The notes under the pieces were generated by a model that saw nothing but the letters and a program-made list of their open reading frames with translations, did no database searches and was not told the origin of the DNA. DNA of 64,000 nucleotides from positions 6,287,501 to 6,351,500 of the forward strand of contig WPIO01000004.1 in the NCBI GenBank assembly GCA_009760855.2, given 5' to 3'. Both the position numbers and the translations under genes were made by a program. This stretch comes from Cristatella mucedo. Taxonomy: Eukaryota > Bryozoa > Phylactolaemata > Cristatellidae. Of the stretch, positions 1 through 64,000 are shown piece after piece; within the stretch, counting starts at the first letter, position 1, and each line of letters starts with the position of its first letter.

Positions 1-3000
1 TCAAATAACGGTCACTTCGCTCCGCCATAATAAGGGAAGTGATAAGTGGGTGTGTTTTAAGCTTCTTTTTGGGTGTTAGAAAATCAGGAGACGTCCTGGT
101 ATCAGTCGGCAGTGAGTTTAAGGCTCTAGGTACATGTGAATTGAAGATACGGTCTCCGAAGAATTTTTGATTTGGAAGAAGTAGTGTTACACGATTTGAG
201 TCAGACAAGTGGGCGTTAAGATGTTCGGTCTGGTGTAGGTTCAGTCCAAAAAAGTAGGCTAGAGCGAGAGAGTTTACTGACTTGCATTTGGAATAGGAGC
301 CAGGGCTGGTCGGCTAGACGTTGTGTTATGTGGCAACTTAGAAGCTAGTGAGAGTCTGGCTGCCGAGTTTTGCACAACTGTAATGCCTGATTGCAAACGT
401 CTATTTACCAACAAGCAGTGAGTTGCAGAAGTCGAGAAGCGATGTCGCAAATATATATGGAATAATTTGGATGAAGTATCCCTGTTTAAGCACGCTTAAA
501 TTTCAGCATTTTTATGTAACTGTGAAAAAGGTAAACTGGAGGGAGGACCTGAAGCGAGGTGTTCCATTGAAAGGCCAGTTTGGAATACTTCACCTGGATG
601 TCGTGCAGATGCAAAGGGAGATACGCTGGCAAGATGAATCGAGCTTTATTCTTACTAGCTTCCGTGCCGTACTTGGTTTGCCCACATCAAGTAAGTCGGT
701 TTTATTGAAAATTAGTTAGAGAAAGCTTTCTGCTTTTCATATGCAGAAGTCCGCAATACATGCTGCAAGAGAGTGGACAGAGTTATATGCATTGGAGAGC
801 TGAGAAGGATCAAAGCAGAGATACAACTGAGTGCCGTATGCACAGAAGTGACAGCTTAGCTGGTATTTTAAGATCACATCGGTCAGAGTTTAAGCTGCGA
901 AAAGGAGCCGAAAATGCACTATGCCCTGAGGTACATAATACTTTAGTTGACCAACGGATGACCATTGTCCGAAATACCCAATACGCCATACTGCAATACG
1001 TGAGATGTAATCGTACAGTGCAGTGTCAGTAATTCCCGGGCGAGGTGAGATGTGCTCGAGCAGGAAATGATTGTTGTTCGTCTGAAACGCTGCCACAAGA
1101 TCAAGCAAAATAAGCGGAGATACTTTATCTAGGTCTGTATTTTGAAAAAAAGTCGTTATACAGTCGAAGCAACGATTATCAGCGTCTGCATTCCAGACAA
1201 GGTCAATAGCAACCCAAGCAATGCTGCCCAGGTGAGTGATTAACTTTCAGAATAGACTGGAACTTACTTGCCAGCTTTGAAGTATAACTGCAAGAGTCTA
1301 GCTGGTCCGCCGCAACTCATTTTCGTGTCTTTGTTGGGATAAAGGTGCGTCACGGAAAGCTGATGAATTACTATTGGTCAGAAGTTGCTTTCACAAGTTG
1401 TGGTCATGCAGAAGCATTTTTGAAAGGTGCAGATACATGACCTCAGGTTTATGACATATTTATCACGTTATTTATGCATGACAGCAGTAGTTATATGCAT
1501 CATTGCATCAATATAAGTAGAATAGTGGGAATAGGGTCTAGAGGGCTAGTAGTCTTCTTTTACTGTCAGGTAAATTCCATAATGAGGTCACTCGCGGCCT
1601 CCTGAATGTAGATACTGAGGTGCTGCATGGCATTTAAGGAGAAGACTGCCGTGCTTGTGCTATCGAGGGGCAGAGTACAGGATGAACGCTGCTATCTTAA
1701 AAACAGACTATCCGTTGCTTACTTTTCTGAAAAAAAATTTGTGGGAAAGACCAGCTACATTACCACAAGAGTCACTATGTAAGGAGGTAATCTGATAGAA
1801 GTAGAGGAGATTGTTGATCGTCGACATCAGCGTTTGTGGAATATCCATCCATCCTTCGGTAAGATTCTCGCAGAAACAAACTGGACTTTCACAAATACTG
1901 ATTGGTACGATGTGCAGTATACCTGGTATGCCTTACGATGGAAGTTAGTCCTGATTATTTTTTGTATGCCTTCTGAAGCTTGCACTTACACTACCTTGCT
2001 TGTTGCATGTCTATAGTAAACCCAAGGCCGCCGGGGCGAGGGCGCACATTGTTCTCAGTGAGGTGTAAAACTGTTAAAAATATCTGCCGCGAGTGCCGTG
2101 AAATGGCATTCTAGCCATGATGACTGGTCGTAAGAGGAATTAAGAATCTAGGGAGTAGAAGATGTCGCTGCTCTGGTACTATTGATTTTTAGGTTCACAC
2201 GGATTTAAGATTCACATACGACTTCATATGACGAGGCAACATACTACAGACTGAATGGCAGCCAAAAGTGGCCAAATTAGCTGCATTCGGTAGCAATAGG
2301 GGAAAATTTAACACACCTGTGGAAGAATAAAATATAATTCATTTATATATTGCGCCCCAAGAGAACTTAATCTCTATTCAGGCGCTTCACATATGCCTCG
2401 AGGCTCGAGCCAACGACCTCAGTCAGACCTTGGTCGGGGCGAGCACCTTAACCGCTAGACCAAACCAGCTCGGCATATTCGATCGAGTGTGTGAGCAATA
2501 TCAAGAATGGGGCCATGCCTATGAGCTACAGCAGATAATGACTTGTCCAGTGCTCAAAATTCGGCACTTAGGACATGAGATGAGTTTTCAAAGTGAAAGT
2601 TAAAATTACTTATAACGTGGTCAGATCGATTTGTTTGTTCCGTTTCGATATTAGAACAGAAAGACGTGAGATAATAGAGGAGTAGTACCTGAGGGTGATT
2701 GACTACTGTAATTATTGGCAACTTGATGCCTGCGGCACTCAAGACAAGAGATTGTAAAATGTATTTTTACGGGACCATGACAAGTTTTAAATTAATTGAG
2801 GATCGAGTGACGCTAGCAACCCTTCTGCTTGTTTTTAAATATGTCTAGGGAATGGAAGTCTGTCGAAAATTTGTCTGGGTTGCGTCTATTAAGGTCGTTT
2901 GGTTAGTCCATTTTAGCCAGGTCATGGTGAAAGGGCACAGGTTGAGATTTTCGGTAGTAGTGCCATGTATTGTCAGGGATTTAGTGCACGTTGAGTATTA

Positions 3001-3750
3001 TTTTGTATGAGAAGTGGCAAGGCCACTGGGGGATATAGCATAGCTGAGACTCGTGGGGTCTGCTACTTTTCGGCCGACCACCAGCCTGTCCCAGCCGTGA
3101 CGCCCATTGCAGCATCGCCTTCTCTGGGCTAGGGCAAAATGAGCAGCAACTTGATAAAACCTCTTTGTAACACTACAAGCAGGACACTGCCTGTTGAATC
3201 ACTTCCCTGAGTCGTAGTAGTTCCGTCGCGAAAGACGATGCTATGCCATCTTGCAGCTAAACCGAAGCAAGCCTTTTGGCCACGTGAGGCAAGTGCACCA
3301 TCTTGAGGCTTGACAAACTTTCTTGCTGTAATTAGTAGAGATCACTAGCGCCAGCAATAACAGAACAACCTTACGTTACTACTGGGGTAGGAGGTTCTCG
3401 GTACACTATGCTGCTTGGGCATAGGAAACAACGAAGCTAGCCTATTAGTTGCAGGAGTAAACTCTCGGATCGGAGAAATCTAGAAGGCTAGATAGCTATC
3501 CTCACAAATAAAAGACGAAGTTGGCACGTCATTGGCTGCGTAACGGGCCAAACTAGCTCTGCACATCTCGCCTAGGCAAGGGATCCAGCTCAGGGAGGGG
3601 GAGGCTATGAACAACGTGAAAGATATTTGGTTACCTTGGGTCACTATACGGACGTCTTATTAAATCACAAACTCGGCCTAGCGTGTGGATACCTTGAGGT
3701 TTGGCAAGGCCATGAGAAGCTGTTGCTCGGTGCCTAGGGTGACCTAAAGG
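1..3750 (-). mobile_element. L2-A non-LTR retrotransposon, copy cut by window start
   Basis: A decayed L2/CR1-type LINE is read on the minus strand. The first bases correspond to the ORF2 C-terminal region and the 5' part lies to the right. The frame at 1108-890 holds a reverse transcriptase segment with LLDLVAAFQTNN, matching the family motif LLDLSAAFDTIDH. The frame at 2742-2554 holds an endonuclease segment in which VVNHPQ stands for VYRPPG and SNFNFHF for GDFN. The 3480-3610 stretch matches the 5' region of the copy ending near 16.7 kb, so the element once spanned more than 3.6 kb. Frames are broken throughout and no single ORF exceeds about 100 codons. A SINE-1 sits inside at about 2330-2473. 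Family assignment is fairly sure; the right edge is approximate. Confidence 0.75.
2327..2473 (-). mobile_element. SINE-1, tRNA-derived SINE, nested in L2-A
   Basis: This is a roughly 147-bp element on the minus strand. Its head resembles a tRNA: box A is TGGTCTAGCGGTTAAGG and box B is GGCTCGAGCC. The 3' part has an AAGCGCC...GGGGCGC stem and an inner AGAGA-TTAAGT-TCTCT hairpin, both shared with the L2-A 3' end, and then an AT-rich tail. The flanking L2-A is continuous with the uninterrupted site in the copy near 15355, which shows that this is a later insertion. It codes for no protein and would depend on pol III and a LINE reverse transcriptase. Confidence 0.82.
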
Positions 3751-5550
3751 GGCTGGAAACTACAGCTGAGTGGAGGCAGCGTTTGCTCATCGTCCTGCCA
3801 TGTTGTCAAGCGCGACCGGCATCTATCCTGTGTTCGACCACTTCGGAACTAACCTAATAGCTAAGACAATAAAGATCAGCAGGTTCAATAGCCTCATTTG
3901 CATGCATTTAGCAACACGAAAACCTTTTCACCACCCTCCTTCTAGTGGAAAATAAGGACTCGTGACCTTTTGGGGTAAATGTGAGTGCCTTAGAATAGCC
4001 CGGCACAGCAGCAGGGCCGTACAGCAGCAGTGGTGGAATGCTTTGTATATACTGGTTTATTGGGGTGAGGTGGGGAGTGGCCTTTCTTTTGCTGCAGAGC
4101 CCCGGGTGCTCGTCCAGCCCCACGGGCCAGCGCACCTCAGCATGCCTAAACTCTCAGCCTGCCAAGCAGGCTTGTAGCACCGATCGAGCCTTCAGCAGGC
4201 TTGTCTTTGACAAAGGAGGAGGTCTTCTGGGCCCGTTTGCATAAGGCTTCAGGGCGATGCGGTTTGCTTGGTTTGACTTCTGTCGGCACGGTTTTGGCAG
4301 TGCTCCCTTGCTTGGCTGTCACCCCGAGCTCTTTAAGCCTCTGCCGATGCAGATGACTCGCCACTGCAGGAGCCTGGATGATATCATTTGCCTATCTAGC
4401 ATTAGCTGCCTGAGACCCGTGCCACGTGAGCAGGCAGCCATTGCTGCTGTTCCACGGCACAAGTTCTACCGAATCGTAAGGAGCTGGTGGAAGACAGGGA
4501 GTGGGCGAACCCTCGGCGCCATCAGGGCTGTGAGAGACTCGGTTCGGCAGCTACCTCCTCCTAGGTGATGTCGCCATCCTCTATGGAATCAGGAGGCCTC
4601 GGCCGATGTCTTGCTCATGCGTCAGCTATGGTGCTGTGGTAGTTAGGGACAGAGGGTAGTACTTGGTTGGATTGCCTCACTGCAGCGCCGTTAAGATTTG
4701 GCACTGGTGTGTCTGTGCCCGAGCAGCTGCCTCGCGCTGCCGAGTCTTGGCATGTCGGCTGTAACGGTTGTGTCAGCATGCATGCCAGAAGGAAGCAGTG
4801 GCTACCACCAGTCACCTTGTGTGGCTAGGCCGGCAGACTGCTCCTCTGAGCTCGCTCTGAGCTCGGCGTCCTAGTGGATGATTTCTCATCTGCCACTCAC
4901 CCCATTTAGACCTAGTGCATTTATGGATTGCTGAGCGAGCCCTGGTGCTCCTACCGCTGCCTAGTGGCTATGTGGGAAATCGCATGCTGCAGTTTATTGT
5001 GCATTTTTCTATTAAGATGCTTGCTGGTAGCTAAAGTGAGAAATGAATCGGCCTCTCCTGGAAATACTTCAGGATGATACTACCGGTCATAAGCTCACCA
5101 AGCGATCACGTCTTCGTATGCTTACTCTTGTTCCTCCTTTGGGCCACAGGACTCAGTGGAGTACCCAGTACCCAGACTCAATCGAGCCTCGATCGAGGCT
5201 TTCCGTGCTACGGCTTTGGTGTGTAGTGGATCTCATGTTTGTTTAGAACATATGAGTACCGAAGCTTAGACCTACCTCGAGTAGGCATTGATTATGCAGG
5301 GCTCCTTTACGGCTGCAGGAGGGGTGGTGAGGGGAGAGGATTCCTTGCATCCTGTTCACCGAGGCTTTCAAAGCCGGAAAATACCAGTCAGTGTTAAGAT
5401 AAGTTTAAGCGAAGCAGATTCTGCAGTCTTTTTTAATTATAGTGACGATCAAAGCCTTGGAGACGTTTGCCCATTTGCAGCTGGCAACTAGTGAATGTTG
5501 CTTCAGGACGCATACCCTTGAGTGCTCACCTGTGAAATGGGTCATGATTA
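3751..5550. other. GC-richer stretch without recognised gene
   Basis: No feature could be assigned. The 4000-4960 part is visibly richer in G and C than its surroundings and has several short overlapping frames on both strands (for example minus 4364-4146, lysine- and arginine-rich, about 72 codons). None shows a known domain, a splice pattern or a repeat of another part of the window. It could be a diverged element ORF or a decayed exon; there is no evidence to choose between them. Confidence 0.4.
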
Positions 5551-5703
5551 AATATAAATAAATATAATTCATTTGTAGAGCGCCCCAAGATAACTCAATC
5601 TCTATTTAGGCGCTTCACATGTGCCTCGGGGCTCGAGCCCACGACCTCAGCCAGACCTTGGTCGGGGCGAGCACCTTCACTGCTGGACCAAACCAGTTCG
5701 CCG
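5551..5703 (-). mobile_element. SINE-1, tRNA-derived SINE
   Basis: This is a second minus-strand copy of the family at 2327-2473. Box B reads GGGCTCGAGCCC and the box A region TGGTCCAGCAGTGAAGG, slightly degenerate. The tail again contains the L2-A-like hairpin and an AT-rich end built of ATTTATA-like units. It lies in unassigned DNA rather than in an L2 copy. A short GATT(A/G)AA similarity on both sides may be a target-site duplication, but it is too short to trust. Confidence 0.82.
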
Positions 5704-6018
5704 ATTGAAGTGCAAGGGTCTCTTCACCGGCATGAGTCCTCGTTTAGTTTACCACGGGCTTTCTATAAGGGTTCCTTTTTGGTTACTTTTGTGTGTGCCC
5801 ACAACTGCACCGTGCAGCTGTCACGTGGTATATGTTGGGCTGCTGCTTTTTTGCCTAGTTTCGCTCTCTTGACTGCGACGCGTACTGGCTCGGTTAATTC
5901 AGGAGGCCTCGGCAGTCTGCCGCACTGGCCTGCAGTGTACAGCCAAAGGCCGATTCTGGTCTTATAGTAGCTCGCAGCAGCGTAGCGGCTCCAAGTGCTG
6001 GCAAATTTTGCGTTCGGG
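5704..6018. other. No recognised feature
   Basis: Nothing can be assigned. Short overlapping frames exist on both strands but have no recognisable motif. Confidence 0.3.
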
Positions 6019-6833
6019 CCGTTCTGCATCTGAGCCCGATGGTGGTAACCCTGGTTACCGAATTTCCGCAAGTAGAATTGCAATTAATTATTGATTTTGC
6101 GGATAGCTGCTCTACAAAATATTGGGTTTCGAAGTCATAAACGCCGTCAACCTAATTCAGGAGTAGCACCGTCAGAATAACGTTGAAGCAACCTGAAGAA
6201 CTATGTGTGTAAGAGCTCAATGAAATGATGCACGTTATGGTAGGCTACATTAACGGTATAAAAGATGTTAGCGATAATGTTCTTAGCAACGAAATAGAGC
6301 TGGTGTGCAAGTTCTTGGAAACATTTCCCGTCAACTTCATTGCCACCAGCTGGTTTTAAGATATTATGCAGGAGGTCCGGAATAGAGGCGCCAGCGCTCG
6401 CCTGGGTAGTATCGCTGATAGTCAGGACAAAGATCCTGACGATATCGCGCCCCGTTGGCTGATGCATACGATATGGTGCAGACTCGTGACAGAAAAAAGA
6501 GCATAAGCTCAGAAAGTTGCTCCGGGCGTTCATATACGCTCTGTGGGGCGCCCGAAGAAGGCGCCAGTGGTTCTCCCAAATCAGCCATCAATCTTGAGCC
6601 ATTTCTCGAAAAGAGGCTCAATTTTCGTGATCGAGCACTGATAGGTCAGTCGCTGTTCACTTTGGCAATACAAATCATCGTTTTCGAAATCACCGTCTTT
6701 CTGCTGACGAACAGAACTCAAAGGGCACGACATTTTTAGCCTATTCGTATATAATTTGGACACATATTCAGTCCGCACGCACCCGGGTTACCGTGGTAAT
6801 CTGGGTTACCACCATCGGGCTCTTCTGCATAAG
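6019..6833. mobile_element. Segment flanked by inverted repeats, possible non-autonomous DNA transposon
   Basis: About 815 bp lies between imperfect inverted repeats at 6019-6060 and 6782-6833. The shared core reads GAGCCCGATGGTGGTAACCC on the left and is found reverse-complemented on the right, with weaker similarity outwards. The interior contains overlapping frames (plus 6455-6739, minus 6533-6201) without a transposase signature. No target-site duplication was recognised. Such structure fits a MITE-like or internally deleted cut-and-paste element, but two inverted copies of some other repeat would look the same. Confidence 0.4.
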
Positions 6834-6889
6834 GGCACGAGGGCTTCCATGCCACAAGCGATGACCTTTAATGGGTAAGAGCCCTCCCT

Positions 6890-7032
6890 ACCTCCCTCAA
6901 TCTCCCCCGATTTCGGATCCCCCCAATCTCCCCCCCCCCCGATATCGGATCCCCCCCCCCGATCTCGGATCTCCCCCCGATCTCGGATCCCCCCCCCCCC
7001 CGATCTTCCCCCCCCCCGAATTCGGATCCCCG
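6890..7032. repeat. C-rich degenerate tandem repeat (G-rich on minus strand)
   Basis: Runs of 6 to 11 C alternate with GATCTCGGATC, GATATCGGATC and GATTTCGGATC units of variable spacing, so the tract is a degenerate minisatellite with embedded BamHI- and EcoRV-like palindromes. The minus strand has many runs of three or more G. The glycine/arginine-rich frame seen on that strand (7129-6806) follows from the base composition and is not a credible gene. Confidence 0.75.
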
Positions 7033-7137
7033 AGCTCCGGCTTATTTTCACGGTGTCTTCAGCTCTGTTTTGGCTTTTGAGTTTCGAAGCCTGTTGACAA
7101 AGACGAATATATGTATGTTCCATATGCATAGCATCCT

Positions 7138-7202
7138 AGGAGAACTTGACCACTACTCAGGCACTTCACATATGCTGCCTGGCTCGAGCCTACAGCCTCG
7201 CC
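7138..7202 (-). mobile_element. SINE-1 fragment
   Basis: A 65-bp piece matches the middle of SINE-1 on the minus strand: box B (GGCTCGAGCC) and the sequence after it up to the hairpin region. The tRNA-like 5' head and the AT-rich tail are missing. It is too short for certainty. Confidence 0.5.
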
Positions 7203-7829
7203 TTCATTATGTACAAAAACTTACCTACTTTATACTGCATTTAGGAAGAATGGTCAACAATTTGCAGTCTTTTTTTAGTTTTTTGGAAATTTTCCAGTTA
7301 AAAAGACGAAGCAGTTATAAATGCAATCCAAAACTGTGGTGGTTGACCGATGGCCGGAACACGGTCAATATAATTATTTTGTAAGACGTACTTAAATCGG
7401 TAGTGGTACGTCGAGCTCAACAGATTTTTTTTTGTTGCAAAACCCGACCTCCCGAACCCAGAGTTCGTGGTAAATTTATTAAATAGAAGGTATTCAGCCC
7501 TACAAGGACCCGCAGAACATAGGTTCCAACTACCGAAAATACGTTAAATAAAAAAAGGCCCCTTGAGATCAAACATCCGACTGGTAGTATAGCAATTAAA
7601 GCTTCAACCCTATCGGCCGGGGCCTAGGCCCGCCTTAGCTTCCCCACCCCGCTCATAGCAAGCGGCTGCAAACGGCATTTCAAGGCCCACTCTTTATTTA
7701 CTGGGCAGAAACATGTTTACATTGGTGTGTTTACATCAGCTCAGAAACCGGAAGTGGTTTATGTTTGGCAAATAGACAATCATTAAGGATAACGAACTGA
7801 GATTTTACTGCTGCCATGGCATCACGACA
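7203..7829. other. No recognised feature
   Basis: No gene or repeat was recognised here. There is a T9 run near 7426 and AT-rich DNA without long frames. Confidence 0.3.
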
Positions 7830-8005
7830 TCTCATGAAATGTCCAAATTTAAGAAGAAACTAAAATCTTGTCTATTTATGATAGCATTAAGTGGGTCCCG
7901 TGATTAGTCTTTTACATGTTTATGAGCAATGCCACTAACCACACTTGCATACTGACCCCATGCAAGTCATTTTTGCTATTCTTGTTATTTATTGAGCATT
8001 CAAAC
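7830..8005 (+). mobile_element. L2-A 3' UTR, left half of a copy split by another L2-A
   Basis: The plus strand reads as the last coding bases and 3' UTR of L2-A (TTAAGTGGGTCCCGTGATT, then the CATGC-rich UTR). It stops at GCATTCAAAC, directly before an AAT tract. The expected continuation of the 3' UTR, including the terminal hairpin, resumes at about 9257, on the far side of a minus-strand L2-A. The two halves are therefore one older element. Confidence 0.7.
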
Positions 8006-9256
8006 ATAATAATAATAATAATAATAATGCACTTGATAAAGCGCCCTCAGAGAACTTAATTTCTTTCTAGGTGCTTTACATTTGCTGCAAAGGGAAATGC
8101 AATTGAATGGTAACTAAAATCATGCTTGAAAAACAAACAAAATGAATAACATGCTTAGGGGTGACATGCACAGGGTCAGCATGTAAAAGTGGTTAGTGGC
8201 AGCATGCACAGTGTCAGCACGCATAAGCACGTGAAGGACGAATCACAGGGACCCACTAAATGCTGTCCTAAATAGGTGTTTTTAAGTTGTTTTTAAATGT
8301 GGTCAGGTCAGGAAATGTTGTGACGCAGGTCGGGAGGGAGTTCCAGGCTTTGGAGCATACGAACTAAATGCACGGTCTCCAAAGGATTTAAGGTTTGTAC
8401 GAGGTATTTGTAGACTGTTGGATTCCGAAAAGCGGATGGTACGATGCTTGGCCTGATGGGGGAGTATGTCGGAGAGATAGGCTGGAGACATAGAATGAAG
8501 GGACCAAAAAGTGAGTGACAAAACCATGAAATCAATCCTTTACTTGACTGGTAGCCAGTGCAGGTCGGCGAGAAGTGGAGAAATGTGGCAACTGCGACGC
8601 TCACGACAGACAAGCCTAGCTGCAGAGTTTTGCACCAGCTACAATCGCCTGATCGCACATGCTGGTAGGCCAGTAAGCAGTGAGTTGCAGAAGTCGAGAC
8701 GAGATGTCACGAATGCATGGACCAACTTGGACGTGGTATCCTTATCTAAACAAGCCCGAATTTTAGCAATTTTATGAAGCTGAAAATAGGCAGATTTGAC
8801 TGTGGAGCTGATGTGGTCGTCTAACGAGAGGTCGCTTTGGAATACGACACCTAGATTCCGAGCTGATTCGACAAGAGATATGCTGGCAGAGCCAATTTTG
8901 AGAGACAGCCTTTCCAATCTCTGAATCAAACTGGGTTTGCCCATAACTAGTAAGTTAGTTTTGTCATCGTTTAGTTTTATAAAATTTGCTGCCATCCATG
9001 TGCGGATGTCATCAATGCATGCAGCAAGTGAGTTGAGAGAATTTGAGGTGCTCGAAGGCTGGAAGGGATCAAAGCAAAGGTACAACTGAGTGTCATCCGC
9101 ATAGAAGTGAAAGCCTAGATTGTGCTTGGCAATCGCGTCAGCAAGAGGGAGAGTAGAAATCGTGAAAAGAACCGGACCTAGCAGGGAGCCCTGATGTACT
9201 CCATATTTCAGAGGTGCTTCAGATGATCTTTGTCCAAACAATAGTTGTTCGATCCT
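8006..9256 (-). mobile_element. L2-A, 5'-truncated copy with (TTA)n 3' tail
   Basis: This is the clearest L2-A 3' half in the window. Read on the minus strand it has RT domain motifs, a C-terminal region with PAYLSDILPHQAKH and NLKSFGDRAF, a 3' UTR with a 38-bp tandem repeat (8153-8228), a terminal hairpin (8038-8079) and a (TTA)n tail (8028-8006). It is truncated at its 5' end inside the RT domain, as expected for target-primed reverse transcription, and is inserted into the 3' UTR of a plus-strand L2-A (7830-8005 and 9257-9320). It looks younger than most other copies because 200 RT codons are still open. Confidence 0.88.
8639..9241 (-). pseudogene. L2-A reverse transcriptase fragment (200 codons open)
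   Basis: The frame covers the middle and thumb of a LINE reverse transcriptase. It shows QGSLLGPVLF (residues 18-27), the catalytic FYADDTQLY with YADD at 47-50, LNDDKTNLLVMG (90-101) and ARNLGVVFQSDLSLDDHI (from 127). The catalytic aspartates are intact. The protein lacks the endonuclease and the N-terminal RT half, because the element itself starts here. The first ATG codon has no special status. The frame is cut near 8639; the C-terminal domain follows in other frames (8658-8308 and 8527-8303). It is a remnant, not an active enzyme. Confidence 0.9.
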
Positions 9257-9320
9257 GCTTCCATTGCGGCAGTCGTAAAGCGCCCAGAAAGAGATTGGGT
9301 TTTCTGATTTTATTTTATCA
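9257..9320 (+). mobile_element. L2-A 3' tail, right half of the split plus-strand copy
   Basis: TTCCATTGCGGCAGTCGTAA and the following AAGCGCCCAGAAAGAGATT match the terminal part of L2-A on the plus strand, including the 5' arm of the 3' hairpin. It completes the fragment at 7830-8005. Confidence 0.65.
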
Positions 9321-9344
9321 ATTGATTCAATATAATTATTATTA

Positions 9345-9990
9345 GCTCATTATCCCATTATATTATCAGCAAGTCCTTATTAAAACTACGTTTATCTCAC
9401 GCTTTATGTAGATGTATATATAAATATATATATCAAATAAATATTATATTATATATCGTGTTACACATTACATATAATACATATAATATAGATTTTAAAG
9501 CAAGGAAAGGGATACACTTGCATGTATCACACCATAAAGTACAGCTCACCAATCATCAATTCAGATTATCATTCATGCGATCTAAATTAAAAATAAATTA
9601 TTGCACATTAGGTTCATAGGGATCGTTATCAAGAAATCAAAATAATTTTTTCCCTCACGCAATCTGAAAAATTTAGCAAGTAAAAGAGTCCAGAGCATTT
9701 GAGGTTCAAGCGGCTTTGATCCTGATTGCCTAGGCTACTTAAAATAATTCACCCATATGCAATTCCTTATTTATTGAGCTGTTGATAAGCTCCCTTGGTG
9801 TGCAAAACCTAACATACCTTTTTTAGCCTAGGTTTTCATTATAACCAGTTCAATCGGAAAACCGAGAGTAAACAATACTTCAATAATTTGATAGATTTTG
9901 TTGAATACTTTGGCAGGACATTCGGCTGCTTCGACGATTTCGGACAACGTTTACCGTTTGTTCTTAGAAGGTTCTGGCAAGTTTTAAGTA
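9345..9990. repeat. Repeat F, copy 1
   Basis: This AT-rich stretch resembles 17916-18410. Shared landmarks are AACAAGTCCTTA-type starts, the GCATG-rich part near 9515 and TTGAGCTGTTGATAAGCT near 9772 (matching 18251). Identity is low by eye, roughly two thirds, so this is an old repeat. It codes for nothing recognisable. Confidence 0.55.
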
Positions 9991-11694
9991 AATAATACAA
10001 GGCGTAGAGAATCGTTTAATTCCGCAGCCACGTGCTAATGCCTACAAAGCGCGGACCTCTGCCCTAGGAGGAGTCGGCCTCAGGCAGAGCTGACGAGAAT
10101 GACGTGATCCCGATAATTGTACACTCGCTAAGCCCATTGAGCGCCGCAGCGCTCGGAGACTGCTCACTTGCTGCTCTGCCACTGCATCGCGCCCTAACAG
10201 AGCCGCCTCGTCGGGTGACAGCCCAGTGGCTGCAGCCAGTCCGTCTGGTGCTTTAGTAATCCCAGTGAGTAAATAAGTCAAGATGTCACCGAATGACCCC
10301 AGAGAAATCCAAATAATTCACTATCCGTCGCTGCCTCAGAGCGAACGAGCACCTGCTCCGCGGGTACATGTGATTAAACAAAAATGGATGGGCCAATATG
10401 GCAGCGTCTGTTACATGCTGTTACGAATTTTTGCTCTGACTACCGGGCTGACTGACACTGGCGCACTTTCGGCGGCGACAACTCGGACGTTTATCGGCTC
10501 TCCGACAAGCAGGCCGCGGCCATTAAGCTGCCACTCAGCAAGGCGGCTCAATTAGAGTGTTATGTAGCGGCTGAGCCGCCGCTCAGACCGCTGCTGCGCT
10601 CATTACATCAGACCAGTGCGAAATTATCGGGCTAGTTCAAATGCCGTTTTAGCCGTCGTTCGTGGAGGTAAGCTGTTAGGATAACTGATCTCGGACCAAA
10701 TCGTTAGGGCAAGTTGCAAGATTTCAACCTTGCAACCAAAAACCACGACAAAGAAAAATTTTACGAATGCATATCAAAATAATGTTAGATCTGAGCTCCG
10801 CTCCTGTAGTAGATGTCCCTGCTTCTTTTGATTAATTGGCCAAAGACTACCTTTATCTAAAGGCACTATGGATAAACCATTCGAACACATAAGCATTGAA
10901 AGACGGCTAAGAGGTCGACTTGCAAATGCTATTACCTCAAATGGCCCGGACCGGCTAATCTACCTAAATATTCGAACTGAGATACAACGTCAATTTCCAC
11001 AATAGGTATTGAAAACTGAAGTTTTGATTCCACATAGAAAAATTATTTCGGGTGAACCAACATAATTTCATGACGTCAGGCGGGTGTATTCTAAAGCTAT
11101 ATCATCCAACGGTCCAGGCATCGGAGGCCGTAGCAGGATACGACGCTAGTACAATCATATAAAACTCGGTAAGCAAACCCGGGACTCGATTTTCATAGTA
11201 AGCTAACAAAACCGCATTTTAACGACGCCTATCGATAGAAGAGCAGCTCTATCGCAGTTCAAAGTGACAGTGTGGCTGGGCCAACCGTTGCTATGGCACG
11301 ACCGCAGTTCGATCGTGATTGCAATTATTTCAAGGTAACAAGGGCGCATTTTCAGTAAAAGATTATGTGCTGCCGTCAGAGCTGAAAAAACGTGGTATCA
11401 TTGCAACTTCACCCGATCGCACGGGATCAGTGTGCTGCGATGCAGGTAGAGGAATGAGGCTGCTGAGCTTATTCGGTGTTTGAGTTAAAACTAAACGTTA
11501 GATGACGAAATATAGTTTCACCCGGTCAGACGTTAAATACAATATTGACTATTCCGACATTTCCTGCTTCTTACTAATTTTCTATCTGTTGGGGTTATGT
11601 ATGTGCGATATGATCAAGTTGTGCCTGCAAATGGCTGTCTCTAACAATAATATTTATACTATTGACATATTTGCTCCGCTCTCATCGATACCTG
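9991..11694. other. Unassigned region with GC-rich island
   Basis: No element was recognised. The 10042-10660 part is GC-rich and has an open minus frame (10281-10042, alanine/leucine-rich, about 79 codons) and an open plus frame (10283-10555), which start almost back to back. Neither has a motif I know. They may be pieces of an unrecognised element's gag-like gene or chance frames in GC-rich DNA. The rest, 10661-11694, is AT-rich and featureless. Confidence 0.35.
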
Positions 11695-12915
11695 AATAAT
11701 AATAATATTAATAAATCGTATGTCACAGCACCGTTAGCAAACTGCATCTCTTTCTAAGCACTTTAAATTTGCTGCAAAGGAAGCACGATCTATTCTTTAG
11801 TAGCAGTAGCATGGTAATGAAAACAAGCATATCATGTATATAGGTGATACGCAGAGGGTCAGCCTGAAAATTCGGTTAGTGGCAGCATGGGCAGTTATGC
11901 ACTCAGAAACACATAAAGAAAAAGATACGCGAACCCACTAAATGCTGTAATATTTAGGTACGTTTTAGCTTTTTTTTATGTTTAGTCAAGTTAAGGGATG
12001 TCATGACATTTGTCGGAAGTAATTTTTTGGATTTGGGAAAATACGAATTAGAGGTGTGGTCTTCAAAGTGTTTAAGATTCGTAAGAGGTATAGGTGCACA
12101 ATTGGATTTAGAAAAGCGAGACGTACTATACTTAAACAGGTATGGGGAGTAACTGTAATAGGTCCAGCTGGAGCTAAAGCATGAAAAGACCTAAACAACT
12201 AGTGACCTAACCTTAAAGTCTACCCATAGGTTGACTGGGAGTCAGCGAGCTCGGCGAGAAGTAGAGGGACGAGGCAACTGCAACGCTCATGACAGAGAAG
12301 CCTAGCTGAAGAATTTTGCACCAGCTGCAAGCCGCCGATTGCAGTAGTCGAAGGCGAGGTGGGGCTGATGTGGTCCTCTACTAAAAGGTCACTTAAGAAA
12401 GGACAACTAGATTTCGTGCAGATTCAACAGGAAATATGCTGGCTGAGCCAATTTTGAGCGTAAAGTTATCCAATATCTTAATTTGAGTTTTCCCGTAACT
12501 ATTTGGTTAGTTTTATTATAATTAAATGTAATATCGTTAGAAAATATTGATATGCTGATGTCGTCAATTAATGCAGCAACTGAGTTGAGAGATTCAGTGA
12601 GCTAGAGGTTGGGGGTCAAAGCAAACTTACAACTGAGTGTCATCTAAATAGAAGTGAAAGCCTATATTGTTCCTGACAACCACACGGGAAAGAGGGAGAG
12701 TATAAACCGTCAAAAAAGACCGAACACGAAGCTATGCGATATCCCATACATCAATGGTTCCTCAGATGATCTTTGTCCATTCACATCAGTACTAAAGAGT
12801 CTCCTACAGAGATGGAACCCGAACCATTAGAGTGCAGTTGCAGTGATGCCCAGGTGAGATGAGACGCGCTGGAGAAAGCATCAGTGCTCAGTAGTATCGG
12901 AAGCTGCCAAACGAT
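11695..12915 (-). mobile_element. L2-A, decayed 5'-truncated copy
   Basis: On the minus strand this carries the L2-A 3' end (AAT-rich tail at 11695-11713, 3' UTR, C-terminal fragment at 12198-12001) and RT sequence up to about 12900. Frames are short and full of stops. The next L2-A 3' end begins at about 12925, so two copies lie head to tail. Confidence 0.72.
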
Positions 12916-12924
12916 TTCTTCTAG

Positions 12925-15900
12925 TCTACTTACATATGCTGCATAGAAAGCGTGATTTGGTGATTAGCCGTAGCCTGCATGATGTGATCAACTTTGGCAT
13001 GGTTAAAAGTGACACGTGCAGCTTTACTATGTAAAAATATAGTTGATTATATTACGCACAGTGTTAGCACAAGGAAGTACAACAAGTTCAAATCGCACGG
13101 ACGTAATACAAATTGTGAGAGGCGGGTGTGCTTTAAGCCTGTTTTTAGGTGTCACGATGTCCGGTGACATCGTGATGAAAGTCGTGTGTGATTTTCAGGT
13201 TTTGGCAAATACTAAAGGCACAGTCTCCAAAGAATTTGAGGTACATCTGAGGTATTATCATACGATTTGAGTAAGAAAAGAAGGTGGTAGAATGTTGGGC
13301 ATGGCGGAGGAATGGTTTACATAGGTAGGCTGGAAAAAGTTAGTTAACGGACCAGTAAATAAGTGACAGCACACAGACTCTTGATTTAGGCCAGTGCTGG
13401 TCAGCTTGAGGGTGCGTGACGTATTAAATAAGATGCTCAGTAAAGACAAACCTAGCTACCGAGATGGCCACTACTATTACGCCTGATTGCACGTATCTAT
13501 TGACTAGTAAGTAGTAAATTGCAAGAAGTCAACACGCAAGGTCACAAATGCAAGGACCAATTTGGATAAAGTGTTTCTGTCTAAGCATGCTTTAACGTTA
13601 GTATTGCTATGAAACTGCAAATAAGATTAAATTTACGGTGGAATTTATTCGGTAGTCGAGTGAAAATGCTCATTTGCATATGACACCTAGATTTCGTGCA
13701 GATGCAACAGAAGGTATGCTGGCAGAGCCAATCTTGAGCTTTGATCTTTTAAATTACTGAGCCGTGCTTGGTTTTCTCATAGCAAACGAGTTAATACTGT
13801 CATTAAATTTGAGAAGGTTTACTGCCTTCCATAGACGGATGTCAGTGATACATGGAGCGAGGGAGTGGCCAGAATTCGTCCATAGGAGAGCTGATAGGAA
13901 TTAAAGCCAAGGTACATCTGAGTGTCGTAGGCATAGACGTGAAAGCCGAGATGGGGCTTCAAGATCGCATCTGTTAGAAATTAAACTGTGAAAACGAGGT
14001 GAACAAGCATAGAGCCATAAGGTACACAACACTTTATTTGTCCCACAACGACCCGTGCGCCCGTTTATATCGATACTCTTGAGTCTCTCGATGGGATACG
14101 ATCTGAAGCACGGCAGTGCAATGCCACTGACTCTTGGGAGAGAAGACTGGAAGCACTCAAGCAGGCCTCGATGGTTGTTCGTATGAAATTGTGCAGCAAG
14201 ATCAAGCAAAGTAAGTAGAAACACTTTACCTAGATCTGCACTCTCGACAAGACAGATAGCACCTGAAGCAATGCTGCACTGCTGGAGTGATTAGCTCTAA
14301 AACTAGATTGAAACGTACTTGCTAGATTTGAGGTTTCGTTACAAGTGTTTAACTGGTCTGCCGAAACTCGTTTCGGTGTTTTCGATTGGTGAAGGGAAAC
14401 TCCGGCGAAGCTGACGGAGTTAGTCTAAAGTTGCATTAATAATTAGAAGAGAAACGAAAGCGTTTTGAACAGTGCAGGGAACAGTGCAGTGGTCTAAGGG
14501 TGACGACACATTTATCACGTTAGCTATGCATGACAGCAGTTGATCTATGCATAGTAGAAGTCGGATAGTAGAAATAGGGTCAATAGGGCTACTAGTCTTC
14601 TTTTGCTTTGAGATTAATATCACAATGAGATGACTTGTATCCTCTGTAAATGTGGATGGTGAGGTGCTGCAAGGAAATTAGGGAGATGATTCCTGTGGAT
14701 TTGTTATTCGGGGACAGGAGTTCAGAGAGGATGCTGTTAGTTTAGAAATGGACTGTATTGTGCTGTCTACGTTTCCATAAAGAAACTGTCGAAAAGACCA
14801 GATATATCAGCAGAAGAATCAATAGGTAAGAAGGTAATTGGCAGCAGGTTCGGATGATGGAACGCCGAAACCAGCATTTTCGGACCATGCATATATTCAA
14901 TATTACTTTTTACAGTAAACTGGGCTCTGGCGAATATTTATTAGCACGATGTACAGTAGTCCTCACATGCCTGCCGATGGCAGTCAGTCCCGAGTTTTTG
15001 TTATGCTCTGTCAAGCTTGAGCTTACTCGACCTTGCTGACCGGGTGCCTATAGTAAACCCTATGCCATCTTGCCGAGGGCACATATTGTTCGTAGTGAGG
15101 TGTAAAGTCGTAAAGAATAACAGCGTGCGTCGTGAAGTGGTAATATACCAATGATGACAGTTTGCATTGGGGAATTGAGCTGCTTGGGCAAAGAAGATGT
15201 TTACTCTGTGACGGCTTCAATTTTAAGGTTCTCGATGTTTCATGATTCACAGATGATTCTGTTGGAAGTGACAATACACCATAGAGTGAATGAGATCCAC
15301 ACGTGATTGAATAAGCAGAACTTGTTAATAATAGGGAAGGCTGTGATACACCTGTGGAATAAACGCGATCGCACGTGTGAGCCTCATCAAAGAGTGAGGC
15401 AAAACACATTAGCCACGGAGAAAATGAGTAATTCTGTGCACTAAATTTAGTACTTAAGAAGTCTGACAAGTTTTCAAAATTAATTTAAAAATTACATGTA
15501 AATAGGTAAGATCGATGCACTTGCTCTTTATAGACATCAAATCGGAGAGGTCTGAGATAAACGAGGACTAATACCTGTGGCTGAAAGACTATTACAACCA
15601 TTGGCAGCTTGATGCCTGCAGGACTCAGACAAGAGAGATTGCAAAGAATGTCCTTGGGGGTGTGCAAACATTTTGCAACTAAATGAGGACAGAGTAATGA
15701 TAGTGATTTTTTAACCGGTTTTGATATATCTAAGGAAATGGAAGTCTGAGAAATTGATCGTCGATTTCACAGACGCTAGCCGATTTCAGAAAGGTCACGG
15801 TCAAATAGCACATAGGTCACGATTATCGGTAATAATCATGTCATCTATTTTCAGCTGCATAGTGCCCGCTAAACGTTATTTATTAAGACAGGCGTCGCTA

Positions 15901-16720
15901 CGGAAAACCGGGGTCATTGTGTAATCGAGACTAGGGGGCTTGCTACTTTTGTTGCGACCACCAGCCTGTACCAGCGATTCACCCACTGCCCTATTGCTAT
16001 AGCTAAGCAAGAAAAGCCGCAATTTGATGAAACCTCTTTAGAACAATCTGAGCAGCTCACAGACTGTGGACTCGATTTACTTGGTCATAGCAGTTCCGTC
16101 ACCGAAGACAAAGCTGCGCCATCATGCCCTAATACCACGTGACGGAAGTGCTCCATCTTGCTGGGCTACGGACTTTCCGGCTTTAAAAATAGGCATCGCC
16201 AGCTCCAAAATTATAAGGTTTATTGAACATTACTACCTGAGGTACTCGATAAATTGAGTACTGGTGCTGGGAAACAACAAAGCCAGCATACAAAAAGCAG
16301 GAGGACGACCTCGGATAAGAAAAATCCTAAAGGTTAGTTAGCTATCCACAAATAATAACTATTATAATAATAACACATTTGATATAGAACCCTTAATAAA
16401 CTCAATCTCTTCCAGACACTTCACATTCGCTGCAAAAAAGCACAATCGAATGGTAATGTCAGCTAGACAAAATTATTACATTACTGGCTGCATAACGACG
16501 AATCATTAGCTCGGCACTTCTCACCTCGGCGAAGTTTCCAGCTCAGGGAGAGGAGGCTATGAACAACCTGCTACACGGGAACAGGAAATATTCAAGCAGC
16601 AATAAGGGCGTGCTCATTTCCAGCCACGCTTGGGAAGTGGATCGTTGTAACTCACTTGGCTGACGTCATGGTCGACAAGCGCCAGCTATCCATCATTGGG
16701 TATGTGGATACTGTGCTACC
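12925..16720 (-). mobile_element. L2-A, nearly full-length but decayed
   Basis: The copy runs from a 3' UTR near 12925 to a 5' region near 16.7 kb. On the minus strand the frame at 14224-13901 contains the RT motif LLDLAAQFHTNN followed by GIALPCFRSY. The frame at 15667-15485 contains the endonuclease start SPAGIKLPMVVIV. The 16500-16560 part (CCAGCTCAGGGAG, GGCTATGAACAACCTG) matches the 5' region of the 1-3750 copy. The element would be about 3.7 kb, but it is broken by many stops and by a nested L2-A 3' fragment at 16345-16475. Confidence 0.75.
16345..16475 (-). mobile_element. L2-A 3' end nested in L2-A
   Basis: A (TAA)-rich tail, the terminal hairpin region and the start of the 3' UTR of L2-A are inserted on the minus strand in the 5' region of another L2-A. 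The homologous 3495-3525 stretch of the first copy is continuous across this point and gives the empty site. Confidence 0.7.
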
Positions 16721-16894
16721 TGACACTCGGAGCCAATGACCAAGTCTTAACTGACAACGAATTGGTAGTCGGATGCTCAGAGTGAATTGTTACCAGGGGT
16801 TCCCTTCAAATTTCAGGCTTCGCCCGAACGGTGAAAGTTGGCTAAACGTATCATAATACAGTCATCCTAGGCTGCTAATGAACCTCGCTAGGTC
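16721..16894. other. No recognised feature
   Basis: Nothing can be assigned between the end of L2-A and SINE-2. Confidence 0.3.
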
Positions 16895-17065
16895 GGAGGG
16901 CCGTGATGGCCCACCAGGCAAAGCGGTTTCTCTTCACGACCGAAGTGCAGAAGTGGTGCGTTCGTATCATGTGGTGGAGGATTCTGTATCGCCACTGCAA
17001 GCGGTTGCGATTGCCTATAAGGCTCTTCTGTCGCTATACAAAATAGTTTGGTAAATCAGCTAGTG
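16895..17065 (+). mobile_element. SINE-2, tRNA-derived SINE, diverged copy
   Basis: This resembles the clearer copy at 48283-48456. The head GTGATGGCCCACCAGGCAAA corresponds to its box A region, GTGCGTTCGTATC to its box B, and ATCGCCACTGCAAGCGG followed by AAGGCTCTTCTGTCGCTATA to its tail. Both boxes are degenerate, so this copy is probably no longer transcribed. Confidence 0.6.
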
Positions 17066-17915
17066 ACTTCTCAGCGCTCAATGGCAGGCCTAGTGATAAA
17101 AATAGTAGCTAGCCCACAGCGTACACGTCAATCCTAATCCAAACATGGGCATTTGCTTCTATCTATGAGCACTTCCCGTTCTCGTCTTTTTGGAACTCAA
17201 AGCAAACAGGTGCAGTCGTTGGTGAACAGATTGGGATAGTGGCAGGCGAGGAAAGTCGGCGAGGCATCTCGCACATACGCCCATCAAGGTATTGCTTCTT
17301 TATTTTTTTAGGCAACCCTAGCAACCCTTGACAACTGAGCCCATGCGTCGAAGCTCCACCTATTCTTGTTTCGAGCAGGCATCAAAGTGTCAGAACAAGC
17401 CCGATAGCCAAAGCTTTAACAGCAGTTTGAGTAGCAGTCTTCTCGAGCTTCAACACAGCAAAACAAAAACCTTTCAAAATAATCTTTTGCATTTCTCAAC
17501 GTCCGTTAAAGGTATTTAGAACGCTGTCGTCGGATAAAAGAAGAATATTAATTCCAGCTAATTTTCAAGTTAGCTGCAAACAGCGGACTACACAGAAATT
17601 CATACCACGTTGCTCATTTCAATACCAGCCTCACGAGTTTCATGGTCTGGGCTTTGCTACTACACTTCCCGTTATCTTAGATTGCCGGCTAACGACTGAA
17701 TGCAGTTTTTCTCACACCCATTCTTCGTAAACATTTGCTCATCCAAAAGAATTCTCCATACTTCGGCAAGCGAACACTGAATAGGAAGAAATTCAAGCTT
17801 CACCAGATAGGATTAAAATGTTCTATTTTTAATCTCGTCTGGGCTGTTTTGTGAGGATATTGGGAATCAGGCGGGGATGAGGGCTTAGTGAAAAATATAA
17901 AACTTATTTTTCTCT
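17066..17915. other. No recognised feature
   Basis: One open plus frame (17328-17519, serine-rich, 63 codons) has no known motif. Nothing else was recognised. Confidence 0.3.
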
Positions 17916-18410
17916 TTTTATATTAACAAGTCCTTACTAAAAATTCGGTTAATGTCAAGCTATATATTTCATCGCAAGGCCAAGAATGCACATGCAGGCA
18001 TGGGTTGCACCACAATGTAAAGCTCACACGTTATAAACTTAGATCATCTTTTATGTCATTTAAATAATGAATTACAGCACTTTTAGTCTACAAGTATTAT
18101 TACTCTGGAGCCACTTCAATCATTTCTCAAAATCTCGCGATCTGTCTAATGTAGCATGTTAATTAGTCTTCTGAATTTAATGTTCAAGTGGCCTCGCTTC
18201 TGATTGCCAGGGCAACTTAAAAAACTGGAACACACACAATGCTGTTTCATTGAGCTGTTGATAAGCTACCATGGTACTAAAAAAATTCTAAATAATATTT
18301 TCACTCAAAGTTCTCTCAATAACCAATTAAATGGATGAACCGAGATTCAAAAAACACCTATGATTTCATCTTCAGCAACGTGACCGGTTTTTAAGAATAC
18401 TTTATTGTGA
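17916..18410. repeat. Repeat F, copy 2
   Basis: This is homologous to 9345-9990, including the TTGAGCTGTTGATAAGCT landmark. Here it runs directly into repeat Y, whereas the other copy does not. Confidence 0.55.
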
Positions 18411-21150
18411 CTTTTTGATTCTTCAATGCAAATCATTCGAGGAAATCAGGAACATTCATGATTAATTCCAATGGCACTTGGACATTTCAATTTCCATAGA
18501 AGTCGCATACGGAGTAAGGTGGTGCAAACCAAACAATCTGTAATTGATTAACATGGGTCGCCTTGGGTTTCCCCTGTGTTTATCTAGTTGAAAAAGGGTC
18601 TAGAGATCTCCCTTCCGTTGCCTGGGTGCACTATAGTATCGTATCATGACTTCCACTAATTAGCGGACAGAGAAATCCTACTTTCTCTCGCTAATAAAAC
18701 TGAAATGCGAAATAAATTTCTTCCATTCCATCATTAGTGTATACAGGCTCACTCATCGCTTGCCGCATCTTTGTCAGTAACCAACCGAGCAATTGTCGTG
18801 CATGGAGCTAAAAGAGCCATTTACTGACCTGAATTAATTTTTCTTGAGTTTTAGTGCAATTAATATGATATAGCTGAAACAAAAAGCAGCCACAGAGAAT
18901 AAAATAGCTTACTTACATAGGTAAAAGAGGCTTCGAGATTTTTTCTGCATTGTACTGACGGTGCACTTAACCTCTGTGACTGTAATCTACCCTTTAGAGA
19001 GTCTGGTTACTTTGCACGTGACTAAGCGCCTGGCCTCATCAAGTAAAATATCTACTCATCATCTTAATAGCCTAGAGTTTGTCAGGTTTTCTAGTCTCCA
19101 GCAATTCGAAGGCTTCGTTCAGATTCTAAACGACAATTAATGGAGGCACCAGCTAACTGAAAACTTGGCCTAAACTGTAGACTACCGAGAAAGAAGTGAC
19201 CTAATGGTGATAATTAAGATCTTAAAGTCAATGCAGTGCCTGATGGAACCCTAGTGCAAGTCGGCGAGAAGGGTTGGACTCTGGAAACCCTGCTATCTCG
19301 GTAGAGAAAATTATCTTCAAAGTTTTTACCAACTCCTAGTACCCCACCACCCAGTCTGAAAGACCAGGGACTAGTAAATACTGTGAGTTACAAGACCCTG
19401 TGATCGAATGCCACTGTTGAATGAAACAGCTTGGCAATGAATTTTCTGTCTTGGCAGGCTAGAATGTTTGAGGTGGAACTTATCTGATAGTGTCCAGATT
19501 TGGCTTAGGAACTGATATTTTAGTTTACGCGAAGGTACTTTGAAATTTCTAAGAATTCGCTTTCAAGTATTTCATAGACTTTTATCAAACGTAGGTATGC
19601 AATGCTTGTACGTAATTCTAATTCTTTTCCGTCATAAGCCAGAAACTTTGTAAACCCTAAAAACCATCAGAGTTTAACTAATTTAGAGCAAGCATCTTGC
19701 GCCTACCATACGCACTAATTTTGGAGAACAACATGAATGTTACTGAACTTTTATAGAAGAACGTGTGCAATACAGAACTATATTTGGCTGAATATCTTCA
19801 AATGCGAATCTTAAATAATGATTATAGCAGTTTCAAACTTGTAAAATAAATGATGTATCACTTGGTTTAAGTAGTCAGCCTCTCGTCCTCTGCAACAGAA
19901 ACAACGAACCAAAGTGCACGGTTCAGGACAGCTTCCCTTGGCAAGGAAGATCATCTTCGCATACTTATAGTTGATAAAAAATTAATCACACCATATTACC
20001 AAGTCAGTTAACCCTAACTGGATTTTCTAGAACGGGCTTTCTGAAGAATAGTGGTTCTTTATTAAATAACTGTAATCATTAGGAAGCTAACAATAATAAT
20101 TATGGTACATTTGTATTGCACTATCAGAGAACACAATCTCTTTTTAGGCAATGTACCTTTGCTTCAGAGGAAGCACGACCAAATAGTCAATGATGGCATG
20201 CTTAATTACAACAAGCATTACAGGGTTAGAGGCGGCATACACAGGGCCAGCATGAAGATTCGGCCAGTAGCAGCATGCAAAGTATCCACGCCCATAAGCG
20301 TGCAGTACATATCGCACGGAGCCACTACATATTGTGATACAAAGATGCGTTTTTGGCTTCTTTACAAATGTTTTCAAGTCAGAGAAAGTCGCAAGGCCAG
20401 TTGGAAGTGAGTTCCACGTTTAGGAGCATACGAACCAAAGGCACGGTCTCCGAAGGATTTAAGGTTCGTGTGCGGTAGTGGTATACGATTACGTTTGGAG
20501 AGGCGCTTGGTGCACTGCTTAGCCGGGTGGGCTGTAGATATGCTCGGTAGGTTGGAGCCATGGAATGAAACTATTTAAAAGTGAGTGACTGATTCTTGAA
20601 GTCATCGCTTTGTTTGACTGAGTGCTAGTGCAGGTCACTGAGGAGTAGTGGGATGGGGCAAAAATTAAACTCCGGTAAGTGATTACTATTTAGGTCATGC
20701 AATCCAAATATGGAGATTCACGCACTGAGGCAACGTAAATGACTAGCATTTAAATAAACGCCTTTTCATTTAAAGACTACTTTATTTGTTAGAATGTCCA
20801 TCTCTAATTATTCCAGTAACTAAAATCTGAAAAATGACCCAACTAATGAAGCATCTCTTAAAACGATAATACGGTTCGTGGAAGGCCATTTGGCTAAACA
20901 ATAAGTTAAGGTACATTTTTTCATAGAAAAACCGTAATTGCGTCTTTTCAATACCCATAATTACAATTACGAACCAAAGCTTTTACGTAGTGTGGGAAAC
21001 CTACGTGCCTTGTCTATTCGTTTTGTCTGCTTTGCATGACCTGAAGGCTTCTAATGAATGCCCATGTCATGCAAACTGTGTACAGTCCAGATACTTACTA
21101 TTCCAATTAAATTGGCTAGATGTAATCCTTTATGAATAGAAGATTTCAGA
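18411..21150. repeat. Repeat Y, old copy E
   Basis: This stretch is colinear with 40882-43749 and 55955-58701. Landmarks are TCTAGTTGAAAAAGGGTCTA (18587), CTAAAAGAGCCATTTACTGA (18809), GAGAAAGAAGTGACCTAATG near 19187 and GTCTATTCGTTTTGTCTGCT near 21011. It includes an L2-A fragment at the same relative place as in the other copies, so that insertion predates the duplication. It is much more diverged than the other two copies are from each other. No coding potential was recognised. Confidence 0.65.
20095..20660 (-). mobile_element. L2-A 3' fragment inside repeat Y
   Basis: The AAT-rich tail, hairpin, 3' UTR and C-terminal coding end of L2-A are read on the minus strand. The frame at 20561-20379 includes APTYRAYL, corresponding to the family's APAYLSDLL region. 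The paralogous insertions are at 42465-43140 and 57415-58090. Confidence 0.65.
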
Positions 21151-22440
21151 AATTTCCTTCAATGTAAAAGGTTACCAAATGGTTTGCTGAAGTAGGGGGT
21201 ACTATACAAGTACAGGTGTAGAGAGATGTTTCCTATTGCCTTGAATTTAATTTTGCTGATGCGTTGTCCAAGCACACTTGGGGCATTTATGTTCATGCAG
21301 ATGAACTGCGATATTTTTCATTCGATCCTTTCATGACTTCCAGAATATACAACTCATAAACTTCGTCACAAAAGTTATATGAAACGCTTGCAATTAAATA
21401 GCATCACCTTTTTAGCATTGATTGATCCTAAAATAGTACTCACTAATTATGACGAAAAAAATCTTACACCAGAACCTAGAATCTCCAATTTCCAAATAGA
21501 ACCGATGAGCTTAGTGTCTTCATCATCTGTAACTAATTGAAGTCAAGGTGTATTCAATCTGGTTGAATTATACCTTGGCGATCATGTCAGCCCACTAGTG
21601 AAATCAGCATAGTTTTACCGGAGCAAAGCAGCACATCATTTGTGTTTAACTTAAGGCAAGATACCATAGCCATGCTGTTTGACGTATTCGGGACCTCCAA
21701 ACCAGAGATTTCTTGCCCAGGGCAAGAAAGGTTTCCTACCCTAAATTAAGACGCTTATAGCTGGTCAATAGCTTTGCAGTTATAATCACCTGTCATAAAC
21801 GTCGAAATCGCGAGTTTTCAAAACTGATCACCATTACTCATTTCAAGTTTTTCAAGCAGTGCATAGAGTTCAAGATTTTTTCATTCACCAACAAGACCTT
21901 CAAATGGAGCTTCTTAGCTATTCGGATTGGCTTTACATTAGGACCATTTTTGCACCAGATGTTGTTCTGACTCTGATCCACGAGCTGTTTCCCAATTTAA
22001 CTTCAAATATCTTCAAGATACCCTTTCAGCCACCGAATTCATTCAGATGTTTGGAACTCACTGCTGACTGACGTAGCGTGATTTCAGTTTTGAGAGAAAG
22101 CTAAAAATATACAAATACTCACAACCTGTCAAAGTGAATCGTCCTTAGTGTGTAAATGTTAAAGATTTGACTAGAAGAAATATTGATATGACAATTGAAT
22201 GGTGACCCCAGTGACACTGTCCTCTCCTGGGTGACTTGAGTGCTTTTGCAAGCACGATCTAGTGTGTTTTATCAAGCTGGCGTCCTACCAGCAAGTTTTT
22301 TAAGTAGCCTATTGCTATTAGCAATTAGTATCGTAGTTAACGTTGCGCCATACCCACTAACTAAGTCGATCAGCTTTTAGGCCAGATGCATATGCCATAA
22401 AAGAGGCCTGAAAACCCGAACAGTGACATCTTACAGATCA
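21151..22440. other. Unassigned; contains a perfect short palindrome
   Basis: No gene was recognised. At 21709-21729 there is a 10-bp perfect inverted repeat (TTTCTTGCCC-A-GGGCAAGAAA). The plus frame 21859-22071 (70 codons) has no known motif. Confidence 0.3.
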
Positions 22441-22880
22441 TGGTGAGTGGTAGTATGCACCGCGTCAGCTAGTGAGGGCACAAAGAGGACACCCCAAGGA
22501 CCCAGCCATGCTTTAAGCAGCTGGTGTGATTTTAAATTTTTTTACATGTTGTTGAGTGAGATATCACGAAGTGAATCGGAAGCGAGTTCTAGGCTTCGGT
22601 AGCAGCAATCTAAAGCCATGGTGATATCTAGAAGATATGGGGTTGGTTTGAGGTAACTCTGCATCACTTAAGTCAGAAGTGCGAGTAGCACTATGCAAGC
22701 GTGATTTCCCTGAGATGAAGTCGGAAGCGAGAAAAGACCTGCAAATTTAGCTCCAGTCTCTTATTGAAGTGTAAGTGATTGATAATGAAGCCTTGTGAGA
22801 AGCTTAGCCTAACTTCCAGCAGTAATGCTGCCAGAGCTGAAAATATGAAGCTAGTCAGAGCTGAGAATTTCAATAAGATC
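22441..22880 (-). mobile_element. L2-A 3' relic, strongly diverged
   Basis: The order of 3' UTR and C-terminal landmarks of L2-A can still be followed (GGTGAGTGGTAGTATGCAC near 22442, GGACCCAGCCATGC near 22498, GGAAGCGAGTTCTAGGCTTC near 22579) on the minus strand. No usable frame remains. The edges are uncertain. Confidence 0.5.
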
Positions 22881-23462
22881 GTAAAACAGCACAGTACTGG
22901 ATCATATTTAACCAACGATCCTTACGTTTTTTTATACTTTTTTCGCACCTTTTTCAAACTTTGTTTCACACCTTGCCAATGACAAAAGTTATCATTGAAA
23001 GCAAGCGGAAATTCAATGATAATCTTTGAAATACTTACAGAGGTTCTTAACGGGGAACGTTCAGCGAGTAGGTAGGTTGCAGCTTAAGTTAAAATTTGAA
23101 TTGTTTTGATATGAGTGACTGACTTCTGGATGAATGACTACTGGCTGGTGAGACAGCTCTACCGCTAGATGTGACAGAGGAGGTAGGGGTGTTGGATGCT
23201 AAAGGTAGCAGAGACGGTGCTGAATAATTAGCGAGTTTGAAGGCATGTTTATGGTTTAGGTTTACGCTTATGGTGGAGCAATTTATGGCTAACTGATAAA
23301 AGACGATATATTGTACTTTCGTTTTAACGTTGACCAGCTGCCGACGACGTAAACCTAATCTGTTAAAGAGGAGAATTTGTGGCAAGGAGATGTTGGCAGG
23401 TCAGGTGTTAGCAGAAGACGGAGTTCCGGAGGCTCTTGGAGCGTACGCCTCAGTGAGCAGCC
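22881..23462. other. Unassigned
   Basis: A 98-codon minus frame (23385-23089) is serine-rich near its C-terminus and matches nothing I know. It may be chance or a diverged element part. Confidence 0.25.
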
Positions 23463-23504
23463 GAGAGAGAAAGAAAAAGAGAGAGAGAGTGAGAAAAAGA
23501 GAGA

Positions 23505-23551
<47 letters not shown>
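23463..23551. repeat. Imperfect (GA)n microsatellite
   Basis: About 89 bp of GA repeats is interrupted by AAGAAAAAGA and GTGAGA units in the left half and pure in the right half. Long repetitive frames across it are artefacts. Confidence 0.95.
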
Positions 23552-23555
<4 letters not shown>

Positions 23556-25234
23556 ATGGATTTGGCCCCAGCATCATCCGAGTGAGCAAGACAGCAAAAC
23601 GGATAGTCAGCATCGTACCGGGTTAGTAATCGCTGCACAGGGAGTGGGGCAAGCACTCATTCCAACTTTCGACCATACTTTTATTTTTGAAGTAAGGTTT
23701 TTGGAGATAAATCTTGGGACGCATGCAGTTGATTCCTAGCACATTCACCTGCGTGCCTGCAGCTAGTGGCTCCTGCTTTTAACTAGTGGAAGGGGAAGGA
23801 GCAAGAAGGCTGTGACTGTGGTGCAACGCTGGGACCGTTGCACAAAGCTGTGACCATGACACAAAGCTGGCCCTCTTTAGAGCTGGGCTTTGAGCACTGG
23901 CAGTTTTGGCGGTACCACTGGCAGCCGGAACCGGCGAAGCAAGCATAGATTCTTTTCAACAAGTCCTTGGCCTAGCAAGTGACGCCTCAACTCAGGTGAC
24001 GACGCCTCAATACCAAGGACTATATTTCCCTTCAAAATCTCCCCGTGTTTTTTGCAGATCTGTGTAAGTAACATGGCAAACATTGGCTAAGTGTTAGAAC
24101 TTGGAAAGAATTAAATATGTCACTTTATTCTCTGCTCACGAACGAAATTGTGTAAGGTTCCTTACTTGCGTTTGATACTATTGTCTGGCTTTCGCCAACA
24201 AACTCGCACCGCCTAGGTAACTGGAAACAAGTTAGTGCTTGAAACGTCTGTGAGGGAAGCGGCAGAGTTGCTTATTGTGCGGATTACTAGCGGATAGAAC
24301 CGGCACTCAGCAGTGGGCTATGGCGATTGCTAGCCGCTGAATGTGCTTCCAAGAAGGGATTGGCGTTTCAGAATGGTCTGAATATTTGTTAAATCTGGAT
24401 CGGAAGATGGTTTGAGGGTTTGCACGGGTAATTGTGATAGATCTGGCTATAGGCAAGCTGGGTCGACCGAATGGATTGTGCAAGAAGTGTCCCTTAGTTA
24501 AGGATTTCCTTGTGGATTTGATAGCTCGGTAGTGGTCCAAGGGGCTTGTACGAGAGGATCGAGACAGAGAAAACCTCATTTAGTTGTGTTACGAACCAAC
24601 TTTAGCTGCTTTTGTACTAATTTCTAAGCCACTAACAAAGCAATCCCAAAGGTTATGGCCCTCTCCAGCATTCCTAGACAAATGAAGCATCAATCCGTCG
24701 AGCAGGGCTCTTAATATATTGCTCCCTTATTGAATAATAATTAAAATAGTGGCAACTATTAATTATTATCAAATTATTAGTTGTCACTAATACTTACTTA
24801 ACTCATTATTAAATATGTAGTAATTACTAGATTGCAGGAAACTACCCAATCGGCCCAAGCCCCAGCCCTCTTTTGCAGAATCTCGCTTGACGGCAAGCAG
24901 ACTAAAGAGCTTTAGACTCTGTAGGTAAACTTGATTTTAGTTTAACATGCAATCTCATTTGTAGGCTTGCGTGGCCAATTTTTGTTAGATTAGAGTAGCA
25001 TTAGGTGAATTTATATGGATTGAAGGTAGTTAACAGCGTATTTGCAGCCGATATGCATAAGATTGCACGAGCTTAGAGGTATACAATTTGCAGGGTAAAT
25101 CATAAGACTAGTGTAGTACATTATTTACTTGGATAAATTGGAGCACTGCCGATCTTCCCAATTAAACTCTGAGGTCTAGTGGGCTCAAAGAGCTAAAGAG
25201 CTCCGTAGCTAAAGATTTTATTTTCTTATGGCAG
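23552..25234. other. Unassigned; contains an AT-rich hairpin
   Basis: No gene or repeat was recognised. At 24747-24789 two 12-bp arms (TAGTGGCAACTA and TAGTTGTCACTA) could pair with one mismatch around a 19-base AT-rich loop. Confidence 0.3.
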
Positions 25235-25955
25235 AGTAAGCACAGAGCCACGAGGTACCCCATATTTCACAGGTACTTCGGATGATCTTCGTCCATTCAC
25301 AACAATAGTGAATTCTCCCACTAAAATATATTGGTAACCATTGCAGTGCAATGCTAGTTATGCCTAGGTGAGATGAGAGGAGCTCAATAAGGACTTGGTG
25401 GTTGAAATGATCAAAAGCTGCCGAGAGATCTTACAAAATAGTATCAGAGATAATCTACCAAAGTCTGTAGTCCTAAGTCTGTCATTATAATTCCAAAGCA
25501 ATACTAACTCTGTTGTTTAAGTAGTGCTTAAACTAAATAGAAAATTACTAGTAAGGTTTGAAGTTTCAATTTCTGAGTTCAGCTGGTCTGCCACGACACT
25601 TCCACTGGCTAGTGTTGGAATGGCAGAAGGAAGACTGGGTGGAAGTTGCTCGAATTCTCTTGATCTATTGTTGCTTTCTTCACTAGTGGCTTTATTATAG
25701 CCCTTTGAAAGGTACTGGGACGTGAAACGAGGCATATAACATATTTATGATGTTAGTAATGCACGGCTATCACAGATCTATGCAATGTAGCAGTAGGACA
25801 GCTGGGATAGGGCCTACAGGACTAGTTGTCGTCTTTGATTGGGATAAGAAATTTAGAAATAGGTCGCTAATAGCCTCCTTGATGTAGACATGAAAGTGCT
25901 ACAATAATCCAAGAGACAGGTGTCTAGACGAGATGCTACAACCCTAGGTATGGAC
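25235..25955 (-). mobile_element. L2-A, 3'-side part of a copy split by copia
   Basis: On the minus strand this carries L2-A reverse transcriptase sequence followed by the EN-RT linker region; landmarks shared with other copies include CCATATTTCACAGGTACTTC (25260) and the GCCGAGAGATCTT part near 25421. It is cut at 25955 by the copia-like LTR and continues at 28618. Frames are broken. Confidence 0.68.
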
Positions 25956-26353
25956 TGTGCTGCAGTGATATCATTCACCTGCAAAGGTCGAGAACATTTT
26001 GGTAGTTCATTAACCCAGCCGACAAGCGGAACGTGGACCGTATCCAAATATGGACAAAGAAAAAGCAACCAACTGGTCCACTATATAGTAGTCCTTAATG
26101 ATTACTGTTAGTTGAGCAAGCCATCATGCATACTAATCTTTATTCTACTGGCTCCTCTTCCTGATCATGCTCTGATCAGCCCGGATCAGCCGAAGCTGGT
26201 GTGGCCGTGGTAGGGTCTATTGGCCTAGGTGCAGCCAATCAGCTGTAGTCTGCAATTCTAAAAAGTAGCCGGTGTTCTGAGTTAGGCAGTGATGCACTGC
26301 AGGTCAAGGTTAGAGCGACTGGCGCAATGGCTGGGAAGCGGATTCAGCCAGCA
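25956..26353 (-). repeat. 3' LTR of the copia-like element
   Basis: About 398 bp is colinear with 28211-28617. In element orientation it starts TGCTGGCTGAATCC at 26353 and ends near ...GCAGCACA at 25956. A short purine run (TCGGAGG) directly precedes it in the interior and is a possible polypurine tract. It is about 10 bp shorter than the other LTR near its end. Confidence 0.83.
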
Positions 26354-26427
26354 CCTCCGATCGCTGAGCAGACAGTGCTGATAACGTGGGTTGTCGATGT
26401 CGAACAGCAGTAGCACAAACAGACAAC
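26354..26427 (-). other. Copia-like interior, 3' end with possible polypurine tract
   Basis: These 74 bp lie between the end of the RT fragment and the 3' LTR. A complete copia would have RT core and RNase H here, so a deletion has joined the RT start nearly directly to the LTR. Confidence 0.6.
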
Positions 26428-26853
26428 TTAATTGATCTCGAACTCCATCATCAAAGCCGCATTAAAAAAGAGGGTTTTCAGAGAGTTGCACTTAACAACT
26501 GGCAAAAGCGTTTCGGTGAAATCGTTACCAACCATCTGAAAACTGCCTTGCGCAAAGAAGTAGGCCGTAAAGCTGCTCACGGACCCCTCCACATCGTGCT
26601 TCACCTTGAAGGCACCTTTGCATCCGATAGCTTGCCTGCCCTTGGGTAATTCGGCAATCTCATAAAAATCATTGCCGTATTCGTCATTATACAGTCTAGC
26701 ATGCCGTCGAGCTTGAGTTGATCGTCGTAGAGGAGCATTATCTAACTCGGTAGGAGCATGTTGGAGGGTAGGTTCAGCCGTAGATGCATCATCAGTCGCA
26801 GATTGGACTTGTTGCACAGACTCATCTTGAGCTCTTTGTTCGAGGTGCTGCAC
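26428..26853 (-). pseudogene. Copia pol fragment: integrase-RT linker and RT N-terminus
   Basis: This 141-codon open frame starts with the glutamine- and serine-rich linker that follows the integrase in copia polyproteins, including LRRSTQARR (usual RRS(T/S)R(x)R). It then enters the RT with LPKGRQAIGCKGAFKVKH (usual GCKWVFKxKx; the tryptophan is glycine here) and LPVVKCNSLKTLFFNAA (usual APVVKxxSLRxLLAxA). It ends where the RT fingers end, long before the YVDD site. Several conserved positions are replaced, so selection has been lost. Confidence 0.85.
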
Positions 26854-27273
26854 AACATCCTACCCTGGCACTTTAAAAACTTGATCAGATTTGCACGCAT
26901 GAACATTCTACACAGTTTGCTTTCTTATAGAAGTACCTAGTAGGTAAACAAGTCTTCCTTGTCTTATGATAGATGCAGCCACTTCTTTTGACCCAGGTAA
27001 GGTAAAGGACACGTGACTACCGTCTAACTCCACCTTAAAATCTCTCGATGCATTCGCTTAACCAAAAAACGTTCTTGGCAAGTTTGGGTACAAGAAAAAC
27101 ATCTCGCAGTTCAGCTTTGAGCTCGCAGTTCAGCTTTGAGCTATGTACTCTCAAAATGCAGCTGGACACTTATCGTACCAATGCATATCGCTCGAAGCAC
27201 TTCTCTGTCATCAGCCACGACCCGGCGATCAGTTTTCTTGCAGTAGGAATAGTTTTGGTTCATAGCACATATG
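26854..27273 (-). pseudogene. Copia protease region, frameshifted, integrase deleted
   Basis: Joining the minus frames by eye, the region after gag carries an aspartic protease relic. The active-site neighbourhood is at the end of the gag frame (IYSGVI for the usual LDSGAS/T), followed by a CYEPKLF-like stretch and DVFLVPKLAKNVF, which corresponds to the family's L(x)DVLYVPKLxxNLLSV. A 19-bp direct repeat (27103-27121 and 27122-27140) has disturbed the frame. After GRLVYLL-like residues the sequence passes directly to the linker, so the whole integrase core is missing. Confidence 0.65.
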
Positions 27274-27942
27274 CTATATGACTCCAGAATATATAAACTT
27301 TTCCTGCTGTGATGGAAGCTGGTGGGTAGTCGAGTCGGCAGTGAAAACTAAGGAGTCCGTAGTTGCCGTACTGGCCACAGATTTGGCATTTTCGTGTTGT
27401 TTACTTTTGTAACATTGCGAAGCCTTGTGGCGAACTACTGAGCAGTAGTGGGACTTACCAGTAAATCTGAGAGTGTGCTGCTTACCGTCGGTGGTAGGCG
27501 AAGCCGCTTTACTGGTTTTCCGTGCTTCATTTGAAGCCACAAGAGCCACCCTACTCATGCTCTTGTCAAGGGAAGGCCTATTTGGCCGCCTCAAACGCTC
27601 ACGTATTAGCCTGCACTGAACAATGTCAAGCATTAAGTCGGACATGTCTCTTGCTTCAAGGGCCATTATCAGAGGCTGCCACGGCTTTGGTAGCCCATTA
27701 AGCATGCTGACGACAATCTGTTCCTCTGGTGTAGTGTCTCCTACGGCTTGAAGCATATTTGCAATTGATTTCACTTCGCTTGGGTAGTCCTGGACATATT
27801 CACTTTCTGTCATCTGGATAGATGACAGCTTCAGATATACGAGTAGCCTACTCATCAGCGTTCTTGAAGCGTATACGGCATCCGGCTTCCACCATGCCTT
27901 CGAAGCCGTTACCGTGGTTTCAATACCGGAACTCATCAGCAC
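27274..27942 (-). pseudogene. gag: Copia gag remnant
   Basis: A 222-codon frame encodes a capsid-like gag of the copia (UBN2) type. MTESEYVQDYPSEVKSIANM near residue 43 and EEQIVVSMLNGLPKPW further on match the usual 'xxxVxxYxxxIxxLxxxLxxxG...LLxxLPxxYxxxxxxL' layout. The zinc knuckle is degraded: SHYCSVVRHKASQCYK keeps only some cysteines and a histidine. The frame opens at GTG. An upstream ATG (about 27960) starts a four-codon frame that ends in TAA, so the original start is probably lost by a frameshift. The C-terminus runs into the protease. Confidence 0.82.
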
Positions 27943-28195
27943 AAAAATTTAGGCAGCCATGACGAGCACAGACACAGCTCTCGTCGTGCGCCGGTCAAAC
28001 GCTCCCTGTGCCCTACCGTCCTCTTCGTCTTTCTTGCAACTCTTACGGGTAGGAGATGCAATAATCACGTACCGTCTCTAGTAGCAATTTAAGACACGCC
28101 AAAGCTCGTCGGCGAGGAAGTAGAACTTCGCCCCGGTACTCTACACCTGCCAATGCTCACCCGCTAACTTCTCCAAATCAACGACGCCAGTGAAC

Positions 28196-28210
28196 GCTGG
28201 GCCCATAACC
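28196..28210 (-). promoter_or_regulatory. Primer-binding site, half-tRNA initiator-Met type
   Basis: On the minus strand directly after the 5' LTR stands GGTTATGGGCCCAGC. It is complementary to the anticodon stem-loop of animal initiator methionine tRNA (GCTGGGCCCATAACC), all 15 bases. Drosophila copia uses this internal region, primed by a half-tRNA, instead of the tRNA 3' end. This site fixes the LTR boundary at 28211. Confidence 0.85.
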
Positions 28211-28617
28211 TGTAAGATGCAGCTCTGCCGTGAAGCCATTCACCAGTTACTGGTCGAGAAAATTAAATAATTTTGTTTACCCCAGCCATCAAACAACGTA
28301 AACCGTATCCCAATTTGGAAAAAGAACAAACAATCAACGGGTCCAATATATAAAAGTCTTTATTGATTACTATTGGCTGAGAAAGTAATAATGCATACTA
28401 ATATTAAGACTAATAGCTCCTCTTCCTGAACACGCTCTGATCAATCCTGATCACCCGCAGCTGGTGTGGCCTTGGCAAGGGTCGTTTGGCCTAGGTGCAG
28501 CAAATCAGCTGTGGTCTGCAGCTCCGAAAAAGCTGGTGTCCTGAGTTAGTCACGGATGCACTGCAGGTCAAGTTTAAATCGTCCGGCACAATGGCTGTGA
28601 GACGGATTCAGCCAGCA
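28211..28617 (-). repeat. 5' LTR of the copia-like element
   Basis: This 407-bp sequence is colinear with 25956-26353. In element orientation it starts TGCTGGCTGAATCC and ends ATCTTACA, that is TG...CA, immediately followed by the primer-binding site. It would carry the promoter and polyadenylation signal; neither could be placed with confidence. Confidence 0.83.
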
Positions 28618-29350
28618 CAGACTTCCTCACATCTTCTATTTTGTTGACAGTGAAGCCACAGTAGTAATCGGCGAGACCATTACTGGCATTACTAGGTCAT
28701 GAGCTAACCTAAAAGTTGCTAAAACTCTGGTTGATCTCAGTAGCGGCAGTTTTGAGCACGTAGCTGTAATTCAAGAAGGTCTTTATATAAATTTATCATA
28801 GCCTTCACTATAATCTTCAGGTACAATCTACAGTTGTCCTCGCATGCCTGTCGACAGACAGTCAATCCCGATACGCTTTTTTCACCAGCTTAAGCTTAGT
28901 AAACCCAGATTGCTTAATATTCCTCTAAAAATATAGACCCACTGGGCGAGGGCTCACAGTGTGTTTAGTCACAGATGCAAAATTTTCAAGTGTGTCTGCT
29001 AGTGCCGTATTGCAGCTTTTTTCTAATGATGACAAGTCAGGGTTGGAGCCTCAGAGACTAAACAGATATCCTTGAGCTGGCTGCTTTGATGTAGCTTTTT
29101 AAGGTTTTGTCAGTAATAGGTAATTTTGGATACAGAAAAGGGCACACACTTTAGACTGAATAATATCTCAAAGTCGTATGATAGGCAGAATGCGGCAATG
29201 AGAGATGATGATAGCATACAGTCGTAGAAAAGATTTAGGTAGATTGTGTGACACGTGGCGTGAGTAGGGCAATGCACATGAGCTACAAGATACGATGAGT
29301 CAATGAGTTAGTCAGGGCCCACAAAATGGGTGTTAAAAGCTTCATACAAG
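28618..29350 (-). mobile_element. L2-A, 5'-side part of the copy split by copia
   Basis: This continues the fragment at 25235-25955: the sequence right of the LTR aligns with 52230-52900 of another L2-A (TTGACAGT near 28643; GACAAGTCAGGGTTGGAG near 29030). It ends at the (AT)n tract. Reading frames are destroyed. Confidence 0.68.

Positions 29351-29356
<6 letters not shown>

Positions 29357-29438
<82 letters not shown>
29357..29438. repeat. (AT)n microsatellite
   Basis: There are about 41 uninterrupted AT units. It lies between two oppositely oriented L2-A elements. Repetitive YIYI frames across it are artefacts. Confidence 0.97.
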
Positions 29439-29440
<2 letters not shown>

Positions 29441-29599
29441 TTGCCTGCCGACAACGAGGGCCATCACATGTGTTGCTGTCCGTTGCAAAATTCATCTGAC
29501 TATCAAATTTCAAATATCGTATTCGGAAACAAATACAGCTAAGAAACAAGTAAAGCTAGTCTGACTGTTGTTTAAACGCAATTCCTAAGAAATTATGTG
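29439..29599. other. No recognised feature
   Basis: A short spacer without recognised content; it may include the extreme 5' end of the next L2-A. Confidence 0.3.
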
Positions 29600-29986
29600 C
29601 CAATGGACATCTAAACGCTTATATCTTCCGGGTGCTGGGTTTCCAATGCCAGCATAGGGTATGCCATTTGAAGTAGCTATGCACTATCAAATTGACTGAC
29701 AGGCGCCTAGCAGCCTGCATGTTAGTTATGATCGTGCACACCTATTATTGCTTAATCATCGTAGCTCAATTGCTTTCCCAGATGTTTCTGCTGTAATAAA
29801 GATTACTTCATTGTACAAATACAAAAAAAAAGAAACCCGGAATCGTCGCATTGGCCAGGAAAGACAGATTAGACAAAGCTCGTTTGGCGGGTACCTATGG
29901 GCAAGCGACCACTTGTTCTGTAATCCTTGCAGTGTCTCGAACCCCTCAGCAGGCTCCCCCAAACGCGTCATTGGAATCTCATCAAA

Positions 29987-30142
29987 TTCGTGGTCATCAG
30001 ACCTGTGGTAACTCGAACGGCTCATCTTAATGCTTGTCTTTGGAATCCTCGCTCAATGTGCAATAAACCTCTAGTACTATGCGACCTTACTTATGAAAAT
30101 GGTATTGTGCTGCTAGCCTTGACTGAAACTTTTCTAAAATAG
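29987..30142 (+). pseudogene. L2-A endonuclease, N-terminal fragment
   Basis: The second half of the frame at 29927-30142 contains LNACLWNPRSMCNKPLVL and LTYENGIVLLALTETFLK. These match the start of the LINE apurinic endonuclease domain (xxxNxRSxxNK...DIxxLTETWL), and the glutamate expected to bind metal is present in LTET. A stop follows and the domain continues in other frames. Confidence 0.75.
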
Positions 30143-31536
30143 GTAACTGGCCTACAATTAAAGAAGCAACCCAGGCTGGTTTCTCATTCTATCACACCCC
30201 AGGATCAATCTAAGCTGTAGTTGGAGTCGCTGTTGTCGTGCACCACAAATTCGATTTCAAGCCATTTGCGGATCTCTCGAAGCAGTCTTTTGAATTGATT
30301 GTCTCGATTTGACCGAACAACGAACCGATTATTACCAAATCTTGCTTATCTGAACACATACAGATTTGACTCAGTCTACATTGTATGCCCTCCTCCTTCT
30401 CACTTTTCTCTAAAATCACCTGTATATCACGAAACATCAGGACTCTTGACACATCGATGCTGGCATGATGATGAGAATATCTGTTCAGCTTCCGTTAATT
30501 AGTACTACTGCCTATCTATCATAATTAATAGATTGCTATAGGTTGACACTGGCTGAAATTCTCAAAGATTTTGCACCTCTGACTGAGCGCACCGTGAGTC
30601 CTCGCCAGACGGCCTATGGTTTACCACATAAATTGAACTTGCAGGCTCTAATAAGTGCAAGCTTGAAAAATCATTTACGAGATCAGGTATGACTGTCAAT
30701 CCACAGGCACACGAGGACCAATTTATTTCACGCCAATCTATCCTGGCAAATTCCAAGTCTAACTTAATAAAAGCCATGTTAAAATCCCAGATGGACATTA
30801 AAAAAATGCTGCCGTCGCCAATTAACCCTCTTCTCAATTGCTCCGAGGTTAACTCTTTTCCTAATGATACCTGTGATGATCTAGCTGATAGCGTCTCTAG
30901 CTTCTATGGCCAGATGATGGGCAAGAGAAGGGAGCCTGTCCCAACGAGGGCAGCGTATGCAATAGAATGCTATCCGTCAATGCCATGCCGCACCTAAACA
31001 ACGTCTATTTACAAGGAAGTCACTAGCAACCTCATGCTAAAGATCATATCCCAATCTAGAAGATAACTAGAATTTTGGAGCATATTCCAACTGTCCTGGT
31101 TCTACGATGCACTGATCTGCTGCTGCCATGCACAACTAATCTCGTTAACAAGTCAGCAGTTTATGAACACCTCCTAGCACCTCTTAAAAAGGCAGTAGTC
31201 AGGCCTCTAGTAAAAAAAGCCACATTAGACGATGAAAACTTGAGCATCTACCGATTAGAATACCTTCTAAAATTCCTATAAATGACACAGGAACGAGTCG
31301 TGGCAGACCAGCCAAACTCATGTACTGAAACTTTAAACCTCGCTAGTCAGTTCCAATCTGATTTAAGAGCTAATCACTCCACAGAGTCAGCATTTCATCA
31401 GGTGAACCACGATATAATTGGGAATTGCAGACACGGGTAGAGTATCTCTGCTTGTTTAGTCCTATGTTTCGGCAGCTTTTCATACAATCAATCAAAAAAG
31501 GCCTTCCTGAACTTCTCTTATCTCGTCTGGGCATTA

Positions 31537-31860
31537 TTGGCGCTGAATGGCAATAGTTCAGTCCTATATTGGTGGGAGATACCAGAGTGTGGATGTGACA
31601 ATCTAGGCTTTCATTTCTATTGGAACGACAACCAGTTTTACCTTACATTTCATATCTCCCAGCTCACGGGCATGTCGAATTCTCCCACGTCAAATTCTCT
31701 CAACTCCCTTGCTGCATTCATTGATGACACCCCTACCTGGATGGCAGTACATTTTCTTAAGTTGATTGATGATATAACCAATTTACTAGTCATGAGCAAG
31801 CTAAGTGTCATTCAGAAGTTAGAAAGGCTAACCTTCAAAATCGGCCCTGCCAGAACATAA
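31537..31860 (+). pseudogene. L2-A reverse transcriptase fragment with mutated active site
   Basis: This 107-codon frame aligns with the RT at 9241-8639 of the minus strand (NLGFHFY..., LNSLAAFIDDTPTWMA, LVMSKLSVIQKLERL). The catalytic YADD is changed to YWND at residues 28-31 and one metal-binding aspartate is lost, so the protein would be inactive even without the stops. Confidence 0.85.
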
Positions 31861-32508
31861 TCTGTTAAATGTGCACGAAATCTAAGTTTCGTGCTCCAAA
31901 GTGATCTTTAGTTAGAAGATCATTTCAGCTCCACAACCCAGCCTGCCTACTTTCAGCTTCATGGTATTGCAAACAGGCCGGCTTGTTTAGACTGGGTTAA
32001 AGTAACTAACTCCATACATTTGTGATATCTGTTTTGACTTATGCAACTCACTGCTCGCCTGTCTACCGACCTCTCTGATCAGGAGCTTACAGCTGGTGCA
32101 AAGCTCTGAAGCTAGGCTTGTCTGTCATGAGCATCGCAGTTGCCACATCACGTCACTTCTCGCCGAACTACACAGGCTCCCAGTCAAGTAATGGATCGAC
32201 TTCATTCGAAGTACTTATTCAGTTGTAGCTTTTGTCAGTCAATTTCAGGTCCCTTTCTTCTGTGGCACCTATCAGATCTACTGCCGCACCAGGATAAGTC
32301 TAGTATCACCTGCTTTTCATTATCTTGCGGCTTACATATACCTAGTACAAACCTTTAGTGCTTTACAGAACCTCCAATTAGTCCGTATGTTCCCAAAGCT
32401 GGGAAATCACTTCCGACTTCCGTCACGATATCCCCTGACTTGACCACATTTAAAAATTAATTAAAAATATATCTATTGATCACAGCATTTAGTGGATCCT
32501 TGTGATTG

Positions 32509-32660
32509 CTCGGTTGGTTTGGTCCAGTAGTTAAGGTGCTCGCCCTGACCAAGGTCTGGTTGTGGTTGTGGGTTCGAGCCCAGTCGCAAATGCGAAGCGA
32601 ATGAATAGAGATTAAGTTCTCTTGGGGCTCTATACAAATGAATGGTTTTTATTTTATGTT
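32509..32660 (+). mobile_element. SINE-1 nested in the L2-A 3' UTR
   Basis: This is a plus-strand copy with box A TGGTCCAGTAGTTAAGG, box B GGGTTCGAGCCC (close to the tRNA consensus) and the L2-like tail GATTAAGTTCTCTTGGGG, ended by a T-rich stretch. It sits between GTGATT and ATTCGTCC of the L2-A 3' UTR, which other copies have as one continuous sequence, and ATT is repeated on both sides. The 3' ends of host and guest carry the same tail. Confidence 0.87.
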
Positions 32661-32890
32661 TTTTATTCGTCCTTCAAGTGCTTATGTGTGCTAAAAAAGT
32701 GCATGCTGCCAATAATCAACTTGCATGCTGACCCTGTGCACGTCACACCTAGCCATGCTATTCTTGTTATTGATTAAGCATGCTGCTACTAACCATTCAA
32801 TCATGGTTCCTTTCTAGCATCTGTAAAGCGCCTCGAAAGACATTGAGTTCTCTGAAGACCCTTTATCAAGTGTGTTATTCCATATATTAA

Positions 32891-35410
32891 TATATATATA
32901 TATACTTATATATTTATATTTATATTTATATATACTTACATATATATTTAGGAGAGAAGCCTAGGAACACATGACTTCTTACTGGATGCATACCCTACAT
33001 TTTATTCTCAAGACGTAGCGGATAGGCAAGTTTATTTACTTATGATTTATAAGCCACAAAACATGGTTATTTAAGACTAGAACTAATGGAGCAAACGTAA
33101 GTGAACTAAAGATCCTCAAATTCCAACAAAATCCAGAAAAAACTCGAAACTAAAAATTAACACTTGATATGGCGAGGGTCGATCGAAGAATACCGTAGTC
33201 ACCATTTATAAAAGTAAAAAATATTTAGCGAAAATCTGTTTCTAATCATAACTCAAGCATCCAAGTACGGACATAACGAGGATTCCTCAACATTGATAAA
33301 GCCAAAGATAGGCAAGCCGCTGGCACCAGGCTCTATGTTCACCCTACCATTACAAAACTTGCGAAGTAAGACACCCACTCACAGTAATCAAACGGGCTGA
33401 TGTTAATCCCAGCCGAAAATGTGGCCGAGCATAGAAACAGGTTAAAATCGAAACCACATTCATCGCTTTATTAGTGCTAAATCCGATAGCAGGCTAACTA
33501 GTTTGCCTGATCATAGCTGCTGCGATTTTATGGCAACCAAATAAATCACCAACTGAATATTCCTCTTCGTCCTCTAGGCCAAACAGGTAGTCAAACCTGA
33601 AAGCAACACCTTGAGCTGTCATCAGGAGAGAATTTTTAGGCATCACCAAATTTCACTCATAAATCCGAAAGCAAGCCTGACCAGCTCCATTCGGTGTCTC
33701 TTCTTTTCTGTACCTCAAGAAGTTTTGTAACTTTAGGCTAGAACGGCAAACACCGATCAAACGAATATCCGACTCTAAAACTCGGAACCCGATGGCAAGT
33801 ATCCGTTAGGATGATACGTGCGTCTTGAAATAAGGCTTTTCAAAGCCCAAAAAGTTGAGATACTGTCCAGCATTTTAGGCGAGTCAAATAAAGACTTCCT
33901 GCACAAAATCAGCTCTGAGGTACTATTTCTTCCGATGGAATATTTTGTAAGTTTATTGGAAGGGAGATGTCAAGAAAATATTTACAAATTCAACTGATAA
34001 TGAAATATTTGTTTAGGATATGGTATCAACAGTTTCGATGACTTCTGCTTAAAAGAAAAAGTAACTATGCAAAAGTAAAAATGACGTCTAACCCAGATGT
34101 AAGCTGAAAGCAACATATCTGCAGATGACAACTCTAATAATCTCAGCAACAAATGGGACTTGTTGAACTATTTTTCTGGACCATTTTGCATATAACCCTG
34201 AATCTGTACATTTGTGTTCTGCTATCCGATATGCCGTCTGCCAAAGCTGCAAAACAGGTCCCCATCACTCACTTTTTTGCTACAGCATTCTGCAATATCC
34301 TGTTTAATATCAAGTTTAGTTTCGGCAAAAATACATGCAAGTACATCAATTGCTGTAGAACATGGTAGCGATGAAAAGACCTCATTTTTTAATTATTACA
34401 TTCAAATCCGTAACCTAGAATAGTCTATTCGACGGCTTCGCTGCGTTTAGTTGACTAGATCAAGTGGAAGGCTTAAAACAATTTCCAAATGTTTATGAAG
34501 CCGTAAACTGTCTGGCTAATAGTTTAAAACCCAACTTAGTGACTGTGAGTTACATGATTTGGGCCTTTGTTTCACCTGCTTATGGATAATTGTATACACT
34601 GTTAGTGATGATTATAACCTCGGAAAGGCGAAGTATATATTGGAATCGATTGCTGTAATATAGGTAGTGCCTATGTTTTACTGCTTCCTTCTTTAATTCG
34701 GGTATCCCTCGAACAGGATAAGAAAGAAAACGTATTTCATCAACAATTTAGGGTCACTATCTTTAACTTAACCGCCTCATTAGACAGAAATGTAAGGTTT
34801 TTCTACGGTTTTTGAGCAAGAACATTGCAGCGAAGTGACGGTAAAACCATGGCGAAGTGTGTGCTGGCATATTTACGATATTAAGCTACTAAAAATGTGT
34901 GCTAAAAAATGTACGAGGCTCTGCAATAGGTCAATTTGAGTTCTAGCGTTTGAATTATCTAGATGTGATTATGAAATGGCAAAAGATACCAGGAAAATAC
35001 AATGACAGTAAAATTAACTCACTGCTCTTAGTTAAAAAGATTTGCTGTGTCACATATTGGCAATCCTGCACCACTTTAACTAAAATGTGACCTTGCATTT
35101 TTCGCTGTGCATTTTCTTTTACGAGAGGTAGGGCCTGCGAACGAAGAAACAAAGTTGCAAATCGAATCTCGACTTCGGGAATGGAGGTTCATCTCACTTA
35201 GGTTCCACCATTAAGTAGGTGGCGAGCCTTAAGTGGACACACAAACGACTCGGCTGACAGAGCTAGTGCTGAGACTGCAGCTGTCTGAATTGGCACATCT
35301 GCCCGTCGATTACCAGTTCCCAGTGCCGGTCGGCGGCGCCTCTACGAGGAGACTTGCCATCGGTAGAACGGCTCGGCAATGCTGAAGCACTAGCAAGCAC
35401 GGCGCTCGGT
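32891..35410. other. Unassigned AT-rich region
   Basis: No gene or repeat was recognised in about 2.5 kb. It starts with a short TATATTTA-type microsatellite (32885-32950). The open frames are below 72 codons and overlap each other. Confidence 0.3.
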
Positions 35411-35420
35411 CGGTTCGAGC

Positions 35421-35700
35421 ATCACTGCATAGTATACTCTCCTACTGCCGACTGTGGCTCATCTTTTTCAGCGGTCCTGAGCTGCTACTTTCATGCTACT
35501 CACTACCTCAACTGGTCTCCTGACTCTGCTATGCTTCCCACTTTCTCTTCGTTGCGTGAGACGAAGTCTGTTGGCTACTGAATGCTAACCGAAAGCCACC
35601 TAGGCTGTGAGTGTGCTACACAAAACTCTCTTGCGCAACACCCACATGGTGTTTATGACTTTTTGGAGTTACAGACGGAGATGCATATGTCGGCAAAACA
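35421..35700 (+). mobile_element. L2-B, 3' end fragment (plus strand)
   Basis: The plus frame reads YSPTADCGSSFSAVLSCYF and SAMLPTFSSLRETKSVGY, nearly the same as the C-terminal end of the L2-B copy at 52013-51627 on the minus strand. It ends with GGAGTTACAGACGGAGATGC, the 3' terminus of this family. The upstream sequence from 35171 is not recognisably L2-B. Confidence 0.7.
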
Positions 35701-35979
35701 GACAGGTAAGCCGCCAGGCAACATCGAGGTTCGTCGTGCTTCGACCACAGACCACATGACCAGCACTCTGCTATACCAACCACTCTACAGTGCTAGTCAA
35801 ATGTTTCCAGCTGAGGCAGTGGTGTGAGGAAGTAAATAAATCATGATTTAATGCATCTCCGTCTGAAACTACACAAAGCCTACAAAGACTATGTAATAGT
35901 TGCTCAGGAGAGTTTAGTATAGCACACTCATAGCTTAAGCAGCTTTCAGCATGAAATTCGGAACCGATCCGACTCCATC

Positions 35980-36378
35980 TTATGCAGCAAGAGCAAGTGA
36001 GTAGTATAGCTGAGACAGGAGAGTAGTTGAGGTAGTGCTTACGTGTATCAAGCAGAGCAGGACGGCTGCAAACGATGTGCCAAAATCGGCAGCAGCAGAG
36101 TATTGGTCGCTGCCTAAGAATCGTGGAAGTGAGTTCCACAGTCTTGGATTTGCAGAGCAAATGCTTCTGCGGCCAACGGTCGTTAAGCTGACAAATAGAA
36201 CAGCGAATGTATTGTGGTTCCATGACCTGAGGGCACGAGGAAGCTGAAACTGGTTCAGCAATGAAGCTAGATATGAAGGAGCCAAGCCGCAGAGGGCTTT
36301 GTGGATAAGTGAAAGACCTCGGCTCGGTATCTGTCGATTAACCGCCTTGCATCCATTTCTCTTTAAGCCAGGAGACAA
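35980..36378 (-). pseudogene. L2-B ORF2 C-terminal fragment
   Basis: This 132-codon frame covers the conserved C-terminal segment of L2/CR1 ORF2 proteins: LSLIHKALCGLAPSYLASLL, then LRSWNHNTFAVLF, TTVGRRSICSANPRLWNSLP and a hydrophobic end. The role of this segment is not well defined in the family; it follows the RT thumb. The protein is open here but broken further upstream. Confidence 0.8.
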
Positions 36379-36448
36379 CTGGTCTAAACTCTAGGATTTC
36401 GAAAATAGCCTTGCAGCCATGTTAATCGCCAGCTGTGGTGACCAACGG

Positions 36449-36461
36449 CTGTAAAACACCT

Positions 36462-36517
<56 letters not shown>

Positions 36518-36568
36518 AGTTCTCTGAAGGCGCTTTATAAAGTGCATTATTATTATTATTATTATTGT
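36449..36568 (+). mobile_element. L2-A 3' tail with expanded (GA)n inside, nested in L2-B
   Basis: CTGTAAAACACCTCGAGAG, the GA tract at 36463-36514, then ATTGAGTTCTCTGAAGGCGC and a (TTA)n end align with the terminal part of L2-A (compare 32828-32880). Only about 65 bp of L2-A is present, an extreme 5' truncation. The GA tract lies where the element normally has AGAAAGAGA, so it grew from it. Confidence 0.72.
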
Positions 36569-38100
36569 TATTATTGTTTTAGGTAGGCCAGCCGAAGGGC
36601 CATTAGGATAACCTAGCCATACATAAGGAATGCACCAGTGAAAGTTATTGCAAGTTACAGTTGCAGACAATTCGTCATCTTAGATTGAAATCAGACTTCA
36701 TGGCTAGCTGCTGATGAAGTATTCGTAATGCAGCTTTACAAATTTAGGCTGCTGTCGAAGACCACACCCTAAATGCTGCGAATGCAGGGTGATGGTTTCA
36801 TAACAGCTTCCCTAATTAGAAGACCACAGCCAACTAGTCCAGCCACACACTTGGATGACCAGGTAGTAGCAATTCAGTCATATCGTTGTTTAGTTTAAGG
36901 ACACCTGCCGGCATCAAGGAATGCAGGTCTGTATGGCAAACATGACGTTTATGAGTTGCTGCAGCATATTCTAATGGTTTAAGTGACACGTAGAGCTGAG
37001 TATCGTCGGCACAAACGTGACAGCCTATTCAATTAGCCTGAATCAGTTTCCTAGAGGCTGACCGAAGGGTAGACCCTTTTGGGACTCCATAGGTGACTGG
37101 TCTGGTAGATATTACCTGCCGTTCACAGGACACGGACTGAACGTGATCGGTAAAGTACGATTTCAATCAAGTCAGTGCCTGGCGTGCCAAAATTACCTTC
37201 GTTCTCAAGAGTTGAAGAAACATATCGTGATCAGCGTTGTCGAAGGCATTTGAGAGATTCTAGCTACACTAAGACGGTGACATTAACTTCATCGGTGGTA
37301 TGTAGGATTTCATTGGTCACACCAAGGAAAGCATTTTCATGGTAGTGCTTCTGACCGAACCTCGATCGAAATGTGACATAAGTTTTATTTTCTTTTCAAC
37401 GTGTGAAGCTAGCTGCTTGACTAATGTATTTTCAAGAACCTTTGACCAAAAGAGGAATACTGAAAACTGGGTAATAGTTTTACGAGGACCTCAGTATCTT
37501 ACCTAAGCTTTTTAAGCATCAGTCAAAAGATGGCTGATTGAAAGAGCTTGGGCACAATCCTTTTCGTGAGGAGCAATACTACCTTAATTCTGACTGTGCC
37601 AAGTCTGTCTCCCAGTGAAGACAGCAAATACAATGGCCTGCAGGGTCTGCAGGAGGAAAGCTCCTAGGGCCGTGCCTTCAAAAGTTGGTGCTCTGTATTT
37701 TTAAGTAAAGAAATTGTTGAAAATGTGTGCATAAATATTGAATGTCGGTCTGGAGCATCGCATAAGCACCTGAACTGGGGGCCAGCCGTCGAGGTTTTTT
37801 CTATACTGCTCTGTTGAGTTTGTTTTAAAACGGGCTAGCTTAAGGCGAATGAGTGAAGAATAGAGGACCTGCTGCTGAAGTGCTTCCCTCGTGCATGCTG
37901 AGGCGTCTCTAGTCAGTGCAGAAAAAGCAGCCTGTTCTTGCATAACCACAGTGGTAGAGGCCACAGCTGTGAGAAGAGACTGGCTGAGGGGTCAAACTAA
38001 TTCATAATCCTTTGAGCCGACTCCAAAGAGAAATCGTGAAGACGTTCCACCTGGCATGTTCTGCTCAATTCTTCCAGCGATTCGCTGGAACGATTGAGTG

Positions 38101-38347
38101 GTAGTGCTGTACCAAATCGTGGCTATATTATAGAAGATAAAGAAGATTAAGAAGAAGGTTAGGAGATACCCAGGTTGCATATAAATGGACACAGATCAAC
38201 CGTACTGGCTATGACGGCTACTTGCAGGTGGCTGCATGAGATCAGGCACGTCAGATCTCAAATCAGTCTGAGATACATTACCGAGTACTTCATTTCATCC
38301 GAGAGTCTTTTTTCCCGGTGTACCAGACGTGTGTGTGTCAGCCATAA
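38101..38347. other. No recognised feature
   Basis: Nothing can be assigned between L2-B and repeat X. It contains a short run of GTGTGTGTC near 38330. Confidence 0.3.
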
Positions 38348-40521
38348 AGTGAGGCACTAGCATTCTGCGACCATAGTGGAGGATTCGAGCTCCTTCTCAG
38401 TAGACAGTGCTCCATTGCATGCCCCCCTTAATGTGGGCAGATGGCCGCAAAGATTCTTCAGCCACCATATCAGTGAGGCATTTGAGTATCAGCCAGCGTT
38501 TACTTCTTACTCATTGCCAGCTAAGCGAGGATGCACTGATTTCGCAACCAGGCTGCTAGTTCCAACTCTGAATAATATGGGTAGGACTAGTTTGAGGCTG
38601 GGTTAAAATCGGCTCAAGGCAGAATGCTGGTCGAATCTGCCACTTGGTCAACGTCGAGACAACAAATGCTGGTACATCCTGACAGCAACACCGAAAAACG
38701 GATACCTCTCCTCTGCAGCACTTGCTAGGAATCGCTGAAAAGATTGCACTTTCAGGAGATGCCACGGGTAAAGCTTGAAGCCACGACAGCTGCAGCTGGG
38801 CTGTTCAAGTATCTCGATCTCCTAAATGTAGGCGAGATCTTCGGAATTGATAAGCAGCTGGCCTCAAGTCACCAGGTCAGGCGGAACGCCCCAGATTTTG
38901 AATGTTGTAGGAGGTGACGTACCACATACAAGTGGTCTGTAACGGCCGTGACCATGAAGTATCATTGTGAAAATGGACTCCGAATAAATAAGAATCAGGC
39001 TCCAAAGTCACTCGAAATACCTTCAAGGTAGAGTATTCTACCTGCAGGACTCGTTGCCGAGTTGCTCAAGTTGTTGCACATCACACTTCTAGCAGTGGAA
39101 GGTACTGTCTTACGATTCAAACTACGAAGACTTACTTACTTACTTAATAAGAAATGGCGAACTGATTAGAGACATGTGGTTCGTGATCTTTTGTTGTTGA
39201 CTGCACGTAGTTAGAGTTGCTAATAGTTCCCTTTTGATACAATGTAAGTGTGGCTTATGAATTAGCAAATCTTGTTCTTGTTGTTCTTCTTCTGCCTCCT
39301 GTTCTTCTAATCATTCAGTAGCATTGCCAGGATTTAGGCTGTAACCACATAATGATGTTGTCAGGGACAGCCAATCTCAGGAGGGCAGGCCGAGCGTGGC
39401 CGTTGGCATGCAGTCTGGGTGGTATGTTATCGTCCGTCGAAAGGGAAGGGAGACATTAGCCCCCTCAGTCACTTACATCGTACGGCCTTGGCTGCTACCA
39501 AGATGGTGTTGCACGTGTATGCTTAATCCACATCGGCCAGAGAAGCATGCTGTCCATGTGGAGCTGTAGCAGTCACTGTTTCATCCTTCGGTTGTTCACC
39601 GAAGACTAGAGCTCTCCTACTTATGCATCGTAAAGGTATCGGAAAACGACTGACATCTGCTGCCCAGTGGATGTGCTCCTGTGATGCACTGCAGATTGAC
39701 TACTGCTATTCCAGTTCACATTTCCCACCAATTGCTTTATGTATTCAAGAGAATATCTGTAACTATATTACAAGCCATTAGTTAAGTTATCAAGCTAATT
39801 TGTCTACATACTAACTCCTGCTAAGGCCGCAAGAAGCAGTTGACAGGCAAAATTGATCAGCTGCTACAGCCGAGTTCTAGCCACGGTCTGGGGACTCGAA
39901 ACCAAAAATTCAACGAGACCATGTTACCCCCCCTCTGCCTACCAGGCTGCTCTCCCGATGACCTATGCGGCAGGTAGTGCTTCAGCATAGCAGCAATCCT
40001 TTGAGTGCACGTGTTACGCTCTACCGGTCTGCCAATGCCAGAGCATCCCATGGAGGCACGACTCATGTGAACCGCCAGCGACCTCAGGGCTGAGGTAGCA
40101 GCTCAGCTGCTGGTGACAGAATTAGTGGGGCTAGCAGCAGCTGTGGCTGCCTGAAAATGAGTGCTGTCTGCCGTGATGTCATTTCCGTTGCCCCTCTCTC
40201 AGAGAATGTCCGGTTGATGAAAGAGCGAAATAAGTCGCTTTCTATACACAAGCCGGTTGTCGCAGGCTATAGACATTCTATGCATCGATCGTGCACCTAA
40301 TGAAATTATGTGGCATACTAAGAGGTGGACCCGACTGAGATGAACGTACATTCACAATGGAGTGGTTCCCTGTTTAATTTGGTTTCGTCATTAGGGGACA
40401 TTGACGAAAGGAAGTAACCACTGGAAATCCGAAACTAAGCATGCTCGATCGCATTTTACATCTGGTGCATGACCGGTAGTCAACGATGCAGTCCTGCTTA
40501 GCATGTAGCTATTGTTGGCAC

Positions 40522-40619
<98 letters not shown>

Positions 40620-40881
40620 CATAGAGTGAGTAGCCGTAATCCGGCCGTGATATTTGAAAAGCTCGTTCTCCACCATGGAAAGAAACCAAGTGGCTAAACG
40701 TATGGCCGAACAGCATGAAAGCATGTTCACGTTGCACCTGTACCTCTACAAGGCCCAGTACTTCTTGAGGGAGTGAGTGAAGTATACACTTGCTCGATCA
40801 AAGACATAGTTGTGAAGTATGGTGCAGACACTAATATGTGACGTCATAGTTTTTTCTATGCTGAAACAGAAAATGTCAGGT
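38348..40881. repeat. Repeat X, copy A
   Basis: This 2.53-kb unit is colinear with 44372-46901 (copy B) and, from 38891 on, with 53931-55954 (copy C). Copies A and B have different flanks on both sides, so the unit has defined edges: AGTGAGGCACTAGCATTCTG on the left and GAAACAGAAAATGTCAGG on the right. The left edge looks like the inner part of a tRNA-derived head, with GGATTCGAGCTCC 36 bp further on as a degenerate box B. No terminal inverted repeats, poly(A) tail or clear protein were seen. About 110 bp is missing at the (AG)n tract, compared with B and C. Confidence 0.6.
40527..40616. repeat. (AG)45 microsatellite
   Basis: There are 90 bp of pure AG. The same place in copies B (46628) and C (55666-55690) has only about 5 and 12 units, so the tract has expanded here. 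Confidence 0.97.
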
Positions 40882-43749
40882 GATGCTTTGGCTTTTCTGA
40901 TTCAATTCGATTGAGCCCAGCATTCTTTCAGCTCTTGAACTATGTGATGTCGATCGCTAGCACATATGACATAAGATGGCACAAACCAAGTGCTCTCGAG
41001 TTTCCTAAATAGCCTCTCTTTGGTTATCGTTCGGTTGTTCTAGTTAAAGACCATCTAGATATCCCTCTCCAGTTGCACGGAGGAGTGTTATTGTATATAT
41101 TCCAGTATTTAGTGGACTGAATAATCATCAATGTACTACCTCTATAGAAATCAAGCTGCGACTCACGTTTCTTCCACTCCATATTTAGTGAAATACGCTG
41201 GTATTTCTCCGTGTCAGCACCTTTATCACTAAGCAATCAGAAAGTGAATGCCTATGATTCTAAAAGAGCCGTTTACAGACACGAATTAATTTTTGTGGAT
41301 TTCCAGTGTCAGTGATGTCATGTAGCTGAAGCAAAAATAACTACACCGACAGAATAACTTCTTTAAAGCTTAGCAGCAGGTTGAAGATCCCTTTCTACCT
41401 GACAAATAGCACAATTTAAAGTATTGTAACTATCGCTTGACCCCTCTCTGGGGTGTCCTACTCATCGTCTTGAAAGACTATTTAGGGTTTAGCAGGTCTT
41501 CCGGCTGTCAACAAGTTTGTAGTCGTCATTCAGATGGTAAACGACCATTGATGGAGGCACCAGCAAGATGAAAGCATGGCCTTAACTATAGACTTCCGAG
41601 AAAGAAGTGACGTAAAAAAGATGAGTTATATAACCTTGAAGTCAATATATACGATACGATTGCGATCTCGGGAGAGAAGCTTAACGGCAAAATAATTTGC
41701 AAACGATTAGTTCCTTATAGCACAATCTGAAAGACCACGGACTAGCAAATATTGTGAGTGACGAGATATTGCGATTGAACTTCAATGTAGGATTAAACAG
41801 CAAAGAATTCAATTACCTGCCTAGACAAGCTAATCTGTTTGCAGAGGTACTTACTTATCTCGAAGTGCCAGAGTTGGCGTAGGAGCTGATATCACATAGA
41901 GGTCCAGTGGAAGGTTACTGAAATTTTTAGACATTGTCTTTAGTTATTTCGTCTACTCAAAAATCCACAGGTACGCGAACTATTTCACCTTTCTACTACT
42001 TCCTTTTCGAAAAAAGTAAATCTTGTATTTCATTCAAGGTCTTTCGAATTTTAATAGCTTATAGCTTGCTTGAACGTAGTGCAGCCCACCTGCTAACCTC
42101 GCAAGATGAAATAAATGCTGGTGAATGATTTAAGAAGAGCAAGCAGAATTTGAAACTATAATTGTCAAAATATATTTAATCACAAATTCAAAATAATGTT
42201 TAGGATTCTGAAACATTAAAAAATTAAACATTCTGTATTTTGAGTAAACAAATCAAAGTTTTGTTTTGTGCAATTGCTAAAGTATGGGGAAGTGCAGATT
42301 GCTGAAAGGCCGACCTTGGCCAAGTTATTTTTGAATATTCAGTGGTGCAAAAAAAGTAACTGCTTGTTTCTCCCTAGTCGATCAACTGGTAACGTTTTAT
42401 TTTCAAGAACAAGCTTTCAGCATTAAAGTAGTTATTTGCAAAAAAGTTTGTGATTTAAAAATATAACACTGTTAAAAATGCATTTCTATAGCACCCTCAG
42501 ATTATTTCTTATGCTTCTAGGTAACTTATAACTGCTGCAAAAGAAGCATTTCTTAATGGTTAATGGTAGCCTGCATAATGACAGCGAGAATAATACATGT
42601 TAAGCACCTGGAAAGAGATAGTTCTCAGAGGTCGCTTTATCAGGTATATTATTATTATTAAAACAGTTTTAGAGGTGGAAAGCTCAGGGTAAGCATGCAC
42701 ACATTTGTAGTGACAGCATGCCTAGTGAGAGTAAACATAAGCTCACATGAAAAGATGATTCATATCGACTCACTAAACGGCGTGATACAAGGTTTTTTGT
42801 AACTTTTTTTTAATGTAGCTAAGTCACTGGACGATTCAACGCCAGTAAGGTAAAATGTAAGCACCTGACTTTGAGAGTAAATGAGCTAAACACACGGTCT
42901 TCAAATAGTCGAGGTTCATAAGAGGTTTAGGTAAAGAATTAAATTAAGTAGAGCAGGTTTTTAAGTTGTTTAGTCTGGGTGGGCTGTATATCTGATAGGT
43001 ACCCTGGAGTCGAAGAATAAAGGGACCTAAAAGCAAGTGACAGCACCTTTATTCGACCGATGGACTACTTGACTGGGAGCCAGTGCAGATCTGTGAGAAG
43101 CGATAGGACGTGGCAAACAAGTTATAAATGATGGCTGACATGGTTATGCAAACCGAATACAAGTGTTCACACATTGGTGGATATAATAAGACTAGAACAT
43201 GAAAACAAGCTTTTCATTCAGAGACTTTTTTATTTTCTGAGACTATGAGATATTTGACCATATTATCCACCAGAAAACGCATCTCGGCCGATCAGTTTTT
43301 TGGAAGACCAATATAGTTGAGCAAGCAATAAAATGCACACTGTTTACATCAACAAGGATTGAAATTGATTTCTTTCAATTCCAATTAATGAACAGCTGAG
43401 ACCCTAAGCTTCTAATTGTTGCAATAAGTCTGCTTGGTGAGTCTATTCGTTTTGTCTACTTTGCCTGGACTGAAGACTTCCAGTCAATGCATATATCACG
43501 CAACTAGTTTTAAGTCCAGAAAAGATTTCATTACAAACCATTTTTGACAAGTTATTAATTTCACAATGGGATATGGCAAAGAGTAAATGAGAACAAAAAA
43601 GGCCGTTTTTTTATTTAATGGTATTACGATTTTTAAAGTTACACGATTCCAATGCTTTATTACTAGTTATTAAGTTAGAAATTTTCCTCGAATAGAAACT
43701 CTTTATTTTACACGGAGGTTTGGTTTCAGCTGCCTGTCTCTGGCCTGCT
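40882..43749. repeat. Repeat Y, copy A
   Basis: This is colinear with 55955-58701 at high identity by eye and with 18411-21150 at much lower identity. It directly follows repeat X here and in copy C, but not in the old copy at 18.4 kb, where repeat F precedes it. It includes an L2-A fragment. No coding capacity was recognised; the frames at 41934-42128 and 41236-41024 are conserved in copy C only because the duplication is recent. Confidence 0.65.
42465..43140 (-). mobile_element. L2-A 3' fragment inside repeat Y copy A
   Basis: On the minus strand this is the L2-A 3' UTR and C-terminal coding end, with no clear TAA tail left. The same insertion is found in the two other Y copies, so it predates them. 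Confidence 0.65.
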
Positions 43750-44371
43750 CTAAACAGGTCGGTTGAATTTACTTCAGCTCAGCTTCGGTGGCCACGGTTG
43801 AAACCGAATGAGCTAGACCACGCAGCCAGTGCCGAACATGCTCTTCAGTTTGGGCACATGCTCTCAATCCATATAAGGGTGCTGGTAGTAGGACTCAGTG
43901 ACATGAAACAAATAGGCAGTGACTTTTGAGAGCATGTGAGTGATTTGTGGCAGCTTGCTATCCTGCTGTTAAACATAGCAGCTGCCTTGATGAAGTTGGT
44001 CGGCAGCAGCAGTAGGATCACAGTGATTGCTAAAGAGCCGTGACTGGGCAGGCTAAAGCAGCCCGTGCTGCAGCTGGACGGGTAGCTGGTTCTGGAGCTG
44101 CTACTCTGAAAGGCTGCAGCTATTAAGCATGAAAATCGGTTGCTTTAGATTGCTTTCTGCAGCCAGACGGGCATATCGTCCGGTACAAGATTAGTATCTT
44201 CTTCGGCGAGAGACGGTTTCATCTTAGATTGCTCTTTAAGCAAAAAGAGCTGAGCTTGTGGCTGAGTAGCTGCAAACCAGAGTGACAGCCCCAGCAGAGA
44301 GGCAGATCAAGCAGCTTGTGCTGAGCCACTGTGATTACGTCGCACTTAGACACGTCTGGGTGTGAGCTGAG
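43750..44371. other. Unassigned; absent from duplication unit 2
   Basis: About 620 bp of mixed composition with CAGC/GCAG-rich stretches. No gene was recognised. The corresponding sequence is missing between 58701 and 58713. Confidence 0.3.
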
Positions 44372-46901
44372 GAGTGAGGCACTAGCATTCTGTGACCATA
44401 TTGGAGGGTTCGAGCCCCTTCTCAGTAGACAGTGCTCCATTGCATGCCCCCCTTAATGTGGGCAGATGGCCACAAAGGACTCTTCAGCCACCATAACAGT
44501 GAGGCATTGAAGTATCAGCCAGCGTTTACTTCTTACTCATAGCCAGCTAAGCGAGGATGCACTGATTTCGCAACCAGGCTGCTAGTTCCAACTCTGAATA
44601 ATATGGGCAGGACTAGTTTGAGGCTGGGAAAGAATGCTGGTCGAACCTGCCATGCGGTCAACGTCGAGACAACTCATGCTGGTACATCCTGACAGCAGCA
44701 CCGAAAGACGGATGCCTCTCCTCTGCAGCACTTGCTAGCAATCGCTGAACAGATTGCACTTTCAGGAGATGCCACGGGTAAAGCTTGAAGCCACGACAGC
44801 TGCAGCTGGGCTGTTCAAGTATCTCGATCTCCTAAATGTAGGCGAGATCTTCGGGATTGATAAGCAGCTGGCCTAAAGTCACCAGGTCAGGCAGAACGCC
44901 CCAGATTTTGAATGTTGTAGGAGGTGACGTACCACATACAAGTGGTCTGTAACGGCCGTGACCATGAAGTATCATTGTGAAAATGGACTCCGAATAAATA
45001 AGAATCAGGCTTCAAAGTCACTCGAAATACCTTCAAGGTAGAGTATTCTACCTGCAGGACTCGTTGCCGAGTTGCTCAAGTTGTTGCACATCACACTTCT
45101 AGCAGTGGAAGGTACTGTGCTGTGATTTAAACTACTCACTAAGACATGGCGAACTGATTAGAGACGTGTGGTTCGTGATCTTTTGTTGTTGACTGCACGT
45201 AGCTAGAGTTGCTATTAGTTCCATTTTGATACAATGTAAATGCGACCATCGACTCAGCAAACCTTATTCTTGTTCTTCTTCTGCCTCCTGTTCTTCTAAT
45301 CCATCAGTAGCACAGCCAGGTTTTAGGCTGTGACCATATATCGATTCTGTCGGGGATGGCTGATCTCACGAGGGCAAGCCGAGCATGGCCGTTGGCATGC
45401 AGTCTGGGTGTAACGTTATCGTTGGTCTAAAGGGAAGACGGACATTAGCCCCTTCAGTCAATTTCATCCTACGGCCTTGGCTGCTACCAAGATGTTGTTG
45501 CACGTGTATGCTTAATCCCCACCGACCAGAGAAGCATGCCGTCCGTGTGGAGCTGTAGCAGTCACGGCTTCATCCTTCAGTTGTTCACCGGAAACTAAAG
45601 CTCTTCTACTAATGCATCGTAAAGGGATCGGAAAAAGACTGACATTTGCTGCCCAGTGGAAGTACTCCTGTGATGCACTGCAGATTGACTACTGCTATTC
45701 CTGGACAAATGTCTCACATATGGGTTTGTGTATTCAAGAGATTTTCTGCGGCTTTAATGCAAGCCATTAGTAAAGTCATCAAGCTAATTTGCCTACACAC
45801 TCAGTGCTGCTAAGGCCACGAGAAGCAGTTGACAGGCACAATTGATCAGCTGCTACAGCCGAGTTCTAGCCACGGTCTGGGGACTCAACATGAAAAAATC
45901 CCACGAGACAATGTTACCCCTCTGCCTGCTGGCTGCTCGCCCGACGCCTTAAACGGCAAGTAGTGCCTCAGCACAGCAGCAAACCTTTGAGTGCAAGTGT
46001 AACGCTCTGCCGGTCTGCCAATGCCAGAGCATCCCATGAAGGCACGACTCATGTGAACCGCCAGCGACTTCAGGGCTGGGGTAGCAGCTCGGCTGCTGGT
46101 GACTGAATTGGTGGGGCTAGCAGCAGCTGCTGCTGCCTGAACACGAGTGCTGTCTGCCGTGATGTCATTTCCGTCGCCCCTCTCTCAGAGGCTGTCCGGT
46201 CGATCGCAGAGCGAAATAATTTACTATCTACACACGTGCCGGCTGTCGCAGGCGACGGAAATTCTATGTATCGGGTGTGCACCTAATTAACCTATGCTGC
46301 ATACTAAAGGGTGGACCCGACTGAGATAAACCTATATTCACAAAAGGCATGGCTCGGTTTTTAAGTTAGTTTTTCGTCATTAGGAGGCGGTGACAGAAGG
46401 AGTTAACTACAGAAAATCCACAACCAAGCATGCTCGATCGCATTTCCCCTAAGGTGCATGACCGGCAGTCAAGAATGCAGTCCTGCCTACCATGGTGCTA
46501 TTGTGGGCACCATACAGCCATTCAACCATACAGATTGTGAACAGCACAGCTAAGAGTTGGGAGATACCCTACATGATTAATTCGGGAAGAACAACGAGGC
46601 GAAAATAGTGTGATTAATGGTTAAGCCAGAGAGAGAAGCACAGAAGGAGTAGCCGTTATCCTTCCCCGATATTTGAAAAGCTCATTCTCCACCACGGAAA
46701 GAACCCAACTGGCTAAACGTTTCCCCAAACAAACACGAATGCATATTCACGTTGCACCTGTAACTCAGCAAGGCCTGCTACTTCTTGCCGGACTGAGTGG
46801 AATATACACTTGCTCGGTAAAGACGTAGTTGTGAAGTACGATGCAAACACTAAAATGTGTGACGTCCTAGTTCTTTGATGCTGAAACAGAAAATATCAGG
46901 T
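44372..46901. repeat. Repeat X, copy B
   Basis: This is a complete X unit from AGTGAGGCACTAGCATTCTG to AAAATATCAGGT. Its box B-like element, GGGTTCGAGCCCC (44407), is closer to the tRNA consensus than that of copy A. After 46901 the sequence is unrelated to repeat Y, which shows that X is a unit of its own. It keeps the 110 bp next to the AG tract that copy A has lost. Confidence 0.6.
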
Positions 46902-47620
46902 TAGCCTACGTTGGCAAAATTTGCATCGCACCATATAAGGTATATGCCAATAAATTACTGCAGTGCTAGTAAACGAGTAAAGGCTAGCTGTTCCAGATGC
47001 CCAATTCATTGAATGTTAAACAGTATAGAATAGCGTCGGCAATCAACTCTATTTATATAAGTTTTACATAAATGCGTGTACGACATTGTATGGAAAACAT
47101 GGCGGCGATCAGAGGCATTTGGCACACAAAAAACTAGATACTCACTTATCGACTTCTATATGAATGTTTCATAAGAGGCGTGAATGCTGATATTTCTGCG
47201 GGCTTTAGTGGAATAGGCTAAAATAAAGATTTTGAGCAGTAGCAAAGAGTCTGTCTACATCTCGAATTTCTTTCTTCATGCTGAATCATGCCACCGATTC
47301 TTAGCAAAGTACTGAGATTGAATCGGTGCCATGGAAACTCAAAGACCTGAGCGTAGTAAATTTCTCAGATTGTGCTAGAAGATTCACGGATTTTAATTAC
47401 TTCTTAATTGAAAGCAATAGCAAACAGGATGCCTTCCGTAATTTTTCAGATACTTACTGAGCTAATGTAACGAAAGCAAATCTTAAATGCAAATACAATG
47501 GAGGGGCTTAACCTTTTCAGCCACTTGTCAGAATCATTTTGCAGCAGTCCATCGAATAAATAAATAAATACATACTAGCTGAATAAACGCCGACTCCTTT
47601 GTTTAGCGACATATGTGCCT
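46902..47620. other. No recognised feature
   Basis: AT-rich DNA without long frames or recognised repeats. A short (AAAT)n run is near 47555. Confidence 0.3.
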
Positions 47621-48046
47621 TTATAATAATAATAATAATGCATTTGAAAAAGCGCCCTCAGAGAACTCAGCTTCTTTCTAGGGGCTATATAGTTGCTGCA
47701 AAGGGAAACGCGATTGAATGGCGAATAATATCATGCTTCATATTCAACATGATTATAACATGGTTAGTGGCAGCATGCACAGTGTCAGCAAGCAGAAGCA
47801 CATAAAGGACGAATCACAAGGACCAAACAAATGCTGTCCGAATCACAGGGAACCGACGACTGCCGTCCTAAATAGGTTTGTTTTTAAGTTATTTTTGACC
47901 GTGGTCAAGTCAGGGAATGTTGTGACGTTGGTCGGGAGTGAGTTCCAGGTTTTGGAAGCATCAGCACTAAATGCAAGCTCTCCAAAGGATTTAAGGTTTT
48001 GTACGAGGTGTTGGTTAACTGTTGATTTCCGAAAAGCCGGTTTGAC
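47621..48046 (-). mobile_element. L2-A, 3' fragment with (TTA)n tail
   Basis: An AAT tract (47621-47640), the 3' hairpin, 3' UTR and last coding part of L2-A lie on the minus strand. The minus frame 48088-47843 includes NLKSFGELAFSADASKTWNS, a well-kept C-terminal motif. It stops where a minus-strand SINE-2 begins. Confidence 0.8.
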
Positions 48047-48152
48047 GGCTATCGCCACCTCTTGCAGTGGCGATAAAGGATCGCCCACAACTTCGGACTT
48101 CGGTAGTAAAAAGCAACCAACTTACCTAGTGTGCCATCACGGCTCAGTAGCA
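48047..48152 (-). mobile_element. SINE-2, minus-strand copy with altered middle
   Basis: Both ends of SINE-2 can be recognised on the minus strand: the head (GCCGTGATGGCACACTAGG, right side) and the hairpin tail (ATCGCCACTGCAAGAGGTGG, left side). The middle with box B is replaced or strongly diverged and shorter. It forms an inverted pair with the plus-strand copy 130 bp away. Confidence 0.65.
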
Positions 48153-48282
48153 TTCAGGTTTGCTTCCCCTTGGCTTGCCCGGTCTAATCACGTACTCCGC
48201 GAGAGAAGTTTCAGGTATGTAGTTTTAAGGTAGAAACGAAGCTGTTGGTCGGTCTCCTACAGTTACGGTCGTATTGAAGCGA

Positions 48283-48456
48283 TAGTATGGTGAGCCGCAA
48301 TGGCACACTAGGTAAGGCACTTGCTTTCACGATCATGGTCCCGAGGTCGTGGGTTCGATTCCTGCAGTGGGCGATCCTTTATCGCCACTGCAAGTAGTGG
48401 TGATAACCGTAAAGGCTCTTCAGTCGCTATAAAAAGAGACTGTGTAATCAGTCAGG
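48283..48456 (+). mobile_element. SINE-2, tRNA-derived SINE, best copy
   Basis: The head has box A TGGCACACTAGGTAAGGC (48301-48318) and box B GGGTTCGATTCC (48351-48362), spaced as in tRNA genes. The body contains a hairpin, ATCGCCACT-GCAAGT-AGTGGTGAT, and ends with AAGGCTCTTCAGTCGCTATA and an A/G-rich stretch. The tail does not resemble L2-A or L2-B, so its partner LINE is not visible here. It is not a functional tRNA: no acceptor stem pairs with its end. Confidence 0.75.
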
Positions 48457-48526
48457 ATTTATTTATTCAAGGAACTGCAGGTAAGCCAAAGATTTAGATT
48501 ATGCATTAAAGGTGAACTTGGTGCTA

Positions 48527-49150
48527 TAATGTCTTCTGTAGGTGAATACGAAGAGAAGCGATGTTGCGAGAAGGTTGTCAAGAAGCCTATGATAAGATAG
48601 TTATATAGAGCCTAAACAGTTAACATAGTCGATCAATGAAAACTTGAATAGACTTTAAGGTCAGATTTGAGCTAACATCTCAGCAGAGGGCGGCCTTTAA
48701 TAAAGTAAGAGCCAAAGCAACGCCACACAATATTGGCTGATACAATTCAAGTTGCTAAAGAGTGGCGGACATAAGCAATTTTTGAAACAAAGCGACACTG
48801 AAAAACAAAAGGCTGTTTTATCATAATGAGCCTTTGCAGCTTCCCACGGAGCTCGATAAGTTAAACTTTATTTGCACTGGTCAAGATGTGCTTACAGGAT
48901 GTATAACAGAAAGGTTCAATCAGATTCAACAACATACCGCATTATCTGGGTTTGGTTATGAAATCTTTAAGAGTTCTGAAAAATCCGAAGTTGATATCCT
49001 TAGTGAGTGCAAATCTCTGGAGGAGTTGCTTACATGGAGACAGCAAGGAGGACGTGGACAGAACTGAAACACACACAGATGCAAGCCTATGCCTAGCGGC
49101 TTACCCAGACTAGGAATCACCAAGTGGTCTTGCAATTTAACTGGCACTAC
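48527..49150 (+). pseudogene. Possible hAT-like transposase relic, D1 copy
   Basis: The plus frame 48834-49067 (77 codons) contains ERFNQIQQHTALSGFGYEIF and ILSECKSLEELL. This is reminiscent of the region of hAT-type transposase-derived proteins where an RF motif is followed by GF(x)L and a helical ECxxLE segment. The upstream part is degraded. A paralogous, more broken copy lies at 58713-59330. The similarity is from memory and weak; a decayed host exon is an alternative. Confidence 0.3.
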
Positions 49151-50030
49151 TGGTTAATAAAAACATTTCCCTTCCTTTCAGTAGCTTTTCTTAGAATTTT
49201 ATTGAGTCTTAAAACTTCAGTGTCCGATCTTGAAAGGTAAATTTATACATTAGAAGTTACACTAATATCTCGTCGTTTATCTGTGAGCAAAGACTGGCGG
49301 TTGGCTGGCCAAAAATGTTCAGTGATAGAGATTTAGTTCCTCCGAACATTAAAGAAATGTTCTCCAAGAGTTCAAAAAGCAAGAAATGTAAAGCTTTTAA
49401 CAACACCAACTGCAATTGTTTAACTGTCTATCTTAACGATTGAGATTTATAATAAGTTACAATTCCTTCTCTCAGATCTTTTAACTTAGGAACCATCTAT
49501 GAACTCAAATAGTGTTCTAATCTAGCAATCACTTGGGCTTCAGCTATGCTTTACAGCAAGGCAGGTGATTCAATAACCACGTTATGTTTAGAAATCAGCC
49601 TAGCAATGCATCGCAAATATAACTCGGCACCAATAAAGAGCAATGACTAAATGAGGGCTATGCAGTCTTATCTTTTTGCTTTCTCTGTCATAATTCCGAA
49701 CGCAGATAGGGTTTCTCACTCATCATTGATTAAAGTAACTTCAAACCTGTGCCAATAAATAATTATCATATTTGCGAGATATTGTTAAAGAGCTCTTGAC
49801 AGAATGCTGAATTTTAATTCATTGTATAGAGGCCATGATGCAGCACTAACGTTTTAGCAGAATACGAAAAAATTAGTCACTTTTTACGGCAGCCTGGATT
49901 TCACTTGTAAAGAGACAAGTAAAAGTTAAACATATAAACTGCTACCTTAAATCATAGCCACGGTTAAGAACAAAACTGTTGAGAGTATTATTATGACTAC
50001 CATGAAGCCTAAACTTGAATAAAACTATAT
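49151..50030. repeat. AT-rich part of block D1
   Basis: This is non-coding sequence colinear with 59331-60255, at clearly lower identity than X-Y copies A and C. No function was recognised. Confidence 0.55.
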
Positions 50031-51574
50031 ATATAATGTGGTTAGAGGCGACATGCACAGCATCAGTATGCAAGTGTGGTTAGTGGCAGCATGCACAGTA
50101 TCAGCATGCATAAGAACATGAAGAATGAATAACAGAGATCCACTAAATGCTATCCGAAAAAACGTGCGTTTTGAGATTCTTTTAAATGTGGTCAAGTCAG
50201 GGGATGTTTTAACCAAAGTCGGGAGTGAGTTTTGGGCTTCGGGAGCATGCGAACTAGATGCATGGTCTCTAAATAATTTGAGATTTGCACTATTAATAAG
50301 TAAGATGTAATTTTCCCAAAGGCCGGTGGCATGACGCTTGGCCTGGTGGGGGAGTAGATCTGATAGATAGGCTGGAGCCAAAGAATTAGGAGACCTAAAA
50401 GTGAGCGACCTTAATCCGTTGCTTCACTGGTATCCAGTGGAGGTCGGCGAGAAGTGGTGCTCTGCCGAGACCGCAATGCCAATGACAGACAAGCCTAGCT
50501 GCAGAGTTTAGCAGCAGCTGTATGCACCTGATTGAGCATGCCGGCATGCCAACAAGCAGCGAGTTAGAGAAATAAAATCGGGATGTCATAAATGCATAGA
50601 ACAGCTTAGATGTGCTATCCTTACCTAAACAAGCCCGATTTTTATTACTCTCATGCAGCTGAAAATAGGTAGGCTTGGCAGTGGAGCTGATGTGGTCGTC
50701 TAACGAGAGGTCGCTTTAAAACATAACATTTTGATTTTTCACAGGTCTGATTTTGTGCAGATTCAACACGTGATATGCTGGCAGAGCCGTTTTTGAGTTT
50801 AGCACTTCCACTTTCTGAATCAAACTCGGTTCGCCTATAACTATTTATTTAGCTCTATCATTATTTAATTTAATAAAATTTGATGTCATTCATACGGCAC
50901 TGTCATCAGTATGAACATCGATCGACTCAGAGAATTTGAGGTGGTCGATGGCTAGGAGTGATTAAAGCAAAGGCACAACCGAGTGTCATCTGCATAGAAG
51001 TGAAATCCTAGGTTGTGCATGGCAATCACATCGGCAAGAGGGGCAGTATAAAGCGTGAAAATAACCAGACCTAACAGAGAGCCCTAAGGCACCCCACATT
51101 TTAAAGGTGCCTCGGATGATCTTTGTCATTTTACTTCAATACTCTGGAGTCTCCCACTAAGGTAGGACCTGAAAGATTGCAGAGCAATGCCAGTGATACC
51201 CAGCCAATATGAGATGTGCTCAAGAATAACTTGGTGATCGATAGTATTAAAAGCTGCCGAAACAACAAGCAAACCAAGCAGAGATACTTTACCCATATTC
51301 CGCATCCCTAAGGAGGTCGTGGTTCACCCTATGCACTGCCGTTTCTCTGGAGTGATCAGCTCTAAAGACGGAACTGGAACTTACTAGCAAGGTTTGAAGT
51401 TTAAATATATGAGTTCAGCTGGTCTGCAACGAATCGCCTCAATATCTTTGATATGAATGGCAGAATGAAGACTGGGCGGAATACACTAAGTTCTCTTGGT
51501 GTAGTGTCACTTTCTTAAAAATTGGCCTGACTTAAGCTTTTTTTGAAAGCAGCTGGGACATGACCTGAGGCTAA

Positions 51575-52056
51575 TGTAATGTATCTCCGTCAGTAACTCC
51601 ACCGAGTCATAAAAACCATGTGGGTGTTACGCATGAGAGTTTTGTATAGCACACTCACAGCCTAAGCGGCTTTCGGTACGCATTCGGTACCCAACAGACT
51701 TCGTCTCATGCAACAAAGAGAAAGTGGGAAGCATAGCAGAGTTAGGAGAGCAGTTGAGGTAGTGAGTAGCATTGAAGTAGCAGCTCAGGACCGCTGAAAA
51801 AGATGTGCCATAGTCGGCAGTTGGAGAGTAGATGTCGTTGCGTAAGAATTGTGGAAGCGAGTACCACAGTCTAGGACCTGCAGAGCTAAAGCGTCTGTCG
51901 CCAACTGTCTTTAAGCGGAGGAATGGGACAGCTAATCTATTTTCCACACAGGACCTGAGGGCGCGAACAGGCTGAAACTGATGCAGCAGTTCAGCTAGGT
52001 ATGAAGGAGCCAAGCCGTGGCTGGCCTTGTGGGTCAGCTTAAGAACTTTGCTCTGA
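51575..52056 (-). mobile_element. L2-B, 3' fragment nested in L2-A
   Basis: The minus frame 52013-51627 (128 codons) carries MAPSYLAELLHQFQPVRALR and RRFSSAGPRLWYSLPQFLR, the L2-B C-terminal region. It is followed by the family's 3' end (GGAGTTACTGACGGAGATAC). The paralogous L2-A in block D2 (near 61805) is continuous across this point. The fragment is short because of 5' truncation. Confidence 0.82.
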
Positions 52057-52828
52057 CATAATAATGATGTAAGTCATGCATGGAAGCAGCAGATTAATGT
52101 AACAAAGGAGCTGGACAGTGGGCATGGGGTCTCAAGGGCTTGTTGTCGTCTAGTGCCCTTTTAAATGTTAAACATTGAAGTGGAGCCAGGAATCGAGGGA
52201 CAGCAGCCAAAGGGGGATGCTGCCACCGCAGGGATTGACTCTCTGATCTTGTCTATCTTGTAGACAAAGAATTGACAGTAGCGATCAGGGAGATCATCAC
52301 AAGGGTCATCAGGTAAGGAGCAAATCTGATAGTGGTTAAAGTGATTGTTGAACGTCGACATCAGCATTTTTAGATTGTGCATCTGTGATTAAACAATGTT
52401 AATATAGAAGCTAGACTTGATATTTGCTAGTATTGATTGGTACGATCAACAATAGCCCTTGTATGCCTGTCGATGGACAGTCAGTCCTGATCTTTGGTAT
52501 GTTTTTCAAGCTCGTGCTTGGCAGACATAGCTAGAATAATGTTTGCGGAAAACCACAGGCCGTCTGGTCGAGGGCAGGCAGTGTGCTTAGTCAGAAGTGC
52601 AAACTCGTCTAGCTTGTCAGCTAGTATCATGTTGTAGCTATTCATCAAGGGTGACAGATCGGAGGTGGAACAGAGCAGCAGAAGCGATGCAGATATACTC
52701 GAACGGACAGCATCGACGTCAAGTTTCTTGAGGTTTCTCGATTCACAGTGATTTTAGTGGAGGAGAAAGCTGGAAATCACTGTAGATTGAATGAGATCTG
52801 CATGTGGTCAGATAAGCATGAGTTGGTA

Positions 52829-53197
52829 CTAATTGTAGATGAAGCAGATGTCGTATGAGAAAACGTGGTCGAGTGTGCGACCCTTGACGTGAGTTTGGCC
52901 GTGCACAGGAGCCACGAGAGACAATGAGTCAGTCAATGCACGAAATTCAGTGCTCAAGTCGTCAGATAAGTTATGGAAGCTAATGTTGAAATCATCCATA
53001 ATGAGAAAGGATCGAGTTTTTACACATGGAATCGAAATGAGATCGGAGAAATCTGAGAAAAAGGAGGATTTTGTACCTGGTGGGCGATCGACTACTGCCA
53101 CCAACGGTAGCTTGTTTTCACTAGGAATCAAGACAATCAATTCAAAAGACTGCTTCAAGGGTACTTCAAACGGCTTGAAGTTGATTTTCGAGAGCAT
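52829..53197 (-). pseudogene. L2-A endonuclease fragment (122 codons open)
   Basis: This is the middle and C-terminal half of an apurinic-type LINE endonuclease. VVDRPPGT (residues 35-42) stands for the canonical VYRPPG, LIMDDFNI (65-72) for GDFN with the metal-binding aspartate, and HVKGRTLDHVFS (103-114) for the SxHxxGxTLDxV motif. Active-site residues are largely kept. The N-terminal part, with the catalytic glutamate, is separated by the 53228-53720 insertion and continues at 53972-53700. Confidence 0.87.
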
Positions 53198-53227
53198 GAC
53201 AGCAGCAGCTCCACCTGCAGTCTTGAT

Positions 53228-53720
53228 AGATTATTGCCAGTTAGGAATTCAGAAATAAAAACGAACGTAGACACATTTTTCTTTAGCAGTAACTACGAGC
53301 AATCTTATAGCTACAGCTATTAACAAACATCAATTATTGTCTAGATTATTCTTCAGAATAGCACCTACTGCATATATATAGAAGGTTAAGGAAAAAATGT
53401 GTGCGCCGTACATATTACTGAGTCATTATTAAATTCAGTACATTTTTATTTCATTTAATAATTACTAAAATCACACGTACGAACTTTTTCCTCAACATTA
53501 TGTCTGAACTTGCAGGTCAAGTGGGGACGTTTCGAAACTATTTAATTGTGAGTTGATCGGCAGAGTTTCTCAAATTAATTCTCGTTATTGCCAAGCTTTC
53601 GATCAGCAATGTTTTATGCTGGAATATCCCACTATTCACCAACAAGGTACCTATGAACACCTGACAGTTATGTAACCTAGCTAAGCGCTATTAAATCAGT
53701 CAATTATTTAAATTTATATA
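53228..53720. mobile_element. Unclassified insertion in the L2-A endonuclease
   Basis: L2-A coding sequence stops near 53228 and resumes near 53720 in the expected order, so about 490 bp has been inserted. The insert is AT-rich, has no long frame and shows no obvious terminal inverted repeats or tRNA-like boxes. It could be a short non-autonomous transposon of unknown type. Confidence 0.45.
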
Positions 53721-53930
53721 TTTATATCTATCTAGGGGTTTAAAGAATGAGAGACCAGTCATGTTAGCGTCTTTAATGGTCAGACAGATTATCGGTTTTA
53801 GCCCAGTATCAGTTAGGGCGAGCAGGTCTAGACCATTTTCAGAAATAAGGTCGATCTTTACCATAGGTTTATTGGTTAGTAAGCGAGGATTATAATGGCA
53901 GGCGATAGGTTGGCCCGCCGGAGTAATAAG

Positions 53931-55954
53931 CCCATATTTTGAATGTTGTAGGAGGTGAGCTACCACATGCAAGTGGTCTGTAACGACCGTGACCGTGAAG
54001 TGTCATTGTGAAAATGGACTCAAAATAAAAATAGAATCAGGCTCCAAAGTCACTCGAAATACCTTCAATGTAGTGAATTCTACCTGCACGACTTGTTGCT
54101 GAGTTGCTCAAGTTGTTGCATATCACACTTCTAGCAGTTGAAGGTACTGTCTTACGATTCAAACTACTCACTAAGACATCTCGAACTGATTAGAGACATG
54201 TGGTTCGTGATCTTTTGCTGTTGATTGCACGTAGTTAGAGTTGCTAATAGTTCCCTTTTGATACAATGTAAGTGTGGCTATTGAATTAGCAAATCTTGTT
54301 CTTGTTGTTATTCTTCTGCCTCCTGTTCTTCTAATCATTGAGTAGCATTGCCAGGTTTTAGGCTGTAGCCACATATTGATCTTGTCAGGGACAGCCAATC
54401 TCAGGAGGGCAGGCCGAGCATGGCCGTTGGCATGTAGTCTGGTTGGTATGTTATCGTCCGTCGAAAGGGAAGGGAGACATTAGCCCCCTCAGTCACTTAC
54501 ATCGTACGGCCTTGGCTGCTACCAAGATGGTGTTGCACGTATATGCTTAATCCACATCGACCAGAGAAGCGTGCTGTCCGTGTGGAGCTGTAGCAGTCAC
54601 TGCTTGATCCTTCGGTTGTTCACCGAAGACTAGAGCTCTCCTACTTATGCATCGTAAAGGTATCGGAAAACGACTGACATCTGCTGCCCAGTGAATGTGC
54701 TCCTGTGATGCACTGCAGATTGACTACTGCTATTCCAGTTCACATTTCCCACTAATGGCTTTGTGTATTCTAGAGACTATCTGTGGCTATATTACAAGCC
54801 ATTAGTTAAGTTATCGAGCTAATTTGTCTACATACTAACTCCTGCTAAGGCTACAAGATGCAGTTGACAGGCAAAATTGATCAGCTGCTACAGCCGAGTT
54901 CTAGCCACGGTCTGGGGACTCGACACCGAAAACTCAACGAGACCATGTTACCCCCCCCCCTCTGCCTACCAGGCTGCTCTCCCGATGACCTATGCGGCAG
55001 GTAGTGCTTCAGCATAGCAGTGAACCTTTGAGTGCACGTGTTACGCTCTGCCGGTCTGCCAATGACAGATCATCCCATGGAGGCACGACTCATGTGAACC
55101 GCCAGCGACCTCAGGGCTGTGGTAGCAGCTCAGCTGCTGGTGACAGAATTAGTGGGGCTAGCAGCAGCTGTGGCTGCCTGAAAATGAGTGCTGTCTGCCG
55201 TGATGTCATTTCCGTTGCCCCTCTCTCTGAGAATGTCCGGTCGATGAAAGAGCGAAATAAGTCGCTTTCTATACACAAGCCGGTTGTCGCAGGCTATAGA
55301 CATTCTATGCATCGATCGTGCACCTAATGAAACTATGTGGCATACTAAGAGGTGGACCCGACTGAGATGAACGTATATTCACAATGGAGTGGTTCCCTGT
55401 TTAATTTGGTTTCGTCATTAGGAGACATTGACGAAAGGAAGTAACCTCTGGAAATCCGAAACTAAGCATGCTCGATCGCATTTTGCATCTGATGCATGAC
55501 CGGTAGTTAACAATGCAGTCCTGCTTAGCATGGTGCAATTGTTGGCACCACACAGCCATTATACCGTGCAGAGTTTGAGCAGCACAGCTATGAGTTAGGA
55601 GATACCCTGCAGGATTAAGTCGATGAGAACAACGAACCGAAAATAGTGTGATTAATGGTTAAGCCAGAGAGAGAGAGAGAGAGAGAGAGAAGCATAGAGT
55701 GAGTAGCCGTAATCCGGCCGTGATATTTGAAAAGCTCGTTCTCCACCATGGACAGAAACCATGTGGCTAAACGTATGGCCGAACAGCATGGATGCATGTT
55801 CACGTTGCGCCTGTACCTCTACAAGGCCTGGTACTTCTTGAGGGAGTGAGTGAAGTATACACTTGCTCGGTCAAAGACGTAGTTGTGAAGTATGGTGTAG
55901 ACACTAATATGTGACGTCATAGTTTTTTCTATGCTGAAACAGAAAATGTCAGGT
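53931..55954. repeat. Repeat X, copy C (start of duplication unit 2)
   Basis: This is colinear with 38891-40881, at roughly 96-97% identity by eye, but lacks the first 540 bp of X. It starts abruptly in the L2-A endonuclease region, with a short shared CCC(N)2ATTTTGAATGTTG stretch at the join. A poly-C run at 54950-54961 is longer than in copy A. Confidence 0.65.
55666..55690. repeat. (AG)12 microsatellite
   Basis: This is the short counterpart of the (AG)45 tract at 40527-40616. Confidence 0.9.
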
Positions 55955-58701
55955 GATGCTTTGGCTTTTCTGATTCAATTCGATTGAGCCCAGCATTCTT
56001 TCAGCTCTTGAACTATGTGATGTCGATCGCTAGCACATATGACTTAAGATGGCACAAACCAAGTGCTCTCGAGTTTCCTAAATAGCTTCTCTTTGGTTAT
56101 CGTTCGGTTGTTCTAGTTAAAGACCATCTAGATATCCCTCTCCAGTTGCACGGAGGAGTGTTATTGTATATATTCCAGTATTTAGTGGACTGAATAATCA
56201 TTAATGTACTACCTCTATAGAAATCAAGCTGCGACTTATGTTTCTTCCACTCCATATTTAGTGAAATACGCTGGTATTTCTCTGTGTCAGCACCTTTATC
56301 ACTAAGCAATCACAAACTGAATGCCTATGATTCTAAAAGAGCCGTTTACAGACACGAATAAATTTTTGTGGTTTTCCAGTGTCAGCGATGTCATGTAGCT
56401 AAAGCAAAAAAAACTACACCGACAGAATAACTTCTTTAAAGCTTAGCAGCAGGTTCAAGATCCCTTTCTACTTGACAAACAGCACAATGTAAAGTATTGT
56501 AACTATCGCTTGACCCCTCTCTGGGGTGTCCTACTCATCGTCTTGAAAGACTATTTAGGGTTTAGCAGGTCTTCCGGCTGTCAACAAGTTTGTAGTCGTC
56601 ATTCAGATGGTAAACGACCATTGATGGAGGCACCAGCAAGATGAAAGCATGGCCTTAACTATAGACTTCCGAGAAAGAAGTGACGTAAAAAAGATGAGTC
56701 ATATAACCTTGAAGTCAATAGACTATATATACGATTGCGATCTCGGGAGAGAAGCTTAACGGCAAAATAATTTGCAAACGATTAGTTCCTCATCGCACAA
56801 TCTGAAAGACCACGGACTAGCAAATATTGTGAGTGACGAGATAGTGCGATTGAACTTCAATGTAGGATTAAACAATTTTTAGACATTGTCTTTAGTTATT
56901 TCGTCTACTCAAAAATCCACAGGTACGCGAACTATTTCACCTTTCTACTACTTCCTTTTCAAAAGAAGTAAATCTTGTATTTCATTCAAGGTCTTTCGAA
57001 TTTTAATAGCTTATAGCTTGCTTGAACGTAGTGCAGCCCACACGCTAACCTCGAAAGATGAAATAAATGCTGGTGAATGATTTAAGAAGAGCAAGCAGAA
57101 TTTGAAACTATAATTGTCAAAGTATATTTAATCACAAATTCACAATAATGTTTAGGATTCTGAAACATTAAAAAATTAAACATTCTGTATTTTGAGTAAA
57201 CAAATCAAAGTTTTGTTTTGTGCAATTGCTAAAGTATGGGGAAGAGCAGATTGCCGAAAGGCCGACCTTGGCCAAGTTATTTTTGAATATTCAGTGGTGC
57301 AAAAAAAGTAACTGCTTGTTTCTCCCTAGTCGATCAACTGGTAACGTTTTATTTTCAAGAACAAGCTTTCAGCATTAAAGTAGTTATTTGCAAAAAAGTT
57401 TGTGATTTAAAAATATAACACTGTTAAAAATGACTTTCTATAGCACCCTCAGATTATTTCTTATGCTTCTAGGTAACTTATAACTGCTGCAAAAGAAGCA
57501 TTTCTTAATGGTTAATGGTAGCCTGCATAATGACAGCGAGAATAATACATGTTAAGCACCTGGAAAGAGATAGTTCTCAGAGGTCGCTTTATCAAGTATA
57601 TTATAATTATTAAAACAGTTTTAGAGGTGGAAAGCTCAGGGTAAGCGTGCACACATTTGTAGTGACAGCATGCCTAGCGAGAGTAAACATAAGCTCACAT
57701 GAAAAGATGATTCATATCGGCTCACTAAACGGCGTGATACAAGGTTTATTTTAGCTTTTTTTTAATGTAGCTAAGTCACTGGACGATTCAACGCCAGTAA
57801 GGTAAAATGTAAGCACCTGAGTTTAGGAGTAAACGAGCTAAACGCATGGTCTTCTAATAGTTGAGGTTCATAAGAGGTTTAGGTAAAGAACTAAATAAAG
57901 TAGAGCAGGTTTTTAAGTTGTTTAGTCTGGGTGGGCTGTATATCTGATAGGTACCCTGGAGTCGAAGAATAAAGGGACCTAAAAGCAAGTGACAGCACTC
58001 TTAATTCGACCGATGGACTACTTGACTGGGAGTCAGTGCAGATCTGTGAGAAGCGATAGGACGTGGCAAACAAGTTATAAATGATGGCTGACAAGGTTAT
58101 GCAAACCGAATACAAGTGTTCACACATTGGTGGATATAATATGACTAGAACATGAAAACAAGCTTTTCATTCAGAGACTTTTTTATTTTCTGAGACTATG
58201 AGATATTAGACCATATTATCCACCAGAAAACGCATCTCGGCCGATCAGTTTTTTGGAAGACCAATTTAGTTGAACAAGCTAAAAAATGCACACTGTTTTC
58301 ATCAACAAGGAACGAGATTGATTTCTTTCAATTCCAATCAATAAACAGCTGAGACCCTAGGCTTCTAAATGTTGCAATAAGCCTGCTTGGTGAGTCTATT
58401 CGTTTTGTCTACTTTGCCTGGACTGAAGACTTCCAGTCAATGCATATATCACGCAATTAGTTTTAAGTCCAGAAAAGAGTTCATTACAAACCATTTTTGA
58501 TAGGTTAATAATATCACAATGGGATATTGTAAAGAGTAAATGACAAAAAAAAGGCCATTTTTTATTAAATGGTATCACGATTTTTAAAGTTACACGATTC
58601 CAATGCTTTATTACTAGTTATTAGGTTAGAAATTTTCCATCGAATAGAAACTCTTTATTTTACACGGAGGTTTGGCTTCTGCTGCCTGTCTCTGGCCTGC
58701 T
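55955..58701. repeat. Repeat Y, copy C
   Basis: This is colinear with 40882-43749 at high identity. It has a deletion of about 122 bp at 56874 relative to that copy; the old copy at 18.4 kb keeps the segment, so the deletion is derived. An L2-A fragment lies at 57415-58090. It ends at GGCCTGCT and passes to block D2 within 12 bp. Confidence 0.65.
57415..58090 (-). mobile_element. L2-A 3' fragment inside repeat Y copy C
   Basis: This is the paralogue of 42465-43140. The minus frame starting at 58127 reads LAFRSLYSSTPGYLSDIQPT, the L2-A C-terminal region. Confidence 0.7.
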
Positions 58702-58712
58702 TGAGTGCTCTA

Positions 58713-59330
58713 ACGGCTTCAGTAGGTGAATATGAAGAGAAGCAAGGTACTGAGCAGGTTGTTAAGAAGCGTGTGATAAAATAGTTATGTTGAACCTATA
58801 CAGTTAGCTTAGTCGATCAATGAGAGACTGAATGGACTTTAAGGTAAGATTTGAGCTAATATCTCAGCAGCAGGCAGCCTTGAATTCAGGAAAAGCCAAT
58901 CAACCTCATACAATATTGGCGGATACAATACAAATGGCTACAGAGTTGCAGATGTAACCAATTTTTGAAGCAAAGCGACACTGAAAAACACAAGGCTGAG
59001 TTATTATGAAGCACGAGATGAGGCTTTACAGGATCCCACGGAGCTCAATTAGTTAATCTTGTATCGCACTGGTGAAGATGTGGTTACAGGGTCTAGAACC
59101 AAAAGATTCAATCAGATTCAACAACATAACGCATTATCTGGGTTTGGTTATGAAATCTTTAGGACTTCCAAAAAATCTGTAGGTGGTATCCTTAGGGAGT
59201 GCAAATCTATGGAGTCGCTTACATAGAGACAGCAAGGATGTAGATGGATCTGAAACGTACACGGATATACAAGCCATTGCCTAGCAGCTTACCCTGACTA
59301 TGAATCACCAAGTGGTCTTGCAGATTCACA
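58713..59330 (+). pseudogene. Possible hAT-like transposase relic, D2 copy
   Basis: This is colinear with 48527-49150 but more broken: stops interrupt the frame in which RFNQIQQHNALSGFGYEIF can be read near 59110. The identification is as weak as for the D1 copy. Confidence 0.3.
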
Positions 59331-60255
59331 GGGAAAACAAAGTAATAAACAAATTTCCCTAACTTTCAATGGCCCTTTTATAGAATGTCATTGTGCTGAA
59401 AAACTTACTTCAGCGTCCGGTCATGAAAGGTGATCTTATACATTACGATTTACAAAAATATTTCGGCGTTCATTTGTGGGCAAAGAAATTGTGGTTGGCT
59501 TGCCATCAATTTCTAGTGAAAGAGATTTAGCGTCTCCCACCATTAAAGACAAGATCTGCAAGAGTGGATAAAGCAAGAAAAGCAAAGATTTTAACAACAA
59601 TTTTAGCAATTGTTTTACTGTCGATCTCATGGATCGAGATTTTTCATGAGTTAAAAATTCCTTCTTTCGATAATAATAAAATGATAATAACACTAATAAT
59701 AATATATAATTGTAATCAAATAGTCAAATAATTATCAAATTTAAATAATGTTCTAATGTAGCAACCACTTATATTCGGCTATGCCTTCCAGTAAGGCAGG
59801 TGATTCAATAACAACGTTACTTTTAGAAAGCAGCCAGGCAATGCATCGCAAATTAAACTAGGTACGAATGGATAGCTATGACTAAATGAGTGCTGTGCAG
59901 TCTCATCTTATCGCTTTCTCTGTCATCATTCCGAATGCAGAAATGGTTTCTCGTCATTACATAAAGCGACTTTCAGAGCTGTGCTAACAAATATTCATCA
60001 TATGTACGAGCACTTTTATAGTGCACTTCACAGAATGCTGAATTTTCATTCCTTAAATAGAGGCCATGGTGCAGTAATAGCGTTTCAGCGGAATAGAGAA
60101 CAATTTAGTCACATTTCACGACAGCCTGGATTTCACGTGTAAAGAGGCAAGTGAAAGTAAGTAAAACAAATTGCTACCTTAAATCATAGCCACGGTTAAG
60201 AATACACTGTTGAGAGTATTATTAGGACTACCTAGAAGCCGGAACTTGAATAACA
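59331..60255. repeat. AT-rich part of block D2
   Basis: This is colinear with 49151-50030. It has AAT-rich stretches around 59680-59740. No gene was recognised; minus 59693-59436 is open for 85 codons, without a known motif. Confidence 0.5.
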
Positions 60256-62465
60256 ATATAATAACGTGGTTAGGGGCAACATGCACAGGATCACTATGCA
60301 AGTGTGGTTAGTAGCAGCATGCACAGTGTCAGCATGCATAAGCACGTGAAGAACGAATAAAAGAGACCCACTAAATGCTATTCGAAAAAGGTGCGTTTTT
60401 AGGTTCTTTTAAATGTAGTCAAGTCAGGGAATGTTTTAACCAAAGTCTGGAGTGACTTTCTGGCTTTTGGAGCATACGAACTAGATGCACGGTCTCCTAA
60501 AGATTTGAGATTTGCACGAGGTATAAGTAAGCTGTTATTTTCCCAAAAAGCCGGTGCTAGGATGATTGGCCTGGTGGGGGAGTAGATCTGATAGATAAGC
60601 TAGAGCCAAAGAATGAAGGGACCTAAAAGTGAGCGAAAAATGCTTAACTTAATGCAACTTAAACTAAATGCAAATCTTAATCCGTCTCTTGACTGGTATC
60701 CAGTGCAGGTCGGCGAGAAGTGGTTCTATGCCGAAACCGGGATACCCATGACAAACAAGCCTAGCTGCAGAGTCTAGCAACAGCTGTATGCACCTGACTG
60801 CACATGCCGGAAGACCAGCAAGCAGAGAGTTACAGAAGTCAAATCGGGATGTCAAAAATGCATGGAGCAACTTAGATGTGCAATCCTTACCTCAACGAGG
60901 CCAATTTTCTTTAATGTCATGCAGCTGAAATAAGGCAGGCTTGACTGTGGAGCTGATGCGGTTGCCTAAAGTAAGGTCACTTTAAAACATGACAGCTAGA
61001 TTTTGTGCATTTTCAACAGGCGATATGCTGGCAGAGCCGTTTTTGAGCGTTAGCCTCATAGGTTCGCCCCTAACTATTTATTTAGCTCCAACATTATCTA
61101 ATTTAAGAAAAACTGCAGTCATTCATACGGTGCTGTCATCAATATGTGCATCGATAGATTTAAGATAATTTGAGGTGGTCCACGGCTGGGAGGGACCAAA
61201 GCAAAGGCACACCCGAGTGTCATCTGCATAGAAGTGAAAGCCTAGATTGACCTTGGCTATGACATCGGCAAGAGGGACAGTATAAAGCTTGAAAAGAAAC
61301 GGATCTAACACTGAGCCCTGACACACCCCATATTTTAGAGGTGCCTTTAATGATCTTTCTCACTTCAAGTCAATATTCTGGAGTCTCCCACTGAGATAGG
61401 ACCTGAACGATTGCAGAGTAATGCCAGTGGTACCCTGGCGATATGAGAGGCGCTCGACAAGAACTGGCGATCGATTGTTTTAAAAGCTGCCGAAGGATCA
61501 AACAAAACAAGCAGAGATACTGTACCCATGTCAGCATTCCTAAGGAGGTCGTAGTTTCCTTCGTGCACTGCTGTTTCTGTGGAATGATCAGCTGTAAATT
61601 CAGAACTGGAACTTACTAGCAAGGTGTGAAGTTTCAATACATGAGTTCAGCTGGTCTGCAATGACTTGCTTCAATATCTTTGATAGGAACGGTAGAATGG
61701 AGACTGGGTGGAATGCTCAATTTCTATTGATCTTGTGTCACTTTCTTAAGAAGTGGCCTGACTTCAGCTTTTTTGAAATATTTTGGAACATGACCTGAGG
61801 CTAATGACATATTAATGATATTGGTCATGCATAGAAGCAGCAGATTAATGCAACAAAGGAACAGGACAGTGGGAATGGGGTCTACAGGGCTTGTTGTCTT
61901 CTGTGACTAAGATAAGAACTTCAGGAAGGGATCGCTAGTGACCTCCTACAAGTAAACATTGAGGTGAAGCCGGTAATAGAGGGACAGCATTCTAGGGGGG
62001 ATGCTGCCATCACAGGGATGGACTCTCTGATCTTGTCAATGTTCTAGACAACGAATTGAGAGAAGCGATCAGTTAGATCATCAAAAGGATCATCAATTAA
62101 GGAACTAATCTGGGAGTGGCTAAGGTGATTGTTGATCGTCGACATCAGCATTTTTAGATTGTGCATCTGTGATTAAACAATGGTTTTTTGTAGACGCTAG
62201 ACTTGACATTTGCTAGGATTGATTTGTACGAACAACAATAGTCCTTGGATGCCTGTCGATGGACAGTCAGTCCGGGTCTTTGGTGTGCTTTTTCAAGCTC
62301 ATGCTTAGCAGGCAGAGCTAGGTTAATATCTGTGGTAAACCACAGGCCGTCCGGTCGAGTGCAGGCAGTGTGCTTAGTCAGAAGTGCAAACTCGTCGAGC
62401 TTGTCAGCTAGTGTCGTGTTGTAGCTATCTATTACTGTTGGCAGATCGGAGGGCGGACAAAGCAG
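60256..62465 (-). mobile_element. L2-A copy in block D2
   Basis: This minus-strand L2-A begins with the 3' UTR at 60256. Recognisable parts are the thumb (60870-60664: HAFLTSRFDFCNSLLAGLPA), the RT active site (61326-61123: QGSVLDPFLF, FYADDTRVCLCF with YADD intact) and the N-terminal RT (61637-61365: LLVLFDPSAAFKTIDRQFL). The EN-RT linker is at 62474-62154. It is interrupted at 62466 by a plus-strand L2-A fragment. Confidence 0.83.
61123..61326 (-). pseudogene. L2-A reverse transcriptase active-site fragment
   Basis: A 67-codon frame with QGSVLDPFLF (residues 3-12; the canonical GP is DP) and YADD at 33-36. The neighbouring fragments of the same protein are in other frames on both sides. 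Confidence 0.83.
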
Positions 62466-62750
62466 CAGAAACACACCTATTTAGGACAGCATTTAGTGGG
62501 TCTCTGTGATTCGTTCTTCACGTGCTTATTCCTGCTGACACTGTGCATGCTGCCACTAACCACATTTGCTTGCTGACCCTGTGCATGTCACCACTAACCA
62601 TGTTATTCATTTTGTTTGTTTTTCAAGCATGATTTTACTTACCATTCAATTGCATTTCCCTTTGCAGCAAATGTAAAGAGTCTAGAAAGAGATTAAGTTC
62701 TCCGAGGGTGCTTTATCAAGTACATTATTATTATTATTGTTATTATTAAG
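62466..62750 (+). mobile_element. L2-A 3' UTR fragment nested in L2-A
   Basis: The plus strand reads the end of ORF2, the UTR with its CATGC-rich tandem repeat, the terminal hairpin and a (TTA)n tail (to 62748). The surrounding minus-strand L2-A continues at about 62752. Block D1 has the uninterrupted sequence around 52690. Confidence 0.82.
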
Positions 62751-62751
62751 C

Positions 62752-63183
62752 GACGTAGATTTACTCACCAGTGACAGAATCGACGTCATGTTTTTAGAGG
62801 TTTCGCAATGTTACAGAGAGTCGCAGTGACGCCTGTGGTTGAGCCTGTTAGCCGGTTCAAGACAATGCTAGAAATACTAAACGAGCCGGTACTTAGCTCA
62901 AAGTCCTTGCCAAACGAGATGTGCTTAAGCTGGTGGCTCCAGCCAAGGTGGCAGCTCCTGGATGCTTTTGTTTTGTTAGTGCGTAATTCACGAATCTTAG
63001 CAACAGTACTAACATCAAGAAATACATTTGATCGACGATGACGAAGCGATAATAGGTATGGACTCTCATAACTAACATGCATGTTACTAGTTGCCGAGGT
63101 ATGTCGTGCCTCAGCTGGCTTGATAGACCCAACAGCCGGAAGCCATAAGCGTTTAGATATCCATGGGCTCGTAATTTCTTCAA
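62752..63183 (-). mobile_element. L2-A 5' region, continuation of the D2 copy
   Basis: First comes a short stretch homologous to 52715-52740 of D1. Then, after an apparent deletion of most of the endonuclease, the leader/ORF1-like region follows: minus frame 63082-62786 reads HRRSNVFLDVSTVAKIRELR, matching 29756-29810 on the plus strand. Confidence 0.65.
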
Positions 63184-63515
63184 AGCGTGGTAAATAAATC
63201 AGAATAAATGTAAACAGGTCTTATCTGTAACGTTTCCGTATAAGACGTTTGTAAGACCTTTGATTTTCGCAAGAATTCTGCAACAGACAATGAAGGCATA
63301 TCAGAGTGCTCTATATCGGGAGGCGATAATGCCGTTGCCTTCGGCTGCATTCCAAATATCCCATCATGTAATTACTACCTTTGAAAGCTCTTTTTTGCAT
63401 ATCATAGCGTCTTAGTGAGCCATTTTGGGATTGTTCCACTAACTTTGCCTGTTAGTGAGCACTATGCCTGAGGATGGATATCCAAACAACTTGGCCAGCA
63501 CTGGATTGAAAAGCG
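63184..63515. other. No recognised feature
   Basis: Nothing could be assigned. Confidence 0.3.
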
Positions 63516-63516
63516 G

Positions 63517-63550
<34 letters not shown>

Positions 63551-63797
63551 CACTTGATAAAGCACCCTCAGAGAACCCAATCTCTCTCTATGCGCTTTAC
63601 ATTTCCTGCTAAGGATATGCAACTCAATGGTGAGTAATATCATGCTTTATAAACAGACAAAATGAATAACATGATTAGGGGTGACATGCACAGGGTCAGC
63701 AGGAAAATGTGGTTAGTGGCAGCATGCACAGTGTCAGCACAAATAAGCACATGCAGGACGAATCACAGGGACCCACTAAATGCTGTCCTGAATAGGT
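63516..63797 (-). mobile_element. L2-A, 3' UTR only
   Basis: An AAT tract (63520-63549), the hairpin and UTR tandem repeat are followed by GGGACCCACTAAATGCTGTC. The copy is truncated directly beyond the coding end and is followed at once by the tail of another L2-A. Confidence 0.85.
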
Positions 63798-64000
63798 AAT
63801 AATAATAATAATAATAACATTTCACTTGATAAAGTGCCCTCAAAGAACTTAATCTCTTTCTAGGCGCTTTACATTTGCTGCAAAGTGATACGCAATAGAA
63901 TAGTAAGTAAAATCATGCTTGAAAAACAAACAAAATGAATAACATGGTTAGGGGTTACATGCACTGGGTCAGCATTCAAATGTGGTTAGTGGCAGCATGA
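63798..64000 (-). mobile_element. L2-A, 3' end, runs out of the window
   Basis: A second AAT tract with the L2-A hairpin and UTR lies on the minus strand, highly similar to the preceding copy. The remainder lies beyond 64000. Confidence 0.85.

Follow-up and report, generated by a model that had tools for sequence, protein, structure and literature searches.

Within the 64-kb stretch of Cristatella mucedo DNA analysed here (the window), a short element, SINE-1, ends in the same hairpin-forming tail as L2-type LINE copies around it, and the locus near 32.5 kb raises the question of which LINE supplied this tail and whose enzyme moved the element. SINE/LINE pairs are a means of studying how the enzyme of a LINE selects its RNA. 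A preliminary description held that the resident L2-A had mobilised SINE-1. The LINE-derived 3′ hairpin in this proposal is well supported, but the choice of L2-A in particular is not, given features of an older donor, relative age and nesting. From sequence comparison we favour, with a probability of roughly 0.6, a history in which the tail would have come from a pre-L2-A, L2-B-like member of the lineage and SINE-1 would have been moved by the enzyme of that lineage, later members included.

SINE-1 and the hairpin tail it shares with L2

SINE-1 is a short element in which Pol III-type boxes A and B are fused to the last 60–75 nt of an L2-type LINE. The complete copy S32 (32508–32664, plus strand) lies inside an older L2 copy. 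Two further full copies, S2 (2327–2472) and S5 (5551–5700), are on the minus strand, S2 having the best-preserved hairpin, and an old, 5′-truncated fourth copy, S7 (7121–7199, minus strand), was recognised by sequence comparison and a shuffle test. A motif search with what we take to be the box A and box B consensus found both motifs near the 5′ end in all three full copies, 51 nt apart from start to start, so that the tRNA-like boxes of the preliminary description are present, as expected of a tRNA-type SINE. In S32 the box A-like motif TGGTCCAGTAGT occupies 32520–32531 and the box B-like motif GGTTCGAGCC 32571–32580 (both plus strand). ARAGORN predicted no tRNA gene in the 64-kb window, and Rfam gave no tRNA match there. 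Box B is followed within about 10 nt by the L2-derived tail (32586–32652, plus strand, in S32, where it was assigned by an L2-only profile and its outer stem has decayed), so that a central domain would hardly fit in between, judged against what we assume to be the sizes of such domains.

The element is dispersed and multicopy, with 40 scored matches on many contigs among 3852 first-look candidates, a figure that is not a copy number. Target-site duplications are apparent at the 28 independent SINE-1 loci as a set: the longest flanking match averages 4.8 nt, compared with a control mean of 3.4 and a maximum of 4.4 in 500 reshuffles. At seven of these loci it reaches at least 6 nt, and at one there is none.

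In the consensus alignment SINE-1 and L2 share a block that starts with GCAWATGT, includes the hairpin and extends to ATTAT. The sharing itself thus stands as first described, but the block measures about 60–75 nt rather than some 40 bases. A profile that combines six L2 tails and no SINE recovers S5 (E 1.3e-9), S2 (8.8e-8) and S32 (1.8e-6) in the 64 kb. Far from disappearing at the consensus level, the shared core scores 41, the maximum among 5000 dinucleotide shuffles being 18, and each of the four SINE-1 copies scores above its own 2000 shuffles. Over the 220 nt upstream of the tail, SINE and L2 have no similarity at E 1e-3, S32 with its insertion in an L2 excepted, and were rightly called unrelated there. 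The likeness of the tails is sequence homology.

The consensus tails of SINE and L2 have a common predicted fold, made up of an outer stem AGYGCCU/GGGYGCU, a 4×2 internal loop, an inner 5-bp stem AGAGA/UCUCU and a hexaloop that is mostly UUAAGU. By profile, shuffles and predicted fold, SINE-1 and L2 therefore have a common 3′ end capable of forming a stem-loop, as expected of a stringent pair. Fifteen window tails were folded, leaving out x57 (a duplicate of x42) and x36 (a microsatellite), and six of them (A8, A63a, A63b, x20, S5 and S2) have a z-score at or below −2.3. The outer pairing and inner hairpin first described are recovered in S2 (z −4.86), S5 (z −3.13) and the consensus, but not in S32 (z −0.84), whose outer arm GCGCC now reads GCGAA and which is one of nine tails above the cut-off. 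Decay after insertion would explain these nine. The compensatory changes that had been suggested as a check were not seen: the 15 window tails have none, fewer than their shuffles (mean 2.8), RNAalifold predicted no pairs from the same alignment, and the SINE-1, L2-A, L2-B and L2-C consensus sequences differ only by one-sided changes. Covariation, which a stringent pair need not show, was therefore rejected as support for the stem, and the predicted hairpin rests on thermodynamics and constancy.

Nested insertions and the L2 series

L2 tails in the window, as found with the L2 profile, outnumber the three first named. L2-A 3′ ends lie at 8011–8086 (minus strand, E 3.6e-24), 62666–62741 (plus), 63532–63607 and 63804–63879 (both minus), and another L2 3′ end at 47623–47697 (minus). 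Older L2-related ends were found at 9269–9343 (plus, E 3e-10), 11698–11773 (minus, E 6.4e-8), 16361–16431 (minus, E 2e-7) and 20089–20163 (minus, E 6.8e-8). The positions originally given for SINE-1 and the L2 3′ ends were borne out on re-inspection, with S2, S5 and two of the L2 ends (8038 and 63550) on the minus strand. An L2-related end at 42596–42660 (plus) recurs at 57548–57612, but the two are not separate events: both are within a 99% identical duplicate, and they were therefore counted as one.

The 3′ end at 8011 lies downstream of a reverse transcriptase fragment (8639–9343, minus strand; Pfam RVT_1, E 2e-10), their continuity being judged from position. A reverse transcriptase remnant at 31441–31857 (plus), upstream of S32 and perhaps part of the L2 copy in which S32 lies, is 64% identical to that fragment over 84 aa and has no Pfam match. 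A PDB sequence search gave no match. The RVT_1 domain is present in one fragment, and the name L2 for the putative clade of the partner LINE follows the preliminary description.

In a further L2 3′ end (36506–36563, plus strand) one arm of the inner stem has turned into a (GA)n microsatellite. Four L2-type tails have the AGAGA arm within or adjoining a (GA)n tract (window 36463–36514; L036, about 3008; L110, about 1442; L114, about 1408), so this hairpin arm may act as a seed for microsatellites. The region 38449–62470 is locally duplicated, blocks of 150–300 nt recurring every 6, 9, 10 and 15 kb or so at up to 98% identity. Stretches matching the L2 3′UTR contain, at 50037–50110 and 60266–60338, about two tandem copies of a 38-nt unit. 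At 26428–27948 (minus strand) there are remains of a copia-type LTR retrotransposon (Retrotran_gag_2, E 3.7e-16; RVT_2, E 3.4e-8).

Removal of 32508–32664 restores an uninterrupted L2 3′ region, and the paralogous L2 copies A8, A62, A63a and A47 span the join without exactly three bases, which shows that insertion of S32 produced a 3-bp duplication ATT (32505–32507 and 32665–32667, plus strand). The gaps are different in the alignment of two more paralogs, located at 50 and 60 kb. Because S32 interrupts an L2 copy, the 3′ end of that copy (32816–32891, plus strand, by the L2 profile) is no independent neighbour, and the idea of two elements lying side by side at 32.5–32.9 kb was rejected in favour of a nested insertion. 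What was first described as an L2-A 3′ end at 32828–32880 is this same L2 end, but it groups with the older L2-C and not with L2-A. The reverse arrangement also exists: at locus L047 an L2-A tail sits between the two halves of one SINE-1. Two loci on the same contig as the window (L002 and L003, at about 6.54 and 6.48 Mb) carry the same SINE-in-L2 insertion as S32, the SINE being 94% identical, so that the surrounding segment must itself be duplicated. These two were removed as duplicates from later SINE counts where stated.

From the 572-Mb assembly we drew 30 SINE-1 loci (28 of them independent, S32 included), 30 L2-A loci, 40 L2-B places, smaller pieces, and a grid sample of 60 kb in 20 stretches. 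The SINE-1 loci, which were retrieved through their similarity to S32, form a homogeneous set. Locus L031 is the window copy A62, L032 a near-duplicate of A62, and L061 the same copy as L025:1777. In 60 loci plus the window, a scan yielded 134 tails, or 124 after removal of 10 from duplicate loci, which by their upstream sequence comprise 44 SINE, 40 L2-A, 16 L2-C, 7 L2-B and 17 unclassified tails. The tree computed for 47 selected L2 copies (3′UTR and tail; midpoint root, with L2-A copies fetched by similarity to A62) is a ladder with L2-A within L2-C within L2-B, and mean differences inside the groups are 4.2, 22.3 and 23.8% for L2-A, L2-C and L2-B, respectively. The tails of the L2 lineage thus form a series L2-B, L2-C, L2-A. 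A CGCC sub-branch proved to be mostly L2-A or L2-C with one base changed (18 fetched). A search with the reverse transcriptase scored 150 matches among 100,042 candidates, some with open frames of up to 1021 aa; of five 3′ regions downstream of long open L2 frames, four have an L2-A tail, and the fifth ended inside the tail.

Among these stages, the donor of the SINE-1 tail is weakly resolved. L2-B is identical to SINE-1 at 54 positions (6 mismatches, 2 gap columns), L2-C at 53 (7 and 3) and L2-A with the end GTACATT, which derives from copies fetched with A62, at 52 (8 and 3). The L2-B consensus comes from 40 genome places, its first copy, L025, having been picked partly for its SINE-like look and its tail being contained in the query; the L2-C consensus comes from 15 copies picked by eye. 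By identity these tails are thus nearly equal, and an L2-A variant ending in GTGAATT, which occurs in several copies (e.g. L140 and L143), also reaches 54 (6 and 3; score 42 vs 44 for L2-B), so that L2-B was rejected as the clearly closest tail by identity. Where L2-B and this variant disagree, SINE-1 sides with L2-B in four cases (T4, A47, no extra T, CAAAT) and with the variant in three (C13, C43 and GAATT, of which C13 and C43 are stem positions). In the predicted folds SINE-1 and L2-B have the same A·A mismatches, L2-C has the inner one, and L2-A has an A–U pair and an extra U; the fold of SINE-1 thus favours L2-B as the donor type.

Relative age was estimated from tails that were not chosen by the queries. 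Median divergence from their own consensus is 15% for SINE-1 (n = 16), 8% for L2-A (12), 16% for L2-B (7) and 16% for L2-C (16), and SINE-1 tails are older than L2-A tails (one-sided p 0.025). Among near-full-length SINE-1 copies (at least 120 nt) outside the query matches, not counting L061, which repeats L025, nine of 12 have diverged by 4–11% and three by 15–18%. Taken together, the medians and these nine copies indicate that SINE-1 arose earlier than most L2-A copies and persisted beyond the main period of L2-B, which, being old, cannot alone have moved them. Age and nesting, with a SINE-1 in an L2-C-like copy and an L2-A tail in a SINE-1, favour a pre-L2-A donor.

The most serious competitor of an L2-B-like origin is that L2-A itself was the donor and sole driver of SINE-1, which we consider unlikely. 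L2-A is the youngest group and has copies with long open frames, C13 and C43 of SINE-1 match it, and its GTGAATT variant ties with L2-B. Its commonest hexaloop, TTAAGT (31 of 40 tails), is also that of SINE-1 (33 of 44), as it is of L2-B (27 of 40 and 4 of 7), while L2-C most often has TTGAGT (8 of 16). One SINE copy of 28 (L014) ends in CAAGTGAATTATTATT, as do some L2-A copies. Against this, U47, the extra U and CAAG of L2-A are absent from SINE-1, SINE-1 tails other than the query matches exceed L2-A tails in age, and an L2-A has inserted into a SINE-1. The L014 copy (about 1500–1660) ends in CAAGTGAATT and then ATT repeats, as some L2-A tails do, and is possibly a product of tail exchange or template switching.

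Internal loop, terminal repeat and direction of transfer

The internal loop sets SINE-1 apart. Its 5′ side reads GAAT in 37 of 44 SINE-1 tails and its 3′ side TG in 33 of 44, while the 5′ side in L2 is AGAA (34 of 40 L2-A, 13 of 16 L2-C, and 6 of 7 and 32 of 40 L2-B tails). GAAT occurs in none of 101 classified L2 tails, a set without two of the 40 L2-B tails and the 17 unclassified ones, so that these tails do not account for the SINE-1 loop. Of the nine ungapped differences between SINE-1 and L2-B, the six positions of the internal loop account for five (p 1.2e-4, a post hoc value whose differences are non-independent if they arose in one event), compared with two in the 30 positions of stem and hexaloop, both of which keep the pair.

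Such a loop could point to a true partner in an unsampled or extinct LINE that has, or had, the SINE-type internal loop, since GAAT and TG mark SINE-1 so consistently. We regard this as rather improbable. The L2 upstream sequence CTTTRCAG joined to the SINE loop, with up to one mismatch, has a single match in the 572 Mb, which reads GAAA, against 12,896 matches for its combination with the L2 loop (a figure that takes in L2-A and L2-C at one mismatch; no matches in reversed controls), although a LINE with another upstream sequence escapes this pattern. The 60-kb grid likewise held nine tails (sorted by eye), eight of L2 type and one weakly SINE-like.

The ends also differ. At least three perfect ATT units were found in only two of 28 SINE-1 ends, against 28 of 30 in L2-A and 29 of 40 in L2-B, so that a terminal repeat common to both elements, usual but not obligatory in stringent pairs, is lacking; TTTT occurs within 26 nt, a stretch that may take in flanking DNA, in 19 of 28 SINE-1, one of 30 L2-A and six of 40 L2-B copies. 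The preliminary description had attributed the different A/T-rich tails either to a sister L2 lineage or to a repeat that is not critical. L2-B has the same repeat as L2-A, so this sister stage does not explain the SINE-1 end, and with the failure of that branch an exact repeat that is not critical becomes the favoured one. The A/T-rich end of SINE-1 with its T-runs may derive from Pol III termination rather than from another partner.

Transfer of the tail from SINE to LINE, or its sharing through gene conversion, is very improbable: similarity alone proves no direction, but the L2 tails run on into a 3′UTR common to L2 copies and are more diverse than those of SINE-1. Chance or convergence, conceivable for so short a hairpin core, is ruled out by the shuffles (41 against at most 18 in 5000) and by profile E-values down to 1e-9.

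Proposed history and putative recognition by the L2 enzyme

In the L2-B-like origin that we favour, SINE-1 would have acquired its tail from this L2 lineage, probably at a stage that preceded L2-A, and the ORF2 protein of the lineage, later members included, would reverse transcribe its RNA, the end of the transcript perhaps being set by Pol III termination at T-runs. Copying by later members is suggested because the stem and hexaloop have hardly changed; recognition probably does not hinge on the internal loop, the outermost pairs or the terminal repeat, since SINE and LINE are unlike in these parts. A more specific version, which we put forward tentatively as possible rather than probable, is that SINE-1 froze a pre-L2-A hairpin that the descendant L2-A still copies. 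The near-constant outer stem, inner stem and UUAAGU loop would then be what the ORF2 protein reads, while the internal loop, flanking pairs and terminal repeat would be free, and the SINE end would be set by Pol III termination and not by the (ATT)n of the LINE.

A literature search found no description of this SINE-1/L2 pair, and a search with the tail sequence returned only papers unrelated by title. The closest parallels are UnaSINE1/UnaL2 of eel and the zebrafish LINEs ZfL2-1 and ZfL2-2, which have an L2-type 3′ stem-loop that in the eel pair is common to SINE and LINE. ZfL2-1 and ZfL2-2 are stringent L2 LINEs in which the ORF2 region between endonuclease and reverse transcriptase binds the 3′ stem-loop; the proposal there is that specificity comes from the loop and general recognition from the stem (PMC4176376). 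A tail common to SINE and LINE is taken as a sign of such parasitism, and the end of UnaL2 consists of TGTAA repeats (PMC3747384). Unlike these systems, the present pair has a loop that is mostly UUAAGU, a LINE repeat (ATT)n and a SINE mostly without this repeat. As far as the entries in Table 1 of that source go, the architecture class is shared with tRNA-type SINEs carrying L2 or CR1 tails such as SINE2-8_SP/L2-1_SP of sea urchin and Nve-Nin-DC-SINE-1/L2-22_NV of sea anemone (PMC3747384). The same table has some members of the CORE, V, Deu, Nin and Meta superfamilies with L2-type tails like that of SINE-1 (PMC3747384), which differs from these superfamilies in its little room for a central domain.

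The differences between the SINE-1 and L2 tails suggest direct tail-exchange tests; otherwise this is an ordinary SINE/LINE pair. A single genome here holds a series of LINE tails together with a SINE whose tail departs from every one of them at the same few sites, a pattern that gives a hint as to which parts of the RNA are needed for recognition. If the proposed history is true, SINE-1 and three successive L2 stages would amount to a natural experiment on recognition by the ORF2 protein.
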